Source: CBDFMG01 sp965221205 [NCBI: bacterium]
GTDB lineage: Bacteria; SM23-31
NCBI GenBank assembly: GCA_965221205.1
Contig: OZ244870.1
Location: 1,674,001 to 1,738,000 of the forward strand
Reading direction: 5' to 3'
Length of the DNA: 64,000 nt
The notes under the pieces were generated by a model. That model was not told the origin of the DNA, ran no database searches, and was given only the letters and a program-made list of their open reading frames with translations. Positions within the stretch are counted from its first letter, which is position 1; each line of letters opens with the position of its first letter. Shown here piece by piece: positions 1 through 64,000 of this stretch. Made by a program: the position numbers and the translations under genes.

Positions 1-2
1 GG

Positions 3-242
3 GTACCTGAAATAGTCTTCTATGCGCCGGATATGGAATCGGTCAATGCGCCTATTGTGAAGTTTAGGTTACCGGGAGATCAAGTGGCTGGCATACGGAA
101 GCGGATGTATGAGGAGCATAACGTAGGGTGTGCAGTCCATGGCGGTGGCCGTCCCGGTCTGAGGTTATGTCCCCATATTTACAACACCATGGAAGAAATG
201 GAACGAACGGCAGACGCAGTCGCAACGTTGTTTGCTACTTGA
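3..242 (+). CDS. Class V aminotransferase, C-terminal end (partial)
   Basis: The reading frame is open from the left edge of the window and stops at 242, so only about the last 79 residues are visible. The tail has the pattern seen at the C-terminus of PLP-dependent class V aminotransferases of the cysteine desulfurase / isopenicillin N epimerase type: a strand around GCAVHGGGRPGLRLCPHIYN, in which the Arg-Leu-Cys/Ser-x-His-x-Tyr-Asn segment contacts the substrate carboxylate, followed by a final helix beginning TMEEMERTADAV. The catalytic lysine and PLP site lie outside the window, so the exact reaction cannot be called. No operon partner is visible downstream because the next genes are on the opposite strand. 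Confidence 0.72.
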   Translation, partial: VPEIVFYAPDMESVNAPIVKFRLPGDQVAGIRKRMYEEHNVGCAVHGGGRPGLRLCPHIYNTMEEMERTADAVATLFAT

Positions 243-297
243 AACAGTTGGTGCAAGCAAATCAAATTGATATAAATTGGTATTGTACTTATGGTAT

Positions 298-1017
298 TTA
301 GTATTTTTTGATAATAAATATATAATTAAATCCGAGAAAGGAGTTATGCTTTTTTAATATTTCACACGTGCTGTTTGCCTTAATATGTTCCACAATTATT
401 TTCCAGTCAAAACCAAGATGCGATCCCCAGCCGTCTGACTCCGGTGTTCTGAATATAGTAATTGGTTTATTGGTGATCAGACGCCAAAAATAATTCAGTT
501 CGCTATGATTTTGAAAAAAGTCTCCATAGGCATTTTTTCGTAATACTTTTCTGCCCACATATTTGAGCAATCCCTGAAATCCGACCTCATTGGGTAACGA
601 TAAAAGTATAGTGCCGCCGCTTTTGCATGATCCAATGAGAGTGTCGAGAGCATTAGCTGTATTCCCGACATGTTCCAGCGTTTCAAAACATGTTACAATA
701 TCAAATGAATTATTTGTGTCTTGAGATTGATTATTAAGGTCAATATGTTCAAATGAAACATTATGTATATTTTTCGATCGGGCAGCCTCAAGAAGATCTT
801 TTGAATGGTCAAATCCAAAGAGCTCCAAGTCGCTAATCTGCGGAATTGATTCTAATAATATTTCAAGCAAATAACCGTTTGAGCATCCGAAATCTGCCAG
901 TTTCCCTTTGTCTGGGATAGAAAAGCCGACGATAATTTTAGCAATTTTCCGTAACCGGGATTTGTGTACTATTGCTGAAATTCCGAATCCCTTGTAGGAA
1001 TCTTCATGTATAATCAT
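298..1017 (-). CDS. Class I SAM-dependent methyltransferase
   Basis: This protein of about 239 residues has a Rossmann methyltransferase core. The glycine-rich SAM loop DFGCSNGYL lies near residues 42-50, an acidic strand end (FGFDHS) follows, and a motif III/IV region reads FDIVTCFETLEHVG. A longer frame starts at 1032, but ATG at 1017-1015 overlaps the stop codon of the upstream tag gene as ATGA, a typical translational-coupling junction, so I chose it. The EHV motif and the LPNEVGFQGLL segment resemble type 11/12 methyltransferases acting on small molecules or lipids, but the substrate cannot be read from sequence. It is cotranscribed with tag, which does not by itself indicate a DNA repair role. 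Confidence 0.8.
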   Translation of the reverse strand: MIIHEDSYKGFGISAIVHKSRLRKIAKIIVGFSIPDKGKLADFGCSNGYLLEILLESIPQISDLELFGFDHSKDLLEAARSKNIHNVSFEHIDLNNQSQDTNNSFDIVTCFETLEHVGNTANALDTLIGSCKSGGTILLSLPNEVGFQGLLKYVGRKVLRKNAYGDFFQNHSELNYFWRLITNKPITIFRTPESDGWGSHLGFDWKIIVEHIKANSTCEILKKHNSFLGFNYIFIIKKY

Positions 1018-1595
1018 GCTGGTAACCACCAATTCTTAATTTCATCATATCTGAAACAGTCGACGACATGATCGTTGACCATACCGGTTGCCTGCATGTG
1101 AGCGTAACAGATAACTGTACCGACAAATTTGAATCCCCTCAGCTTTAAATCTTTACTCATTTCGTCGGATTCTTTCGTACTTGCTGGTATTTCACTCACT
1201 GTTTTCCATATATTCTGAACTGGTTTACCATCAACAAATTGCCAGATATACCTGTCGAATGAGCCGAATTCTTCTCTGATTTGCAGGAACGATTGTGCGT
1301 TCTGCACTGCCGCGGCAATTTTCAGTTTGTTTCTGATTATTCCGGCGTCGGTAAGAAGGTCATCGGTTTTTGCGGTGTTGTACCGTGCGATTATTGCAGG
1401 ATCGAAACCATCAAAAGCTTTTCGGAAGTTATCCCGTTTTTTCAAAATGGTTAGCCAACTCAGGCCGGCCTGCATCCCCTCAAGGAGCAGGAACTCGAAC
1501 AGTATCCGGTCATTATGAACAGGGACGCCCCATTCATTGTCGTGGTAATTTATGTACAACTCATTATCTCCGCACCAGGAGCAACGGTTTTTCAT
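1014..1595 (-). CDS. tag: DNA-3-methyladenine glycosylase I
   Basis: This 193-residue protein matches the length and motifs of Tag, the base-excision repair glycosylase that removes 3-methyladenine from alkylated DNA. It opens with RCSWCGDN and YHDNEWGVPVHND, and contains FEFLLLEGMQAGLSW and RGFKFVGTVICYAHMQA, all hallmarks of the family. The four zinc ligands of the E. coli enzyme are present at Cys5, His18, His176 and Cys180 (NDHVVDC). The catalytic-pocket residues Glu and Trp of the LEGMQAGLSW segment are kept. It is the first gene of a two-gene unit with a methyltransferase overlapped by ATGA. No Ada-type regulator is visible nearby. Confidence 0.95.
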   Translation of the reverse strand: MKNRCSWCGDNELYINYHDNEWGVPVHNDRILFEFLLLEGMQAGLSWLTILKKRDNFRKAFDGFDPAIIARYNTAKTDDLLTDAGIIRNKLKIAAAVQNAQSFLQIREEFGSFDRYIWQFVDGKPVQNIWKTVSEIPASTKESDEMSKDLKLRGFKFVGTVICYAHMQATGMVNDHVVDCFRYDEIKNWWLPA

Positions 1596-1630
1596 GGTTT
1601 ATCCTTTTGATTAAATTATAGATTCAGGCA

Positions 1631-2601
1631 ATGTTATACTTTAGGACTTGAAAGCAAGCTAGTACTAAACTCATATTTAATCTTTTTCACTTATTTTCCC
1701 CAATAAATCTCTTATTTCCCGTAGGAACTCATTAATTTCTGATATTCTTGTAATCATATTTTGAATGATGTAAGATATTTCTAAGTTTACTCGACAGCAG
1801 ATGATACTGCCCCAGGCATATCGTGAAAAATCTTACCCTGACGGTCATTGCGAGTGTTATACTTGAATTGAGCCTCTGCTATGTAGAGTGGCATGTATTG
1901 AAGTGAGTATTGATGATGGGTTCCATACCATGCTCGCTTAACCAGTAACCTTCAACGCTGTTTGTATTGTTCATAATCATGTTGTTAACATATTTCTATT
2001 TGTAATTCCCTTTTTGGACTACCTAAACCATCGTTTTATCCGTTCCCTGCCCGCGTTTATGAACTTTTTCATGCTTAGTGTATTTTGGTTTTCCACCGAT
2101 ATACGTTTCATCTATCTCCACGATACCCTTAAGTACCGGTGAACTCATATCTAGTAGTCCTTTCCGTATACGCTGTGAAAGGTTATAGGCAGATTTGACT
2201 GTTATTCCAAGATGCCTGGCAAGCTGTCTGCTAGAAATAGACTTCTTTGCTTCTGCAAGTAATGATATAGCTACGAACCATTTCCACAAAGGGAGTCTTG
2301 TTCCGTGCATTATTGTATTAACAGTTGGTGAAAATGCCTTATTGCAGGAATGACATCTCAACCGCATACGCCTTCGGACTTCTTTTTTTCTTATGCCTGT
2401 TTTTGTACTTCCGCAATACGGGCATTGGGGGGTTTTATTCCAACGTAGCCTACATAGATACTCTGTACATGCATCATCATTATTGACAAACTTTTCAATA
2501 ATATTTATACTATTCATTGGCTTTGCCCTTATAAATTTATCAATATTTTTGATATAATATACTATGTAAAAATATAATTGCCAAGTCCTAAAGTATAACA
2601 T
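1631..2601 (-). mobile_element. IS1595-family insertion sequence with perfect 20-bp terminal inverted repeats
   Basis: Positions 1631-1650 and 2582-2601 are exact reverse complements of one another, and pairing stops immediately on both sides. The repeats bracket a transposase relic of the ISXO2/IS1595 type. The element is about 971 bp. The flanking 8 bases (1623-1630 and 2602-2609) do not match, so no target duplication survives. The sequence just outside the right end (2602-2649) encodes on the minus strand a short peptide start, MFDAFGITTSQLLIYA, which may be the beginning of an unidentified gene interrupted by the insertion. The element is non-autonomous because its transposase is broken. 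Confidence 0.8.
1787..2520 (-). pseudogene. IS1595-family (ISXO2-like) transposase, internally deleted and frameshifted
   Basis: Translation from ATG at 2520 gives an intact N-terminus with the family's zinc ribbon (CPYCGS ... LRCHSCNKAF), the HTH-like region and the first catalytic Asp in VEIDETYIGGK. The frame stops at 2023 after only about 165 residues, where roughly 300 are expected. Beyond the stop, the C-terminal part is recognisable in another frame: NTNSVEGYW, then KRAWYGTHHQYSLQYM and FKYNTRNDRQGK, ending at 1787. The segment that should carry the second catalytic Asp (about 60-70 residues by family comparison) is missing between the two parts. The gene therefore cannot make a working DDE transposase. 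Confidence 0.85.
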
Positions 2602-2804
2602 CGCGTAGATTAATAACTGTGAAGTAGTTATTCCAAAAGCATCAAACATACGAGGTTATACGCAATTTGCATACTAAGAGCCGCAATAATATTCAGTATA
2701 TACCCATCGTGACATTAATCGATAACGACTTTTCTTCTGGATACATGATAAATAATTGTCGTATAACTGGTCAAAAAAGACATGCCAGTGTTATGCGGCA
2801 ATTG

Positions 2805-3644
2805 TCACCGTTTATCTGGTGGTAATTGCTGCAGAGTTATTTTACTGATGTAATCACGAAGCCCTGACTCGTATGTACTCCAGGATTCAAGGAATCCCTC
2901 GTTATGTGAACCGGAGATTTCGAGAAATTCTTTGGGCTGAGAGGCGTTTTCGAATAAACTGATGCTATGCTCAAATGGGACGATTTCATCCTGCCTGCTG
3001 TGAATGACTAAGACAGGACTGGAGACTTTTTCCAGATATAGCTGCGTCGTGTAATTAAAACGTGACAATAAACGTATTGGTAGAAATGGGTATAGTTCTG
3101 AACCGAGTGCTGTTATAGACGTAAATGAAGAATCTAGGATAAGTGTTAGTGGTGTGTGATCTTGTGCAAGCCATGCGGCTATGGCCCCTCCTAAAGAACG
3201 GCCGTAAAGCAATATTGATTCCTGCGTAAAATCTTTTTCATTGACGAGGAAATTCCACGCACCGAGAACGTCACGGTATGTTCCTTCTTCGTCAGGTTTT
3301 CCTTCGCTTTTCCCATAACCGCGGTAATCGAAGATAAACATGTTCAATCCAAGTTCATGAAATATGCGTATATAGTCAATTCGGTGGGAAATATTACCAG
3401 CATTGCCGTGACAGAATAGGAGGACATTGTCTGCATTATTTCCGGGGATATACCATCCGGTAAGGTTTAATCCGTCGTCAGTGCGAAACATTACATCTTC
3501 GAACTCAATGCCCAGACGATCGGGTGCTGAAGCATAATTGTATACAGGAAAAAAGATTAACCGCGACTGAAAGAAATAGAGGAGTGCTGTCAACCCTGAG
3601 AAAGCAAGAGTAGCAATTATAAAAAATACATACAGAAATTTCAC
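2805..3644 (-). CDS. Membrane-anchored alpha/beta hydrolase (BEM46/YfhR-like)
   Basis: The 279-residue protein starts with a hydrophobic anchor (residues about 4-25) followed by an alpha/beta hydrolase fold. The oxyanion-side motif HGNAGN lies at 79-84, the nucleophile elbow GRSLGG places Ser150 as nucleophile, HSRQDEIVP gives Asp219, and GSHNEGF gives His247, so the triad is complete. The arrangement FDYRGYGKSEG at 105-115 is typical of the BEM46/YfhR family, whose substrates are mostly unknown. It is probably an inner-membrane-tethered esterase with its active domain facing either side. It is followed by nothing on its own strand until the IS element. Confidence 0.85.
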   Translation of the reverse strand: MKFLYVFFIIATLAFSGLTALLYFFQSRLIFFPVYNYASAPDRLGIEFEDVMFRTDDGLNLTGWYIPGNNADNVLLFCHGNAGNISHRIDYIRIFHELGLNMFIFDYRGYGKSEGKPDEEGTYRDVLGAWNFLVNEKDFTQESILLYGRSLGGAIAAWLAQDHTPLTLILDSSFTSITALGSELYPFLPIRLLSRFNYTTQLYLEKVSSPVLVIHSRQDEIVPFEHSISLFENASQPKEFLEISGSHNEGFLESWSTYESGLRDYISKITLQQLPPDKR

Positions 3645-3683
3645 ACGAATTTGAGGAGAAATTAAGTTCGACTAACGCTAAAA

Positions 3684-3962
3684 TTATACTGCTATCAGAG
3701 TGAAAAAATCGGGTGATTCAACCACACCGGCATTTTTCATTTCATCGCGAAGATCGTCCGATACAATAAACGTTTTTGCATTTATTGCATCTTTGTTTTC
3801 AAAGAGAATGAGAACTTCGTTTGGATTATCAGTCGTTTGATACAACTGATAATTTCCGAATCCGCTTTTTCTCCGTATTGATTCATGCTTATCAAAAAAA
3901 GTTTTCCATTTTGAGAAGCTCTCTGCTCTATGTCTTACAAAAAGATGTGTCATAACGATCAC
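3684..3962 (-). CDS. Dimeric alpha/beta-barrel (cyclase/monooxygenase-like) protein
   Basis: This 92-residue protein has the layout of a single ferredoxin-like dimeric alpha/beta-barrel unit, as in small antibiotic-biosynthesis monooxygenase and cyclase-like families. The recognisable line is LFVRHRAESFSKWKTFFDKH, then YQLYQTTDNPNEVLILFENK, then SDDLRDEMKNAGVVESPDFF. Family members of this length are widespread and mostly without known substrates. It begins ATG at 3962, or possibly at the second ATG four codons later. It lies between the hydrolase gene and the aldehyde dehydrogenase gene, all on the minus strand, and may share their transcription, but the gaps are too wide for that to be certain. 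Confidence 0.7.
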   Translation of the reverse strand: MIVMTHLFVRHRAESFSKWKTFFDKHESIRRKSGFGNYQLYQTTDNPNEVLILFENKDAINAKTFIVSDDLRDEMKNAGVVESPDFFTLIAV

Positions 3963-4005
3963 CTTTCATCAATCTGTAGTATAGTATTAACGAAGATGAA
4001 ACTAC

Positions 4006-5445
4006 TTATAGTTCTTTTGATTTGACAACCAAAAGTTTTTCAATCTGCATATCTTTTATGGTATACGGTATACCTCCGATACCTTCTCCGGAGAGTTTTA
4101 AACCTGCAAATGGCATCCAATCGACACGGAAAGCCGTATGGTCATTTACCATAACGGTTGCTGCATCGAGCCGTTGTGTAACTCGGAGAGCAGTGTTGAT
4201 ATCTTTGGTAAACACAGCTGCCTGAAACGCAACCGGGAGTGAATTTGCCTGAGCAATTGCAGCATCCAAATCGGAATAAGAATAGACACAGATAACCGGT
4301 CCAAAAATTTCTGAATTACTTACTTTTGCATCGACTGGAGGATTGAGAAGAACAGTGCATTCATAACAGGATTCGGATAAAGCTTTCCCTCCGGCGACTA
4401 GTTCAGCGCCCCCTTTGACTGCTTCATCGACCCACTCTTTAACACGTTCAACCTCACCTTGACGAATCAATGGACCGACATCGGTGTCTTCTTTTGTCGG
4501 ATCGCCGATTCTCTGTTTTCGTGCACTTTCAGCAAGCCGATCGGTAACATCCCGAGCAATTGACTCATGTGCATAAACCCGCTGCACGGAAACACACACC
4601 TGACCCGCATGGTAAAACCCCCCCTTACTCAATGGTGGAATTGTTTCGTCAAGATCGGCATCTGCCGCAACGATAACCGGTGCTGCGCCACCGTGTTCAA
4701 GTGCATACCGTGTTCCGGGAGCAAGTTTTGATCGGAGCATCCAACCGATACGGGCGCTGCCGATAAAAGTGAAAAATGCAACCCGCTCATCTGTGATGAG
4801 AGCAGTTGCAACATCAAGATTGCTAACCGACAATGCCTGACACCATTCTGCTGGTAGTCCTGCTTCTCTGAGAATTTTTACAAATAAATAACATGAAATT
4901 GGTGTTGCTTCTGCCGGTTTCACAATTACCGGGCATCCGGTTGTAATTGCAGGAGCGACCTGATGAACAATGAGATTCAGCGGATGATTGAAAGCACTTG
5001 CGGCAACAACAACACCGATCGGCTCCAGCCGGGTTAGAGCCATTCTGTTTGCGGATGCCGGATTTAAATTCATCGGGATTTCTTCACCCCGCTGCATCCT
5101 GAGTGTTTCGATACAAATATCGATTCCATCAGTTGCTCGTGCAACTTCGGCCCGGGAGTCGATAAGCGGTTTTCCGCCTTCTCGTGAAGCTTCAACTGCA
5201 AGCTCTTCTGCCCGCTCCGACATTATCTTACCGGTTTTTTTGAGGATTTGTATCCGTTCATGAGGAGATATCCACGCATCCCGGTTTCGGTAAAGGCTGT
5301 ACGCAGTCTGTAAAGTTTTTTCCACAACTGCTTTGTCTGCAGTCTGAACCGTTGCGATAAGTTCATTGTTGTAGGGAGCATACACTTTAAGTGGTGTATC
5401 CTCAGAAGATGCTCCCGGTACAAGTAACGGATAATGTTCAGACAT
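4006..5445 (-). CDS. NAD(P)-dependent aldehyde dehydrogenase
   Basis: This full-length 479-residue ALDH superfamily enzyme oxidises an aldehyde to the acid using NAD(P)+. The oxyanion Asn153 is in AFNHPLN, the cofactor-binding KPAE is at 176-179, the general base Glu250 lies in ALEHGG, and the catalytic Cys284 in GQVCVSVQRV. The motif SNSEIFGPVICVY is also present. The variant ALEHGG instead of the common ELGG recalls lactaldehyde or phosphonoacetaldehyde-type dehydrogenases, but the substrate cannot be fixed. It lies directly downstream of an acetolactate-synthase-like gene on the same strand (96 bp gap to 5542), suggesting joint use in pyruvate or C3/C4 aldehyde metabolism. Confidence 0.9.
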   Translation of the reverse strand: MSEHYPLLVPGASSEDTPLKVYAPYNNELIATVQTADKAVVEKTLQTAYSLYRNRDAWISPHERIQILKKTGKIMSERAEELAVEASREGGKPLIDSRAEVARATDGIDICIETLRMQRGEEIPMNLNPASANRMALTRLEPIGVVVAASAFNHPLNLIVHQVAPAITTGCPVIVKPAEATPISCYLFVKILREAGLPAEWCQALSVSNLDVATALITDERVAFFTFIGSARIGWMLRSKLAPGTRYALEHGGAAPVIVAADADLDETIPPLSKGGFYHAGQVCVSVQRVYAHESIARDVTDRLAESARKQRIGDPTKEDTDVGPLIRQGEVERVKEWVDEAVKGGAELVAGGKALSESCYECTVLLNPPVDAKVSNSEIFGPVICVYSYSDLDAAIAQANSLPVAFQAAVFTKDINTALRVTQRLDAATVMVNDHTAFRVDWMPFAGLKLSGEGIGGIPYTIKDMQIEKLLVVKSKEL

Positions 5446-5541
5446 CTAAACTCCTTTTAGTTTCAATCGGATAAAAAAATCTTAAGTTATGTTCAGGAAT
5501 ATTGAAAAATGTTTGAATGATGCATTTCCACATATTATTTA

Positions 5542-7152
5542 TCATCCTATGAGTCGTTTGTTTTCAGAATAATCAACGTTACATTGGACAATATGAACAC
5601 CGTTCGAATTGAGGCACTCATCCAGAAGAGGAGCAAAATTTTCAGCCTTACCGACATCATGCCCAATAGCTCCATAACTGTCTGCGTATTTTATGAAATC
5701 TGGATTGTTAAAATCGAGGCCGAAATCCTGAAATCCCATATTACCCTGTTTCCACTTAATCATACCATAGGCTTTATCGACAAGAATCAGGACGACAATA
5801 TGAAGGTCAAGCCGAACAGCAGTTTCTATTTCTTGAGAATTCATCATAAATCCTCCGTCACCGCAGATAGCCATCACTTTTCTGTTCGGATAGACAATTT
5901 TCGCAGCAATAGCAGATGGAAGTCCTGCACCCATAGAGGCAAGAGCATTGTCTAACAGAACAGTATTCGGTTCATATGCACGGTAATTTAAGGCAAACCA
6001 GATTTTGTAGACACCATTGTCGAGTGCGATAATGCCATTATCAGGCATCACTTTCCGGACATCCACAACAAGCCGACTTGGAAATATTGGATACCGGTCA
6101 TCGTCACTGCCATAGTTAAGCCGATGGTCGTTTCCTTCTTTAATACGCAGATAATATGAAAAATCCCAGTGCACCTGTGGATTTATTTTTTCTGAAATTT
6201 GCCAAATGCTGTTGGCGATGTCTCCGACAACCTCAACTTGTGGAAAGTAGACCGGATCAATCGATGCTGTCGAAAAATTGATATGGATTACCTTGAATCC
6301 GTCATGATTCATGAAAAAGGGCGGTTTTTCCACGACATCATGGCCAACGTTGATGATCAGGTCGGAATCTTCAATTGCCTCATGGAGATAGTCTTTTGAA
6401 GACAGGGCTGCATTACCGAGGTGCAATGGATGCCGCTCGTCAATAACGCCTTTTCCCATTTGAGTATCGAAAAACGGCATATTGGTTTTTTTAACAAATT
6501 TTAACAGCATTTTTGATGTCAATTTTCTATTCGCGGCTGCACCGATGAGCAGGAGTGGTTTTTTTGCCTTCTCTATTAAATCAACAGCAAGATTAATAGC
6601 CTTAATTTCAGCGGCTGGTCGCCGGGCTTTACTCGGTGTGTAAAGAGGTTCATCGGTTTCTTCTGCGGCAATATCTTCGGGAAGTTCCAGATGTACTGCG
6701 CCGGGGCGCTCTTCCTGAGCAATTCGAAATGCCTCCCGTACTCGAGAAGGAATATTGTTCCCGCTGACAATCGATTTCGAATATTTCGTTATCGGAGTCA
6801 TCATCTGTACTATGTCGACAATCTGAAATTGCCCCTGTTTGCTCGATTTTATCGGTTTTTGACCAGTTATCATCATCATCGGCATTGCGCCGAGCTGGGC
6901 ATAAGCTGCTGGGGTAACAAAATTAGATGCTCCGGGCCCAAGCGTTGCTAAACAGACACCCGCTTTTCCGGTAAGCCGTCCGTATGTCGCCGCCATAAAT
7001 CCTGCCCCTTGCTCGTGACGAGTTAAAATAAGTTTAATCTTTGACTCACGTAGAGATTCAAGCATGTCAAGATTTTCTTCACCTGGCACACCAAATATAT
7101 ATTCTACTCCCTCGTTTTCAAGGGCTCTTATGAAAAGATCGGATGCCTTCAT
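5542..7152 (-). CDS. Thiamine-diphosphate enzyme, acetolactate synthase large-subunit type
   Basis: The protein has about 536 residues if it starts at ATG 7152, which is preceded by the ribosome site GGGAAG. The longer frame to 7248 adds a hydrophobic stretch not seen in the family. It contains the catalytic Glu47 in TRHEQGAGFMAATYGRL, the LATLGPGASN segment and the ThDP/Mg motif GDGGFMMNSQEIET near 431. The overall pattern is closest to catabolic acetolactate synthase (AlsS-like), which condenses two pyruvates to 2-acetolactate. No small regulatory subunit gene follows, consistent with a catabolic role, but other ThDP enzymes of the same fold (for example related lyases) remain possible. The next gene is an aldehyde dehydrogenase on the same strand. 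Confidence 0.85.
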   Translation of the reverse strand: MKASDLFIRALENEGVEYIFGVPGEENLDMLESLRESKIKLILTRHEQGAGFMAATYGRLTGKAGVCLATLGPGASNFVTPAAYAQLGAMPMMMITGQKPIKSSKQGQFQIVDIVQMMTPITKYSKSIVSGNNIPSRVREAFRIAQEERPGAVHLELPEDIAAEETDEPLYTPSKARRPAAEIKAINLAVDLIEKAKKPLLLIGAAANRKLTSKMLLKFVKKTNMPFFDTQMGKGVIDERHPLHLGNAALSSKDYLHEAIEDSDLIINVGHDVVEKPPFFMNHDGFKVIHINFSTASIDPVYFPQVEVVGDIANSIWQISEKINPQVHWDFSYYLRIKEGNDHRLNYGSDDDRYPIFPSRLVVDVRKVMPDNGIIALDNGVYKIWFALNYRAYEPNTVLLDNALASMGAGLPSAIAAKIVYPNRKVMAICGDGGFMMNSQEIETAVRLDLHIVVLILVDKAYGMIKWKQGNMGFQDFGLDFNNPDFIKYADSYGAIGHDVGKAENFAPLLDECLNSNGVHIVQCNVDYSENKRLIG

Positions 7153-7503
7153 TTTATAAATCTTCCCTTTCAAATTGTTCAAGTGGAATCCTGAATTGCA
7201 GAGGAATAGTAAGTTGGAATAATAAAGGAAATCAAGAAAGAATGCCAAATGTGAAAAGGTGATTAAGAGAATATTAATCAGCTATTGACTGTTTCACAAG
7301 GGAAAATATATAATCTTTATTGTTTAAATACAAAATAATTTCTTTTAGAATATATAAAAGATGTGATCTCGTATTAAATCACTATTCCATTTCAGATGTA
7401 TTACCAGAACAATATTCGTGGCAATGAAGTTTCATGAGTTTAAATACGACCGCTAACTCACTATTAGTATATACATATAAACTATATTACTATTCAGTAC
7501 ACC

Positions 7504-8841
7504 ATGCAAGAACGACATCGACGCATTAAAATAGTCTGCACTCTTGGTCCCAAATCAGGGATATACAAGCAAATCCGTGCACTCGCTGATTCAGGTATGC
7601 AGGTATGGATGTTGCGCGACTTAATTTTTCTCACGGGTCTTATGAAGAGCACAAACAAAAATGCGAATTTGTCAGGAAAGTTTCAGAAGAAATCGGGCTT
7701 TCGATAGCTATTCTCCAAGACCTTCAGGAACTAAAAATTAGAATTCAGACTTTTAAAAATGGTGAAGTAGAACTCCTGAACGGGGCAGATTTTATGCTCA
7801 CAGTCCGAAATGTTTCCGGAGTAGAAGATATCAGTGGTGAAGATGTTCGGTGTAAAGTCATTTATGGTGGAATAATTAGTGACCATAAAGGCTTAAACCT
7901 GCCAAATTCGATTCTTTCTGTTGAGCCATTAACACCATAAAGATAAAGAAGATTTAAAATTTGGTCTAGACATGGATGTCGATTTTATCGCGATCTCATT
8001 CGTACAGAAAGCCGAAGATATTGCAGTCGTAAAAAATGAAATCGCAGCGCACGGAAAATCGACCCAGGTCATTGCGAAAATTGAAAAACCTCAGGCTGTT
8101 GACAATATCGATGCAATCATTCAAAGAGACAGACTGTGTTATGATTGCTCGAGGTGATCTTGGAGTAGAAATGAATACAGAAAAGATTCCTCAGATCCAA
8201 AAAATTATCTCTTTATGTAACGCAGCTGGTGTTCCGGTGATTACTGCAGCGCAAATGCTCGAATCTATAATACACCATCCTCGTCCGACCCGAACAGAGG
8301 CTGCGGATGTTGCAAATGCAGTACTTGACGGAACTGATGCAGTCATGTTATCTGGCGAAACAGCAGTGGTATGTATCCTGTAGAATCTCTGGAAACTATG
8401 GTGAGAATAGTTGCGCTAATAGAAAGAGAGAATTATGAGAAATGGAATATCGGGCGGTATAATCAAGGAGTCGTCTACCCTACATCGATCGCAATAGGAT
8501 ATTCTGCATGTCATGCTGCAGAAATGGTGAATGCTATCGCAATTATTTGCCTGACTCAGTCAGGATCAACAGCCGAAATGATTGCGCGTTTCCGGCCTAA
8601 TGCCCCGATATACGCAATATCGCCGAACAAAGCGGCATATCTTAAAACAGCGTTGATGTGGGACGTCAGAGGATATTTGACTGAAGAATTTTCGGATAAA
8701 ATGGGGTATGCAGTACAGGATATTATCGAGATGCTCTTAAAAGATAAAACAATCAAGAAAGGTGATAATCTTGTATTCACCGCAGGAATTCCGTTTTATA
8801 AAAAACGGGATTCGAATATGCTCAGGATTGAAACAGCATAA
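7504..8841 (+). pseudogene. pyk: Pyruvate kinase, multiply frameshifted
   Basis: Four or more frame changes separate recognisable pyruvate kinase segments in the right order: KIVCTLGPKS (7530s), MDVARLNFSHG (7605), KDKEDLKFGL then VDFIAISFVQKAED (about 7940-8010), [13 protein letters not shown] (about 8130), [25 protein letters not shown] (8290-8365, quoted here as parts of one motif), and [13 protein letters not shown] onward. Breaks lie near 7600, 7935, 8130 and 8365. A normal enzyme is about 470 residues and converts phosphoenolpyruvate and ADP to pyruvate and ATP. The total span fits a full gene, so this is a recently inactivated copy rather than a fragment. Another pyk outside the window would be expected if glycolysis is used. 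Confidence 0.9.
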
Positions 8842-8943
8842 TAATGAATAGAATTGTTGATTCGTACAGCTGTGTTCATTATATTAAAGAGTTTTTGATA
8901 AAATAATGTGTCAAGCAACAATAGTGAAATATTATGACGTCAA

Positions 8944-9703
8944 TGGTTGATAAAAAGCTTGTTAAATATCTTTCCGGTGCTCAAAATGTGTTTATATTTA
9001 CGGCTGCCGCGATATCTACCGGCAGCGGAATATCGGACTTCCGCGGACCGAATGGCGTGTGAAAAAACTTTAAACCTGTTTATTATCAGGAGTTTTTGTC
9101 ATCTGAAGAGTCTCGTATTCGACACTGGCAATATAAGCTTGAAACTAGGGAAAAATTTAAAAAAGCAAAGCCGAATAAAGTATATAAATCAATAGCCGAT
9201 CTTGATGACACCGGTCGTGTTCTTGCGGTAGTGACGCAAAATATCGATGGATTGCATGCACAAGCCGGAACGACAGAAGACCGGCTCATTGAATTGCATG
9301 GGAATAACAACAGAGTCGAATGCCAAACATGTCTTCAAAAAAGCGAACCTGAACCACATTTTAAAAGCTTCAAAAAACAGGTTTTCCACCGGAATACGAA
9401 CGTGGAGGATTCTTGAAGCCAGCCACAATCAGTTTAGGTCAGGGGCTGCGTAACCACGATGTACAAGGAGCGGTGGCTACTGCACAGGATGCCGATCTAG
9501 TAATAGCCCTTGGCGGAACATCACTTTGTGTTCATCCAACTGCATCTTTGACACTGCTTGCTGCTCACCGGGGTGTCCCGTATGTAATTATCAATCGAGG
9601 TAAAACAGACCACAACGGGAAAACAGTCGTGAGTCTCAGAATTGAAGGAGATGTCGAAGAGATATTTCCCTCTGTTGTACAGGCTGCATTATCTCAAGTG
9701 TAA
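8944..9703 (+). pseudogene. Sir2-family NAD-dependent protein deacylase, inactivated
   Basis: The start ATG at 8944 leads into a sirtuin N-terminus in which the NAD-binding GAGIST is altered to AAAIST, followed by SGISDFRGPNGV and then an in-frame TGA near 9058 where Trp is expected. Past the stop the frame continues through TQNIDGLHAQAG and IELHGN with the catalytic His intact, then the first zinc Cys pair CQTC. A frameshift near 9390 joins FLKPATISLGQG, and the C-terminal NAD pocket (LVIALGGTSL, VIINRG) follows to 9703. Sirtuins remove acyl groups from lysine using NAD+. Stop codon, frameshift and altered NAD motif show that this copy no longer works. Confidence 0.88.
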
Positions 9704-9945
9704 CAGTGGACAGCATTTTTTTTACAGTGATGCTGTTTTATATTTCAGAAAATGCAGATAATCGATGACACTGCATTGAAGGCTGAACTATTCGCTTGAT
9801 TCTCTGAAATGAAAATACTATTTTTAAAACCAATTTTCGATACAGTTTCAATTTTTTACGAACAGAACTCATCAGAATGTTCAGATAATAGTAGCAGATA
9901 AGTTTTAGGTTTGAAGTCGCATGATATTAGTGAGGTAACAAAATC

Positions 9946-10788
9946 ATGACAGCTAAGCGAACAAAAAGAATAATTGGATTCCAGGGCAACAGAGGTGCTT
10001 ATAGTGAAGCAGCATCCCGGAGTTTTTTCGGGAAATCGATTAAGACTCTACCCTGCCACTCATTCGATGAAGTGTTCGAGAGAATTATTAAAAAAGAAGT
10101 GACAGCTGGTGTGCTGCCGATCGAAAACTCACTAACTGGTCCGATTTACCGGAACTACGATCTTCTTTTGAAGCATAAGGTCTGGGTTGTCGGTGAAACG
10201 CAGGTTCGAATCAGGCACAGTCTAATCGCACATCATGGTACAAAAATAAAAGATATCCGACGAGTTTATTCACATCCGCAGGGACTTTTCCAGTGCGAAA
10301 AATTCCTCACAAAGTACCCGAAAATTGAGCAAATTTCCACATATGATACTGCCGGAAGTGTACAGCTTATCAAAGAAAAAGGTTGGGAGGATGCCGCAGC
10401 AATTGCGAGCAGTTATGCCGCCAATTTTTATAAAATGGATATCCTCAAAGAAGGTATAGAAGATATTGAAGAGAATTTTACACGGTTTCTTGTGTTGCAA
10501 AAAGAAAAATCAATCCCCAAAGATGCCAATAAGACAAGCATCGTATTTTCAACAGAAAATATTCCCGGTGTATTGTTCAAATGTCTCAGCGTTTTCGCGT
10601 TACGGGACATAGGCCTGTCAAAGATTGAATCGAGACCCCTGCATGGGAAACCATGGGAATATTTCTTCTATCTTGACATTGATGATAACAGCGAAAATGA
10701 ACGGTGTAGAAATGCATTAAATCATCTGAAAGAAATTACAAATTACTTAAATGTTCTCGGTTCGTATAAGAAATTGAAAGAGATCTGA
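9946..10788 (+). CDS. pheA: Prephenate dehydratase
   Basis: This 280-residue monofunctional prephenate dehydratase converts prephenate to phenylpyruvate, the committed step to phenylalanine. The catalytic domain runs from GFQGNRGAYSEAA (11-23) through LPIENSLTGP (58-66), YSHPQGLFQC (108-117), DTAGS (134-138) and the essential Thr of ENFTRFLVL (TRF at 179-181). A C-terminal ACT domain starts near 195 and contains the ESRP motif at 228-231, which senses phenylalanine in this family. No chorismate mutase domain is fused. The DAHP synthase gene lies just beyond on the opposite strand, so aromatic amino acid genes are grouped here although not in one operon. Confidence 0.93.
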   Translation: MTAKRTKRIIGFQGNRGAYSEAASRSFFGKSIKTLPCHSFDEVFERIIKKEVTAGVLPIENSLTGPIYRNYDLLLKHKVWVVGETQVRIRHSLIAHHGTKIKDIRRVYSHPQGLFQCEKFLTKYPKIEQISTYDTAGSVQLIKEKGWEDAAAIASSYAANFYKMDILKEGIEDIEENFTRFLVLQKEKSIPKDANKTSIVFSTENIPGVLFKCLSVFALRDIGLSKIESRPLHGKPWEYFFYLDIDDNSENERCRNALNHLKEITNYLNVLGSYKKLKEI

Positions 10789-10824
10789 TTATTTTAAACG
10801 GATCGATTGCAGAGAATGAGACAA

Positions 10825-11548
10825 TCAATGGTTGTCGTATTCATGATACATAAGACCACAATGTTTGCAGGTAACCTGATTTTTATGAGAAATATGGATC
10901 CAGCCGCGCACTAACTCCCTAACCTGCCACGGAATGAGGGTGATTCCTGATATAATACATAGAACAGTAACAGCTTTTCCCGCACCCGAAATGGGAATAA
11001 CATCTCCGAATCCCACCGTAGTCAGCGCCACAACTGTAAAATAAAATGCATCACCAAAATTCTGCACCGTCTCATTCTGAGGAGATTCCACTAAATAAAA
11101 AAGCCCTGAAGAGACAAAGAAAATCATAAATACCGTCATCCCAAGACGCAAAATTTTCAGCATATCCTGAGAAATATGGCCGAAAAAAATGAATTTGTCT
11201 CAAAGAACCGTAAGAATCTGAGAACACGAAATACACGAAACATTCGAAGCAATCTGACCATTCCGATATGTCCCGGACCAATAAAAGGTGTTAACAATAT
11301 CGGCGTCGGCAGAATAGCGATAAAATCGATAAGGTTGAATATATTAAACAGATGTTTTACTCTGTTTCTGGCGCCATAGAGCCGTGCGCAATGCTCTACA
11401 ATAAAAAAAATGACAACAATTGATTCGATTGATGCAAAAATTTTCCAGAAGCCGTATTGCTGTCAATGAGATAAAATTGGGTGATTTCGCGAAATCCGTG
11501 CGGTATATGCCTGTTCTTGTTATCAAGGGCATCGGGTTTTTGCATCAT
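10825..11548 (-). pseudogene. Voltage-gated K+ channel, frameshifted
   Basis: Stitching frames gives a six-helix-type K+ channel. An S2-like helix reads ESIVVIFFIVEHCARLY, S3 is NLIDFIAILP, and an S4 voltage sensor, RLLRMFRVFRVLRFLRFF, carries regularly spaced arginines. After a frameshift near 11175, the pore helix and selectivity filter TTVGFGDVIP follow, then a short cytoplasmic tail. At least two shifts (near 11450 and 11175) break the gene, and S1 is not recognisable. Its ATG at 11548 overlaps the aroF stop as ATGA, so it was once the second gene of that transcript. Function of the intact ancestor would be K+ conduction in the inner membrane. Confidence 0.8.
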
Positions 11549-12561
11549 AAATGCCTGTTTTCCAAAGGAATATACCGTTTGACATCATTCATTAATGCCG
11601 AGAATTGACCTTCAATTAATGCCTGAGGCCCATCTGAATATGCCTCTTCCGGTTTCGGGTGTATTTCTACCATAAGACCGTCAGCTCCGGCGGCAATAGC
11701 AGCCTTCGCCATGGGTGTAATAAGGCTTCGGACTCCTGTTCCGTGCGTCGGGTCGACTATAACGGGTAGATGAGAATTCTGTTTCAGCCACGGCACTGCT
11801 GAGAGATCGAGTGTATTTCGCGTTGCATTCTCAAATGTCCGAATGCCACGTTCACATAATATGACATCTTTATTACCGTTTGAAATGATATATTCGGCCG
11901 ATAGGAGCAGTTCTTCCATTGTAGACATCATTCCCCTTTTAAGCATAACCGGTTTTTTAGCCCTGCCGACTTCTTTTAAAAGGGCGAAATTCATCATGTT
12001 TCGTGCACCAACCTGGAGAACATCAACATATTTGCTAATGAGATCGATGTCGTTTATTGTAATAACTTCCGTAATAATGCAGAGGCCGGTTCTGTCACGA
12101 GCTTCAGCCAGAAGTTTCAGACCCTCTTCTTCAAGACCTTGGAAGCTATATGGCGAAGTTCTCGGTTTGAATGCGCCGCCCCGCAGCATTTGTGCGCCAT
12201 GTTTTTTAGCAATGTCTGCACATTCAAGAATTTGTTCGCGATACTCAACGGAACATGGTCCTGCCATAACCACAAATTGGTCGGTACCGATTTTCAAATC
12301 GCCAACTTCAACAATAGTCTTGTCAGACTGGAGCTCTTTGCCAACGAGTTTATACGGTTTCAGGATTGGAACAACCGATTCAACACCGGGATACGATTCA
12401 AGAATCTGAAGACGTGTTTTACCACGTTCATCACCGATGGCACCGATTACTACACGTTCTTTTCCAAATATTGGGTGGTCAACATATCCCATTTTTCGAA
12501 TCTGTTCACGTACGTGCTCAACTTCTTCCTCATGAGCTCCTGCTTTCATTACGATAATCAT
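11545..12561 (-). CDS. aroF: 3-deoxy-7-phosphoheptulonate synthase, type I-beta with N-terminal regulatory domain
   Basis: This 338-residue enzyme condenses phosphoenolpyruvate and erythrose-4-phosphate, the first step of the shikimate pathway. Residues 1-70 form the ferredoxin-like regulatory domain found in Thermotoga-type enzymes, which mediates feedback control by aromatic amino acids. The catalytic barrel shows GPCSVE at 101-106 with metal ligand Cys103, [12 protein letters not shown] at 131-142, LKRG at 207-210, and VDPTHGTG at 269-276 with His273; Glu299 and Asp310 are in place as further metal ligands. It is intact and complete. A K+ channel relic overlaps its stop codon, and pheA lies nearby on the other strand. 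Confidence 0.95.
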
Positions 12562-12861
12562 TACAACCTCAACCTGCTTAGATATTTACAAAATCTACTT
12601 TTTAATTTGTATAATTTACTTGATAGAAATCAATAAAACAAAATGTAAAAAAAATTATACAAAAATAAAGGCATAATTTACGGAATGAGCTATTCATGTA
12701 TTTTGTTATAATCATTTTTCGATACACACTATATGTGTGAAAAATCAGCTGTATGGACAGACAAAAGTGATTTACTGCTCGTATTTCTGGTATTTTTTTC
12801 GCACGATGTTTCCTATTTTAATAATTTAATCATCTGATTTAATCATCTGAGGCATGTTATT
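12562..12861. other. Intergenic region with tandem 13-bp repeat
   Basis: This AT-rich stretch separates the divergent aroF and TerB-domain genes and must hold promoters for both, though I see no convincing consensus boxes. Near its right end the words ATTTAATCATCTG occur twice in tandem (12824-12836 and 12837-12849) just before the ribosome site of the TerB-domain gene; they could be an operator or slippage. No small gene is evident. Confidence 0.4.
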
Positions 12862-15306
12862 TTGTGGATTTTGATTTTTCTAGGTGTTGTCGTTTGGTTT
12901 CTTTTTTCTAAATTAGGCAATAGTAGTAAACGTACTCAAAAGCGGGTTTCTCAATCACATAGACAACACCCCATAAAGAATCGTACACATAAAAGTACAG
13001 AGGATAAAAACGACCTTTTTGAAGTTAAAATTAATGTAGCTTCAGGTAATAGCTACAACACTTATGATACGTCTAATCATTTCCAACGTTTACATTATAT
13101 TCCTCCGAAAAAACGGAAAAATTATAGTAAGAAAGAAAGCGATAAGTGCTGGTTACCTCAAGGTAAAAGTGTGTCAGTCTCTGGAATCATAATCAATAAC
13201 GGATTGATATATGTTGGCCAAAGCTTAGTAGCTCAAAAAGGCTATCACGAAAACGATAATTGCCTAATTAATCCTATACTAAAAGTTGCTAAAAATAGTT
13301 TTGGTATAGATAACGAACATATGCCGTATTGGCCTGCGTATGAAGAAATCTCAGCAAAACATCGTAGAGCTTATCCGGAATGGTTAGCGAATGGGGCTGA
13401 GATCCCTAATATAAACATTGGATATGTATTTCTCTATTTCTATGGGCTTGAGCGAAGATTGTTTCTAGACCAGTCTATGAAAGACGCGCCTGACATTGTG
13501 AGAGAAATTAAACGCCTACTAAACCTTTATAGCGACAACCACTCTATTAAGTCATATTTGTCTGAATCTTTATCTGTTCTCAAAATTCTCTTGACTGATA
13601 AGCCAATTTTACAAATCCCGGAAAACCATTGGAAAATTCCTGTTCATATATGCGTTTACATTGGCGAAAAGTTAAAGGAGCATAATTCTATCTCTTCCGA
13701 AGATTTATTGATTTGGTATTTACACCATCCAGAAAAGAGACTCAGAACGCCTGCAATGCGGTTGGAGAATGAATTTCTGGCGTTGATGCTTCAGAAAATG
13801 AAAAAAGCTTTTCCTTCAGGCCATTTAATCAGAGTGCCTAAGCGGAAACTCTCACTTTCTCCATATATAGCATCGAGTGGCACGTTTACTGCCGACCTGT
13901 CAAATCTGATCGGTGATATACCGGATATTTCGAGCTTAAAATCTCCTATTACTAAGGTTCAAAAAATTGCTGATGAAGTGATGTATGAGCTTGATAAGCT
14001 CAGCAGATATCTAGGACGTAATCCTGATGATAAGGGTTCATTTAAAGCTGCAGCATTATTGCCAGCAGATCTGGTTGCAGATTTTGGCGGCGAAGCTATC
14101 CAGGAACTCAACGCTTGGGTTTCTGAAAAACATGAAGAAGCACAAGGTGTCATTTCCATGTGGGAATTGACTGAGATGATCACCCAGACCAACTCGAAAT
14201 CCAGCACAAAAACAGCCCATAAAGAAGCTTTCAATATGCTAGCATCAATGGGATGGGCACTTTTCCCATCTCCATACGAATTGATTGGTACAATCAAAGA
14301 AGACTTTAAAGGCAAGGTAATTCCTTTAAATGCTAGCTTCATAGAAATAGATGAGCCAGGCCCCAGTTACCTGCTTGCTGTCCTTGAGCTAACTATAGGT
14401 TCATATATTGCCCACGCTGATAACACCTTTTCCAGCGTTGAAATGCTGCATTTAGTGAAACGTGCAGAAAACGCCAAACATGTCAGCAAACAGGAACATG
14501 AACGGTTGATTCACTTCATTTCATGGTTGGCTGTACAAAAACAAGATTTCTCAGCAATAAAACGTAAACTCAAATCAGCCTCAATCGAAGATCAATGTAC
14601 TCTCGTAAATATTGCCATTTCTGTAGCTGCATCAGATGGCCATATTGGCCCTGAAGAAGTTCATATTCTCGAAGTAATGTGCGAAACATTCGGCTTAGAC
14701 AGACAGGAACTCTACTCAGGCCTTCATTCAATGTCCACTGCTGGTTCACAAAAAACATTTCGCCAAAAGAGCGAAAAGACTGCACCAGTTGAAGGTATCT
14801 CCAATCAGGAAGAGCCGAGAGATATTTTAAAAGCGTTTAATCTTAGTCATGATCAGCCATTTAGAGAATCTCAAATTCCGGAATACGAAAGATATATCAA
14901 ACAAAGAAGCAATGAATTGAAGCGGACTGGTGTTTCGCTTGATATGACAAAAGTCTCAGCAACACTTCAAGATACAGCTAAGGCCTCTTCATTGCTTGAG
15001 AGTATCTTCCAGGAACCAGATGCTGAGGAGGTGATCGAACCTTGCGATGCCGAGCCAGAAACCAATAACGTATTTATAGGCCTAGATGGGCAACATGCGC
15101 AGTTGTTGATGGAACTTACCGAAAAACTTGAATGGCCAAGAGTTGAATATGAACAACTAACCAGTAGTTTAAATCTCATGCCGGACGGTGCTATGGAAAC
15201 TATTAATGAATGGTCATTTGAGAAGTTTGACGACGTGATTATCGAAAATAGTGATCCAATAACTATTTATAAAAATTTGTTAGATGAAGGGTCAAAACAT
15301 GAGTGA
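12862..15306 (+). CDS. TerB-N / TerB / TerB-C domain protein of a helicase-ATPase module
   Basis: The 814-residue protein begins at a TTG codon with TGAGG about ten bases upstream; no ATG in frame precedes it. It has an N-terminal membrane helix (residues 2-18), a TerB-N domain recognised by WLANGAEIPNINIGYVFLYF and GLERR, a long helical middle, a TerB domain around residues 575-620 (VNIAISVAASDGHIGPEEV, acidic metal-binding loops as in tellurite-resistance TerB), and a C-terminal TerB-C region ending near WSFEKFDDVIIENSDP. Such proteins are known next to a DUF2791 P-loop ATPase and an Lhr-like helicase and were proposed to link membrane stress sensing to DNA processing. It overlaps the following ATPase gene by 8 bases. 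It is intact, unlike its ATPase partner. Confidence 0.85.
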   Translation: MWILIFLGVVVWFLFSKLGNSSKRTQKRVSQSHRQHPIKNRTHKSTEDKNDLFEVKINVASGNSYNTYDTSNHFQRLHYIPPKKRKNYSKKESDKCWLPQGKSVSVSGIIINNGLIYVGQSLVAQKGYHENDNCLINPILKVAKNSFGIDNEHMPYWPAYEEISAKHRRAYPEWLANGAEIPNINIGYVFLYFYGLERRLFLDQSMKDAPDIVREIKRLLNLYSDNHSIKSYLSESLSVLKILLTDKPILQIPENHWKIPVHICVYIGEKLKEHNSISSEDLLIWYLHHPEKRLRTPAMRLENEFLALMLQKMKKAFPSGHLIRVPKRKLSLSPYIASSGTFTADLSNLIGDIPDISSLKSPITKVQKIADEVMYELDKLSRYLGRNPDDKGSFKAAALLPADLVADFGGEAIQELNAWVSEKHEEAQGVISMWELTEMITQTNSKSSTKTAHKEAFNMLASMGWALFPSPYELIGTIKEDFKGKVIPLNASFIEIDEPGPSYLLAVLELTIGSYIAHADNTFSSVEMLHLVKRAENAKHVSKQEHERLIHFISWLAVQKQDFSAIKRKLKSASIEDQCTLVNIAISVAASDGHIGPEEVHILEVMCETFGLDRQELYSGLHSMSTAGSQKTFRQKSEKTAPVEGISNQEEPRDILKAFNLSHDQPFRESQIPEYERYIKQRSNELKRTGVSLDMTKVSATLQDTAKASSLLESIFQEPDAEEVIEPCDAEPETNNVFIGLDGQHAQLLMELTEKLEWPRVEYEQLTSSLNLMPDGAMETINEWSFEKFDDVIIENSDPITIYKNLLDEGSKHE

Positions 15307-16500
15307 TATTAAGAAGCGCATAAAACCAAAAGAAAAAGCAACTGTCATTCAAGCATTGAAAGCAGGGGTAGTTCCTCGCACAGGCTTGCACCACATTCAA
15401 GTGGGACGTTCTGAAGAGCTAGTTCAGCTTAATAAAGATATTGACCTGATTGCTGAGGGTGGCTCTGCTATCAGATTGATAATTGGCGAATACGGTTCAG
15501 GTAAAACCTTTTTCTTAAATCTCGTACGTCTTATTAAGTACACGCACGAAAACAGACGGCGGTGCACTAACAAATGTTGTTGAAGGGTTTGTTTCTCAGG
15601 CAATGAAAGACGCTGATGCAAGGGGTGTTAGCGAGCAAAGCTTAATAAAGCACAAGTTAGCGCCATTGGAAGGCCTAGTGGCAGGGTATGACTTTACCAA
15701 AGTTGTCATTGAATATTTTTTAGGTGCCACAAACAATAATGATGAGCAAAAATCTCGAGCATTACGATGACTAAGAGCAGAATACACTACGAAGACAGAT
15801 GCCCGTAAAGAGGTTAGCGTTCACTCTATCATTAACGATGCAAGCGTGTACGATTACCTGAAGCTTTATTCTCAATTCGCAAAAATTGCAGGATATCAGG
15901 GATTATTTATCGTGCTGGATGAAATGGTTAACTTATACAAACTCAATAGTTCTCAAGCTCGTAACAATAATTATGAACAGATACTCCGTATCTTCAATGG
16001 CGTACTTCAGGGACGCGCTGAGAATATCGGTTTTGTTTTAGGTGGTACGCCAGAATTTTTAATGGATACGAGGCGAGGACTATATAGCTATGAAGCCCTT
16101 CAATCGAGGTTGGCAGAAAACTCATTTGCTAATTCAGAATTAAGAGACCTCTCTGGGCCAGTCATTCGCTTGCAAAACCTTACTCAAGAAGAGCTATACG
16201 TTTTGCTGCATAACATCCGGCATATTTTTGCCGGTGGCGACACCGATAAGTACATGATCCCTGATGAAGCAATCAAAGCCTTCATGGAACATTCGTGCAA
16301 ATCGTATTGGTAGCGCGTACTTCCAGACGCCTCGTACTTCGATAAAAGCCTTTGTCGACCTGCTTTCTCTTTTAGAACAACATCCAGACAAGAAGTGGTC
16401 TGATTTGATTGAACAAGTTACCGTAGAAGAAGACATAGGTTTCACCTCCAGAGGGTTAGACAGTGAGGAGGAAGATGAACTTGCAAGCTTCCTCCTCTAA
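15299..16500 (+). pseudogene. DUF2791 / BrxD-like P-loop ATPase, broken
   Basis: The start MSDIKKRIKPKEK overlaps the TerB gene. The N-terminus contains HIQVGRSEELVQL and a Walker A GEYGSGKTFFLNLVRL. Near 15540 about fifty residues are missing and the frame changes, rejoining at TKTDGGALTNVVEGF. TGA at about 15769 replaces a Trp in RALRWLRAEY. The long middle part is well kept (GLFIVLDEMVNLYKL as Walker B, then FVLGGTPEFLMDTRRGLYSYEAL split by no lesion), and another frameshift near 16290 separates FMEH from CANRIGSAYFQTPRTSIKAF. Relatives are the BREX type 2 ATPase BrxD. With three independent lesions, the product is not functional, while genes on both sides remain open. Confidence 0.88.
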
Positions 16501-18721
16501 CGCATCAGCATTTGATACGCTTTGTGAGCCCGTAAAGAAATGGGTATGGAAACAGGGTTGGTCTTCACTTCGAGACGTTCAAGCGAAGGCTATCCCTCAT
16601 TTACTATCCGGTGGCGATGCTATTATTTCAGCAGCAACCGCTGGCGGAAAAACAGAGGCTGCTTTTTTGCCCTTGCTATCTCGTGTATTTCAAGCGGGTA
16701 ATAAAGGTAGTTTTGATGTTTTATACATTAGCCCGCTCAAGGCTCTGATTAACGACCGATATGATCGCTTGAAAAGCTTATGCGAAGATTTGAATTTACC
16801 TGCTACAAAATGGCATGGAGACGTAGCAGCAAACATCAAGCAAACATCTCTTAGAAACCCTTGTGGCGTTTTGCTCATTACACCAGAATCTTTGGAATCT
16901 CTACTCATGAGAAAAGGGCTTAGTGTTTCTCGCTTTTTTGGAAAAACTCAAGCAATTGTAATTGATGAACTTCACGCATTTATGGGAACAGAACGTGGTG
17001 TTCAATTACGCTCAATATTGAATAGAATAGAGATTTTAACCGGGAGAAAAATTGACCGAGTTGGTTTGTCTGCCACACTTGGAGATCTTGAAATGGCTGT
17101 TGAATATCTACGTAAAGGTTCTGTCGGTACTACTGCAGCAATTAAACCAACCTTAGAAGAAACTAATTTAAGATTACAATTGAGAAGCTATGTTCAAGAA
17201 CTCCCCAAAAAAGGAGACGAAGAACAACCATCATCTGTTGAAATGCAAATCGCTGAACATGTATTTCAAAAAATTAGAGGAAAGTACAACCTTGTCTTTG
17301 CGGGAAGCAAAGGAAAGGTAGAAACATACGGAGCGACGCTGAGAGATTTATGCTCTGAAAATAATCTTCCGAATGAGTTTTTCGTCCACCACGCAAATAT
17401 TTCTAAGTCTGATCGGGAGTCATTAGAACGACGCCTAAAAAAAAGCAGTTTACCCACAACGGCAGTATGCACATCTACATTGGAATTAGGGATTGATATT
17501 GGCGATGTTGAGGCCGTCGTTCAAATTGGATGTGGAGGTTCAGTGTCTGTGTTACGTCAGCGACTGGGGCGCTCAGGTCGGCGTGAAGGCACCGCAGCAA
17601 TTTTACGCGCCTATAATTATGAGTATGAATTAACCGGAAAGTCTCACATGCTAGATTTTTTAAGGTCACGCCTTGTACAGGCTATCGCTGAAGTCGAATT
17701 ATTGTTGGAGGGAGCTTGTGAGCCTCCGTCGACCGATAGATTACATCTGTCCACCTTTGTGCATCAAATTCTAGCACTCATTGTTGAGCGTGGTGGAACA
17801 AATGCGAAGAGCTTATACAGTACGTTGTGCCAAACTATCCCTTTTGGCAACATTTCAGTTGAAACATTCAAAGTTATTCTTCGGGTAATGTCTCGGCCTA
17901 ATTCGAATTTAATAGAGCAAGCCCCTGATGGAACAATTCTACTTGGTAAAACTGGCGAACACCTGACAAGCCATTATAGCTTCTATGCTGTTTTTGAAAC
18001 CCAAGAAGAGTATCGGGTTTTATGTAAAGGCAAAAACCTTGGCACATTGCCTCTTACAGGGGTAACATCTAAGGGGATGATTATTATTTTCTCAGGCAGA
18101 CGATGGAAAATACAAGAGGTACGTGAAATAGATAAAGTCATAGAGGTTATTTCTGACAAAGGTGGACGGCCTCCTAAATTTGATGGAAATGGCCCATCTC
18201 GGCATCGAATTATTGACCAGAAAATGAGAGAAATTTATTGCTCTGATGTTGAATATCCATATTTAGATACACAAGCTCGGTCCTTACTAAATGAAAGCCG
18301 TAGAAACTGTGAAAGATATGACTTTCCCAATACACCTATAATAGAACAAGGAGATAGCGTAATTCTATTTCCATGGGAAGGTAGCTCAATGATTGACGCT
18401 CTCTTGATGATTTTTCAGTATCATGGTTACAAAGTGGAAAACGAAGATTATGCGATAGAAATTAAATCTATATCGGTCAATAAAGCCCATTCAATCATTA
18501 GCAAATTAGCCTGTGGAAACATACCTGATTTCAACAATGTTGTTCAGATGGTTCAAAACAAATCTATGGGTCAATATGATAGATTTCTTTCCGATGAGCT
18601 TCTCAATCAGCAGCTAGTGTCAATAATGCCCAGGAAGGAAGCTCTACAAACTTGGGCTAAGAGAAGTGTATCTGTAGCCAAAAACAATAATGGGGGCACA
18701 ATAAATGCGCAAATGAAATAG
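16475..18721 (+). CDS. Lhr-like DEAD/H superfamily II helicase (BrxHI-like)
   Basis: A helicase of about 748 residues from ATG 16475, which has AGGAGGA immediately upstream; a GTG at 16463 is a weaker alternative. Motifs in order are the Q-like VQAKAIPHLLSG, Walker A ATAGGKTEAAFLP (about 55-67), SPLKALINDRYDRL, ITPESLESLL, DELH (about 164-167), LSATLGD, CTSTLELGIDIG and motif VI QRLGRSGRREG. The GIDIG and bilobed arrangement match Lhr-type helicases. The gene overlaps the broken ATPase gene, forming one transcript with the TerB-domain gene. Known related modules are BREX-like defence and TerB-linked DNA processing; whether the helicase works without the ATPase cannot be judged from sequence. 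Confidence 0.9.
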   Translation: MNLQASSSNASAFDTLCEPVKKWVWKQGWSSLRDVQAKAIPHLLSGGDAIISAATAGGKTEAAFLPLLSRVFQAGNKGSFDVLYISPLKALINDRYDRLKSLCEDLNLPATKWHGDVAANIKQTSLRNPCGVLLITPESLESLLMRKGLSVSRFFGKTQAIVIDELHAFMGTERGVQLRSILNRIEILTGRKIDRVGLSATLGDLEMAVEYLRKGSVGTTAAIKPTLEETNLRLQLRSYVQELPKKGDEEQPSSVEMQIAEHVFQKIRGKYNLVFAGSKGKVETYGATLRDLCSENNLPNEFFVHHANISKSDRESLERRLKKSSLPTTAVCTSTLELGIDIGDVEAVVQIGCGGSVSVLRQRLGRSGRREGTAAILRAYNYEYELTGKSHMLDFLRSRLVQAIAEVELLLEGACEPPSTDRLHLSTFVHQILALIVERGGTNAKSLYSTLCQTIPFGNISVETFKVILRVMSRPNSNLIEQAPDGTILLGKTGEHLTSHYSFYAVFETQEEYRVLCKGKNLGTLPLTGVTSKGMIIIFSGRRWKIQEVREIDKVIEVISDKGGRPPKFDGNGPSRHRIIDQKMREIYCSDVEYPYLDTQARSLLNESRRNCERYDFPNTPIIEQGDSVILFPWEGSSMIDALLMIFQYHGYKVENEDYAIEIKSISVNKAHSIISKLACGNIPDFNNVVQMVQNKSMGQYDRFLSDELLNQQLVSIMPRKEALQTWAKRSVSVAKNNNGGTINAQMK

Positions 18722-18816
18722 CCGGATAATTTGCGAATTGTCGGTCTTGTCGTAAAATGCACCCAGAAACAGACTTTCAGCCGACATCTTGCCGCACTCC
18801 AACCGGTGAGAAAAAA

Positions 18817-19958
18817 ATGCACACACCATGTGCACCTTTTCACAGACCCCAATACACTAAGACAGGCCCCTTTTTGATCGATAATGCCGAGGGCACATAC
18901 GTAAGCAGGCAGGGCCAGGGAATACGCTTGCTCGATATGATGGCGGGGGTTTGGCTTGTGTCAACATAGGGTATGGCAACGAGGCTATGGCAGATCATGC
19001 CGTCTACTGGCAATTGAGTTATTGCCGCAGTTTTGCAGCTGTCTCCAATCCATCGGCAGCGGCACTCACTGGCAAGATAGCCTCTCTGGCTCCATCAAAC
19101 TTTAATAAGGTTTTCCTTTCGAACTCTGGTTCTGAAGCCAATGAAGCAGCGATTAAGGGGGCCAACATGTATTGGCAACTTAAAGGGAAACGAGACAAGA
19201 GAGTTATTGTTGCGCGTGATAACAGCTAGCATGGAAGCTCAATTGTGACGGCTGCTTTGACTGGTAATAAAGCGATACAGGGGCCTTTTGGTATAGAAGT
19301 AGGCAAGGATATACGCGATGCCATGATGCTTTTCTGGTACCGGCTTGGCGGTGATTTAAGTCCCAAAGAGTTTGGTTTGCTGGCTGCCAGATCTGTTGAA
19401 GACCATATTTTGGAGACAGGCTAGATAATGTAGCAACCTTTATTGTGGAGCCCGTTCAAAACGCCCTCGGTGCTATTATTCTACCTGAGACATATTGGCC
19501 TGAAGTCCAGCGCATTTGTAAGAAATACGATGTGCTTCTTATTCTTGATGAGGTGGTGACAGGGTTTGGCCGGTCCGGCTATTGGTTTGCAGCAGAGCAT
19601 TATAATATCAATCTGGATATTATTACGCTTGCGAGAAGGGTTATCTTCTGCTTACGTGCCGATTGCAGCGACCTTACTGTCGGATAATATCGCAGGCTTT
19701 CTAGAAGCAAATGCTGGTGTTATCCAGCACGGCTTTACCACATCCTTGCACCCAGTATCTTGTTCGATAGCGCTTAAGAATATTGAGATTGTGCAAGCTG
19801 ATGTGCTCGTGGAGTATGTGAAAAATGATATTGGTCCTTATTTCAGTCAATGTTTAAAGATTTTGGGAAGCCACCTGCTTGTGGGCGAGGTGAGAACTCA
19901 AGGATTGATGACGGACATAGAGCTTGTCAAAGATATCTGTTGGCAATTAACCGACTAA
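18817..19958 (+). pseudogene. Class III (omega-amino acid:pyruvate type) aminotransferase, inactivated
   Basis: Ordered fragments of a PLP class III aminotransferase occur in several frames: LIDNAEGTYVSRQG, NIGYGNEAMADHA, FLSNSGSEANEAAIKGANMY, HGSSIVTAALTGN (after an in-frame TAG near 19228), VEPVQNALGAIILPETYW, LILDEVVTGFGRSGYWFA and GLSSAYVPIAATLLS, ending in TDIELVKD. The catalytic lysine region (usually LAKGLSSAY) reads LAREG or LARR because of a frameshift near 19630, so the PLP lysine is lost as well. Intact relatives transfer amino groups between omega-amino compounds and pyruvate. It follows the helicase gene by less than 100 bp but is unrelated to it. Confidence 0.85.
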
Positions 19959-20425
19959 TTTTTATATTTCTATATGGGTAGTAAAACGAAAAGTAAGACA
20001 GTCCCCAAAAAACAAACTAAAAAGAGAAAGAAGTGATGGAAAACACTATTTACCTTTGGTAAGTGTACCATTACGTAATTTAATTGTACAATGACACTTC
20101 AAAGACTTAAAATAACTTGGAATGCGGAACGCATTAAAAAATATCTGAAACCAACCTGGGTTGCAGTCAGAGGAATTGACCGCGCTCCTCCCACAACTTA
20201 CTAATTTTAAGTTGCCTGATACAGGCACATGTGAAACCTCATGTATAGCACATTTATATACTGCTTCTCACTTTTTATTATTCTTGTTCGTAACACAAAC
20301 AGGACCGTTTCCCCAACTCATTTGAATATCGTTCATATGTGTTCTATAGAGAAGGGTTGCTCTTGTGTGCTGTGAAGCAGCAGTTTAATCAGAAAATTTA
20401 CAATAATTTCCAGAGAGACATTACG
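19959..20425. other. Gap between aminotransferase relic and tryptophanase gene
   Basis: I see no convincing gene in this stretch. A 20-codon frame at 19974-20036 (MGSKTKSKTVPKKQTKKRKK) is strikingly lysine-rich, like a histone-tail or linker peptide, but it lacks a ribosome binding site and may be chance. I searched for a tnaC-like leader peptide with a Trp codon before tnaA and did not find one, so tryptophan-induced attenuation as in E. coli is not supported here. Confidence 0.35.
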
Positions 20426-21799
20426 ATGCAATTCCCCGTAGAACCATTTAAAATAAAAGTTATTGAGCCGATCGGTATAACCACATCCGAAGAACGGGAG
20501 CAGATAATAAAAGATGCTCACTTTAATGTATTCAACATAAGCGCGGACAAGATATTTATCGATTTGCTGACAGACAGTGGCACATCGGCGATGAGTGATT
20601 CCCAGTGGGCAGGAATGATGAAAGGTGATGAATCGTATGCCGGTAGCCGGAATTATTTCCATTTTCAGGATACGATAAAATCTATTTTCGGTTATAGAAA
20701 TGTTATTCCAACACATCAGGGTAGAGGAGCGGAAAACTTGCTGTTTACCAGTACGCTCAATGCCGATTCGGTTGTCCCGAACAATTCACATTTCGATACA
20801 ACCCGTGCTAACATAGAGCATAACAAAGGTCTGGCCCTTGATCTTGTTATCGATGAGGGGCTCGACCCAGATTCGGATTATCCGTTTAAAGGAAATGTTG
20901 ATCTGGAGAAATTGGAAAATATCATAATTAAATTTGGTGTTGAAAGAATACCGTTTGTCATGATTACCATCACCAACAATTCCGGAGGCGGTCAGCCGGT
21001 TTCAATGGAGAACATCAAAGCGGTTCGGTCCCTGTGTGATAAATATTCTCTTTCTCTGATATTCGATGCATGCCGTTTTGCTGAGAATTGCTTTTTTATA
21101 AAAGAAAGAGAAGAAGGGTATGCTCATAAATCGATTAAAGAAATAGCTCAGGAATTGTTCTCGTACGGAGACGGTTGCACGATGAGCGCCAAAAAAGACG
21201 GACTTGCTAACATCGGCGGTTTTCTCTGTCTAAATGACAATGTTCTTGCAGAAAAAATAACAAATCTGCTCATTCTTATCGAGGGATTTCCTACGTATGG
21301 GGGACTTGCCGGACGAGACCTTGAAGCGGTATCCTGCGGTCTTCGGGAAATAATGGATGTAGATTATCTGAGTTTCAGAATCGGACAGACACGCTATCTC
21401 GGCGAGAAAATAGTGGATGCGGGAGTGCCGATACTGAAACCGGTTGGTGGACATGCTGTATATCTCAACACCTTGAAATTTTTACCGCATATTCCTCAGT
21501 CTCAATTTCCCGGTCAGGCGCTTGTGACAATGTTATATCGGAAGGGCGGTATCCGGTGTTCAGAAATTGGAACACTAGTGTTTGGAAAAAAGGATCCTGA
21601 GACAAGAGAAGATATTTTTCCCGTGCTCGATCTCGTTAGAATGGCGATTCCAAGAAGAGTTTACACCAGTCAGCATATCGATTACGTTGCCAATACGATT
21701 ATTCAGATATATAATGAGCGAGATGCCATCCGCGGTCTGAAGTTGATCCACGAAGCACCAGCTCTCCGCCACTTTACGGCAAAACTTGCTGAGCTGTAA
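20426..21799 (+). CDS. tnaA: Tryptophanase
   Basis: A 457-residue beta-eliminating lyase that splits tryptophan to indole, pyruvate and ammonia. I chose ATG 20426 (MQFPVEPFKIKVIEP), which matches the family start; the longer frame from 20339 is not conserved. FIDLLTDSGTSAM, SYAGSRNYFHF, PTHQGRGAENLLF and FDACRFAENCFFI are all family motifs, and the PLP lysine is Lys257 in MSAKKD. The close relative tyrosine phenol-lyase has Thr in place of the Asp in the FDTT motif and Arg in the SMERG motif. Here the protein has Asp124 (HFDTTR) and CSEIG, as in tryptophanase, so I prefer that activity. Indole would also be a possible signal. Confidence 0.88.
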   Translation: MQFPVEPFKIKVIEPIGITTSEEREQIIKDAHFNVFNISADKIFIDLLTDSGTSAMSDSQWAGMMKGDESYAGSRNYFHFQDTIKSIFGYRNVIPTHQGRGAENLLFTSTLNADSVVPNNSHFDTTRANIEHNKGLALDLVIDEGLDPDSDYPFKGNVDLEKLENIIIKFGVERIPFVMITITNNSGGGQPVSMENIKAVRSLCDKYSLSLIFDACRFAENCFFIKEREEGYAHKSIKEIAQELFSYGDGCTMSAKKDGLANIGGFLCLNDNVLAEKITNLLILIEGFPTYGGLAGRDLEAVSCGLREIMDVDYLSFRIGQTRYLGEKIVDAGVPILKPVGGHAVYLNTLKFLPHIPQSQFPGQALVTMLYRKGGIRCSEIGTLVFGKKDPETREDIFPVLDLVRMAIPRRVYTSQHIDYVANTIIQIYNERDAIRGLKLIHEAPALRHFTAKLAEL

Positions 21800-21862
21800 C
21801 AATTTGCATTCTGAGATCTGCTTGAAATAGTATAACTCATTGTTTTCTCAATTGCAGCATAT

Positions 21863-21903
21863 AAAAATCCCCGGGATTTTCTTCGTTTTACCCAGGGCTT
21901 TTA
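21863..21903 (+). terminator. Probable rho-independent terminator after tnaA
   Basis: An imperfect hairpin pairs AAAATCCCCGGG with the later CCCAGGGCTTTT and is followed by TTATTG. It lies about 65 bases after the tnaA stop, in the right place to end that transcript. Two mismatches in the stem lower confidence. Confidence 0.5.
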
Positions 21904-21946
21904 TTGACCAACACGTGTTATAAAGCAATATAAACTATAGTAGATT

Positions 21947-22884
21947 TTAATTTACTCCGCTAGAAACGTCTTGAACACACCTGAATCCGACATTATTGAA
22001 TGTATGAGTAGCTGGGCTTTTTCCACGAAATCCCGGACGATATGCACTACAGTAGTTTGGAGAACAAACATAGAACCCTCCCCGGGCAACACGGTACGCA
22101 TCAGTTCTTTAAAGATCGGGCTTTACAGCGGATTTTTGCGGTTTGACATGTAAGGCAGAATAAAGATTGGCAGTCCATTTTCATACATTGCCTATCATAT
22201 CATAAATGCCAAGATGATTAGGTTCGAAAGTACTTGCCGGATCGGTATAGAAAAATCCATCCTTCATATCGTTATGCTGCGACCATTGTCCCTGCCAGAC
22301 ATTTGCATTACCAGCTAATGCATTGGCAACATGATTGACATGAGAACCATCATGTATTCCTGTAGACGGGTGTAGAGCCCCAGCCACATATTGAACATCG
22401 CTTTTGTGGGCATTCATTTTTTGTACATCATTCTTATCTTCACCTGTTATTATCAACCGGGAACCATCAGGTATTGCTCACTCGACTTCGGATGGAAGCC
22501 GTTTATCTGCCTATTGTGCATAAGTAAATGCGTCATACTAGGAAACAAGAACAACAGGATGGTCCATTGCATTTTTGATTGATGAATGTGAACCGAGAGG
22601 ATGTCTCCAGTCGGCATCGTTCTCGTATATCCAGTCTCGTTCACCTCCGCGATATATCCAGCTACCTCTATCTTTTTCGGCTTGCGTGACATAACCGGTC
22701 TCGTCCACAAATTTTGCAAAAATTGTTTATTTGTTACCTCATTTTTGCTTGCAATTCCATCTCCCCATTTTACTACACCTCCTTGGGGATCGACCGAATC
22801 GAGTTTTTCCATAACAAAAGCAGTAACCGTTATTGCTACGACAACAAATAAAAACATTGCTGCATTTTTCAAAATTGGATGCAT
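21947..22884 (-). pseudogene. Formylglycine-generating-enzyme (FGE/SUMF1) domain protein, heavily decayed
   Basis: Reading across frames from ATG 22884 gives a hydrophobic anchor (MHPILKNAAMFLFVVVAITV), then family landmarks: EVTNKQF, KFVDETGYVTQAEKDRGSW, DADWRHPLGSHSSI, DHPVVLVS with an in-frame stop before YDA, ADKRLPSEVE, NVWQGQWSQHND, HLGIYDMIGNV and finally RVARGGFYVCSPNYCSAYRP and NVGFRCV. The CSPNYC segment carries the two copper/redox Cys positions typical of true sulfatase-modifying enzymes. At least five stops or frameshifts are present. Intact relatives convert sulfatase Cys to formylglycine or have other C-type-lectin-like roles. No sulfatase gene is in the window. Confidence 0.85.
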
Positions 22885-23354
22885 AGCATTTTCATCCTCT
22901 TTCGTATTCAATACTGATCCATCATTGCCTTTATATAAAAGTGCAAGAGACACACCAAATATAACGTGATGTACTAAACGTGTAAATGTAGCGTATGCGC
23001 TTCCACCACCGCCAGACATTGGAGAAACAATAATCGGCATAAATGCAAGTGCTAACGCAGTAATTGCCAATCCGAAAATCGCTCCCTGAGTAATTTTACT
23101 CCAGTTACTTACCGGTGTCAAAAGAGTTGCGAATACAACATCGTAAAAGACTCCGACTGCAAAATGCATTATAGCACCAACAAAATATACTGAGCAGCTT
23201 GACCGCTGCCCGCACCAAGGATCATCATACCGAGACCACTGATTATATTTGTTCCCGATATCCACATCGTTATCGTAATGATGATCGTTGCTACGACACC
23301 AGCTATAATTGCCCGTTGCCAATTAACAGTTCTCATACCTGAAGAATCTGACAT
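22885..23354 (-). pseudogene. Multi-pass membrane protein (DUF6789-like), frameshifted
   Basis: Starting at ATG 23354 (MSDSSGMRTVNWQRAI), the protein has an N-terminal helix AIIAGVVATIIITITMW, then frame is lost near 23185 and resumes as GAIMHFAVGVFYDVVFATLL, followed by further helices GAIFGLAITALALAFMPIIV and LVHHVIFGVSLALLY. The MHFAVGVFYDVVFA and HHVIFGVSLAL pattern resembles small four-helix membrane proteins of unknown function. In the present sequence its frame runs straight into the FGE-domain relic without a stop, so it is not clear whether these were two coupled genes or one membrane-anchored protein. Confidence 0.6.
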
Positions 23355-23842
23355 AGTGTCTCCGTCATTGTTAGTTAATGAATTTGTATGACCGAATTAT
23401 TATTTACTAATAAACATACAAGAATTTGGTTTAGCAATTATGCGTATTAGCTAATAAACGTCTTTCGACTCTGGAATCAACAGAAGATGATCTATCAGGT
23501 CAGGTGCGAATAATGAAGGAAATGGCAATGTTGCTTCATTTAGCTCGTTTGTTTAGAACATGTTTTGCAATATGCAAAGTTACAACATAGGAGTATTAGT
23601 GTCAGTTCCAAATATTTACAATTTCACAATTCACAACATAAGTAAATGTACTTTGGGTGAATTTATGGATAATGATTTTTAGACGTTTATGATTAAATAT
23701 TATATTTGATTATAAGCAATGATTGATGCTATTTGGCATGGTAAAAACTTCATTTTCAGATTTTTCTTTTTTTAATCTCCTGATTTTTGTATACTAGTAA
23801 TGTTGTATCAAATAATTCCGATTCCTTCCCAAATCATAAAAT
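23355..23842. other. Intergenic region between divergent loci
   Basis: About 490 AT-rich bases separate the FGE/membrane relic from the first PD40 gene. I see no gene, repeat or clear hairpin here. Promoters for both sides would be expected in it. Confidence 0.4.
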
Positions 23843-24478
23843 ATGAAGCAAATACAGGTTGTGGTTTGTGCTATATTGATAATTCTGACATGCGGATCAT
23901 GCGGCAGTAGAATACCCCCATAATGACCACGATTCGTATTCAAAAATTGCCTTCAAATCCGACCAGAGCGGCAGCTTGGAGTATATGTCGTGAATGCTGA
24001 TGGGGTTCCGTCCGTTCAAACACAATTGACTTCATTAGGTGTGAACACTGGATTTCCGGTATGGTCTCCGGATGGTACGCTTATTCTGTTTGAATCGATG
24101 AGAGACGGGAACGGTGAAATTACTGTCATGAATCTTGGCGGTTCTCATGTACAACAGTTGACGAACAACATATATAATGATGGCTATCCCAAATGGTCAC
24201 GGGAAGGCCGGACTATTATTTATGATACAGATTTCAATCATGACGGTAATTACGAGCTGTTTTCTGTGAGTGTTGATGAACAGACTCATACTCGATTAAC
24301 CGACAATAATGCTGATGACGGATATGTTTCATGGTCGCCTGATGGTTCCTTGTTAGCGTTTATGTCTGACCGGGGCGGAAATTATGAGCTTTATATAATG
24401 AAAATTGATGGCAGTAATCCTGAACGGCTCACGAATAATCAGGCCAGTGATACGCAGCCGTCGTGGTCGCCATTTTAA
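23843..24478 (+). pseudogene. PD40/TolB-like beta-propeller lipoprotein, copy 1 (broken)
   Basis: ATG 23843 opens a lipoprotein signal (VVVCAILIILTCGSC, Cys as the lipidated residue) that stops after 26 codons. After a frameshift, KIAFKSDQSGSLE appears, another shift occurs near 23985, and an open frame to 24478 carries four propeller repeats with the usual WSPDG signatures: FPVWSPDGTLILFES, KWSREGRTIIYDTD, VSWSPDGSLLAFMSDRG and a terminal QPSWSPF. Each repeat also has an EITVMN or ELYIMKIDG strand. PD40 repeats form the beta-propeller of TolB-like periplasmic proteins that bind other proteins or sugars. It is the first of four tandem paralogues. Confidence 0.8.
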
Positions 24479-24516
24479 ATCATGCTGAATAAATACTGTA
24501 TTTGCGCCTTTGAATC

Positions 24517-24844
24517 ATGAACAAACAACTCTATAAACTAAGTATATTCTTGTTTGCAATCGTGTTTGGGAATAGATGAGAATTATTCTGGTTTTTCAAA
24601 CGAATTCAACATTGTCTTCGAATCTGGCCGCGACGGAAACAGTGAAATCTATGTAATGAACAATGACGGCTCTGATTGGAAACCGATGCTCGTCACCGGG
24701 AAGGCATTCGGATTTCTCGGCTGGTCACCTGATGGTGCAAATATAATATTTGAATTGGTTCTCGATGGAAATTGGGACATCTACAGCATAAACAGGGATG
24801 GTACCGATAAAAAACGAATAACGATGTCTGAAAGTTCAGACTGA
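24517..24844 (+). pseudogene. PD40/TolB-like beta-propeller lipoprotein, copy 2 (truncated)
   Basis: The start MNKQLYKLSIFLFAIVFG is a lipoprotein signal broken by a single frameshift; the other frame supplies SCLGIDENYSGFSNEF with the expected lipobox Cys. One and a half propeller blades remain (FESGRDGNSEIYVMNNDG, GWSPDGANIIFELV, then RDGTDKKRITMSESSD) before a stop at 24844, where a further blade (FPVW) would begin. At about 100 residues, it is a third of the length of copies 3 and 4. The gene was probably shortened by deletion between neighbouring repeats. Confidence 0.78.
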
Positions 24845-24943
24845 TTTCCAGTGTGGATGTCTGCCATTCGATAACCGAACAACGAACTGTAAAAATTATC
24901 TATTATTTTTTAGTTAACTCATACTATGGTAGAGGAAGAATGT

Positions 24944-25855
24944 ATGTTGAGAATCAACAAGGTGTTTCGTAGTGGATTAAGCACTCTTCTATGCTTTGGA
25001 TTTGCACTTATTCCATTCATAATAGGCTGTGGCGGTATGCCAGATACCGAGACACAGCAACCGGTATCTAAAATAATATTTACTGTTCAAGGAGAAGCAG
25101 GTACAGATATTTATATCATGGATCCCGACGGTTCAAATCAGATGCCATTATTTCAAGCTTCTTATACTATACGTCAACCGGTATGGTCGCCGGATGGAAC
25201 AAAAATTCTCTATTCCGGAAGAGAAGATGAGGGGTGGGAAGCTTTCATAATAAATCCTGATGGTTCGAATAATAAAAAAATCCCTAACTCCATGGGTGTC
25301 AATGATGGGGCTTGGACGAATGATAATCAAACGATTTGCTATACTGGACAAACAGAAAAAGGCAGGGGATTGATTACATTAAGAATTGACGGTACCGGTC
25401 GGACACTTCTTCCAACAGGTTCGGATAACGATGCTTATTCGACATGGTCTTCATCTGTATCTAAAATCGCTTTTGAATCGGGAAGAGACGGGAATCCTGA
25501 AATATATGCAATGAATGGCGATGGCTCAGGTTCAATCCGGCTTACCGATAATTCAAATCTTGACGAATGGCCGTCAGTATCTCCCGACGGAATGAAAATT
25601 GCCTATGCATCAGGTATCGAAGGAGATAAAGATATCTGGATTGTGAACATGGACGGTACAAACCGGGTACAGATTACGAACGATGTTACAATCGGTGATG
25701 CGTTTTCATCGTGGTCACCCGACGGAACACAGATTGTATTTACCACCGCAAGTGAAGGGGTGGATCCTGAATTATTTATGGTCAAGATTGACGGTACTGG
25801 TCTTACCAAAATCGCAGATGGTGCATTCCCTTCGTGGTCACCATATTTAAAATAA
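24944..25855 (+). CDS. PD40/TolB-like beta-propeller lipoprotein, copy 3 (intact)
   Basis: About 303 residues from ATG 24944, which has GAGGAAGA upstream; a start six codons earlier is possible. The signal peptide ends in a lipobox FIIGC, so the protein is likely attached to a membrane in the periplasm. Six to seven PD40 blades follow, marked by YIMDPDGSNQ, WSPDGTKILYSGRED, FINPDG-like strands, SRDGN-type turns (FESGRDGNPEIYAMNGDG), SVSPDGMKIAYASG, SWSPDGTQIVFTTAS and a terminal FPSWSPYLK. The domain resembles the TolB propeller without its N-terminal domain. No Pal/Tol genes are nearby, so a role in the Tol system is unlikely; a binding or scaffold role is more probable. Confidence 0.85.
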   Translation: MLRINKVFRSGLSTLLCFGFALIPFIIGCGGMPDTETQQPVSKIIFTVQGEAGTDIYIMDPDGSNQMPLFQASYTIRQPVWSPDGTKILYSGREDEGWEAFIINPDGSNNKKIPNSMGVNDGAWTNDNQTICYTGQTEKGRGLITLRIDGTGRTLLPTGSDNDAYSTWSSSVSKIAFESGRDGNPEIYAMNGDGSGSIRLTDNSNLDEWPSVSPDGMKIAYASGIEGDKDIWIVNMDGTNRVQITNDVTIGDAFSSWSPDGTQIVFTTASEGVDPELFMVKIDGTGLTKIADGAFPSWSPYLK

Positions 25856-25891
25856 ACAAATCGAAAATTTATAAATTGGGGTAATAAAATA

Positions 25892-26797
25892 ATGGTTCGA
25901 TGGATATGTATCGTTTCAGCAGCCATGTATGGAATAACATGTCCTCACAACACGCCTGATATGGCACACGTACAATCAAAGATTATTTATGTTGCCGATG
26001 CTGATGAGATTGGGAACGGCACAATTTATAGTATGGATTTAGACGGGTCTAATAAAAAACCTCTGACCGACAGTGCTGCCCGTGAAGGTGCACCCCGGTG
26101 GTCACCGGACGGTACAAAAATTGCGTTTGTTTCGTATCGAGACGGAAACAGAGAAATTTATGTAATGGATGCAGATGGTTTGCATCAAACACGTTTGACC
26201 CATAATGAGTACTTAGACGGTTTTCCGGCATGGTCTCCCAATGGTGAAAGATTAGCGTTCGATTCCAATCGAGAAGATGGGACAGGACAGATTTATGCCA
26301 TGAATAGCGATGGTTCCGATCAGACCAGATTAACCTATAATTTATCTGGGGATGATGGCTATCCATCATGGTCAACCGACGGTAATAACATTATATTCGA
26401 TTCGAATTCCGGACCTGGGGGTGAGGGAAATATGGAGCTATACATGATCAGTTCCCAAGATGGTTCCGGTTTAAAAAACATAACCATGCTCACGTCAGAT
26501 GAGATTTATGGATTATATTCACCTGACGGAACTAAGATACTATATTCTTCAAACCGGGAGGGGAACTTCGATATATATACGATGAATGTGGATGGCTCAA
26601 ATAGTACTAATTTGACAAATAGTATCAAAAGCGACAATAGGCATCCTAAATGGGCTTATGATGGATCGAAAATTGTTTTTGATTCCGCTAGGGATGGTCC
26701 CACAGAAATTTACATCATGAATGCTGACGGTTCCAATCAGATGAGACTCACCAACAATAACTTTATTGACACTGAACCGGCTTTTTCACCATTCTGA
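25892..26797 (+). CDS. PD40/TolB-like beta-propeller protein, copy 4 (intact)
   Basis: This 301-residue paralogue of the preceding gene follows it by 36 bp. Its N-terminus MVRWICIVSAAMYGITCPHN ends in a Cys suited to lipidation, so it is likely a lipoprotein too. Six blades are clear: WSPDGTKIAFVSYRDGNREI, WSPNGERLAFDSNREDG, SWSTDGNNIIFDSNSG, YSPDGTKILYSSNREGNFDI, WAYDGSKIVFDSARDG and a closing TEPAFSPF. Conserved DIYTMNVDGSN-type strands recur in each blade. The short gap suggests it is cotranscribed with copy 3. The sequence does not tell what the propeller binds. Confidence 0.85.
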   Translation: MVRWICIVSAAMYGITCPHNTPDMAHVQSKIIYVADADEIGNGTIYSMDLDGSNKKPLTDSAAREGAPRWSPDGTKIAFVSYRDGNREIYVMDADGLHQTRLTHNEYLDGFPAWSPNGERLAFDSNREDGTGQIYAMNSDGSDQTRLTYNLSGDDGYPSWSTDGNNIIFDSNSGPGGEGNMELYMISSQDGSGLKNITMLTSDEIYGLYSPDGTKILYSSNREGNFDIYTMNVDGSNSTNLTNSIKSDNRHPKWAYDGSKIVFDSARDGPTEIYIMNADGSNQMRLTNNNFIDTEPAFSPF

Positions 26798-26867
26798 TCA
26801 TTGTCCGGCATTGTTTTTTGTCAACTTCTGTCGGAGAAAATGTTTAAAAATTAATCCACAGTTTATA

Positions 26868-27899
26868 TTATGCAACAGACATGGCTGTTGCTTTTGCAAA
26901 TCTATTTTCATATTGTTTTTTTGCACGTGCTATAATATCAAGAACCTCGTCATTGAGTACAATCTCGCCTATAAAAGCATTTTCTATCGCCTGTTTCGTT
27001 GATCTGACACCGACTAGTGCATGCGTGCAACAATGCTGATTAATTGTCCATGCGATACAGAGCTGAGCCATAGTTATACCGATATCATCTGCAATCGGTT
27101 GCAGACGCTCAATCATTTTCAGCACCATTTCCCGGTGTGTCGGTGTGTAATGAGGATGTGTAGTACGGAGGTCGCCCTTTTTAAATGTATAGTCCGGCCC
27201 GATTTTTCCGGAAAGGATTCCCTTTCCAAGCGGTGAATATGCAAGAAATGCTATAGTATGCTTGCCGCAGAAGGGGAGGTTTTCCTTTTCAGCATCGGAT
27301 TCTATCATGCTGTAACACTCCTGATCGGTATCGATAACCCCGTATTTTAAATATTCTTCCATATCGCCCGCAGTCGCATTACTTACACCGATTGCCCGGA
27401 TTTTTCCCTCTTCTTTGAGTTTAAGCAGTTCACCCATTGTCTCTGTGATCGGTGTCGTTGGATCCGGCCAGTGGGTTTGATAAAGGTCAACGTAGTCTAC
27501 CTGAAGCCTTTTTAAACTCTCTTGAATTTCCTGCCGAATTGATTTTGCCGCATTATACCGGTACACTGCTATTTCGGTTGCATCTTCCCTTATCTGATTT
27601 TTATCAGAATTAAAATGGTGTTTTCCTTTTTTCTTATCCCATACAAGGCCGCATTTGGTCGCAAGCACTACTTTGTCACGTCTATCTTTTATTGCTTTTC
27701 CAACAATTTCTTCTGAATAGCCAAAAGCATACACCGGGGCTGTGTCGATGAAATTGATACCTTCATCGAGTGCGGTATGGATAGCATTTATCGATTGTTC
27801 TTCATCGGTGCCGCCCCACTGCCATCCCCCCATGGCCCATGCTCCTAATCCGATTACGGATGCTTCAATTCCAGATGATCCCAATGGTCTGTAAAACAT
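26868..27899 (-). CDS. Aldo/keto reductase
   Basis: This 343-residue NADPH-dependent oxidoreductase of the AKR superfamily reduces carbonyl compounds. The catalytic tetrad is complete: Asp52 and Tyr57 in DTAPVYAFGYSEE, Lys82 in ATKCG and His143 in YQTHWPD. The start MFYRPLGSSGIEASVIGLGAW is typical of the family, and the cofactor segment near the C-terminus reads LVGVRSTKQAIENA. By pattern it belongs with the AKR11/AKR12-like bacterial general stress or sugar-aldehyde reductases; substrate unknown. It stands alone, converging on the PD40 genes, and has no obvious operon partners. Confidence 0.92.
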   Translation of the reverse strand: MFYRPLGSSGIEASVIGLGAWAMGGWQWGGTDEEQSINAIHTALDEGINFIDTAPVYAFGYSEEIVGKAIKDRRDKVVLATKCGLVWDKKKGKHHFNSDKNQIREDATEIAVYRYNAAKSIRQEIQESLKRLQVDYVDLYQTHWPDPTTPITETMGELLKLKEEGKIRAIGVSNATAGDMEEYLKYGVIDTDQECYSMIESDAEKENLPFCGKHTIAFLAYSPLGKGILSGKIGPDYTFKKGDLRTTHPHYTPTHREMVLKMIERLQPIADDIGITMAQLCIAWTINQHCCTHALVGVRSTKQAIENAFIGEIVLNDEVLDIIARAKKQYENRFAKATAMSVA

Positions 27900-28317
27900 G
27901 ATCGCCTCAAAAAATTAGTAGAATTTCCATGAACCTGATGCTCGATTATATGGGTAATAAATAATGTTTAGTAGAAAAGTGCTTTGAAATGTTGGATGCG
28001 AAATGTATATGAAGTCTATTGTTTTTAAATTCTTATCACTCAATATACTGCAAGAGGCACCACAGCAAGCAGCAGTAGCACCTCATTGTTGATCGTCAGG
28101 GCCAAACCCCCCCTTATTTAATCTGTAGTAATGGCATTTTTATGTACCTTACAAGATATACATAAAATAGAGTGATTGCAAGTAAATGCATTACACGATT
28201 TATATTTAATAGACCGCCGAATACTCTAATTAAAAGGAATATGAATTAATACTGCTTGTGCTTTATTGCAGAAGTTACTTATTTATAAATAGTAAATCTA
28301 TTTTGGGTATCATACGT
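27900..28317. other. Intergenic gap before ZIP transporter relic
   Basis: About 420 bases without a credible gene. It includes a run of eight C residues near 28105 and an AT-rich end that could hold the ZIP gene promoter. I see no hairpin or repeat that I could assign. Confidence 0.35.
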
Positions 28318-29095
28318 ATGGAATCTTCAATTTTACTGCAAACCACAATTGCCGGAATTCTGGCGAGTATCGCCTGCGGTTTCGGTGCACTACCGCTTTC
28401 TATAAAGAAAATTGATTTCGATAAAAATATTGGTTTGGGTTTTGCGTTTGTAGGAGGGTTGATGATTTCTGCATCAGTCTATAATTTGATAATTCCTGCT
28501 GTGACGTTCGGCCTTAGTCAATCGCGATCAAAGGCTGTATTTCTTATTATCACCGGTATCCTGCTTGGTTCACTCTTTATCTGGCTAATTGAAAAATATT
28601 TAACTGAAGACAAGTTAGAGCGTAGATTCATTAAAAAAATCGGTACCAGAACAGAGATACTTCTCTTTATTGCAATGTCGTTCCACAGTATCCCCGAAGG
28701 TGTTGCGGTCGGTGTCGGCTATGCTTCGGCGCTTGTCTTGACAGTATCAGTAATTTTGGCCATTATATCGCCATTGCCATAGCAATCCATAATGTACCCG
28801 AAGGACTGGCAGTCTCGATACCATTTCGGAGCAATGGTACAAGCGTCCGAAAATGTTTTTTTATAGCGTTTTTGACAAGTCTTCCGCAGCCGATTGCCGC
28901 AATTCCTGCAAGTATGCTGGTGTGGCTCTTTAAACCGCTTCTGATTCCTTTCCTCGGCTTTGCAGCGGGAGCAATGATCTACCTTGTTATCTTTAAATAA
29001 TACCCCATGCACTCATAAAAAGAAATCCCACTGAAGTAGCATGGGCATTTGTTATTGGATTTTGTAGTATGCTGGCAGTTCAGATATTTTTATAG
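28318..29095 (+). pseudogene. ZIP-family metal transporter, frameshifted
   Basis: ATG 28318 starts a ZIP transporter with N-terminal helices and the first metal motif HSIPEGVAVGVGYAS. The frame shifts near 28760 and continues with IAIHNVPEGLAVSIPFR, the second ZIP metal motif, then LTSLPQPIAAIPASMLVWLF and FAAGAMIYLVIFK. After a stop near 29000 the last helix EVAWAFVIGFCSMLAVQIFL appears in another frame and ends at 29095. ZIP proteins import Zn2+ or other divalent metals through the inner membrane using the paired HxxPEG motifs. At least two frame lesions make this copy inactive. Confidence 0.87.
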
Positions 29096-29168
29096 TTCTC
29101 GGAAAACAATGTTATTGCTTCACCGGTTGAATCCTGAATTGAAGAGCATACAAAGAATTTTTAACAGC

Positions 29169-29504
29169 TTATAGGCTTGCACACTGAACGCACCGTTCGG
29201 TTTCAGGCATTGCCTCGATGCGGACGAACGGAATCGGTTGTTTACACTGTATACAAATGCCGAATTGCGGACTGTCGATACGGATAAGTGTCTGATGTAG
29301 TTGGGTAAACTTAATCCTGTTTTTCACTAATGCTTTTTCATTTATATCTTTGCTAATAGTACTCTCTTTGGACGTGAACCAGTCATTCGCATCCTGTTGC
29401 GGATCAGGTTTTGTCAGTTCTTCCAGTTCAACAATGGTTTTCTGAATCGATTCTATCTCTTCGAGAATGAGTTTTTTTATTTCATCTTTTTCTTCTTGTG
29501 TCAT
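29169..29504 (-). CDS. DksA/TraR C4 zinc-finger family protein
   Basis: This 111-residue protein has an N-terminal coiled-coil region rich in Glu and Lys (residues 1-35) and a C-terminal C4 zinc finger, ICIQCKQPIPFVRIEAMPET followed by RCVQC. DksA/TraR proteins insert the coiled coil into the secondary channel of RNA polymerase to alter initiation with ppGpp. The usual acidic tip pair at the coiled-coil end is not evident here, so it may be a short DksA-like or YbiI-like variant with an unproven target. It is a monocistronic gene on the minus strand. Confidence 0.85.
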   Translation of the reverse strand: MTQEEKDEIKKLILEEIESIQKTIVELEELTKPDPQQDANDWFTSKESTISKDINEKALVKNRIKFTQLHQTLIRIDSPQFGICIQCKQPIPFVRIEAMPETERCVQCASL

Positions 29505-29607
29505 AATTTCCTGTACAACATCTGGTAAACAATTATTGATTAACTATAGCTATATAGTATACGTTTTGATTTTTCCTCAGTTTTATTATGTGTCTGGCGT
29601 CAGCACA

Positions 29608-29973
29608 TTAAATCCAAGTACCGAATCGGATACCAAAACCATCAGGGTCGACAAATGAAAAATCTCTGATTCCGTAAGAACGGTCTCCAATAGAACTTTT
29701 GATTGGTACACCCATTCCCTGGATAAGATTCCAGTACTCATCAACACGCTGAACCATTATTCGGAGGTTTGCCGTTGAATAGTTGAGAGGAGGTGGCAAG
29801 TTTTTACCACCAACAAGAAAAAGCTTATGGTCTTCCCATGCCAACTCAACAAATGTATCATCATCTCTGATGAGTTTAAATCCTATTGTCGTATAAAAAT
29901 CCTTTGACAACTTGATATCGCGCACAAAAATTTCCACAACAAGTTGTTCAGTCGAGTCAACATATTTCGACAT
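29608..29973 (-). CDS. VOC-family (glyoxalase/bleomycin-resistance fold) protein
   Basis: A 121-residue vicinal-oxygen-chelate protein with two beta-alpha-beta-beta-beta units. EQLVVEIFVRDIKLSKDFY opens the first and LRIMVQRVDEYWNLIQGMGV the second; RDFSFVDPDGFGIRFG is the typical closing strand with a metal-ligand Glu replaced by Arg in GIRFG. Members include glyoxalase I, dioxygenases and antibiotic-binding proteins. The loss of the usual terminal Glu suggests a binding protein rather than a metal enzyme, but I cannot say what it binds. Confidence 0.8.
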   Translation of the reverse strand: MSKYVDSTEQLVVEIFVRDIKLSKDFYTTIGFKLIRDDDTFVELAWEDHKLFLVGGKNLPPPLNYSTANLRIMVQRVDEYWNLIQGMGVPIKSSIGDRSYGIRDFSFVDPDGFGIRFGTWI

Positions 29974-30488
29974 ATACTGCCTCCAAGGTGTTTCCTATAC
30001 AATTTAACTCTAAACAGCACTTTTATTTAAATTAAATACAGTTTCCGGTGAAAAGCAACAGGTATTCTCAAAAAAGCAAAACATAATCGTCATTATACGA
30101 TTCTCAACTCTAAATGGAATATACCTGAAATAGAGAAAGGTACACCGGAAGGTTTGCCGAATGTACTATTGCAAAAAACATGTATGGAATAATTTTGTCT
30201 ATGGGACCCCTTTGTTTGCTCCATGTCTTCTTCCTAATATAGCTCTTCTCGGTCTTATCGGACTTTGGAACAATTTCCACCATCTGGAAGAATCAAACCA
30301 TGATGCCTGATTGTCTCTTGTTAAAGCAATAATTTTGTGATCTCAACCGGATCTCAATACTGCCGATAAAGACAGAGAATCGTCAATCACGATCCGATGA
30401 AACATCCTCATCATTTCAAACATTTATATTGTAGAAGTGCATATATGTCCGTAGCATTACATAATATTCTATCAATTCCGCTACAAAA
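29974..30488. other. Gap without recognisable gene
   Basis: This stretch of 515 bases contains stops in all frames and no family I recognise. It may be eroded coding sequence, given the neighbouring pseudogenes, but I cannot name it. Confidence 0.35.
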
Positions 30489-31221
30489 ATGAAAAATAGT
30501 GAACAGTTACGCTGCAACGTTCGAACAGTTTATTCGAATGTCGCCGAAACTCCATCGAGCACGTATCCGTTTCCTGTTGGGCAAAAATTTGCAAAAGAGC
30601 TGGGGTATACCCGTGCTGTTCCGAATGGTGTTCCTGAAGCTGCAAAATCACTCACCGGTGTTTCGAATGTTGCGGTTTTTGCAGACATTGCCGAGGGTGA
30701 CCATGTTCTCGATGTCGGATGCGGAGCCGGACTTGACAGCTATATAGCCGCTCAAAAAGTTGGATTAAGTGGTTCTGTTATTGGAATTGATTTCAGTTCG
30801 GAGATAGTCGGACGAGCTCAGCGGACAATTGGTGAATCATATTAGTCCTGCCGTTAAATTTTTGCAGGGTGATGCGGAAAATTTACCGGTGCGAGACGGA
30901 TTAATTGACATAGCGCTCGTAAATGGATTATTTAATCTAAATCTTTTTAGAGAGCGCATATTTTTCGAGCTCAACCGCGTTTTGCGAACGAACGGAAAAA
31001 TTTTCGCCGCAGAGCTTATAATTCAAGAGGACTTGCCGCAGAGTATAACCGAAAGTGAAACCGATTGGTTTCGGTGAATTGCCGGAGCTAAGAAAGGCGG
31101 TGCCTTTTTAGAGGAATTTCAAAATGCCGGATTCCAAAGTGCATCCATCCTCAAATTAAAACGCAACGCCTGTACGAAAAGCCCCTATGTCCTTGCGGCA
31201 GAAATGTATGCAATAAAGTAG
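30489..31221 (+). pseudogene. SAM-dependent methyltransferase (arsenite-methyltransferase-like), broken
   Basis: The N-terminal half to 30845 carries the SAM motif VLDVGCGAGLDSYIAA and VIGIDFSSEIV. A frameshift near 30835 joins SPAVKFLQGDAENLPV and LIDIALVNGLFNLN, and a TGA near 31076 interrupts TDWFR before AGAKKGGAFLEEFQNAGF. It then runs to 31221. The layout, with a long N-terminal lead YSNVAETPSSTYPFP and the GDAENLP motif, resembles ArsM-type methyltransferases. The usual arsenic-binding cysteines are not apparent in the readable part, so the ancestral substrate is uncertain. Confidence 0.8.
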
Positions 31222-31258
31222 CGAAAAGTTTAAAAAATTTATTAGTAAGGAAAAATAT

Positions 31259-31588
31259 ATGGCTTACGATGAAGGTGTTGCACAGCGTGTGCGTGAAGCT
31301 ATGCAGGAGGTATATGACATCGCTGAGAAAAAGATATTCGGTGGATTGGCATTCATGGTCAGAGGAAATATGTGCTGCGGAATTGTCAGGTCGGAGCTCA
31401 TGCTTCGTGTCGGGCCGGAGCAGTACGAAGAGGCGTTAGGGCTGCCACATGCGCGCAAAATGGATTTTACCGGGAAACCTATGAAAGGGTTGATTTACGT
31501 GGCGGAAGAAGGATTCGAAGATGATAGTGATTTGGAAATGTGGGTAAACAGAGTACTAAGATTTAGCGATACGCTCCCCGCGAAATAA
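31259..31588 (+). CDS. TfoX N-terminal-domain protein
   Basis: This 109-residue protein matches the TfoX N-terminal domain: EKKIFGGLAFMVRGNMCCGI, ELMLRVGPEQYEEAL and FTGKPMKGLIYVAEEGFED are characteristic. TfoX regulates competence in Haemophilus and Vibrio, but stand-alone N-terminal-domain proteins of this length are widespread outside competent bacteria and have no established role. It begins ATG at 31259 with AAGGA upstream. No competence genes are in the window. Confidence 0.85.
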   Translation: MAYDEGVAQRVREAMQEVYDIAEKKIFGGLAFMVRGNMCCGIVRSELMLRVGPEQYEEALGLPHARKMDFTGKPMKGLIYVAEEGFEDDSDLEMWVNRVLRFSDTLPAK

Positions 31589-31731
31589 ATTCTCTATATT
31601 TAAATCTTGATTTATTGCCGGGAATAAAATATGTTACAGACAATTAATAGTCTGCATTATTATAGTTAAATTCTTGAGAAAATTAAAATGCAAATAAATA
31701 TGTCACATATGAACAACAAGAGAATTGATAT

Positions 31732-32403
31732 ATGAAACCCGATTTAATTGTGATGTTGACGTATAATGATGAAACAATTCAGGATGCCGAACAGCTTTTT
31801 ACTTCCTTGCAGGACATTCCCATCAAGTATTGGGGATTTAAGGATGTGGGACTCCCTTCCGACAGTATGTACTCTCTCATCAATACAATGAAACAAGCAG
31901 GCAAGACCATTAAACTGGAAGTTGTCAGCTTAAGCGAGGATGACGGTCTCAGGGCAGCAAAACTCGCTGTTGATTATGGTGTTCATGTGCTCATGGGTAC
32001 AGTTTATTATGATTCCATTCATCACTATCTGAAAGATACTCCGGTGAAATATGTCCCCTTTGTCGGCAACATTTCTGGGCATCCGAGCAATCTTGACGGC
32101 AGTATTGAAGAGATTGTGGATCAGGCCCAGGAACTGGAGGCAAAAGGTGTTGATGGACTTGACCTGCTGACCTGCCGATATTCCGGTGATGCCAAAAAGC
32201 TGCTTGCAAAAGTTGTGAAATCGACGAACCTACGTGTTGTCTCAGCAGGCAGTATTGATTCTTTTGATAGAATTTCGGAAGTAAAGACGTCGGGTGCATG
32301 GGGATTTACTATAGGATCTGCTTTTTTCGATAAGAAATTTGTGCCGGAAGGTACTTTTAAACGGAACGTTCAGGAAGTTCTCAAAATTGTACAATCGAAT
32401 TAA
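31732..32403 (+). CDS. TIM-barrel protein of unknown function
   Basis: The 223-residue protein reads as a beta/alpha barrel with a C-terminal phosphate-binding arrangement (VVSAGSIDSFDRI then GAWGFTIGSAFFDKKFV), reminiscent of HisA/ribulose-phosphate-binding barrels. N-terminal strands DLIVMLTYNDE, YWGFKDVGL and KLEVVSLSEDD alternate with helices as expected. I do not recognise a specific enzyme. A strong bidirectional hairpin follows the stop, ending its transcript and that of the convergent M24-peptidase gene. Confidence 0.7.
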   Translation: MKPDLIVMLTYNDETIQDAEQLFTSLQDIPIKYWGFKDVGLPSDSMYSLINTMKQAGKTIKLEVVSLSEDDGLRAAKLAVDYGVHVLMGTVYYDSIHHYLKDTPVKYVPFVGNISGHPSNLDGSIEEIVDQAQELEAKGVDGLDLLTCRYSGDAKKLLAKVVKSTNLRVVSAGSIDSFDRISEVKTSGAWGFTIGSAFFDKKFVPEGTFKRNVQEVLKIVQSN

Positions 32404-32440
32404 TAGTCCGATTATTTTTTTATTCAGAATTCTTTGCAAC

Positions 32441-32475
32441 AAAAAAGGCTGATTCATTCAGAGTCAGCCTTTTTG
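32441..32475. terminator. Bidirectional rho-independent terminator
   Basis: AAAAAGGCTGA pairs with TCAGCCTTTTT around an 11-base loop, with A and T runs on either side so that it can work on both strands. It lies between the convergent TIM-barrel and M24-peptidase genes, close to both stop codons. Confidence 0.85.
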
Positions 32476-32500
32476 ATACTTTAGTACCATCTTAATTAGT

Positions 32501-33826
32501 TTATTTAATCAGTAGAATGCCGCTATTGACAGGGTAGAGCCACTCAACACCTGATTCGGAAAAATATGCATCGTCCTCGATACCAATCCTTGCTTTCTTC
32601 CCGCCCCATTCCTTGATTGTAGGATAGGTGAAAATCTCAAATGAAAATAGATTTGTCGGCCTGTGAATATGATTGAAGCGCCACGGCTGGTCGATCCAGA
32701 TTGACGGTCCGACGTCGTGTCCCAGATTCCCAACTGCATGCATACCGATATTCACCTCGATGAGTTCTGTATCCTGTACATTATCTTCGATTTTCTGCCG
32801 CACATAGCCGGCTTCCTCGACTTTACGGTAAAGGTATTCGAGAAGCTCAGCGCCAGTTTTTCCCGGTTTCAGATGCTTACGGATAAGGTTGCGTATTTCG
32901 AGCGATTCTTCAAAGGCAGCTTTGAATTCCTGTGGAGCATCGGTTTCGCTCTCACGGAGAATATAGGCATGCCGCTTTGCATCGGTGCCGTAATTCAAAT
33001 AACTCACCCCCAGATCAAATTGGAGCAGATCGCCTCTCTGTAAGATATATTCCAATTTCCTGTACTCTTCAGGTGAGGACGTATAGGAATGGATCAGTCC
33101 GGGCATACTGAGACCAAACGCAGAATCCATACCGTTGGTCAGCAGCTGGTCCTGAATCCACCATGCTACGTCTTCCCGTGTGGTAACTCCCGCTGTGATA
33201 ACCTCATTTGACAGTGCGCGTTCGAGCAATCTCCTGGTAAAATCTGCGGCCTGTGTAAAAACTCTTATCTCGCTTGATACCCGTAATGAACGGAAATCGG
33301 CAATAAGTTTATCCGCCGGTACAATCCGATCTGTAAACCTGCTACCTAATGTTTCAATAAGTTTGAGATAGCCGGTATGTGAAAGACCATCTGCTACGCC
33401 GATATGGTTTGACATGTTGATGCCAATTCGTACCGGATTGCGTTCAGCAACAAATTCTTGCAATGTATTCTCTCTTTGGTAAATATCGTAGGCACCTGTT
33501 TTTTCGAGTAGTTCATCGCTTGTACCGAGGACTGCCCGTTCAATCCGGTCGTTTCCGGTATCGGTAAATATGATATACCCCGTAAAATAACCATTTGTCA
33601 CTCCGAGGTCGACGCCAAGCGGATCGGGTTTCCACTGCTTGATAGCGTGAATCCACATATCAATATTATTTTCCCGCATGACCTTCGGCAAAATAATATC
33701 AATTTTCTCATTGCGTATTGTATTCAAAATTTCCCAACGTGACCGGGAATTTATTTCCTGGCCGGATGATATTTGAATAAGCAAAACCAAAAGAAGAGCT
33801 ACAAGGACAATTCGTTTGCGTATCAT
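32501..33826 (-). CDS. Secreted M24-family metallopeptidase (Xaa-Pro aminopeptidase-like), ligands complete
   Basis: The 441-residue protein has a cleavable signal peptide (residues 1-22). Its N-terminal domain is of creatinase type (about 30-185), and a pita-bread peptidase domain follows. All five M24 metal ligands can be placed: Asp271 (FDLGV), Asp282 (GTDAKRHAYIL), His370 (LGHDVG), Glu397 (FSFEIFTYP) and Glu417 (IGIEDDAYF). It is thus likely an active dinuclear metallopeptidase exported to the periplasm, cleaving peptides with a proline or related bond. It is the only one of the window's five M24-like genes with a complete ligand set. TGTGHxG-type spacing is longer than in E. coli PepP (His363 to His370). 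Confidence 0.88.
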   Translation of the reverse strand: MIRKRIVLVALLLVLLIQISSGQEINSRSRWEILNTIRNEKIDIILPKVMRENNIDMWIHAIKQWKPDPLGVDLGVTNGYFTGYIIFTDTGNDRIERAVLGTSDELLEKTGAYDIYQRENTLQEFVAERNPVRIGINMSNHIGVADGLSHTGYLKLIETLGSRFTDRIVPADKLIADFRSLRVSSEIRVFTQAADFTRRLLERALSNEVITAGVTTREDVAWWIQDQLLTNGMDSAFGLSMPGLIHSYTSSPEEYRKLEYILQRGDLLQFDLGVSYLNYGTDAKRHAYILRESETDAPQEFKAAFEESLEIRNLIRKHLKPGKTGAELLEYLYRKVEEAGYVRQKIEDNVQDTELIEVNIGMHAVGNLGHDVGPSIWIDQPWRFNHIHRPTNLFSFEIFTYPTIKEWGGKKARIGIEDDAYFSESGVEWLYPVNSGILLIK

Positions 33827-34094
33827 GATTATTTCTCCCCTAATGCAAGCACGATTCGTGATGACAGTTTATTTTATGCGAAGGGTGTTTCTCTAGTATA
33901 ATGAATTGATACCAGAAGATTAAATCTACATCCCTTAACAGCAAATGTCAATCTCATTTATTTTATTAATTTAGCTAAAAAATTTATTGCATTTTCTGAA
34001 TATAATACCGTAACTAATTTTAGTTCATATGTTGAAAGAGTTATGAATTTTATGATATACGTAATGGCATTATGCTTAAAATGGAGAAATACAA

Positions 34095-35454
34095 ATGAAT
34101 AATTCAAAAACAATTACGGTGGTATGTATCACACTAATGATCGTTCTTTATGATGTATCTTTTGCACAAAAGCCTTCCCACAATCTGGGGGGGATTTATC
34201 CAGAATATTCCACCGATGCAGGAGCGGGTAGAAATAATGGAGCGGTGGTGGAGATGGAAAAAAGAGCATGTTTTACCTGCTATAATGCGAGAACAGAAAG
34301 TGGACATGTGGATTATTCGCAACAACGAGGCTGAGCTTTATTATAATAATGAAGGTCCTTTCCGGCAAATTACGAAGGTATGACGTTGCCTGGAATTCAT
34401 GAGCCGCCCGGTTCTCAATGGACACCCCGTTACATGATGTATCACGACAAGAGTAACAAGGTTGATTATTTAGAACAGCGAGATTATGAACATATTACAA
34501 CTTTAGTGAATGAATGTAATCCGGATACTATAGCAATCAGTCAATTTGACAATGAGGAATTGATAACGGCTCTTGGCAGAAAATATTCGGTACGTACTGT
34601 TGATTCCAAAACTCTAAGCATGCGATGGCTTGAAACAATGGCCTTGAACAGATTCTGGCATACAAATTTGTGCAGGGAGTAGCTAACGATATAGTAGCCT
34701 GAGGGTTTTTCGAATAAAACGGTAATTCCCGATGTCACTACAACAAACGACTTGAACTGGTGGTTCAGATACAGGATGCTTGACCTCAATATTGAACACG
34801 AAAATCATCCAACAATACAAGTTCAGAGAAAACCTGCCGATATCGAAAAGTATGAGACCTCTTCCGAGAAATTCTTCAATGGTAGAACTGGCAATGGTGT
34901 CGATTTAGTTATACGAAGAGGAGATATAATTGGTTGTGATAAAGACATAATGCTGCTAGGCTTGGTGACGGACACAAAAGCATTTTCGTATGTATTAAAA
35001 AGAGGATGAGCAAGATGTTCCTGGTAATTTAAAAGAAGCGTTGCGTAAAGTGAATAGATCACATGCTGATTTTACTAAGGAATTTCAATAACAAAGAACA
35101 GGGATTGAGATTGTCTATGCAACTCAAAAGATACCATTAGAAAAAGGGATTATTACAACAACAATGGTATTTCACCCTACTCCTATGTTTATACGGAAAT
35201 ATCTTGAGGGAGGATATATGTTCTCTCACAAAACCTATGTTGCCGGATTAACATCGACATCAGATTATTATCCAACATCGATTGTGTCGAATAGTCATTC
35301 ACTTCATTATAATACACTTTATTCTTTTGATCCAAAACCTACCCAAGTATCTGTCGAGGATTGGGGCGATGACGATGTTGATTTAACATTGGGTCAGATT
35401 GTAGCATTTACAGAAGAGGGTTTAACATATTTAGGTAATCCGATTGCTGAATGA
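34095..35454 (+). pseudogene. Secreted M24-peptidase-like gene, decayed
   Basis: A signal peptide MNNSKTITVVCITLMIVLYD starts at 34095. Frame shifts then separate IPPMQERVEIMERWWRWKK and AIMREQKVDMWIIRNNEAEL (about 34195-34330), LPGIHEPPGSQWTPRYM (34380s), YEHITTLVNECNPDTIA, SLEKFF-type middle parts near 34860, RRGDIIGCDKDIMLLGLV (34910s) and the C-terminal WGDDDVDLTLGQIVAFTEEG near 35370. The REQKVDMWI and RRGDI elements are shared with the neighbouring M24-like genes. In the place of the first metal Asp the readable frame has CDKD. It is an older, more degraded member of the same cluster. Confidence 0.78.
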
Positions 35455-35626
35455 CATGTAATAAAGTAACATATATTCCTCGTCAAACAATCATACAGTT
35501 CTATACAGTTGTTACTTATATGTTATTTTGATTTTAAAGATAAAAGTAATGGCAAAAAGTTCTATTCGACTTAGGGTTATACTGTTTTTTGATACAGCTT
35601 CCCGTTGATCCACTTACGGATGTCGA

Positions 35627-35989
35627 TTATATCATCTTACATACGACAGCTGTGTTCTGTCCATTAGATTCTTCTCGTGAGGCTGATAATTCGTGGACAA
35701 TGCTTGAAGACACACGGTTTTCCGAATCGATTCTTTTTGCCTCCCATAATGGTTGAGTGAAGAGATGATCAGAGTCATCTCTGCTCGCCAATATGAAAAT
35801 ACTATCATCATTTGATATTCGTGTACTGTTCACACTCCAGCCATTGCGATTTAAACAGTGGATTATCTGTTTTTCATATTCTTTCAACGCCGATTCGGCG
35901 AGCAGGACGCCATTGGTTTTTTTCTTCTGAGTAGTAGGTACGAAGGTGAGGAACGAATCCAATCCGGTTTTTTCTGATTTGGGTACCAT
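35627..35989 (-). CDS. Hypothetical protein of 120 residues
   Basis: I do not recognise this protein. It is hydrophilic, with no signal peptide or membrane segment; it contains EYEKQIIHCLNRNGWSVN and SIFILASRDDSDHLF, suggesting an alpha-beta fold. ATG 35989 has GAGAG about nine bases upstream. The gene lies 65 bp downstream of a small broken gene on the same strand (36054-36300), so the two may have been cotranscribed. Confidence 0.5.
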   Translation of the reverse strand: MVPKSEKTGLDSFLTFVPTTQKKKTNGVLLAESALKEYEKQIIHCLNRNGWSVNSTRISNDDSIFILASRDDSDHLFTQPLWEAKRIDSENRVSSSIVHELSASREESNGQNTAVVCKMI

Positions 35990-36053
35990 ATTTCACTCTC
36001 ATCAGGAGAACTTATCATAAGAATGAAATCCTTTGTTGAATCGTCACCTCAGA

Positions 36054-36300
36054 TCAGGGGTTGTTGTTAGCCCATTCAGTAATATGTTTTTTAAAATCAT
36101 CTAGCCACTGTTTCTCCGCTTTTACAAATTTAGCAAAAAAGCCTAAAAGTCCAGGATTCGTCATCTGTCGGCTGCCCGAAAGGGCGCTCATAATTTGAAA
36201 CTCTAAGCTTATTTGAGTCTCGGTAGTGCTTAATAGTATCGTGTAACTGTGACTGTATCATATCTCTTAAATTTTGTGTTGTTAAATCAATAGTATCCAT
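36054..36300 (-). pseudogene. Small hypothetical gene, frameshifted
   Basis: ATG 36300 opens MDTIDLTTQNLRDMIQSQLH and continues to about residue 55, where a frameshift near 36145 separates it from FAKFVKAEKQWLDDFKKH and ITEWANNNP. The joined product would be about 80 residues, helical and charged. I do not recognise the family. Its existence is inferred only from the coherent amphipathic sequence across the shift, so confidence is low. Confidence 0.4.
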
Positions 36301-36711
36301 GTGTCATGTTCCAGTTCTAAATGATGGTGATTTTGGAATTGTAAAAATAAGATGATTAAGTGTACTTAAATAATGTATAAATTTCAACATAACATTATTC
36401 TTTTGTTGTGTTCTTTAAATGCAGTAAACAATACAGAGACTGTAAAGATTTTTATTCCGAAATAACAGGAAAGCTCAATGAGAACAATTGTTTAAAATCT
36501 TTAGGATTTGTCGTTAATTAGTTGTACATTGAAAATTAACAATTAATACGGTATGAGCAGATTGCATGTTATTACACTTTCGCGAGGAGTGGTAACAGCT
36601 CATTATATGTGGGTGTCTTAGGACCGCGAGGTTTATTCTGCTTCTATATGAACAGAATGCTAAAACTGCTCATATTGTAAACATATCAATTCCTGCAGAA
36701 AGGTAATTAGC
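36301..36711. other. Upstream region of the cold shock gene
   Basis: About 410 AT-rich bases without a gene precede csp. A long 5 prime leader is common for cold shock mRNAs and the last 150 bases (from TTGCATGTTATTACAC) could be one, but I cannot identify a cold-box motif. The ribosome site GAAAGG lies nine bases before ATG 36712. Confidence 0.4.
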
Positions 36712-36912
36712 ATGGAAGAGGGTAAAGTAAAGTGGTTTAATTCCACAAAAAATTATGGATTTATTCAGCGTGACAGTGGTGATGATGTTTTTGTTCACGG
36801 TAGTGACATAGTATCGAGCCAGTATGGATCTTTAGAAGAAGGCGACCGCGTTGAATTTGATGTTGAAAAAGGTGATAAAGGGTTAAAAGCCGTCAACGTC
36901 AAAGCAATATAA
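36712..36912 (+). CDS. csp: Cold shock protein (CSD domain)
   Basis: The 66-residue protein is a single cold shock domain. It starts MEEGKVKWFNSTKNYGFIQR, with the RNA-binding motifs RNP1 (around NYGFIQ) and RNP2 (DVFVHGSDI), and ends with VEFDVEKGDKGLKAVNV. Such proteins bind single-stranded RNA and DNA and melt mRNA structure at low temperature or in stationary phase. It has a typical length and a strong terminator directly after the stop, so it is a single-gene transcript. Confidence 0.95.
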   Translation: MEEGKVKWFNSTKNYGFIQRDSGDDVFVHGSDIVSSQYGSLEEGDRVEFDVEKGDKGLKAVNVKAI

Positions 36913-36916
36913 TTTT

Positions 36917-36955
36917 AAAAAACCCGGTACTCCGGTACAATGTACCGGGTTTTTT
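36917..36955 (+). terminator. Rho-independent terminator of csp
   Basis: AAAACCCGGTAC pairs perfectly with GTACCGGGTTTT, followed by a T run, five bases after the csp stop. Confidence 0.9.
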
Positions 36956-36983
36956 ATTTGCCTAAGACACTAAGGTATAACTA

Positions 36984-37212
36984 ATGAAGCCAGGAGATTC
37001 TGTAAACACAAAAATTCTCGCTGATGATGCCTATGGTCATTATGTTGAAGAGAAAATCGTTGAAATTGAGCGTGCATCTTTGCCGCCCGACTCCAATCCG
37101 GAAAAAGGACAGCGATATTCAATGTCTACGGATTCAGGTGAGGAGGTGGCTGTTCTCGTTGTTGAATATGACGGACGCGAGTGTTTTTCTTGATGCAAAC
37201 CATCCGTATTAA
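36984..37212 (+). pseudogene. SlyD-like FKBP peptidyl-prolyl isomerase, C-terminal relic
   Basis: The segment MKPGDSVNTKILADDAYGHY matches the middle of SlyD-type FKBPs (GMKPGD...EEAYG), and EKIVEIERASLPP corresponds to the insert-in-flap domain. A frameshift near 37170 then leads to DASVFLDANHPY, the FKBP signature LDANHPLAG cut short by a stop. The N-terminal half of the fold is absent, because the csp terminator lies directly upstream. The relic is about 70 codons of a 140-190 codon gene. Confidence 0.8.
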
Positions 37213-37556
37213 TCTTGTAGAAATTGCATAATTGTTGTGAAATCTGGATTCTTACTTAGCGTGATTTTTATATGATGTGTGACTAAAATATCGTGGTGTC
37301 CCCGATCGTTATTATAGAACAAAAATCTCAGATTATTAGCTTGTTATTAAAAGGCCCTGAAGAAGTTGCTTCAGGGCCTTTTGTGTTTTTCTATCTGCCG
37401 AGCTCATTGTGTAGAGCCCTAAAGTACTTATACAATAAATTTGTACCTATTGTTTTTGATGTTGAAAATATTTAAAATTTTTGAATAATTGTTAGCACTA
37501 TATTGTATACTATATTCCATTAATAATAAAGCACAAATCACACTTGGAGGAATATT
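37213..37556. other. Intergenic region before cadherin-like gene
   Basis: No gene is visible in this stretch. It contains a perfect terminator-like hairpin at 37349-37382 and probably the promoter of the downstream secreted gene, whose ribosome site GGAGG is at about 37545. Confidence 0.4.
37349..37382 (+). terminator. Perfect 14-bp hairpin with T-rich tail
   Basis: AAAAGGCCCTGAAG pairs exactly with CTTCAGGGCCTTTT around a six-base loop, and is followed by GTGTTTTT. No intact gene ends close upstream, so it may be left from the lost end of the SlyD-like gene. Confidence 0.75.
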
Positions 37557-38663
37557 ATGTGTAAAGGTATTTTCAGTACCGCAACATTACTTTATGCAGC
37601 ACTTTTTTTGGTTGCATCTCCCTTGATCAGCAGCGGATATGCGGAAAAGCCTATTGTAACAGATGAATATGACCGTGTTCTGGTGACTAAGGAAACGAAA
37701 ATAGGCGAAATTATCGGCGAAATCGAACTTGTTTTTCCTAATGAACTCAAAACTACCTGGAGTCTGGTGCCGCCGGTACCCGGAGGCGACCGGAGAAATT
37801 ACCTGAAGGAAGGACAGCTTGACGCGACGAAAATCGTTGATATCGATTCCGACACGGGCGAACTACGCCTCATTGCACACCCGGAATCGTATCAGACGAC
37901 TCACCACTATGCAGAAGTCCGTGCTACGAATGATGATGGATTTATGGAGCAAGTCCTCATTATTATAGCCCTCGAAGAGACACCGAAACAAGAAAATGCC
38001 CTCGATATTTTTACACAGCGAAAAGAAGGCGGCGGGCTCAGCTTTTATGCTACAGAGCGTGTCGATCCGGCAAAAGTGAATTATGCTGCAAATGTTGCCA
38101 GTGCTCTGCTGTTGAATGACAGACGAGGTTCGGGGAAAATTACTGAATATGTGAAGCAGCGAAATGCACTCATGACGTTGTTCTATACTTTTGAAGAGCG
38201 TAATACCTCAATCGGTTTTTACATGCATAGAAGAAGTCTTGGCATACGGACGCAGGACCTTGAAGATGAAGAAATTATTCCCGACTATTTACGGCTTGGT
38301 GGTCCGAGAGGTCTGCGTCGTGACGCTTCAGTTGAGGAGATAACTCATCTGATTCACAGCGGTGGTATTATGAGAGCCTATCCGGGAGTTCAGGAACGGC
38401 TCGAATTTGCAACACAGGCTGCAATCGAACGGGGATTTTACCAGCCGCAAGATGGTTTGCCGGCAAACTCATACAGTCACGAGTATCTTACATTCGGTCT
38501 CGATATTTTTTATGGAGTTCGTGGTCACCGATCGTTTAATGGTATACCGCTGACGCCCGAAAATTTGAAAATAATCGATCCCGAATTGTTTGACATACTC
38601 TCTTTTCTTTTCCCGACTCGTGAAGAGTTCTTCAAAGAAATGGGTTGGGAAGACGATATTTAG
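37557..38663 (+). CDS. Secreted cadherin-like protein with conserved EEIxHLIHSGG region, copy 1
   Basis: The 368-residue protein has a signal peptide (residues 1-29). Residues 30-145 read as a cadherin-like beta-sandwich, with IVDIDSDTGELRLIA and YAEVRATNDDGF as its diagnostic strands. The C-terminal part is a domain I do not recognise; it is nearly identical in layout to the protein at 61960. Its conserved core is SVEEITHLIHSGGIM, then YPGVQERL, GFYQPQDGLPANSYSHEYL, and FLFPTREEFFKEMGWE. The close spacing of Glu, Glu, His and His in EEITHLIH, and the later SHEYL, suggest a metal site, but HExxH is absent, so peptidase activity is speculation. It sits among M24-like genes as a recurrent partner. 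Confidence 0.75.
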   Translation: MCKGIFSTATLLYAALFLVASPLISSGYAEKPIVTDEYDRVLVTKETKIGEIIGEIELVFPNELKTTWSLVPPVPGGDRRNYLKEGQLDATKIVDIDSDTGELRLIAHPESYQTTHHYAEVRATNDDGFMEQVLIIIALEETPKQENALDIFTQRKEGGGLSFYATERVDPAKVNYAANVASALLLNDRRGSGKITEYVKQRNALMTLFYTFEERNTSIGFYMHRRSLGIRTQDLEDEEIIPDYLRLGGPRGLRRDASVEEITHLIHSGGIMRAYPGVQERLEFATQAAIERGFYQPQDGLPANSYSHEYLTFGLDIFYGVRGHRSFNGIPLTPENLKIIDPELFDILSFLFPTREEFFKEMGWEDDI

Positions 38664-38693
38664 AGTCGATGAAATGTATCAGGATGTGCTGTC

Positions 38694-38700
38694 AAAAAAG
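38694..38700 (+). promoter_or_regulatory. Programmed -1 frameshift site of the IS3 element
   Basis: The slippery heptamer A AAA AAG lies six bases before the orfA stop TGA (38704-38706). A -1 slip here puts ribosomes into the orfB frame beginning VLKPARRRR. This is the standard IS3-family arrangement for making the OrfAB transposase. Confidence 0.8.
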
Positions 38701-39512
38701 TTCTGAAGCCCGCGCGCCGCCGGCGGGTGGTTGAGTATTTGCGAGAGCAGTACCCGATCAGCGAACGTCGGGGGTGCGGGCTGATGGGCATTCACCGTAG
38801 TGTGAATCGATGCCAAAACCGCCGGGATCCGCAGCTCGAGTTACGAAGCCGTCTCAAGGAACTGGCGGCAGTGCGACCACGGTATGGCTGCCCGAGACTG
38901 CATCTGCTGTTGCGGCGGGAAGGCTGGAACGTAAACCGAAAACGCATCTACCGGCTGTATCTGGAAGAGGGGCTGCAGGTGCGTATCAAACGACGCAAGA
39001 AGCATGCGACAGCGGTTCGGGTCCCGCTACCGATGGCGACACAACCAGACCAGCGATGGAGTATGAATTTCGTTGCCGATCGACTGGTTGGAGGCAAGAG
39101 GTATCGCGTATTGACCATTGTCGATCAATTCAGCCGGGAGTGCATGGCCCTCACGGCAGGGTTTTCTCTCAAGGCGGATCGGGTGGTGGACACACTGGAC
39201 GAGCTAAGAATCGGACGCCGGCGGCCCGAGGCGATCACCGTGGACAACGGATCGGAGTTCACATCGAAAGAACTGGACGCATGGGCGTATCGGAACCAGG
39301 TCCGAATGGACTTCATCCGACCTGGCAAACCAGTTGAGAACGCCTACATCGAGAGTTTCAACGGACGACTGCGCGACGAGTGCCTGAACACAAATCTGTC
39401 CTTCTCGCTCTCTGCGGTCCAATCCGAGCTTGACGACTGGCGCACCGACTACAACACGATCCGCCCGCACAGCGGAATCGACAACATGACACCGGATGAA
39501 CTCCCCGGATGA
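38700..39512 (+). CDS. IS3-family transposase OrfB (DDE integrase domain)
   Basis: OrfB lacks its own good start codon and is read by -1 frameshift from orfA. It contains the helix-turn-helix HTH_21-like segment RPRYGCPRLHLLLRREGWNV and NRKRIYRLYLEEGL, then the rve integrase core: MNFVADRLVGGKRYRVLTIV with the first Asp, ITVDNGSEFTSKELDAWA with the second, and KPVENAYIESFNGRLRDECL with the Glu. The DDE triad is complete and the protein is undamaged. Because its orfA lies 4 kb away downstream, the full OrfAB fusion cannot be made from this copy as it now stands. Confidence 0.88.
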   Translation, partial: VLKPARRRRVVEYLREQYPISERRGCGLMGIHRSVNRCQNRRDPQLELRSRLKELAAVRPRYGCPRLHLLLRREGWNVNRKRIYRLYLEEGLQVRIKRRKKHATAVRVPLPMATQPDQRWSMNFVADRLVGGKRYRVLTIVDQFSRECMALTAGFSLKADRVVDTLDELRIGRRRPEAITVDNGSEFTSKELDAWAYRNQVRMDFIRPGKPVENAYIESFNGRLRDECLNTNLSFSLSAVQSELDDWRTDYNTIRPHSGIDNMTPDELPG

Positions 39513-39779
39513 ACTCCGAAGACAATCGGATCGCGCGAGGGGCTGTGGAAAAGCCGGTCGAGGGACGACCTTGGAAAACTCTACGAGTTTTCCACTTTCC
39601 CATTTTCCACTTTCCCACAACCACGATCAACCACGATGACGATGGAACTCTCAACAATGCGGGACACTCATCTGAGGCCCGCCAGACCGAAACGACGGGG
39701 GTCCAGGAGCCCGTTTTTTCAAGTTCGCAGTGGTCCTAATTTCGGGGGAAGGTCAAATTGATTAAATCCTCACTTTTGC

Positions 39780-39806
39780 ATTGGGCCTAAATTGGGGGGA
39801 AACCCA
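39780..39806 (+). repeat. Second IS3-type terminal-repeat-like sequence
   Basis: TGGGCCTAAATTGGGGGGAA closely resembles the right repeat TGGTCCTAATTTCGGGGGAA at 39731-39750, only 25 bases away. It suggests that another IS3-like end was here and that the HEPN-like gene lies immediately next to it. Confidence 0.55.
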
Positions 39807-39814
39807 GCCAGATT

Positions 39815-40762
39815 ATGCTGACGTTCGATTACGACTCTCTCTTCAACAAATCAAGACAGTTCATCGCTAAGAGTATTGCGGCCAGGGAAACCGGCCAGTT
39901 GGACGAATGTCAGCTGTGGGCCGCTTTTGCTCTGGAGATCTTGGCAAAGGCCGTACTCGCCAAGATTAATCCCGCTCTAGTAGCGGATCCGCGACATGAT
40001 GAATCACTGTTCGCTGCTTGTGGCATCCCTGTCAAATTGAGTCAAAAGAATCACAGAACCATAAACGCCAAGACGGCCTACACAAGAATCCGGAACCTCC
40101 CTCCAAAAACTCCAACGTTTGACTACGACTTCTGTGTGGATATCACAGAGAGGCGCAGTGCTCAACTTCATTCGGGGGAAACTCCGTACGTCATAATGAA
40201 GCTTGATGATTGGATGCCGAAGTATTGGTCGGCCTGCAAAGTGTTGCTCAAACTACAGGATCTAAGTGACTGGATTGATGCCGATGAGGCCAAGATGGTG
40301 GAAGATGTAATACACAAACGGATGACGGCTCTTCGGCACTCGGTCGTGGCCAAGATCCAATCCAGTCAACAACAATTTAAGGCCCGATACCCGGAGGGGT
40401 CAATTAAACTACAATCTCTTCAGCAGCTAGAACAACGGAGAGAAGCAGAATCCCCTAAACCAAAACTGTACACTGCCAGTATTCCCTGGAAGAAATATCC
40501 CTACGAAATAATAGTTCCAGCACGCACAATCAAGCTAGAACAATGCCCGGCATGTTGCTATCAAGGCGAACTGGCATGCAAACGAATGCATGATAACCCG
40601 ATTGTGGTCGAGCCATTCGAGTACCACACGATCGTGGAGTACACACCTACAGAGTTTCGGTGTGATATTTGCGGCCTTGAACTCAAAGGGAGCGAAGAAC
40701 TGGCAGAAGCCAGAATGGAAACCGATCCGCTTCAAGCCGAGTTTGTTAACGTTGGGGGCTAG
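39815..40762 (+). CDS. HEPN-like N-terminus with C-terminal zinc-ribbon, hypothetical protein
   Basis: The 315-residue protein is undamaged. Its N-terminal 150 residues look like a helical HEPN-type domain: ARETGQLDECQLWAAFALEI and then DITERRSAQLHSGETPY, where RSAQLH fits the Rx4-6H RNase motif of HEPN toxins. The C-terminal part has four paired cysteines (QCPACC ... RCDICGLEL) in a zinc-ribbon layout. HEPN RNases act in toxin-antitoxin and phage-defence systems, but the motif alone is weak evidence. No antitoxin (MNT-type) gene follows. It is the only complete non-IS gene in the permuted IS3 segment and so looks like its cargo. Confidence 0.55.
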   Translation: MLTFDYDSLFNKSRQFIAKSIAARETGQLDECQLWAAFALEILAKAVLAKINPALVADPRHDESLFAACGIPVKLSQKNHRTINAKTAYTRIRNLPPKTPTFDYDFCVDITERRSAQLHSGETPYVIMKLDDWMPKYWSACKVLLKLQDLSDWIDADEAKMVEDVIHKRMTALRHSVVAKIQSSQQQFKARYPEGSIKLQSLQQLEQRREAESPKPKLYTASIPWKKYPYEIIVPARTIKLEQCPACCYQGELACKRMHDNPIVVEPFEYHTIVEYTPTEFRCDICGLELKGSEELAEARMETDPLQAEFVNVGG

Positions 40763-41305
40763 AGGATGAAGGGAACAGCCAGCCTCAAGGCCTTCTGAGC
40801 GTGCCCGAGCACGATCAGGTAGCGTTTTTGCCGGAAAGCAGCGACATCCCCTGCCGGCGGGCCCGGTGGCCGCGTGGGCAAGGGCAAGGGGTGATGCTGT
40901 AATCAAACAGACACGTAGGGATCCCTCCGGCATCCTTGCAGCGAACCTGACGTTCAAAGAAGGTCAACCTGGAATGGCGTGTCGAAGTTCTTCTCGGTGG
41001 CAAGTCAGAACGCGCTGGCCTCGGTGCGCGGATAGGGTCACAGGTTTGGGGCAACTCTGGTGGCACCTTTAGAAGCCTATAAACATCTGATCCATTAGAA
41101 TCTGCTATTTACAGTAGATTTGGAAAGGACGGGAGCAAGTATTGATTTATATCCAGTGATGTCCGCTTATGGATAATTAGTATTTTTATTTAAATCACTT
41201 ACATGGAATAAAGGTCTAACGTCGTCCGCGATATTCCCTTGACAGCCGCAACATTTGTGGGGCATTATATGAGGGCATATTTTAACTTTATTGAGGTATT
41301 GCCCT
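40763..41305. other. GC-rich mosaic without a supported gene
   Basis: Short frames exist on both strands here but none has a family signature or a convincing start. The stretch probably holds remains of other mobile DNA. GC content falls sharply after about 41090 and rises again at the integrase fragment, suggesting at least two joined pieces. Confidence 0.35.
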
Positions 41306-41683
41306 ATGCCCCTCTCCGATGCCGCCATCCGCCAAGCTCGTCCCCGCGACAAGCCCCGCAAACTCTATGACAGCCGCGGCCTGTATCTGGAGATCGCTCC
41401 GCGCGGTAGCAAAGCCTGGCACTTCAAGTACCGCTTCGCCGACGCGGGCCGAATCATCCGGCAGCTAATACCCCCACGCGAGTCAATTGCGGAGGCCAGC
41501 CAGGAAATCACCCGCATCGAGCAAGCTATCCTGGAAGGCGCCGTCCGGATTCCCGACGAGTTCGGAGGCCTGCAGGCCGCCCTGAAGCGAAGCATCGCCT
41601 TGAAGAAGCAGGCTCGCCGGGGGCTGATGCACCGCGGCAACACCTGGCAGAGCTCGCGGCTCTCGGAGGCGCATTTCCTATGA
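41306..41683 (+). pseudogene. Tyrosine integrase N-terminal fragment (DUF4102)
   Basis: The start MPLSDAAIRQARPRDKPRKL, with LYDSRGLYLEIAPRGSKAWH and FKYRF, is the Arm-DNA-binding domain of P4-type tyrosine integrases. After about 48 residues the homology ends, and the rest (SIAEASQEITRIEQAILEGA, KRSIALKKQARRG) does not look like an integrase. The catalytic domain with the Arg-His-Arg-Tyr residues is absent. The fragment marks a former genomic-island junction. Confidence 0.7.
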
Positions 41684-41695
41684 GAATCCACAGGA

Positions 41696-41849
41696 TCATG
41701 CCAGTACCGGAGCGTACTTCGACCGCCACCGGTAGAACGTCTGCTGCGTAATCTCATGTTTTCCGGCGGAGGTCCTGGTTCTTGGCTCCTGCCTCGGATT
41801 CCTTCAGAATCGCAATAATCTGTTCTTCGCTGAATCGCTTCCGCTTCAT
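41696..41849 (-). pseudogene. IS3-family OrfA fragment on minus strand
   Basis: From ATG 41849 (with AGGAGG upstream) the sequence reads MKRKRFSEEQIIAILKESEA followed by QQTFYRWRSKYAPVLA. This is the helix-turn-helix part of an IS3 OrfA of a different subgroup from that at 42742. It stops after 50 residues, where about 90 are normal. Confidence 0.75.
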
Positions 41850-42461
41850 GGTGAGTCCTCCTGGGTCTTTTTACCGGAAAACTCACTCTCGAAGTGGACC
41901 GTTTTATGGGGAGCCGGTCAACCATCGAGAACGGGATTGTCACCGTGGACACAGGGATCATATCGAAGTACGGCGCTGTGTAGGGGTGCTCAGATCGACT
42001 GGTGAAATTGAAAGGACTTCCCCGGTCGAACTGCTTGAGGGATGCCACAATTGACGGCTACGAGAGGTGGGTTTCGAGCCGCTTGAGGGTGCTGGAATCG
42101 GACCTATGAACCGCAGCAATGGAACTCCCGGAAGCGTTGCCGAGATAGACGGTTTTTTGTGCCTGCCGTGCACGATGGCCGTGCCGATCTTTCTTGCCAC
42201 AAATGCAAAGGGGGGTTTGTGGCATACCCTGCCCCCCTTTTTGGGGTCGCTCCCGTCTGAATCAGTCCCTGCGGGAAGGCAATCGAGCCGATGAGAAAGC
42301 CGGTGTCAATGACTCTTCTGGGTGCCGCCGCACCGTCTGGTATGCTCACCATCGAGGCTGTCAGTTCAAGCAAGACCTCGGCCCGCATGTATCCATTCGC
42401 CGAGCAGATCATCGGCCAGGACCTGCACCGCACGAAATACGATATACTGAATCATCCGATC
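41850..42461. other. Mosaic of mobile-element remains
   Basis: Frames are short and without clear homology. A C-rich run CCTGCCCCCCTTTTTGGGG near 42230 could form a hairpin with the GGGGGGTTTG just before it. I see nothing that can be named. Confidence 0.3.
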
Positions 42462-42580
42462 GACGAGCGGCGCAGCATAGAGGCTTGGCGGATCCACTAC
42501 AACCGGGTTCGTCCCCACAGTGCATTGGGGTATATCAATCCGGACCGGAGCATTTGCGCCTGGCGGGAGGGACTAGCTGT
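42462..42580 (+). pseudogene. IS3-family OrfB C-terminal fragment
   Basis: The words DERRSIEAWRIHYNRVRPHS and ALGYINP are the C-terminus of an IS3 OrfB integrase (consensus IEAWR.DYN..RPHSALG). The sequence just after it (GTGGGAAAGCCGGTCG ... TTGGAAAATTCTCC) resembles that after the intact orfB at 39545, so both share an IS3 end region. Nothing upstream in frame belongs to the family. Confidence 0.75.
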
Positions 42581-42661
42581 GGGAAAGCCGGTCGCTGTGC
42601 GGCCTTGGAAAATTCTCCGAATTTTCCACTTCCCTCACAACCTCGACGGCAGAGATAAATT

Positions 42662-42980
42662 TGACGTTTCCCCGGAAAACAGATCCATTTCAAAATTGAA
42701 AAAATCGGCGATAGGATGCCTCCAGAGACCGAGGAGGAACGATGCCGAGGAAGCGATACACCGACGCCCAGATAGCGATGGTCGTGCGGGAGTTGGACAA
42801 CGGATCTAAAGCCGGTGAGATGGCCCGGAAGCTGGGTGTGAGCGAGCAAACGATCTACACCTGGAAGAAGCGGTTCGCTGGGATGGGGACGACCGAGATC
42901 CGGCGGTTGCGGCAGTTGGAGGAAGAGAACAGCAGGCTGAAGAAGCTGGTGGCAGATCTGTCGCTGGACAAGGTGATGCT
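42662..42980 (+). mobile_element. Left-hand half of the split IS3-family element (orfA side)
   Basis: It starts with the left terminal repeat TGACGTTTCCCCGG (42662 onward) and carries orfA from 42742. It ends at 42980 inside a Leu codon of orfA. The missing rest of orfA begins exactly at 38680, which together with one shared T gives an uninterrupted orfA. Host-type AT-rich sequence begins at 42981. Confidence 0.75.
42742..42980 (+). CDS. IS3-family OrfA, 3 prime end located at 38680-38706
   Basis: ATG 42742 has GAGGAGG just upstream. Residues 1-80 form the helix-turn-helix (YTDAQIAMVVRELDNGSK, VSEQTIYTWKKRF) and the leucine-zipper-like RRLRQLEEENSRLKKLVADL of IS3 OrfA. The sequence leaves homology after SLDKVM at 42980; the expected next residues LQDVLSKKF are found at 38680-38706. 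In the present sequence the frame runs on into unrelated DNA to 43089. Confidence 0.85.
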
Positions 42981-43028
42981 TACAGATTTTATTGACAAAA
43001 AAGCACCAATAACCGGAAATTGTTATTT

Positions 43029-43982
43029 TCATTGCAATCCGAGAAAATGTGCCGGATTGGTCTTGCACATTTGGCCGATCTCTTCCTGAGTAAATCCTTG
43101 TTCTTTGAGCAGGTGAATAAAATAGATCATCCCATCGGTATGAAGAGGATTCATCTCCTGCCCCAAATCGGTTGAAATAATTGCGTTTTCTGTTCCCACA
43201 GAACGAATATGTGAAACGATCATCTCGATCGGAAGGCCTCCATCCGGTTTAGCAATTCCTGTGTCTGCGGGCATCAAAGGATTAAAACAGTATTCCACAT
43301 ACGCTCCGAGACGTGCAGCCTCAATCTGCTGCTCCATTGTCATTCCCACGGCAGGTGACATTGGATGTGTTACGATAATGCGTTCAATGCCCATCGACTT
43401 TGCTTTCTTGATAAGGAGAAGCGACTCTTCTGGACTCGAATGCCCTGTTGCAAGAGCTAAATTAAAACGGGCCATTATTTCAAAAACATCCACTACTTCG
43501 GGCAGGAGTTCACCCTTGCTGCTAATTGGCACAACATTGGAATTTGGTCTCAGTGTTTTTGAATAGTGCTCAGAATCCCATGTCGGCATCCAAACAACGC
43601 GTCCAAACTGGCCAGTCGTCAGTGCCATGTGTTCCACCGATCGAGGATTAATCCCGCCAGCGGTATTGTTCAGAACTATACCTCCATAAACCTCGATACC
43701 TGGAACGGTCTGATTGACAAGATAGGCAACCGAAGCGGTATGAGTAAAGTGGTTCTTAAACAGTAGCGCCCGCATACCATACCGTTGTGCTATGCGTGCC
43801 GATTCGAACGAATCAATAGCCCGTGGACCGCTGTCCGGCATATTATGAACATGCACGTCGATTGCTTCGTTCAACAGCGTACTGGTTTCATTCCAGTTTA
43901 GAGTCTGGGACTTCGCGGGATTTGCTGATAAGCAAACTGATAATGTAAAGGATAACCACACTAAAAAATGCATCTTATTCAT
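43029..43982 (-). CDS. Secreted DUF6282-type metal-dependent hydrolase
   Basis: About 317 residues from ATG 43982, which has GGAGATATA upstream; the frame could begin at 44051 but the extra residues do not fit a signal peptide as well. Residues 1-25 form a signal peptide (MHFLVWLSFTLSVCLSANPA). The amidohydrolase-type barrel has DVHVHNMPD as its first metal motif, FKNHFTHTAS, ALATGHSSPEE, IIVTHPMSP and STDLGQEMNP. These provide His and Asp ligands in the order expected of the amidohydrolase superfamily. The reaction is unknown for DUF6282. A fragment of a second copy lies upstream near 44080. Confidence 0.82.
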   Translation of the reverse strand: MNKMHFLVWLSFTLSVCLSANPAKSQTLNWNETSTLLNEAIDVHVHNMPDSGPRAIDSFESARIAQRYGMRALLFKNHFTHTASVAYLVNQTVPGIEVYGGIVLNNTAGGINPRSVEHMALTTGQFGRVVWMPTWDSEHYSKTLRPNSNVVPISSKGELLPEVVDVFEIMARFNLALATGHSSPEESLLLIKKAKSMGIERIIVTHPMSPAVGMTMEQQIEAARLGAYVEYCFNPLMPADTGIAKPDGGLPIEMIVSHIRSVGTENAIISTDLGQEMNPLHTDGMIYFIHLLKEQGFTQEEIGQMCKTNPAHFLGLQ

Positions 43983-44078
43983 GGTATATCTCCAGATAGA
44001 TATGCTATTAATTTCAAAAAAAAATTGTACAAATGAGTATAATTGCTGCACCAGTCTCTTTCTTTTACTTCAACCTGT

Positions 44079-44131
44079 TGTTCCCTGGTCATCCCAACGC
44101 CGGTGTCATCGGATGAGTAACGATAATGCGA
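44079..44131 (-). pseudogene. Remnant of a second DUF6282 gene
   Basis: The minus strand reads HIDRIIVTHPMTPALG followed by a frameshifted REQQ. It parallels GIERIIVTHPMSPAVGMTME in the intact gene at 43029. Only about 25 residues are recognisable, so this is a leftover of a duplicated copy. Confidence 0.65.
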
Positions 44132-44398
44132 TCAATATGCTTTTAAAACCCCCGACAATAGCAATGTAAAATCTAAAAAATCGTACCACCAACCGGTATT
44201 GAAATACTCATAGATACGGATATTATGAATGAAAAAACCCCACACTAATGAAAAGGGGCCATCCATTCGTGCCAAATACCGGAAAAAAATCCGGCAGGAT
44301 CATCGGGTGAGCACGAACCGTCACCGGGAACGCATCCGGTAATGAGAATAATCATAATTGCAGACAGTAATAAAATGTGAAATCTTTTTTAGGCCCAT
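44132..44398 (-). pseudogene. Small lipoprotein/membrane protein, frameshifted
   Basis: ATG 44398 is preceded by GGAGG. After one shift the sequence reads LLLSAIMIILITGCVPGDGS with a lipobox Cys, then FFSGIWHEWMAPFSLVWGFF, IRIYEYFNTGWWYDF and a last hydrophobic stretch ending at 44132. The tryptophan-rich WHEWMAPFSLVWG and GWWYDF pattern belongs to a family of small membrane proteins of unknown function. At least two frameshifts separate these parts. Confidence 0.7.
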
Positions 44399-44427
44399 GT
44401 GAAATCCTCCAAAGTTGAGAAAATCAT

Positions 44428-45048
44428 TCAACATTTTTTAAACAATGCTACATAAATCGCTTTATGATTGCCAAATTTTCCTTGAATATCTACTGTTTTT
44501 AACTCAATAATGTTAAAAAACGGTGTTAATAGTGACCAGATTTCATTTTCTGATGAAAAGCAGGGTTCCGTTTCAAGAGGAGTTTTTCTAAATTTCCCAC
44601 TGCCGCCAAATTGAGTACTTTCCTCACTAAAACAGACCGAGAGATAGCGGCTTCCGGGATTTAGAAGTAAATCAACACTGGATACATATTTCTCTCTGGC
44701 ATCAGGGAAAATATGATGCAACAGCTTCCAGCCATACACAAAATCGAATGTTTCATGTATAGCATCTAAACCACTGAGCACATCAGCTGTAATAAAATTA
44801 CATCGAACGTCCTGTTGGGATGCAGTGTTATTTGCTAATTCTATAGGAGTGTGAGAAAAATCCACACCTGTTACATTATAACCCTTTTTCACAAGTGCAA
44901 TTACATAATTCCCGGCTCCGCATCCTAACTCAATTATTTTTCCCGGTATTGTGATATACGATTGTACAAACGTGTTCAAAATATCAGGAAGTGTTTCAAA
45001 ATTCCAGGGTATTTGAGCTGCAGGAATACGTTTGTAAATTTGGTCCAT
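44428..45048 (-). CDS. Class I SAM-dependent methyltransferase (TPMT-like)
   Basis: The 206-residue protein has the SAM loop IIELGCGAGNYVIALVKKGY at about 38-57 and VTGVDFSHTPIELA as the acidic second strand. The start YKRIPAAQIPWNFETLPDI contains the IPWN element common in thiopurine-methyltransferase-like small-molecule methyltransferases. FDFVYGWKLLHHIFPDAR is motif IV. The substrate is unknown. It is divergent from the M24-like gene at 45392 and is followed by the lipoprotein relic on its own strand. Confidence 0.85.
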   Translation of the reverse strand: MDQIYKRIPAAQIPWNFETLPDILNTFVQSYITIPGKIIELGCGAGNYVIALVKKGYNVTGVDFSHTPIELANNTASQQDVRCNFITADVLSGLDAIHETFDFVYGWKLLHHIFPDAREKYVSSVDLLLNPGSRYLSVCFSEESTQFGGSGKFRKTPLETEPCFSSENEIWSLLTPFFNIIELKTVDIQGKFGNHKAIYVALFKKC

Positions 45049-45391
45049 TTGATCTTATAACATAGTACTGTCACCGAATTTATGCTCCACAATTTCTCAA
45101 TCTGAAACATACTGTTATTTTATTAGTAAATCCAGAATATTTACAAAAATACATTAATAGCAGTTCTTGCGAGTTTTTACACGCCAAATGCACATATTAA
45201 ATCGGTCTGGTGAGCAAAAATAATTTTTCGATTTACATTTTTATGTGTAGCGCACAATCAATGATTATTATTTATTTGTTATAAAGTAATTTTGTCGCTA
45301 CATTACATTATTGATCCTATCAACATGCAAATTAATATCACTCCTTAAATAGAACCATTATTAACGCAAATTTAACCAATGGAGGTGCGCC
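45049..45391. other. Divergent intergenic region
   Basis: This AT-rich gap lies between the methyltransferase gene (minus) and M24-like gene (plus) and should contain both promoters. I do not see gene-like frames, strong hairpins or repeats. Confidence 0.4.
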
Positions 45392-46825
45392 ATGCGTAAG
45401 GACGGTATCTTTACCAAAGGGATGCTTATAGTAGTCATGATCATTTTGTCAATGCTATCCACAGAGTTGCTTGTCTATGCACAACCGGGTGTACATACGG
45501 CAAAAACCGGATCAGAAGTTCTCCGTCTGATTCGGAATGAAAAACTTGACCTCATTCTGCCGGGAGCCATGCGCGACAATAATGTGGATATGTGGATCCA
45601 TGTCACCCGTCAGGGAGATCAAGATCCTTTGTTTCCTGAATTTGGATCAACCTCTGGTTATCTGATTTTTACAGATATGGGAGACAGGATAGAACGGGCG
45701 GTTTTTGGTAGAGAAGGAACTGTTGAAAATATTGACATACGCGGTTCTCGAGAAGTCGCTCGAGCATTTAATGGTTATAGTAATAAGCTCGATCCAGGAG
45801 TCTGGGATGAGATTACAGAATTTGTTGAAGAACGTGATCCGAAAACCATTGCAGTGAATACATCAGATTGGCTTGCTATAGCAGATGGGATTTCACACTC
45901 GCAATATGTTAGATTGGAAAAGATATTAGGGCCTAAATATTCTTCGAGAATTGTATCTGCGGAATACCTCATTACCGATTTCAGATCGAGAAGGATTTTA
46001 AGAGAAGTGTCGCTCATGACCAACGCATTGGAAGTACATCGTCAGATTCTTGAACGTTCTCTTTCAAATGAAGTCATCACACCTGGTGTAACGACCCGGC
46101 AGGATGTAGGCTGGTGGGTTAAGGAGGAGTTTTATAAACGGGGTGTAGCGAGAGGATTTAGTAGTGGGGCAGGAATGCCCGGGGTTATCTATTCAGCAGT
46201 TTCAGATGAATCCGAGACTCGATCTCCTGATTATGTACTGCAGCGCGGTGATTTTCTTTCGTATGATAACGGTGTGAGATATCTGGAATACTTTGGAACA
46301 GATTATAAACGTAATGCCTATATTATGAGGGAAGGTGAAACACGTGTTCCCGCAAGTTTACAGCATGCCTACGATCAAGCGATAGCTGCTCAGAAGATCA
46401 TTCGGGAAAATGTGAAAATTGGAAGGACTGCCGGAGAAACCTTGCAGATTCTCATCTCGGCCCTGAAAGAAGCAGACTATATTTACACACCGTTTACCGA
46501 TGAATCTCCGGAAAACTATATGAATGTTCAGGAGAAACTTGCTAATACTGATAAGTCAAGTTTCTCCATTGACCTTCATAGTCAGGGAAATAATGGCGGC
46601 AGCCTTGTTACCGTTGGACCCTCTATGGCAGTTTTCCGGTCAGACCGCGACCATTTGATGATTCAAGAGAATCATCTTTTTTCATTGGAATACGTGATCT
46701 GTACGAATCTTCCGGAACGACCGGGACGGCCGATTGTTATCAATATTGAAGGTAATCATGTTATTTCCAGCAGGGGAATAGAGTTTCTCCATCCGCCAAA
46801 CGAACGGATATTATTGATACATTAA
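45392..46825 (+). CDS. Secreted M24-peptidase-like protein lacking the metal His
   Basis: The 477-residue protein has GGAGGTG before its ATG and a signal peptide (residues 1-30, ending VYA). It aligns over its whole length with the M24 protein at 32501: EVLRLIRNEKLDLILPGAM, VDMWIHVTRQGD, EYLITDFRSRRILREV and VITPGVTTRQDVGWW. Of the five metal ligands, Asp292 (YDNGV), Asp304 (GTDYKRNAYI), Glu433 (FSLEYV) and Glu453 (NIEGN) are kept, but the LGHDVG His is replaced by a Gly in NNGGSLVTVGPS. It is probably a weak or inactive enzyme, or a peptide-binding protein. A good terminator follows. Confidence 0.85.
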   Translation: MRKDGIFTKGMLIVVMIILSMLSTELLVYAQPGVHTAKTGSEVLRLIRNEKLDLILPGAMRDNNVDMWIHVTRQGDQDPLFPEFGSTSGYLIFTDMGDRIERAVFGREGTVENIDIRGSREVARAFNGYSNKLDPGVWDEITEFVEERDPKTIAVNTSDWLAIADGISHSQYVRLEKILGPKYSSRIVSAEYLITDFRSRRILREVSLMTNALEVHRQILERSLSNEVITPGVTTRQDVGWWVKEEFYKRGVARGFSSGAGMPGVIYSAVSDESETRSPDYVLQRGDFLSYDNGVRYLEYFGTDYKRNAYIMREGETRVPASLQHAYDQAIAAQKIIRENVKIGRTAGETLQILISALKEADYIYTPFTDESPENYMNVQEKLANTDKSSFSIDLHSQGNNGGSLVTVGPSMAVFRSDRDHLMIQENHLFSLEYVICTNLPERPGRPIVINIEGNHVISSRGIEFLHPPNERILLIH

Positions 46826-46870
46826 GCATTGGTTACTGTAATAGTTGATCCATTTAATATATTAATACCA

Positions 46871-46904
46871 TTTAAGCCCTGAATTAATATCTTCAGGGCT
46901 TAAA
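46871..46904 (+). terminator. Rho-independent terminator after M24-like gene
   Basis: TTTAAGCCCTGAA pairs with TTCAGGGCTTAAA around a short loop, 45 bases after the stop codon at 46825. The T run after it is weak. Confidence 0.75.
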
Positions 46905-47088
46905 TGTTTGTGAAGCATATACGTGTATTGCGCGAAGTAATGATCCTACTTCGGAGAATATACTTGTGCGGAGTTGTTTTTCAGTTTTCAAGTCATAAAT
47001 TCGAATATAAATCTCTGCATTTTGATTTCATGAAGTTTTTTTGTTGCAATTGTGTTGTTTATGCTCTTTATTATACAATACTAAATTT

Positions 47089-47176
47089 ATGCTCAATTTG
47101 AAATTTAACAAGAAAGATAATGAACCTTTAGAGTCGGAATTTGGTTCACGTGTCTCCGATTTGCGGATAAGAGCAA
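47089..47176 (+). pseudogene. 5 prime remnant of a Kir-type K+ channel gene
   Basis: ATG 47089 opens a frame reading KDNEPLESEFGSRVSDLRIR. FGSRVS and the charged lead are typical of the cytoplasmic N-terminus of prokaryotic inward-rectifier channels, which precedes NRDGSFNV. The frame is cut at about 47176, where the GC-rich defence island begins with ATGAACGC. The matching C-terminal domain is found on the other side of the island at 58386. The short length makes this assignment tentative on its own; the 3 prime part is what makes it credible. Confidence 0.5.
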
Positions 47177-47437
47177 ATGAACGCTGACTTCACAGGACGC
47201 AGTCTCTTCATCGTTGACAACAGCGTCACCGGCTGGACCGGGCAACGTTACCTCGAAGAGTGGGCCGACATCACTCGGGCCTTTGATGTTGCAACGGGAT
47301 TTTTCGAGATCGGCGCGCTGCTCGCCCTGGATGGGAAATGGCAAGGCATAGAAAAGATCCGCGTGCTGATGGGTGCCGAAACAACTCACCGCACGCGCAA
47401 GGCGCTCCTCTCCTCCGTACGCACCCAACAGAATTGA
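47177..47437 (+). pseudogene. 5 prime duplicate of the PLD-helicase gene
   Basis: The first 84 residues (SLFIVDNSVTGWTGQRYLEE ... RVLMGAETTHRTRKALL) are near-copies of the first residues of the protein at 51352. DNA similarity starts exactly at the ATG and ends at CGTACGCACCCA, about 258 bases in both copies. Differences are mostly at third codon positions, so the copy was under selection after separation or came from a related system. It stops after QQN and encodes no catalytic part. Confidence 0.88.
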
Positions 47438-47581
47438 CTTTTCAAAACAGAAAGTGGGTGGAAAGTGGGGAATCCGATAAGCGAGTCTAAATCGCTTATG
47501 ATCCAGGAAATGCCGCAGCAATCGTATGCAGTATATGCCAAAATCATTGCCTGGAATGGCAGATAGCGAGATCTAAATTTA

Positions 47582-48853
47582 ATGCTGTACTTGTCACGCG
47601 TACAACTGTACAACGTCCGATGCTTTGACACGCTAGATATTGCACTTGGCGGTCCAGGCATCGAACCAGCGGGTTGGAACCTCATTTTGGGTGATAACGC
47701 GACAGGCAAATCGACACTTCTTCGAAGTATCGCTATGGGTCTGTGTGATGAGGCAAGCGCAGCCGGTTTACTTAAGGAATCGGACGAAGGGTACATCCGG
47801 CGAGGGGAAACCAAGGCGACTATTGTGATTTCGTTGCACGATCCAAACGAGTCCGGCAAGGAGTTTCGTATCACGACCGAAGTGCACCGTGACATAAAAG
47901 GGCGAGGGATCTTCGCCGACAGGGTGCGGCAGGATACCAACCCTCCGGACACCGGGTTCCCTTGGGAGACCTTATTTGTTTCTGGGTACGGCGCTGGTCG
48001 AGGGGTGACAGGAACGGGAGATATTTCCTCTTATTCCGCGATCGACGCTGTTTACAACATGTTTAACTACAGCGAAGGACTTCAGAATCCTGAACTGGTC
48101 ATTCTGCGGCTCATTGCGCACACTTCCGATAACCGGCTGATGGAGCGTCAGATCTGTCAAGTCTTGCAAACAGCTATGGGGATTGAGGAGATCAAGCTTA
48201 CGAGCGAAGGAATCCGAGTTTCCGGCCCATGGGGTGAGAAAATGCCCTTAAGGGACCTCGCTGATGGTTACAGATCCTCGTTCTTGTGGCTGACCGATCT
48301 AATTGGGTGGGCTTTAGCCTTTGATCCTACGCGAAAAAGTACTGAGGGGATTTGCGGAATCGTGTTGATTGATGAAATTGAGCAACACCTGCACGCCCGA
48401 TGGCAGCGGACAGCAATAGACGATCTCCGAAAGCTCTTTCCTAATGTTCAGTTCATTGCTAGCACGCACTCGCCTCTCGTCGCATCCAGCATTGGGCCAC
48501 ATACTGACGGATTATATGTACTTGAACCTTATGGAGCGGAGGGCGTGAAGGCTACTGAACACGAGTTCATGCAAGGTTGGAGGATGGATCAAGTGCTCGC
48601 TTCCCGTGCCTTCAAATACCAGATCGAAGTTGATCCCTCCACGGAGAAAATGTTGCGCAAAGTCTCTTCCCTTGGTGATGCAAAGGACCGCACTCCGGAG
48701 GAGGAACAGTTATTTCAAGAAATCAAAAATAAACTGAAACACGCGTTCCTCACTGGAACTTCGCCTATCGAACGCATCGCCGAAATCGAGGCAGAAAAAG
48801 AGTTGATAAAACGACTTGATAAACTAACAGAACGGCACTCTAGGGAGCAATGA
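47582..48853 (+). CDS. AAA/SMC-like ATPase of a Septu-type (PtuA-like) defence pair
   Basis: The 423-residue protein has the ABC/SMC-type ATPase layout of OLD-like and PtuA proteins. SRVQLYNVRCFDTLDI is the usual N-terminal strand, Walker A is GDNATGKST at 37-45, a signature-like LADGYRS segment lies near 230, and Walker B is VLIDEIEQHLH at 261-271, followed by FIASTHSPLVASS with the switch His. It overlaps the next gene, an HNH nuclease, by ATGA. ATPase plus HNH is the composition of the Septu defence system and of retron-associated PtuAB. Whether it senses phage proteins or DNA cannot be told. It is the first gene of a six-gene operon. Confidence 0.85.
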   Translation: MLYLSRVQLYNVRCFDTLDIALGGPGIEPAGWNLILGDNATGKSTLLRSIAMGLCDEASAAGLLKESDEGYIRRGETKATIVISLHDPNESGKEFRITTEVHRDIKGRGIFADRVRQDTNPPDTGFPWETLFVSGYGAGRGVTGTGDISSYSAIDAVYNMFNYSEGLQNPELVILRLIAHTSDNRLMERQICQVLQTAMGIEEIKLTSEGIRVSGPWGEKMPLRDLADGYRSSFLWLTDLIGWALAFDPTRKSTEGICGIVLIDEIEQHLHARWQRTAIDDLRKLFPNVQFIASTHSPLVASSIGPHTDGLYVLEPYGAEGVKATEHEFMQGWRMDQVLASRAFKYQIEVDPSTEKMLRKVSSLGDAKDRTPEEEQLFQEIKNKLKHAFLTGTSPIERIAEIEAEKELIKRLDKLTERHSREQ

Positions 48854-49569
48854 AGTTGATCCAGATAAAGCGATCTCGTTGTCCGCCCATACTGAAAAAT
48901 GCCGCCGCAGATAGCGACAAATATCGCCATTCCGAAGTGGTTAGTGAACTGTGGAGGATGCAGGCTAGGAAGTGTTGCTATTGCGAACAAAAGATTCCTG
49001 AAAAAGGTCACGCGAAGGCGGTCGAACATTTTGCACCGAAGTCAGTATTTAATGCTCAGCGCAACCACTGGCCTAACTTGCTGTTAGCGTGCTCTCAATG
49101 CAACGGCAAGAAAGCTGATCAATTTCCAGTAATGCTTACTGACAACCCAAACGAGGTCAAGCTCATCTATGTCAAGAAATGTAGTAAGGAGGTCCCAGCA
49201 CTAATTGACCCATCATCAAAGAAGATAAATCCCGAAGCTCACCTTGACTACCGCGTGAATCTCGAAGATGGCAGCCTTTCTGGTCAAATATTCCCGCGCG
49301 CCGGCAGTCTCCAGGGAAAAGAGACGATTTCAGTGATTGGGTTGGATCAGGCCTTTTTTCATAGGCTTCGCCGAGCCCACTTCTTGACCCTTGTGAGCAC
49401 GTACGTAGCCTTGCTGGGGGCGAACGATCAAGACGGGCGACAGGCGGCACTGCTGCAGTTCAATAATCTTATTTCCCAGGGTGGAGTATTTGCAGGTTTG
49501 GCGAGAGAATTCACCCGAAGATTGAGACTCGACGTCGAATACGGACTGTGCATCCCCACCATTGCATAG
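48850..49569 (+). CDS. HNH endonuclease of a Septu-type (PtuB-like) defence pair
   Basis: The 239-residue protein contains an HNH nuclease with zinc-binding cysteines: C42-x2-C45 (KCCYCEQK), the catalytic EH at 59-60 (AVEHFAPKS), Asn76 in HWPNLLLACSQC and a second pair C81-x2-C84 followed by NGKK. This arrangement is the one found in PtuB and in other ATPase-partnered HNH proteins. The C-terminal half is helical with no motif I know. Its start codon overlaps the ATPase stop (ATGA), so the two are translationally coupled, consistent with a complex. It is undamaged. Confidence 0.88.
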   Translation: MKLIQIKRSRCPPILKNAAADSDKYRHSEVVSELWRMQARKCCYCEQKIPEKGHAKAVEHFAPKSVFNAQRNHWPNLLLACSQCNGKKADQFPVMLTDNPNEVKLIYVKKCSKEVPALIDPSSKKINPEAHLDYRVNLEDGSLSGQIFPRAGSLQGKETISVIGLDQAFFHRLRRAHFLTLVSTYVALLGANDQDGRQAALLQFNNLISQGGVFAGLAREFTRRLRLDVEYGLCIPTIA

Positions 49570-49584
49570 GCTGCGAGGGATTGG

Positions 49585-49974
49585 ATGAGCGAAACGGATG
49601 CGTCGATCTACTATGGCCTCGAATTGATTCTGGACCTTCATGAATGTAATGCTGCGCGATTCACTCGACGTGACATCACGACATTCTGTAGAGAGCTTTG
49701 CGATTTGATCGACATGGAGAGTTGTGATCTACATTTCTGGGATGACGTTGGCGTGCCTGAGAATGAGCGGCAGAGAAATCCCAAAACGAAAGGGACGAGC
49801 GCGGTTCAATTCATTCTTACGAGTACTATCGTAATTCACACTCTTGACTTGATGAAGGCCGCCTACATCAATGTTTTTTCCTGCAAAGAATTCGATACGG
49901 ATGAAGCTGCTCAGTTCACCGCCAAATGGTTTGGCTCGACCGACTGGACAGCAAACGTGGTAGTTCGCCGCTAA
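49585..49974 (+). CDS. S-adenosylmethionine-decarboxylase-like (SpeD-like) protein
   Basis: The 129-residue protein has the short-chain SpeD fold pattern: GLELILDLHECNAARF at the N-terminus and FILTSTIVIHTLDLMKAAYI, then NVFSC. Aligning with bacterial SpeD, Ser80 occupies the position of the serine that becomes the pyruvoyl cofactor, His85 and Cys100 fall at the same spacings (5 and 15) as the processing His and catalytic Cys. The residue before the serine is Thr79 instead of the usual Glu. The frame has GAGGGA upstream and is 14 bases before the DUF3326 gene. A polyamine role in a defence operon would be unusual. It could also have a different decarboxylase or sensing function. Confidence 0.78.
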   Translation: MSETDASIYYGLELILDLHECNAARFTRRDITTFCRELCDLIDMESCDLHFWDDVGVPENERQRNPKTKGTSAVQFILTSTIVIHTLDLMKAAYINVFSCKEFDTDEAAQFTAKWFGSTDWTANVVVRR

Positions 49975-49987
49975 AGGAAAGGAGCAT

Positions 49988-51355
49988 ATGGCGGACGTTA
50001 TTGAGCGACAGTGTAGTGTGTTTGTGCCTGACGAAGCGGTCGGACTGGTTGCTCATCTGGAACGGGCATGTTTGGAGTCTTTAGCGGACGAGGTTCCCGT
50101 TCGGTTCGTTGTGAGTTCCAGCTCACTTCACAGTTATCAATGCGAACTTGCCGTCGTCAAGCGTAAAGTGCTGCGTAAGAGAATCCCTATTGCGTCGATT
50201 TTTGAATTCAGGCAACGAGCAACTCAGCGCTCAGAGAAGTGGAATGTTGTGTTCATAGTGCCAACGGGAATCGGTGCTGAAATTGGCGGCCATGCTGGGG
50301 ATGCGGGGCCGGTGGCGCGGATGCTAGGCGAGATCTCTGACACGCTTGTTTTGCATCCGAACGTGGTGAACGCTTCCGATCTTAATGAGATGCCTTCGAA
50401 TGCACTCTATGTCGAGGGTAGTGTCCTAACACGCCTTCTGATGGGTACCGTTGGCTTGGAACGAGTGCGGTCAAATCGCGTCTTGGTAGTCATTGACGAT
50501 CACAAAGATGAGATCTTCGTCAATGCGGCTGTAAATGCTGTTAACAGTGCGAGAGCAGCATACGGATTGTCGTGTTCAGAAGTCGTATGCCTCGATCCGC
50601 CATTACGAGTGAAGACCGAATATTCTCCATCTGGAAGAGCGGCTGGTCAGGTCGAACGGATTGAAGGCTTATGCGAACTCCTTGATGAGCGGAACGGATC
50701 GTACGATGCCGTGGCAATCTCATCCGTCATCGATGTGCCAGACGTCTATCACCAAGGATATTTTGATGCGGCTGGTGCGATGGTGAACCCCTGGGGGGGA
50801 GTGGAGGCAATGTTGACTCACACCCTGTCCAGCTTGTATAACGTTCCGACCGCGCACTCTCCGATGTTTGAATCTAGAGAAATTGCGAATATGGATCCTG
50901 GAATCGTTGATCCCCGCATGGCAGCCGAAGCTGTTTCGGCAACATTCCTGCAATGTACGCTAAAGGGTCTCCTGCGGAGTCCAAGAATCGTTACGGATGA
51001 GAATGCGATGAACCAGTCCGGTATCTTTACAGCAGCTGATGTGTCCTGTCTTGTGCTTCCGTACGGTTGTTTAGGGCTTCCGACAATTGCCGCTCTTGAG
51101 CAGAACATTCCTGTTATTGCCGTGTCGGAGAACTCGAATCTGATGCGAAATAATCTTTCGGAGCTTCCATGGAGATCGGGACAATTTCACCGAGTCCGTA
51201 ACTATTGGGAGGCTGCCGGTGTTATAGCAGCCATGCGGGCTGGAATCGATCCAGCGGCCGTGCGACGTCCACTCTCAGCGACCCAAGTTTCGCGTTTCAA
51301 GGCAGAACCTACCTCAAAAGGGCACGTTTGCGCTCCAGCCGAGAGGACTGAATGA
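49988..51355 (+). CDS. DUF3326 family protein
   Basis: The 455-residue protein carries DUF3326 from about residue 80: VVFIVPTGIGAEIGGHAGDA, ARMLGEISDTLVLHPNVVNA, MPSNALYVEGSVLTRLL, then EVVCLDPPL, EYSPSGRAAG, NPWGGVEAMLTHTLSSLYNV and ALEQNIPVIAVSENSNLM. DUF3326 is found in cyanobacteria and others without a known biochemical role. The N-terminal 75 residues (VFVPDEAVGLVAHLERACLE ...) are an extra domain not seen in the basic family. AAAGGAG precedes its ATG, and its stop overlaps the PLD-helicase start as ATGA. Its two neighbours in the operon, SpeD-like and helicase, suggest it works in the same locus. Confidence 0.8.
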   Translation: MADVIERQCSVFVPDEAVGLVAHLERACLESLADEVPVRFVVSSSSLHSYQCELAVVKRKVLRKRIPIASIFEFRQRATQRSEKWNVVFIVPTGIGAEIGGHAGDAGPVARMLGEISDTLVLHPNVVNASDLNEMPSNALYVEGSVLTRLLMGTVGLERVRSNRVLVVIDDHKDEIFVNAAVNAVNSARAAYGLSCSEVVCLDPPLRVKTEYSPSGRAAGQVERIEGLCELLDERNGSYDAVAISSVIDVPDVYHQGYFDAAGAMVNPWGGVEAMLTHTLSSLYNVPTAHSPMFESREIANMDPGIVDPRMAAEAVSATFLQCTLKGLLRSPRIVTDENAMNQSGIFTAADVSCLVLPYGCLGLPTIAALEQNIPVIAVSENSNLMRNNLSELPWRSGQFHRVRNYWEAAGVIAAMRAGIDPAAVRRPLSATQVSRFKAEPTSKGHVCAPAERTE

Positions 51356-54300
51356 ACGCTGACTCCAAAGGCCGAGGTCTCTTCATCGTCGACAACAGCG
51401 TCACCGGCTGGACCGGGCTGCGTTACCTCGAAGAGTGGGCCGACATCACTCGAGCTTTCGACGTTGCGACCGGATTCTTCGAGATCGGCGCGTTGCTCGC
51501 CCTGGACGGGAAATGGCAAAATCTTGAGAAGATCCGCGTGCTTATGGGTGCCGAAACAACTCGCCGCACACGCAAAGCACTCCTCGACTCCGTACGCACC
51601 CAGGCAGCAGAAGCCCTTGATCGGAGCATCGAGTCTGACAAGCAAGATAATCCCTTCTTGCACGGCGTGCCAGCCGTTCTCGAAGGGCTACGCAGCGGTA
51701 AGATCGAATGCCGGATCTACGACAAGGGCAAGTTTCACGCAAAGACCTACATCACCCATGCCAAGCTCGAAGTCGTTGGTTCGCAGGCATTGGTGGGGTC
51801 CAGCAACTTCACGAAACCAGGACTCACGGAGAACATTGAACTCAACGTGCAGATCCAAAGCGCGCGCGAAGTGGCCCAGCTTCAGGATTGGTTTGAGGCA
51901 CATTGGAACCAAGCCAAGGACGTAACCGAGGAGATGATTGACACTGTCGAGCGGCATACACGCATTTACTCGCCCTTCGAGGTGTATGCGAAAGCGCTGC
52001 AGGAGTTCTTCCGAGGCCACGAACTGACCGCCACCGAGTGGGATGAGACGAGGTCGAAGATGTTTCACCAACTCGACCGCTACCAACAGGAAGCGTATTG
52101 GGCTCTCATGAAGATTGTCCGTCAGCATGGTGGTGCATTCCTCTGCGATGGCGTGGGCCTTGGCAAGACCTTCGTCGGCCTGATGCTCATAGAGCGTCTG
52201 GTTCTCCACGAAGGTAGGCGGGTCGTGCTGTTCGCCCCCAAGGCTGCGAAAGAGGGTGTTTGGGAACCCCACCTGCGGGATTGGTTGCCCCACATCGGCG
52301 GCGTCGGTGGCGGCGCTGACTTCAGCAACTTGGCCGTCTTCAGTCACACCGATCTGCACAGGAAAGGCGAATTTCCAGAGCGGTTCCGGCGCATTGCCGA
52401 GTTGGCCGACGTCGTGATCATCGACGAAGCGCACCACTTCCGGAACCCGGGCACGCGAGGCAGCGATAACGGCAAGGAGCCGTCCCGCTACTACCGCCTG
52501 TACGATTTGCTCGACAACGCGGTGAACGCGGTGCGTCCCAAGACCCTGTTTATGCTTACTGCAACACCAATCAACAACCGGCTGAGCGACTTCCGCCACA
52601 TGGCCGAGTTGTTCACACGCCGGGACGAGGCCTATTTTGCCCGGACGCTGGGCGTCAACAACCTGCGCGCCCATGTTAATCAGATGGAGAAGGTCTTTCA
52701 CCAGCGCGTGGGTCACACTGTGACCGATGCCGCCGAGCAGATGAGCGAGGCCCAGGAAATCCTCGCCGGTGACGCGATCTTTCGCCATCTTGTGGTTCAG
52801 CGCAGCCGCTCCTACGCACGTGAGAGCCAGATCCGTGAGACCGGCGAAGCGGCGGCGTTCCCCGAACGCAAGGCCCCGCAGGTGGCCGCCTATTCCATCC
52901 GCAAGACGTATGGGCGGCTTCTGGAACTGTTCGAGAAGGCTTTCACGCGGGATAACCCTCTATTCACGCTTCCCATGTACTACCCGCTCCACTGGTACAA
53001 AGGCCCAGAAGACATTGACTCCTTTGAACAGAACCGGCAGCAGCAAGTTGTGGGCCTGATCCGCACAAATTTCCTCAAGCGCTTCGAGAGTTCCGTCGCG
53101 TCCTTTGAACTCTCCTGCGTCCGCCTCCTGAAGAAGCTGCTAGCTTTCGTCGAAGTCCACAGCATAACCGATGGCGAGAAGCGGCGGCTAGAGCGGTGGA
53201 AGACGCAAAACACAGAGTTTCTCGGCTGCGCGACTCGACGCCAGCTCGACCTATCGGGCGAGGATGACGACGAATCCGAGGACGATGACATCGTGCCTGT
53301 GGAAATGCTCGACGCGGTCGAGCGACTCGATCGCGAGGAGTATGAAGTTGAGGAGATGATCTCCGAGACCTTCCTGGACCTCGATCAGATCGTGCAGTTT
53401 CTCAATGAGACCCGGAAGTTCGAGCCCAGGCACGACGACAAACTCCAGAAGCTCATCCGCCTGCTCAAGTCCAAGGAGCTTGCGGGCCAGAAAGTCCTCA
53501 TTTTCACAGAATTCGCTCACACAGCGCGTTACGTGAAACGCCAACTCGACGATGCCGGCATCGAAGGCGTGACTCAAATGGACAGCGCCTCCAAAAGCAA
53601 CCGGGCCGAGGTGATCCAGCGTTTCTCACCCTTCTACAATGGCAGTTCCTCGGCTGCGCTTGCGGATGCCGGCCGCAAAGAGATCCGCGTCCTCATCTCC
53701 ACCGATCTCCTCTCAGAAGGCCTGAACCTCCAGGACGCCTCGCGGATGATCAACTACGACATTCACTGGAACCCGGTGCGGCTGATGCAGCGCATCGGGC
53801 GTGTTGACCGGCGCATGAACCCGGAGGTCGAGAAGCGGCTCGTCGCCGAACACCCGAAAGTCGCAGCCTCCCGCGGCAAGGTGAGCTTCTGGAACTTCCT
53901 GCCCCCCGATGAGTTGAACGCAATCCTCACGCTCTACACGAGGGTGACGCAGAAAATTCTATTAATCTCGAAGACGCTCGGGATCGAAGGCAGAAAACTC
54001 CTGGCGCCCGAAGACGACTTCAACGCTCTCAGAGAGTTCAACCACGCCTACGAGGGCACGCGCACGGCGGTCGAAGACATGCACCTCGAATACCAGGCCT
54101 TGCTGCAGACCGATCCCGAGCTGGAGTCGCGCCTCAAACGCTTGCCCGGTGCTACTTTCAGCGGTCGGAAACGGGTGGCCAAAGGCATACGCGGAGTTTT
54201 CTTCTGCTATGCGCTTCCGGCCCTCGACAAGGAAGCGGGCAAATTTACTGAGGACGCGGGGTTCACGCGCTGGTACCTCTACGACCTCGCCCGAGACGTG

Positions 54301-54504
54301 ATCCTCGAAGAGCCGGGCGAGATCGTCGCGAGCATCCGCTCCAAGCCCAAGACGCCTCGCAAGTGCATTACGGAGGAGAAGACGCTCATCGAAATCCGCG
54401 CGAAGATCGAGAGGCACATCAAGAACACTTATCTCAAGCGAATTGACGCGTCCGTGGGTGTGAAGCCGTCGCTCAAGTGCTGGATGGAAGTGAACGAGGT
54501 CTGA
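51352..54504 (+). CDS. PLD-nuclease-domain SNF2/DEAH helicase
   Basis: The 1050-residue protein joins an N-terminal phospholipase-D-like domain (to about residue 190; HxK half-motif in KFHAKTYI at about 126-133 with GSSNFTKPGL) to an SF2 helicase of SNF2 type. Walker A is CDGVGLGKTFVGL near 263, the DEAH box is VIIDEAHHFRNPG near 357, motif III is MLTATPINNR, and motif VI is QRIGRVDRR near 812. An acidic low-complexity run DDDESEDDD lies between the lobes near 640. Helicases like this pair with an N6-adenine methyltransferase, here the next gene, in restriction systems of DISARM-like or split type ISP design. It is complete, but its 5 prime end is also duplicated at 47177. Confidence 0.88.
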   Translation: MNADSKGRGLFIVDNSVTGWTGLRYLEEWADITRAFDVATGFFEIGALLALDGKWQNLEKIRVLMGAETTRRTRKALLDSVRTQAAEALDRSIESDKQDNPFLHGVPAVLEGLRSGKIECRIYDKGKFHAKTYITHAKLEVVGSQALVGSSNFTKPGLTENIELNVQIQSAREVAQLQDWFEAHWNQAKDVTEEMIDTVERHTRIYSPFEVYAKALQEFFRGHELTATEWDETRSKMFHQLDRYQQEAYWALMKIVRQHGGAFLCDGVGLGKTFVGLMLIERLVLHEGRRVVLFAPKAAKEGVWEPHLRDWLPHIGGVGGGADFSNLAVFSHTDLHRKGEFPERFRRIAELADVVIIDEAHHFRNPGTRGSDNGKEPSRYYRLYDLLDNAVNAVRPKTLFMLTATPINNRLSDFRHMAELFTRRDEAYFARTLGVNNLRAHVNQMEKVFHQRVGHTVTDAAEQMSEAQEILAGDAIFRHLVVQRSRSYARESQIRETGEAAAFPERKAPQVAAYSIRKTYGRLLELFEKAFTRDNPLFTLPMYYPLHWYKGPEDIDSFEQNRQQQVVGLIRTNFLKRFESSVASFELSCVRLLKKLLAFVEVHSITDGEKRRLERWKTQNTEFLGCATRRQLDLSGEDDDESEDDDIVPVEMLDAVERLDREEYEVEEMISETFLDLDQIVQFLNETRKFEPRHDDKLQKLIRLLKSKELAGQKVLIFTEFAHTARYVKRQLDDAGIEGVTQMDSASKSNRAEVIQRFSPFYNGSSSAALADAGRKEIRVLISTDLLSEGLNLQDASRMINYDIHWNPVRLMQRIGRVDRRMNPEVEKRLVAEHPKVAASRGKVSFWNFLPPDELNAILTLYTRVTQKILLISKTLGIEGRKLLAPEDDFNALREFNHAYEGTRTAVEDMHLEYQALLQTDPELESRLKRLPGATFSGRKRVAKGIRGVFFCYALPALDKEAGKFTEDAGFTRWYLYDLARDVILEEPGEIVASIRSKPKTPRKCITEEKTLIEIRAKIERHIKNTYLKRIDASVGVKPSLKCWMEVNEV

Positions 54505-54508
54505 CCCA

Positions 54509-57500
54509 ATGCCGACCAACCACCGCGCCGCACTCGCGAATATCAAGCGCTTCGATCAGTTGATCGCCTATCTGCGCGACGAGATGGCGTGGCCGATCGA
54601 GGGTGACGACTTTGACGAAATGACCTTTGAGTACACTGCGGAGGAACTCGGCATCGACGTAAGAAACACGGCCAAGATTCAAGAAATCAAGCGCCTGCGC
54701 CCTCTCGCGTCGAACCAGCCTTGGGGCATCTTCTTTGTCAAGTTCGAGCCCAAGCAACTCCCCGTCGTGGCATTGCGCCGCATCCTGGGTCAGGTGGTGG
54801 TCAAAAAACGCGCCTCGGCCAACAGTTCCGAGCGACAAGCGTGGGCGGCGGAAGACCTCCTCTTCGTCTCCAATTACGGTGAGGGAGACACACGCCAAAT
54901 CAGCTTCGCACACTTTGCAACGCCCAACGATGGCCGTGACCTGCCCACCCTCAAAGTGCTTGGCTGGGACAACCGCGATACGGCGCTGCATCTTGACGCC
55001 GTTACCAGGGAACTGACCGAACATCTAGCGTGGCCGGACGACGAAGACAACGCTGACGCGTGGCGCGAGCAGTGGCGCTCCGCATTCACGCTTCGCCACC
55101 GGGAGGTCGTCACCACCTCACGTGACCTCTCTATGCGCCTAGCCGGGTTGGCCCGTGCGATCCGTGACCGCATCCAAACCTCACTCGCCATCGAAACCCA
55201 GAACGGGCGTATCACTAAGCTCATGAAGGCATTTCAGGAAGCGCTCGTGCATGACCTGGATGCTGACGCCTTTGCCGATATGTATGCCCAGACCATCGCC
55301 TACGGCCTGCTGTCCGCGCGCATCGCCGATCCCCGCAAAAAGACGGCCGATGACTTCGCCGGCCACATGCGTACGAACCCATTCCTCCGTGACCTGATGG
55401 AGACCTTTCTCCAGGTCGGCGGGCGCCGCGCCAAGGCTACCGGCGAGGGGATCGATTTCGACGAACTGGGTGTTTCCGAGGTCGTGGAACTACTCGACAA
55501 CGCAAACATGGAAGCTGTCATCCGCGATTTCGGCGACCGGAACCCGCGGGAAGACCCGGTCACTCACTTCTACGAATTGTTCCTGAAGGAGTACGACGCC
55601 GAGAAGCGCATGCAGCGCGGTGTTTTCTACACACCGCGTCCGGTGGTCTCCTACATCGTCCGGTCGGTGGACGAATTGCTGCGCACGGAGTTCGGACTCG
55701 CTGATGGCCTCGCGGATATCACCACCTGGGGGGAGATGGTGCAGCGCTGCAAGAACCTAAAGATCCCCGACGGTGTCTCACCCGACCAGGATTTCGTCCA
55801 GATCCTCGACCCTGCCACAGGTACCGGCACTTTCCTGGTCGAGGCCATCGACGTGATCCACGGCACGCTCCTCAAGAAGTGGCGAGCGCAGGGTTGCCGT
55901 GACAGCGAAATGGAAGCGCTCTGGAACGAGTATGTGCCCAGGCACCTGCTCCCGCGCCTGCACGGCTACGAACTTCTAATGGCCCCGTACACTATCGCGC
56001 ACCTCAAGATCGGTCTCAAGCTCTACGAGACCGGCTACCGCTTCGGCAGCGGCGAGCGGGCACGGATCTTCTTGACGAACGCGCTGGAACCAGCGAGCAT
56101 CACGCAGATGACGCTGGACTTCCTGCCGGCGCTGGCGCATGAGGCCGAGGCGGTGAACGAGATCAAGCGGAAGCGGCGGTTCACGGTGGTGATCGGAAAT
56201 CCACCTTATTCAGGCCTTTCTTCGAACATCGGCCCGTGGATCGACGGCCTCCTCAAGGGCCGGCTGCCCGATGGTACCGCGACCGCGAGCTACTACCACG
56301 TTGACGGCGAGCCGCTCGGTGAGCGCAAGGTCTGGTTACAGGACGACTACGTCAAGTTCATGAGGCTGTCTCAATGGTTGCTCGATGGCACTGGTGTCGG
56401 CGTCCACGGCTACATCAGCAACCACGGTTACCTCGACAACCCCACGTTTCGCGGGATGCGCTTCTGCCTGATGCGAGCCTTCGACCGCATCGATGTCCTC
56501 GATTTGCATGGGAACCTAAAGAAGAGGGAAGTAGCACCAGATGGAGGTAGGGATGTAAACGTCTTCGACATACAGCAGGGCGTTGCAATCGGTCTGTTCG
56601 CCAAGCTGGTAGACCCCGACGCTGTGATCGATCTCTGTCCAGTTCGGCACGTCGATGCCTACGGGGACCGGCAGACCAAGTATGCGCGCCTGCTCGCGGA
56701 AACCGCAGGCTCAACAGCGTGGAAGGAACTCAACGCAACAGAACCGTTCTACCTATTCACGCCGTTCGACAGCAGCGAAGTAGGTGACTACTACAAATGG
56801 AAACGGATAAACGAGGTGATGCCTGTAAGTGTCACGGGTATCGTGACCGCTCGCGATCATTTCGTCATCGACTTCGAGCGCGCCCCACTACTTGAGCGGA
56901 TGGCCGTCTTGCGGGACGGATCAGTACCCGATGACATCATCCGACGCAAGTACTTCTCCGGTAAGGGCTCAAAGAAGTATCTGCTAGGTGACTCTCGTGG
57001 ATGGAAACTCTCCGAAGCACGGCGAAGGATCCAGAGCGACGCTGAATGGGACAGGCGGTGTACGACGATTTACTACCGACCCTTCGATGCGCGGCAGATT
57101 TACTACGTACCGTGGATGGTTGACTGGCCACGCACGGAAGCCATGCCGCACATGCTGGCAGGGCAGAATCTCGCGCTGATTACCTCCCGTATGACGAAAG
57201 GTGAAGTCTTTAGGCACGCTCAGGTGACTCGGAACATCGCTGAAGTCATCTGCATGTCGCCTAAGACTTCAAACAACGGGTTCGTCTTTCCAATCTATCT
57301 CTACCCCGGCGTAGGCAAGGCGGATCAACGGATGTTAAATCCATGGGTCCCCGGAAAAAGAGGCCGACGACCGAACCTCGATCCGGCCTTTGTGCTTCTA
57401 CTTGAACAGTCCACTAGTTTGACGTTTGTCTCCGATCAGCGCAGTGGCCGGGAGGAAAGCTTTGGCCCCGAATGTGTGCTGGGGTACATCTACGCGGTCC

Positions 57501-58027
57501 TCAACTCTCCTGAATACCGCCGACGATTCAAGCCAATGCTCAGGATTGACTTCCCGCGCATCCCCGGGCCTGCTAGCCGGGACCTTTTCCAAGATATTAG
57601 TCACCGCGGGCGAGAACTCGTTGCCCTGCACTTGCTGGAATCTAGCACGTTAGACAAGCCCATCACTAATCTAACCGGACCAGTAAATAACGAGGTTGAG
57701 AAAGTCTCCTACTCCGACGAGACTGTCTGGCTCGACAAGGCGCAGACGTACGGTTTCAACGGTGTCCCCGAAGAGGTATGGAACTTCCACATCGGAGGCT
57801 ACCAGGTCTGCCACAAGTGGCTCAAGGACCGGAAGGGCCGCACGCTCTCGGACGATCACGTCGCCCACTACCAGAAGATCGTCGTCGCCCTGAACGAGAC
57901 CATCCGCATCATGGTCGAGATCGACGAGGTCATCGAGGCCCACGGTGGCTGGCCCGACGCGTTCCAGACCGGAGAGGCACCGAACCCGGCGACGATGAGT
58001 ACGGGGAAGCGCAGCGCGTCCACATGA
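54509..58027 (+). CDS. N6-adenine DNA methyltransferase with C-terminal target-recognition region
   Basis: The 1172-residue protein starts four bases after the helicase stop. After an alpha-helical N-terminus, the methyltransferase domain shows GVFYTPRPVVSYIVRSVDEL near 372, the SAM motif ILDPATGTGTFLVEAIDVIH near 433-452 and the catalytic IGNPPYSG near 563, the NPPY of N6-adenine enzymes. The rest (from about 740, DSSEVGDYYKW and onward) resembles target-recognition domains of type ISP (LlaBIII-like) enzymes. In those, nuclease, helicase, methyltransferase and recognition domains form one chain; here they are split into two proteins. It should methylate one strand of an asymmetric site in the host DNA. 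Confidence 0.9.
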   Translation: MPTNHRAALANIKRFDQLIAYLRDEMAWPIEGDDFDEMTFEYTAEELGIDVRNTAKIQEIKRLRPLASNQPWGIFFVKFEPKQLPVVALRRILGQVVVKKRASANSSERQAWAAEDLLFVSNYGEGDTRQISFAHFATPNDGRDLPTLKVLGWDNRDTALHLDAVTRELTEHLAWPDDEDNADAWREQWRSAFTLRHREVVTTSRDLSMRLAGLARAIRDRIQTSLAIETQNGRITKLMKAFQEALVHDLDADAFADMYAQTIAYGLLSARIADPRKKTADDFAGHMRTNPFLRDLMETFLQVGGRRAKATGEGIDFDELGVSEVVELLDNANMEAVIRDFGDRNPREDPVTHFYELFLKEYDAEKRMQRGVFYTPRPVVSYIVRSVDELLRTEFGLADGLADITTWGEMVQRCKNLKIPDGVSPDQDFVQILDPATGTGTFLVEAIDVIHGTLLKKWRAQGCRDSEMEALWNEYVPRHLLPRLHGYELLMAPYTIAHLKIGLKLYETGYRFGSGERARIFLTNALEPASITQMTLDFLPALAHEAEAVNEIKRKRRFTVVIGNPPYSGLSSNIGPWIDGLLKGRLPDGTATASYYHVDGEPLGERKVWLQDDYVKFMRLSQWLLDGTGVGVHGYISNHGYLDNPTFRGMRFCLMRAFDRIDVLDLHGNLKKREVAPDGGRDVNVFDIQQGVAIGLFAKLVDPDAVIDLCPVRHVDAYGDRQTKYARLLAETAGSTAWKELNATEPFYLFTPFDSSEVGDYYKWKRINEVMPVSVTGIVTARDHFVIDFERAPLLERMAVLRDGSVPDDIIRRKYFSGKGSKKYLLGDSRGWKLSEARRRIQSDAEWDRRCTTIYYRPFDARQIYYVPWMVDWPRTEAMPHMLAGQNLALITSRMTKGEVFRHAQVTRNIAEVICMSPKTSNNGFVFPIYLYPGVGKADQRMLNPWVPGKRGRRPNLDPAFVLLLEQSTSLTFVSDQRSGREESFGPECVLGYIYAVLNSPEYRRRFKPMLRIDFPRIPGPASRDLFQDISHRGRELVALHLLESSTLDKPITNLTGPVNNEVEKVSYSDETVWLDKAQTYGFNGVPEEVWNFHIGGYQVCHKWLKDRKGRTLSDDHVAHYQKIVVALNETIRIMVEIDEVIEAHGGWPDAFQTGEAPNPATMSTGKRSAST

Positions 58028-58060
58028 CAGAATGGTAGCGTTGAATGTCCGATCTTCACG

Positions 58061-58385
58061 ATGGCAAACCAGAAGCAGCATCACTATGTCTCGAGGTTCT
58101 ATTTGGATCGATTTGCGGATCCGGTAGGCCACGTTTGGGCGTACGACAAGTCAACCGATCTGGTGTTCTGTGGACGCCCGGAGACGCTCGGAAGGGAAAG
58201 CGGCTTCTACGAAGCTCCGTTTCTTCAAGGCACAGCAGTAGAACCGGAGTTCCTGGAACGAGAACTTGCTAGGCTTGAATCGGAAGCGGCAAGAATTACA
58301 TCCTCTTGGATCAGGCTAATCGAAGCTGGCGGCAGGATCGTCACGATCTCGGAGATCGACCGGAAGAACGATCGCCACTTACATC
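58061..58385 (+). pseudogene. DUF4238 protein, truncated at island edge
   Basis: The start MANQKQHHYVSRFYLDRFAD with VGHVWAYDKSTDLVFC and FLERELARLESEAARI is the beginning of a DUF4238 protein, a family common beside defence genes and of unknown function. The sequence leaves the family at about 58380, where Kir-channel sequence takes over in a different frame. It is therefore about 105 of an expected 270-300 residues. It lies 34 bases after the methyltransferase gene and was probably the last gene of the island. Confidence 0.82.
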
Positions 58386-58815
58386 TTCAGAATTGCCAAT
58401 GGACGCAAAAACCAGCTCATTGAAGTGAGTTCAAAGCTCTTGTTTTCTCTTGTTGAAAAATCTGGAAAAAAGAAAACAAGACGGTATTACCTTCTTGATC
58501 TTCAATTGGATAAAATTGTATTTCTCCCGCTTCACTGGACGATCGTGTACCCAAATTGATAAAGAAAGCACGATCTACGGTTTAACCGAGACAGATTTGC
58601 GAAACTCGGAAGCAGAGTTTATGATACAAATAACAGCAATTGACGACACTTTTTCACAGACAGTACACACACATTCTTCATACCGGTATGATGAGGTTAA
58701 ATGGGATTATAAATTTGCCGATATGTTTCATGAATTTAAAAATGGAGTAATCAGTGTAGACTTAAAAAAGATTCATGAACTTGTTCCATCTGATGAAATT
58801 AAAAAGGAAGAATGA
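58386..58815 (+). pseudogene. 3 prime remnant of a Kir-type inward-rectifier K+ channel
   Basis: Beginning at the island edge, the frame FRIANGRKNQLIEVSSKLLF followed by RRYYLLDLQLDKIVFLPLHW is the cytoplasmic beta-sandwich domain of prokaryotic Kir channels. A frameshift near 58545 leads to DKESTIYGLTETDLRNSEAE, MIQITAIDDTFSQTVHTHSS and YRYDEVKWDYKFADMF, equally diagnostic. It ends at 58815. The pore and both membrane helices are absent and would be expected between this part and the remnant at 47089. Confidence 0.85.
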
Positions 58816-58948
58816 GATTAATCCCTTATTGCACGAATGGTTAAATACAAGACCAAAGAGATATACGTATTTTACTACCTGACAGGTTAGCGGCAAAGAG
58901 CTAAAAGTCGAGACTGGGCACACAAATTCTCATCAAGGAGCAAAAAGC

Positions 58949-59500
58949 ATGAAAAATTCAATGTGTATACTGTTGCTAATTTTAGTAATACCATTGAATG
59001 GTGTCGCTGAGAGTACCAATCTACTAAATAAGACAGTTTACGATTCTACTAATCAGGAAATTGATATCCGCGCCCAAATTAACAAAGAGCTTTGGAAACC
59101 TATCATAAAATCCGTTTTAGAATCAGATTACGAAACTCATGCTGCCTGTTACCACCCCTCAGCAGTTGTGGTCATGGAAATGAATAATCAAAGTATGACC
59201 GGAAAGCAGTGGCTTGAAAATGTAAAAATTGACTTTGAAAAACAAAAAGATGCCCCAAAAACTACATATTTGAAATTTCGATTCGATAAAAGAATTTACA
59301 GCAGCAATACAGCGTTCGAGACCGGGATATATTCATATAGCGCGGTCGACAAAAATGGTATAAGGCGTACAAATTATACCTATTTTGAAAGTCTTTCTGT
59401 CCGGGAAAATGGGAAATGGCAAATCATCATGGAAAATCAAAAAAAGAGGGCTACCCTAAGAGACTGGGAAAACTCTGGAAAAGCGGGCGAAGTAGAATAG
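58949..59500 (+). CDS. Secreted NTF2-like (SnoaL/DUF4440-type) protein
   Basis: The 183-residue protein has a signal peptide (MKNSMCILLLILVIPLNGVA) and an NTF2-like cone fold. The pattern is WKPIIKSVLESDYETHAACY, HPSAVVVMEMN, KFRFDKRIYSSNTAFETGIY and TYFESLSVRENGKWQIIMEN, matching DUF4440/SnoaL-type proteins. Exported members bind small ligands or act as simple enzymes, usually unknown. AAGGAGC precedes ATG 58949. It has no close neighbours on the same transcript. Confidence 0.75.
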   Translation: MKNSMCILLLILVIPLNGVAESTNLLNKTVYDSTNQEIDIRAQINKELWKPIIKSVLESDYETHAACYHPSAVVVMEMNNQSMTGKQWLENVKIDFEKQKDAPKTTYLKFRFDKRIYSSNTAFETGIYSYSAVDKNGIRRTNYTYFESLSVRENGKWQIIMENQKKRATLRDWENSGKAGEVE

Positions 59501-59635
59501 TCTGAAATCTTCATTGAACATGCGATTTACAAAATCAATTGTGATGTTTCATAGCCTGAGAATTGAATAAATTACTGTTTTTCATGTATTTATCTCAGGT
59601 GATTTGATTCAATCATGAAAAAGGAATCATAACGT

Positions 59636-59989
59636 ATGTAATCAAGCGCAACTACAGTTGAACAATATTTGTCCGAGCTACCTGCTGACCGTCGAGAAGC
59701 GATGAATTGGAGTCTGATCACATACCAAGTGCCGCTGGAAACATATCCCGATACTTACAATGGGAAGCTGCTCATGTACGCGGCACTCGCTTCACAGAAA
59801 AACCATATTGTGCAACAGGTAAGAAATATGATGCTGGAAAATCGTGTGTACGTTTCAAAAAGCTGGACGATCTTCCTCTGCAGTTATAGCATTGTTTGGA
59901 ATAGAGGAATTTATCAGACGAGTGAAAGATGTGCACACTATTCGAAAGAGCAGACATGTGTGACCTTATTGAAGATTCTACGAGAATGA
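59636..59989 (+). pseudogene. DUF1801 protein, broken
   Basis: ATG 59636 is followed at once by TAA, after which SSATTVEQYLSELPADRREA continues in frame. A deletion or shift near 59705 joins MNWSLITYQVPLETYPDTYN, then GKLLMYAALASQKNHI, and another shift leads to GKKYDAGKSCVRFKKLDDLP. These are the consecutive parts of the DUF1801 family (YdhG-like, iron-chaperone fold), with stretches missing between them. The gene is inactive. Confidence 0.78.
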
Positions 59990-60215
59990 TCGTATTGCCA
60001 AATCTGTGTGGTATATACATCAACCAGTGACCCAATACCTTTTCAGATATTCTTATGTTATACGTAAATATTGAATAAAAAATGAGCCGAAGACCGTGTA
60101 TTCCTTCCTTTGTCACCTGAATTTTAAACTTGGAAGTTTACCCGATGAAATGTATCATTCACAGAAGAAGATTGTGAACAAAAAGTATCCTGATTATTAA
60201 TATGAGAAGAAAGCT

Positions 60216-61625
60216 ATGATAACTCGAATTATAATATTATTAATTTCTATAATGTTCACAGTACCTTTTGCCAATGCTCAACCGGGTGTGCATACGTCAA
60301 AGACCGGTGGGGAAGTACTTCGCTTGATTCGCAATGAAAAACTTGACCTGATTTTACCGGAAGCCATGCGTGATAATAATGTAGATATGTGGATTCATGT
60401 CACTCGTGAGGGAGATCCTGATCCGCTTGAGTATGAATTTGGATCAATGGATGGTTATTTGATTTTTACCGATCGGGGAGACAGAATTGAACGTGCCATG
60501 TTTGGAGGAGTATTCGGCGGAAGCGGTGCTGTTGAAAATATTGACGTTCGAGGTTCTATTGACGTTGCAAGAGCTATTTCCGGATATGATTATGGCAATG
60601 TGGATTTTTCGGTCTACGATGAAATAACAGAATTTGTTACCGAACGCGATCCTCAAACGATTGCTGTCAACTTTTCTGATTGGCTTGCAGTCGCAGACGG
60701 GATTTCGTATACACAATATCTGAAATTAGAAAAAATTCTAGGACCGAAATATTCTCAGAGAATTGTCTCAGCAGAAAGACTTATAACAGATTTCCGTTCA
60801 AGAAGAATTCTCAGAGAAGTTACTGCGCAGACGAATGCATTAGAGATGAATCGCCAGATTATGGCACACGTTGTATCTCGCATCAAACCGGGTATGACAA
60901 CGATCGAAGATGTTGGTTGGATGGCTCGTGAAGAGGCATATAAACGGGGTTTAACAGGATATAGTACTCGGGCAAACGGTGGTGGTGTACTCTACTCAGC
61001 TGTTTCAGATGAATCGGAGACAAATTCTTCCCAATACGTGTTAAAGCCCGGTGATTTTTTCGCCTATAATAATGGACTCGAATATATGGACTTCGGAATC
61101 GACACAAAATTTCATGTTTATATATGTAGAGAAGGAGAAACACGTGTTCCCGAAAGTTTACAATATGCTTACGATAAGGCGATAGCGGGTCAATGGATTA
61201 TGCGGCCACATGTTAGAGTCGGAATGACTGCGGGGGAATCCTTGGAAGCAATAGTCAAAGCCATGGAGGGTGCAGGATATATCTATACACCGTTTACTGA
61301 TATCGGCTCAGAAGACGATAAAATTGTTCGAAGAGCGCTTGCAAATACCGACAAGTCCGGTTTTTCCGTTGATCTCCATGTTCAGGGCAATAATGGCGGT
61401 TCATTAGTAACAATCGGACCTTCTATGGCACCATTTCGGCGAGACCGGGACCATCTGGTGATCCAGGAAAATCACATTTTTGCATACGAATATATGGTTC
61501 ATACGAATCTTCCTGAGAGGCCCGGCAATCCAATTTCCATTAATATTTCAAATCCGCAAATAGTATCGAGCCGGGGGATTGAATGGCTCCAGCCACCGAA
61601 TGAGGAAATTGTAGTAATCCACTGA
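60216..61625 (+). CDS. Secreted M24-peptidase-like protein lacking three metal ligands
   Basis: This 469-residue protein (signal peptide 1-21, ending ANA) is a paralogue of the one at 45392 and aligns throughout (VLRLIRNEKLDLILPEAM, VDMWIHVTREGDPDPL, ERLITDFRSRRILREV). Of the five M24 metal ligands, the first Asp is Asn (FFAYNNGLEY), the second is kept (GIDTKFHVYI), the LGHDVG His is lost (NNGGSLVTIGPS), Glu425 is kept (FAYEYMVH) and the last Glu is Ser (SINISNPQIV). It should not bind two metals and is probably a pseudoenzyme. It lies 334 bp upstream of a cadherin-like gene, its likely functional partner. Confidence 0.85.
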   Translation: MITRIIILLISIMFTVPFANAQPGVHTSKTGGEVLRLIRNEKLDLILPEAMRDNNVDMWIHVTREGDPDPLEYEFGSMDGYLIFTDRGDRIERAMFGGVFGGSGAVENIDVRGSIDVARAISGYDYGNVDFSVYDEITEFVTERDPQTIAVNFSDWLAVADGISYTQYLKLEKILGPKYSQRIVSAERLITDFRSRRILREVTAQTNALEMNRQIMAHVVSRIKPGMTTIEDVGWMAREEAYKRGLTGYSTRANGGGVLYSAVSDESETNSSQYVLKPGDFFAYNNGLEYMDFGIDTKFHVYICREGETRVPESLQYAYDKAIAGQWIMRPHVRVGMTAGESLEAIVKAMEGAGYIYTPFTDIGSEDDKIVRRALANTDKSGFSVDLHVQGNNGGSLVTIGPSMAPFRRDRDHLVIQENHIFAYEYMVHTNLPERPGNPISINISNPQIVSSRGIEWLQPPNEEIVVIH

Positions 61626-61959
61626 ATTTAATGCAGTTCAAAAAGAATCAGACCAATCTACAATTTGGTTTTTGTTTACAAAATACGGATGATACTACAA
61701 AATAGCCCGGAATGATTTCCTTCGGAGCTATTTACAGCCGAGTTGTACGATTTGCCAACATTTATGTTTATTGTTGTGCAACAGATATTAAGAACCGGGT
61801 TTGGATTTTTTGTTGCTGTTCAACTGTCCGAGTGATAAATATATTTCTGTTTGTTAATAGATGGATTTCTTGCTACATTTTTGTACATATTGCCTCATTA
61901 TATACAATGATTTCAGCCGTTTGTTAAGTCATTAATTTTTATGCCAAAGGAGGCATACA
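61626..61959. other. Intergenic region between M24-like and cadherin-like genes
   Basis: This gap holds no gene that I can support. AAATAGC at 61701 and GCTATTT at 61727 could form a weak hairpin. The ribosome site AAAGGAGG of the next gene lies at its right end, at about 61946-61953. Confidence 0.4.
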
Positions 61960-63057
61960 ATGCGTGAAGAACATATCTTTTCCAGAGTAATACTTTTCGT
62001 ACTTTTGTTTCTGTTCACGACCCCGTTCGGCGACGCAAGCTATGCGCAGAAGCCTATCGTCACCGACGAATTCGACCGCTTTCTGGTGACCAGGACGACA
62101 AAAATTGGCGAGGTTGTCGGAAAGATTGAACTCGTATTCCCGAATGAGAAGAAGACCACCTGGAGCTTGGTACCGCCGATACCCGGAGGCGACCGTAGAC
62201 GTTATCTGAAGGAAGGTCAGCTTGACGCAACGAAAATCGTCGAGATCGATGCCGACACCGGCGAGTTGAGTCTGAAGGCACAGCCCCCCGAAAATCCGGC
62301 TCACTATTACGCAGAGGTTCGCGCGACGAACAGCGACGGGTTCATGGAGCAAGTTCTTATCATCATCGCGCTCCCGGAGACGCCTAAACGTGAAAATGCT
62401 CTTGACATTTTTACACAGCGTAGAGAAGCATTAAGTATGAGCTTGTTTGCAACAAAAACCTTGGATCCAGAAAAATTCGAGTATGCAGTGAAGGTTGCCG
62501 ATGCTCTGCTATCCAAGGACAGAAGAGGATCGGGAAAGATCACCGAGTACCTTAAAAAAAGTAATGCTACCATGACTATGTTCAAAGACTTCGAGGAGCG
62601 TAACACTTCGATCGGTTTTTATATGCACAGCCGGAACCTGGGAATAAAGCCTAAAGGCCTCACCGGAGAAGGGATCATCCCCGACTATTTTCGGCTTGGT
62701 GGACCGGCAAACCTGCGCCGCGATGAGTCTGTTGAGGAGATCGCCCATCTGATTCACAGCGGCGGCATCATGGAAGCTTATCCGGGTGTCCAGCAACGGC
62801 TTGATGCAGCAGTGATAAAAGCTATGGAAAAGGGTTTTTACCGTCCGCAGGATGGTTTGCCAGCCGACTCTTTCAGTCATGAATATCTCATTCTTGGCCT
62901 TCAAATTCATTTCGGTGGCTTTGGACGGCGTTCTTTCCACGGTTTACCTCTCACGCCTGGGAACTTTAAAACATTAGACTCCGAACTGTATGATATCATC
63001 TCATTTTTATTCCCAACCCGGGATGAGTTCTTCAAGGAGATGGGGTGGGAAGAATGA
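61960..63057 (+). CDS. Secreted cadherin-like protein with conserved EEIxHLIHSGG region, copy 2
   Basis: The 365-residue protein has AAAGGAGG before its ATG and a signal peptide ending near residue 29 (ASYA). It matches the protein at 37557 along its whole length. The cadherin-like domain again shows IVEIDADTGELSLKA and YAEVRATNSDGF. The C-terminal domain has SVEEIAHLIHSGGIM, YPGVQQRLDAA, GFYRPQDGLPADSFSHEYL and FLFPTRDEFFKEMGWE. Residues identical in both copies and likely important are the Glu-Glu/His/His of EEIxHLIH and the His-Glu of SHEYL. Function unknown; extracellular or periplasmic. It ends just before a long hairpin. Confidence 0.76.
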   Translation: MREEHIFSRVILFVLLFLFTTPFGDASYAQKPIVTDEFDRFLVTRTTKIGEVVGKIELVFPNEKKTTWSLVPPIPGGDRRRYLKEGQLDATKIVEIDADTGELSLKAQPPENPAHYYAEVRATNSDGFMEQVLIIIALPETPKRENALDIFTQRREALSMSLFATKTLDPEKFEYAVKVADALLSKDRRGSGKITEYLKKSNATMTMFKDFEERNTSIGFYMHSRNLGIKPKGLTGEGIIPDYFRLGGPANLRRDESVEEIAHLIHSGGIMEAYPGVQQRLDAAVIKAMEKGFYRPQDGLPADSFSHEYLILGLQIHFGGFGRRSFHGLPLTPGNFKTLDSELYDIISFLFPTRDEFFKEMGWEE

Positions 63058-63107
63058 TCTTGGGCACAATGCGTGCACAATGCGTGGATGTTAGATAATG
63101 GATGAAT

Positions 63108-63146
63108 AGTAGACATGGCCGTCATTTCGTGATGGCCATGTCTACT
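63108..63146. terminator. Long inverted repeat after cadherin-like gene
   Basis: AGTAGACATGGCCGTCA pairs with TGATGGCCATGTCTACT with one mismatch around a five-base loop. There is no T run, so it may be a processing or regulatory hairpin rather than a rho-independent terminator, but it lies between convergent genes. Confidence 0.6.
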
Positions 63147-63223
63147 TAACGAGTAAATACAGTGCAATTCCAAAGACTCATTGAACGTAATTTATATGCT
63201 CGGGCTGTACGAATTGCGAACTT

Positions 63224-64000
63224 TTATTTAATGAGAATCAGCTCTTTTTGCGGTGGAGATAAATACTCGACTCCACTCTCTGTTGCAATTGCCTGCTCAT
63301 GATTCCAAAATAATAAATATTGGTCTTCGCGATTGTTGGATGTGGGTGACGGCATATAGAAAAAATATTCTAAAACAAAGTGGTGATTGGGTGAAAGTGG
63401 TATGTCAAAAGTCCAATCCGGACCGAGAGAACCAATTCTGGGGCCTAAATAAATATCGTGCTTCCTCTCCTGGGCTCCTTTTCCCTTGCCATGGCAGTCG
63501 ATAGCAAGCTGGGTTTTTGCAGGATCATAACCTGCTGAAAAAACGGGGAAATTGTTCTTTGGCTGAACCATATGGATCATGTTATTCCTAATAATAATTC
63601 CTGCCTCCTTAAATTTCCGCGTGTAGTCTTTAATTATTTCACGAGGAGTTAGTCCCGCCTTGATGGTTTCCGCCAATATCTTGTCGATTTTCAGATATTC
63701 TGCCCAGAGTTTTTTGATTTCCGGAGGCGGTTCTGTTTCTCCTTTCCGAAGTACATAAGCGAACATTCCCTGGCTAGGTGCTGCAAGGATATCACCTCCC
63801 TGGACCACACTGTTTTCCCAGCCTGCACTCCTTCCCCTTTGTGACAGTCCTGTGCTCATCCGGCGAAAGGCAGTTACTCCTTCCCCGCGAGCTTTTGTTA
63901 CTCCCGGTACGACTTCGGCAAAAGCTTTCTTCACACGTTCAAGTTCGTCCTGACGCATTTTCTTGAGCAGTTCGATTTCGCTTGGCACCGGAGTTATCTG
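63224..64000 (-). CDS. M24-peptidase-like protein, C-terminal part (cut by window edge)
   Basis: The frame is open to the right edge of the window, so the start lies outside; a GTG at 63988 is not needed. The readable 258 residues resemble the second half of the M24-like proteins: SEIELLKKMRQDELERVKKA, VTAFRRMSTGLSQRG, GMFAYVLRKGETEPPPEI, LTPREIIKDYTRKFKEAGI and the closing ESGVEYLSPPQKELILIK. At the first metal-ligand positions it has GGDILAAPSQGMFAYVL, with both Asp missing. CHGKGKGAQER replaces the His region. It is another likely pseudoenzyme of this cluster, convergent to the cadherin-like gene. Confidence 0.72.
   Translation of the reverse strand, partial: QITPVPSEIELLKKMRQDELERVKKAFAEVVPGVTKARGEGVTAFRRMSTGLSQRGRSAGWENSVVQGGDILAAPSQGMFAYVLRKGETEPPPEIKKLWAEYLKIDKILAETIKAGLTPREIIKDYTRKFKEAGIIIRNNMIHMVQPKNNFPVFSAGYDPAKTQLAIDCHGKGKGAQERKHDIYLGPRIGSLGPDWTFDIPLSPNHHFVLEYFFYMPSPTSNNREDQYLLFWNHEQAIATESGVEYLSPPQKELILIK

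What the first reader, a model, noticed from the sequence alone, without database searches (positions are those of the whole stretch)
49585..51355. SpeD-like plus DUF3326 pair embedded in a defence operon: candidate undescribed module
Seen: a short AdoMet-decarboxylase-like gene and a DUF3326 gene lie 14 bases apart between a Septu-like ATPase/HNH pair and a PLD-helicase/methyltransferase pair. All six genes are intact, on one strand, with ATGA overlaps or gaps below 20 bases, so they are probably one transcript. Known: Septu (PtuAB) and helicase-methyltransferase restriction are defence systems; SpeD makes decarboxylated AdoMet for polyamines; DUF3326 has no known function. Inference: the pair could make or sense a small molecule (AdoMet-derived) that controls the nucleases or competes with methylation. 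I know of no described defence system with this composition, but I cannot search.
Basis: partly seen in the sequence, partly recalled or inferred. Interest (0 to 1): 0.8.

Follow-up and report, generated by a model that had tools for sequence, protein, structure and literature searches.

The report
Decarboxylase-DUF3326 module with swappable defence effectors
A small decarboxylase and a protein of unknown function (DUF3326) form a conserved two-gene unit that bacteria repeatedly place behind interchangeable defence genes and that phages carry on its own, which suggests that they make a small molecule controlling a defence switch.

Summary
In detail: 47582-58027 carries PtuA-, PtuB-, SpeD-like, DUF3326, PLD-helicase and methyltransferase genes, one strand, gaps of 15 bases or less. 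The SpeD-like/DUF3326 pair recurs in 48 of 52 IMG/VR loci with DUF3326 and 23 of 80 genome loci. In 50 other genome loci an NspC-like PLP decarboxylase takes SpeD's place; single cases elsewhere have an Orn/Lys/Arg- or phosphatidylserine-type decarboxylase. DUF3326 is thus tied to decarboxylation, probably not to AdoMet. PtuAB lies directly upstream in 12 of 80 loci, with no hit elsewhere in them; in two related genomes with a shared upstream flank, a membrane protein stands where the other has PtuAB. Phage contigs carry the pair without PtuA. The helicase-methyltransferase part looks separate.

Best reading: the pair makes a small amine that controls a neighbouring toxic effector, and phages carry the pair to subvert this or for polyamine supply. 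Gene linkage is shown; the molecule and the control are inferred. In the held library no paper has both PtuA and decarboxylase, and two mention DUF3326.

The parts
47582..48853 (+). PtuA-like ATPase (effector subunit); Walker A GDNATGKST and Walker B-like LIDE read by eye
   Evidence: PADLOC PtuA E 2.9e-53; Pfam AAA_21; NCBIfam PtuA 114 bits, below its cut-off of 500
48850..49569 (+). PtuB-like HNH nuclease (effector subunit), 4-base overlap with PtuA
   Evidence: PADLOC PtuB E 5.2e-27; Pfam HNH
49585..49974 (+). SpeD-like pyruvoyl decarboxylase (S80, H85, C100), member of a clade that is next to or near DUF3326 in 72 of 75 rows
   Evidence: Pfam PF02675 54 bits; residues; clade SH-aLRT 98
49988..51355 (+). 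DUF3326 protein, well-predicted fold without a clear solved relative; probable enzyme (inferred)
   Evidence: PF11805 E 3.2e-95; AlphaFold2 mean pLDDT 92.2; no PDB match at E <= 0.001
47176..47427 (+). Truncated copy of about the first 84 codons of the helicase gene, 88% identical to 51351-51602; remnant at the left edge of the four-gene cassette
51352..54504 (+). PLD-SNF2 helicase; neighbour, judged not part of the module
   Evidence: Pfam/PADLOC; relatives in 2 of 80 genome loci
54509..58027 (+). ISP/type IIG-like methyltransferase; neighbour, judged not part of the module
   Evidence: PADLOC REase_MTase_IIG E 2.8e-206; no relative in the other loci scanned

Best explanation
The unit is an effector-plus-metabolite defence cassette. 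The decarboxylase and DUF3326 make a small amine from an amino-acid-like precursor; the amine, or its loss during infection, sets the activity of the effector encoded just upstream. In the window the effector is PtuAB, which would cleave RNA or DNA when released; elsewhere a helical membrane protein sits in the same slot. The likeliest sign is inhibition: the amine keeps the effector off (as RT plus msDNA does for PtuAB in retron-Eco7), and phage-induced change of host metabolism releases it. Phages that carry the pair alone would keep the amine made and the effector silent, or use the amine themselves. Shown: the gene pair, its coupling to decarboxylases of four families, PtuAB directly upstream wherever it was found in the 80 loci, an effector exchange between two related loci, phage carriage without PtuA. 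Inferred: that DUF3326 is an enzyme, the amine product, the control of the effector, its sign, the defence role. A guess at the chemistry: DUF3326 builds a carboxylated amine (as carboxyspermidine dehydrogenase does) which the decarboxylase finishes.
For: Pair conserved: 48 of 52 IMG/VR loci. A decarboxylase next to DUF3326 in 73 of 80 genome loci (23 SpeD-like, 50 NspC-like, none with both); four of the other seven have DUF3326 within about 200 bases of a contig end. Families exchange: NspC-like (TIGR01047, 252-318 bits in four tested), Orn/Lys/Arg type in L182 (PF01276, E 5.4e-50), PS decarboxylase type in phage contig L003 (PF02666, E 2.9e-26); at least 14 SpeD/NspC changes on the DUF3326 tree. 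Effector slot: all 12 PtuA, 12 PtuB and 5 membrane-protein (TM19) hits in 80 loci lie directly upstream, same strand. Exchange: L086 (TM19) and L091 (PtuAB) share 3 kb of upstream flank (82% DNA) and DUF3326 (88.5% protein), with unlike genes between. Less selected sample: of 26 DUF3326-positive genomes among 1372, 18 have an adjacent decarboxylase and 9 an adjacent PtuA or PtuB. SpeD catalytic residues kept in 72 of 72. PtuAB elsewhere is a toxin neutralised by a separate module (PMC11555353, passages). No PtuA, TM19 or MfnB hit in the viral loci.
Against: No biochemical or phage data. PtuA divergence does not follow DUF3326 divergence (Mantel -0.30, p 0.98; PtuB 0.27, p 0.03; 13 loci), so the two do not travel as one old unit. 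Most DUF3326 loci lack PtuAB: 68 of 80 and 17 of 26. The downstream flanks of L086 and L091 are not shared, so the common site is shown on one side only. Fifteen of 80 sit near a GSP-synthase-like gene, often with PspA and DUF2170, a context that others read as envelope stress (PMC11237479, passages); 9 have an AMP-ligase-like and 4 a glutamine-synthetase-like gene near by. Eight of the 26 genomes have no recognised decarboxylase next to DUF3326 (one is a contig-end fragment); three of them have a short DUF3326 in what looks like a housekeeping setting. The 80 loci were picked for similarity to the window, and the PtuA/PtuB profiles were built from those loci. DUF3326 has no clear fold relative, so even its being an enzyme is inferred. 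The viral loci hold one weak PtuB-like hit (L032, E 2e-7).
Confidence: 0.45

Rival explanations
1. Polyamine-like metabolism only. The pair makes a polyamine or polyamine conjugate useful for growth, membranes or phage replication; PtuAB is an independent Septu system that settles upstream because both live in islands.
For: NspC-like, Orn/Lys/Arg-type and SpeD-like partners all belong to polyamine enzyme families; GSP-synthase and PspA contexts (PMC11237479); phage SpeD homologues with ornithine or arginine decarboxylase activity are published (PMC9992855, passages).
Against: PtuAB position is fixed: 12 of 12 directly upstream, no hit elsewhere in the 80 loci; the effector exchange between L086 and L091; patchy occurrence, 26 of 1372 genomes, unlike core metabolism; 4 of 12 draft genomes with SpeD-DUF3326 have no spermidine-synthase family match.
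Confidence: 0.3
2. Nucleic-acid marking. The amine made by the pair is attached to tRNA or DNA and protects it from PtuAB (self versus non-self); phages carry the pair to protect their own.
For: PtuAB cleaves tRNA-Tyr or DNA in published systems (PMC11555353, PMC13096335, passages); phage carriage; DNA methyltransferase next door in the window.
Against: No other gene is widely shared around the viral pairs: the next neighbour families occur in at most 7 loci each, at varied offsets; a membrane protein can take the PtuAB slot, which marking does not explain.
Confidence: 0.1
3. Protein partner, not chemistry. SpeD-like and DUF3326 proteins bind PtuAB as inhibitor or sensor; their catalysis is irrelevant.
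For: Tight operon with overlaps; PtuAB in retron-Eco7 is neutralised by RT plus msDNA.
Against: Ser/His/Cys kept in 72 of 72 distinct SpeD rows; decarboxylases of four families stand in for each other; 28 invariant columns in 52 DUF3326 rows, many polar.
Confidence: 0.07
4. One reading: pair plus PtuAB plus helicase plus methyltransferase act as one.
For: Same strand, overlaps or gaps under 20 bases across all six; helicase relatives near the module in L097 (opposite strand) and L124.
Against: Methyltransferase relatives in none and helicase relatives in 2 of 80 genome loci; GC 0.49-0.52 over 47-51 kb against 0.55-0.61 over 51-58 kb; a truncated helicase copy at the left edge shows that the locus was assembled.
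Confidence: 0.05

Closest known systems
Septu (PtuAB)
   Same: PtuA-like ATPase plus PtuB-like HNH, recognised by PADLOC
   Different: Followed by a decarboxylase and DUF3326; no held paper has both PtuA and decarboxylase as whole words
Retron type I-A (Eco7/Ec78)
   Same: PtuAB as toxic effector under a separate control module (PMC11555353, passages)
   Different: No reverse transcriptase among the eight proteins scanned; the control genes look metabolic
Neofunctionalised SpeD (SpeDC ornithine and SpeDA arginine decarboxylases; PMC10407285, PMC9992855)
   Same: Small SpeD without the AdoMetDC proline; Gln75 and Thr79 resemble the SpeDC signature; phage carriage
   Different: A clade of its own against 11 reference rows (75 rows on one side, SH-aLRT 98), a longer segment around invariant W52 and no Phe after His85, where the SpeDC-like viral rows have one, and a DUF3326 partner; 'DUF' does not occur in the main text of PMC10407285
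Carboxy(nor)spermidine dehydrogenase plus NspC decarboxylase pathway
   Same: NspC-like partner (TIGR01047) next to DUF3326 in 50 of 80 genome loci
   Different: The four NspC-like proteins tested stay below the equivalog cut-off of 409 bits; DUF3326 is not a recognised dehydrogenase
PspA / YjfC-type (GSP synthase) envelope operons (PMC11237479)
   Same: In 15 of 80 loci a GSP-synthase-like gene, often with PspA and DUF2170, lies near the decarboxylase-DUF3326 pair
   Different: DUF3326 has 0 occurrences in that paper's main text; the window's scanned neighbours include none of these genes

Membership tests
AdoMet decarboxylase (SpeD) | Match to Pfam AdoMet_dc above cut-off | tested here: met
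   54 bits, cut-off 25
AdoMet decarboxylase (SpeD) | Pyruvoyl Ser plus catalytic His and Cys | tested here: met
   S80, H85, C100; 72 of 72 distinct linked rows
AdoMet decarboxylase (SpeD) | Match to the AdoMetDC equivalog TIGR03330 | tested here: not met
   22.2 bits, cut-off 75.65
AdoMet decarboxylase (SpeD) | Proline that distinguishes true AdoMetDC | tested here: not met
   D88 in the window; P in 5 of 72 distinct rows. The criterion is in PMC10407285 section 7; I placed the column by eye against canonical SpeD sequences of G002 and G003, as the figure is not held
SpeDC ornithine decarboxylase | Gln, Thr, Phe, Tyr signature | tested here: inconclusive
   Gln75 (64 of 72) and Thr79 (65 of 72) present, Tyr94 plausible, no Phe after His85; positions inferred from text
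Septu | PtuA-like ATPase followed by PtuB-like HNH | tested here: met
   PADLOC hits
Septu | NCBIfam PtuA/PtuB equivalog scores (retron Ec78 models) | tested here: not met
   113.9 of 500 and 58.3 of 150 bits
Septu | Anti-phage activity | not testable with these tools
   needs plaque assays
Retron type I-A | Reverse transcriptase and msDNA next to PtuAB | tested here: not met
   No RT among the eight proteins scanned, 47177-58423; msDNA not searched
DUF3326 (PF11805) | Profile match over the whole domain | tested here: met
   319 bits, profile 2-336 of 337
Known PDB fold for DUF3326 | Fold match that covers the protein | tested here: inconclusive
   Foldseek best E 7e-3; VIA-align Z up to 9.5 to lumazine synthase over residues 161-332 (rmsd 3.8, 128 aligned), close to the background that the tool states

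The most novel reading that the evidence does not exclude
A new class of signal-coupled immunity: a decarboxylase-DUF3326 pair makes a dedicated amine metabolite that gates interchangeable toxic effectors (PtuAB nuclease, a helical membrane protein, perhaps cyclase-domain proteins), and many phages carry the metabolite-making pair alone as a metabolic antitoxin that keeps those effectors shut.
Probability: 0.35. Interest if true: 0.92.

Novelty: new variant of a known kind. Interest (0 to 1): 0.78.

Why it matters
It gives DUF3326, a Pfam family of unknown function, a testable job (partner of a decarboxylase), shows decarboxylases of four families replacing each other in one gene pair, and points to a defence cassette whose control part is metabolic and is also carried by phages. 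If right, it adds an amine metabolite to immune signals that are so far mostly nucleotides (recalled), and it predicts a new kind of phage counter-measure: carrying the antidote pathway.

Tried and rejected
DUF3326 in the phage and plasmid record collections: no match. SpeD-like in those collections: 9 phage and 3 plasmid records, all below 40% identity. Solved structures by sequence: nothing meaningful for either gene. Fold search of the DUF3326 model: no match at E <= 0.001; VIA hits to lumazine synthase and GT-B glycosyltransferases judged to be common arrangements. Fold search of TM19 (pLDDT 74, six rows): best E 0.45, nothing. PADLOC on two TM19, three cyclase-domain genes and an HNH gene of L178: no match. 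Idea of one co-inherited PtuAB-SpeD-DUF3326 unit: not supported, PtuA distances do not correlate with DUF3326. Idea of a simple recent duplication for the helicase fragment: the copies are 12% apart. Promoter and terminator scans: not above shuffles. tRNA genes in the window: none. PLD-helicase on plasmids: none at E 1e-50. Paper searches: the rows listed were swamped by the prefix 'septu'; searches gave nothing on this pair in the rows listed (12 of 155, 8 of 11 and 10 of 87).

The draws were centred on five genomes already known to carry the family, and these five are among the 26; without them it is 21 of 1367 genomes, 13 with a decarboxylase and 5 with PtuA or PtuB adjacent. Several of the 21 are also among the 80. 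Four genome loci with DUF3326 near the contig end (L087, L107, L143, L156) and duplicate viral loci were left out of the tree; duplicate viral loci also out, but not of the 88 rows (72 distinct). The 52 viral loci hold 47 distinct DUF3326 sequences. Gene calls in my scripts are greedy ORF picks; cluster names come from one representative scanned per cluster; flanks are at most 8-10 kb and many contigs are shorter. Adjacency in the 26 genomes was read by eye off the listings. Genomes are drafts, so absences there are soft.

Full report
What is in the window. Six intact genes run on the plus strand from 47582 to 58027: PtuA-like, PtuB-like, SpeD-like, DUF3326, PLD-SNF2 helicase and an ISP/type-IIG-like methyltransferase. 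Overlaps or gaps are 4 bases (overlap), 15, 13, 4 (overlap) and 4. No whole genome is held for the window, so the host is unknown to me.

The pair is conserved. A first scan of IMG/VR with the window's DUF3326 gave one contig, with the same pair overlapping by 4 bases between other ORFs. A scan with the two-sequence alignment gave 52 loci, holding 47 distinct DUF3326 sequences. In 48 of the 52 a SpeD-like ORF lies on the same strand: 42 within 70 bases upstream, one directly downstream (L023), five upstream with 471-1753 bases between (L015, L022, L029, L033, L051); 4 have none. The next most widespread neighbour families occur in at most 7 loci each, at varied offsets. Seven neighbours from seven DUF3326 loci match PHROGs of head, packaging or tail function (portal, terminase, head, tail J); an eighth neighbour, from a SpeD-only locus (L065), matches mainly a family of unknown function. 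So the pair is a self-contained insert in phage-type contigs.

The decarboxylase partner is exchangeable. Among the 80 best genome loci 23 have the SpeD-like gene and 50 a PLP decarboxylase of the NspC type next to DUF3326 (48 by clustering, 45 upstream and 3 downstream; L123 and L144 by BLAST); none has both. Of the remaining seven, L087, L107, L143 and L156 have DUF3326 within about 200 bases of a contig end; L141, L153 and L159 show no decarboxylase. Four NspC-like proteins tested score 252-318 bits against TIGR01047, far above the other families listed but under its cut-off of 409. In L182 an Orn/Lys/Arg-type decarboxylase overlaps DUF3326; in phage contig L003 a phosphatidylserine-decarboxylase-type gene overlaps it. 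On a DUF3326 tree of 136 rows the SpeD/NspC label changes at least 14 times (100 shuffles: mean 38.6, minimum 29), so exchange happened often while the label stays clustered. The tree is a quick one with 49 of 132 inner branches weakly supported; starred branches alone force 7 changes for the SpeD label and 4 for the NspC label. The plain reading is that DUF3326 needs the product, or supplies the substrate, of an amino-acid-type decarboxylation.

The SpeD-like protein is probably not an AdoMet decarboxylase. It keeps Ser80, His85 and Cys100 (72 of 72 distinct rows) but lacks the proline described as marking true AdoMetDC (5 of 72 have it), and it has Gln75 (64 of 72) and Thr79 (65 of 72), which resemble the ornithine-decarboxylase (SpeDC) signature, while the Phe is missing (criteria from section 7 of PMC10407285; I placed the columns myself). 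The 75 rows that are not references form one side of a branch with SH-aLRT 98 against 11 reference rows, and 72 of them are linked to DUF3326 (few columns, so only this split is used). In 12 draft genomes with the pair, 9 hold a single AdoMet_dc match and 4 have no spermidine-synthase family match. No activity is known, so AdoMet is not excluded.

Link to defence genes. With HMMs built from the neighbour clusters, all 12 PtuA and all 12 PtuB hits (E <= 1e-10) in the 80 loci lie directly upstream of the decarboxylase-DUF3326 pair on its strand, and none lies elsewhere in the loci: 8 loci of the SpeD type, 4 of the NspC type. Five loci carry in the same slot a helical membrane protein (here TM19) for which Pfam and PADLOC gave no family in the two members scanned. 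In two Neomarinimicrobiota genomes 3 kb of upstream flank (82% identical) and DUF3326 (88.5%) are shared, but L086 has TM19 and L091 has PtuAB between them; the downstream flanks are not alike. One Phycisphaerales genome has both kinds, each with an MfnB-like gene or fragment upstream (L082; L186, where the DUF3326 ORF is only 193 aa; MfnB family PF04476). Cyclase-domain genes lie next to the pair or to DUF3326 in L085, L119 (just under the Pfam cut-off), L153 and L178, and by similarity in L160. In the less selected draws 26 of 1372 genomes hold DUF3326 (2 of 247, 7 of 294, 7 of 289, 7 of 245, 3 of 297; the five centre genomes included); of the 26, 18 have an adjacent decarboxylase and 9 have PtuA or PtuB adjacent, one of these a PtuB fragment (read).

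Results against. PtuA identities to the window are 32-42% and PtuB 21-29% while DUF3326 identities are 49-61%, and PtuA and DUF3326 distances do not correlate (Mantel -0.30, p 0.98; PtuB 0.27, p 0.03; 13 loci). So PtuAB was recruited repeatedly or evolves by its own rules. This weakens a single ancestral cassette, but repeated recruitment to the same slot is itself a sign of a functional link. Most DUF3326 loci have no PtuAB (68 of 80; 17 of 26). Fifteen of 80 have a GSP-synthase-like gene near by, often with PspA and DUF2170, a setting that others link to polyamines and membranes (PMC11237479, passages). Three Planctomycetota loci have a short DUF3326 without a decarboxylase; in two of them a small separate protein just upstream looks like the family's N-terminal domain (by eye).

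The window itself is a mosaic. GC is 0.49-0.52 over 47-51 kb and 0.55-0.61 over 51-58 kb, with 0.37-0.43 in the 3 kb on the left and 4 kb on the right; further left, 38-43 kb, it is 0.50-0.56. About the first 84 codons of the helicase gene exist twice, 88% identical; the left copy, at 47176-47427, is truncated and ends 154 bases before PtuA. At E <= 1e-20, methyltransferase relatives were found in none, and helicase relatives in two (L097, L124), of the 80 genome loci. I therefore read PtuAB-SpeD-DUF3326 as one cassette joined to a helicase-methyltransferase system.

How it most likely works. In retron-Eco7, PtuA and PtuB together are toxic, deplete tRNA-Tyr and are neutralised by RT plus msDNA (PMC11555353, abstract and passages); a stand-alone Septu also cleaves tRNA-Tyr (PMC13096335, passages), and another is cited there as cutting nicked DNA. 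PtuAB is thus an effector that can be put under different control modules. Here the module behind it looks metabolic: decarboxylase plus DUF3326, sometimes with MfnB. The simplest account is that they make an amine that holds the effector off, and that infection disturbs this. Phages with the pair but without PtuA fit an antidote role; they also fit plain polyamine supply, which is known for phage SpeD homologues (PMC9992855, passages). I put 0.45 on effector control by the pair's product and 0.3 on metabolism alone.

Novelty. In the held library DUF3326 occurs in two papers; the one opened lists it in a cyanobacterial gene cluster with a ferredoxin and DUF650 (one passage), the other was seen as a search listing only. 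No paper holds both PtuA and decarboxylase as whole words. The library lacks preprints and most subscription journals, so this shows absence only there.

Noticed in passing
window 47176-47427: Truncated 252-bp copy of the helicase gene start, 88% identical to 51351-51602, at the left edge of the PtuAB-SpeD-DUF3326 cassette.
   Followed up: yes
window 12862-18721: An 814-aa protein and a 752-aa DEAD-type helicase that look, by eye, like a further defence or repair locus (TerB-like and Lhr/DrmA-like); no family scan run.
   Followed up: no
window 38727-43089: IS3-like transposase pieces and a short integrase-like N-terminal fragment at 41291-41683, by eye; the region looks like the edge of an island.
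   Followed up: no
window 32501-33826, 45392-46825, 60216-61625, 63224-63988: Several paralogues of one peptidase-like family (M24-like by eye) spread over the window.
   Followed up: no
window 58061-58423: Short DUF4238 protein (120 aa, matches positions 2-94 of a 281-position profile), probably truncated, just after the methyltransferase.
   Followed up: partly
L003:7120-9194: Phage contig in which a phosphatidylserine-decarboxylase-type gene overlaps DUF3326 where SpeD usually stands.
   Followed up: partly
L144:825-5553: One 1126-aa protein joins a Rieske-type oxygenase to an NspC-like decarboxylase, followed by DUF3326, in a Candidatus Paraburkholderia genome.
   Followed up: partly
L048:5467-7320: Phage SpeD-like domain at the end of a 617-aa protein; about 500 N-terminal residues match no Pfam family.
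   Followed up: no
L178:3295-11843: Cyclase-domain gene, SpeD, DUF3326 and an HNH gene in a row near a phage-type integrase; a further ORF at 3295-4011 resembles SIR2 by eye but has no Pfam match.
   Followed up: partly
L203:7777-9131: A short phage-type SpeD-DUF3326 pair in a genome (G1032) that also carries TM19-NspC-DUF3326 elsewhere (L204).
   Followed up: no
L082 6694-7431, L083, L124, L186 (fragment), L091 (fragment), L154 (opposite strand): MfnB-like furan-phosphate synthase genes or fragments beside the effector and pair; might hint that an aldehyde takes part in the chemistry.
   Followed up: partly
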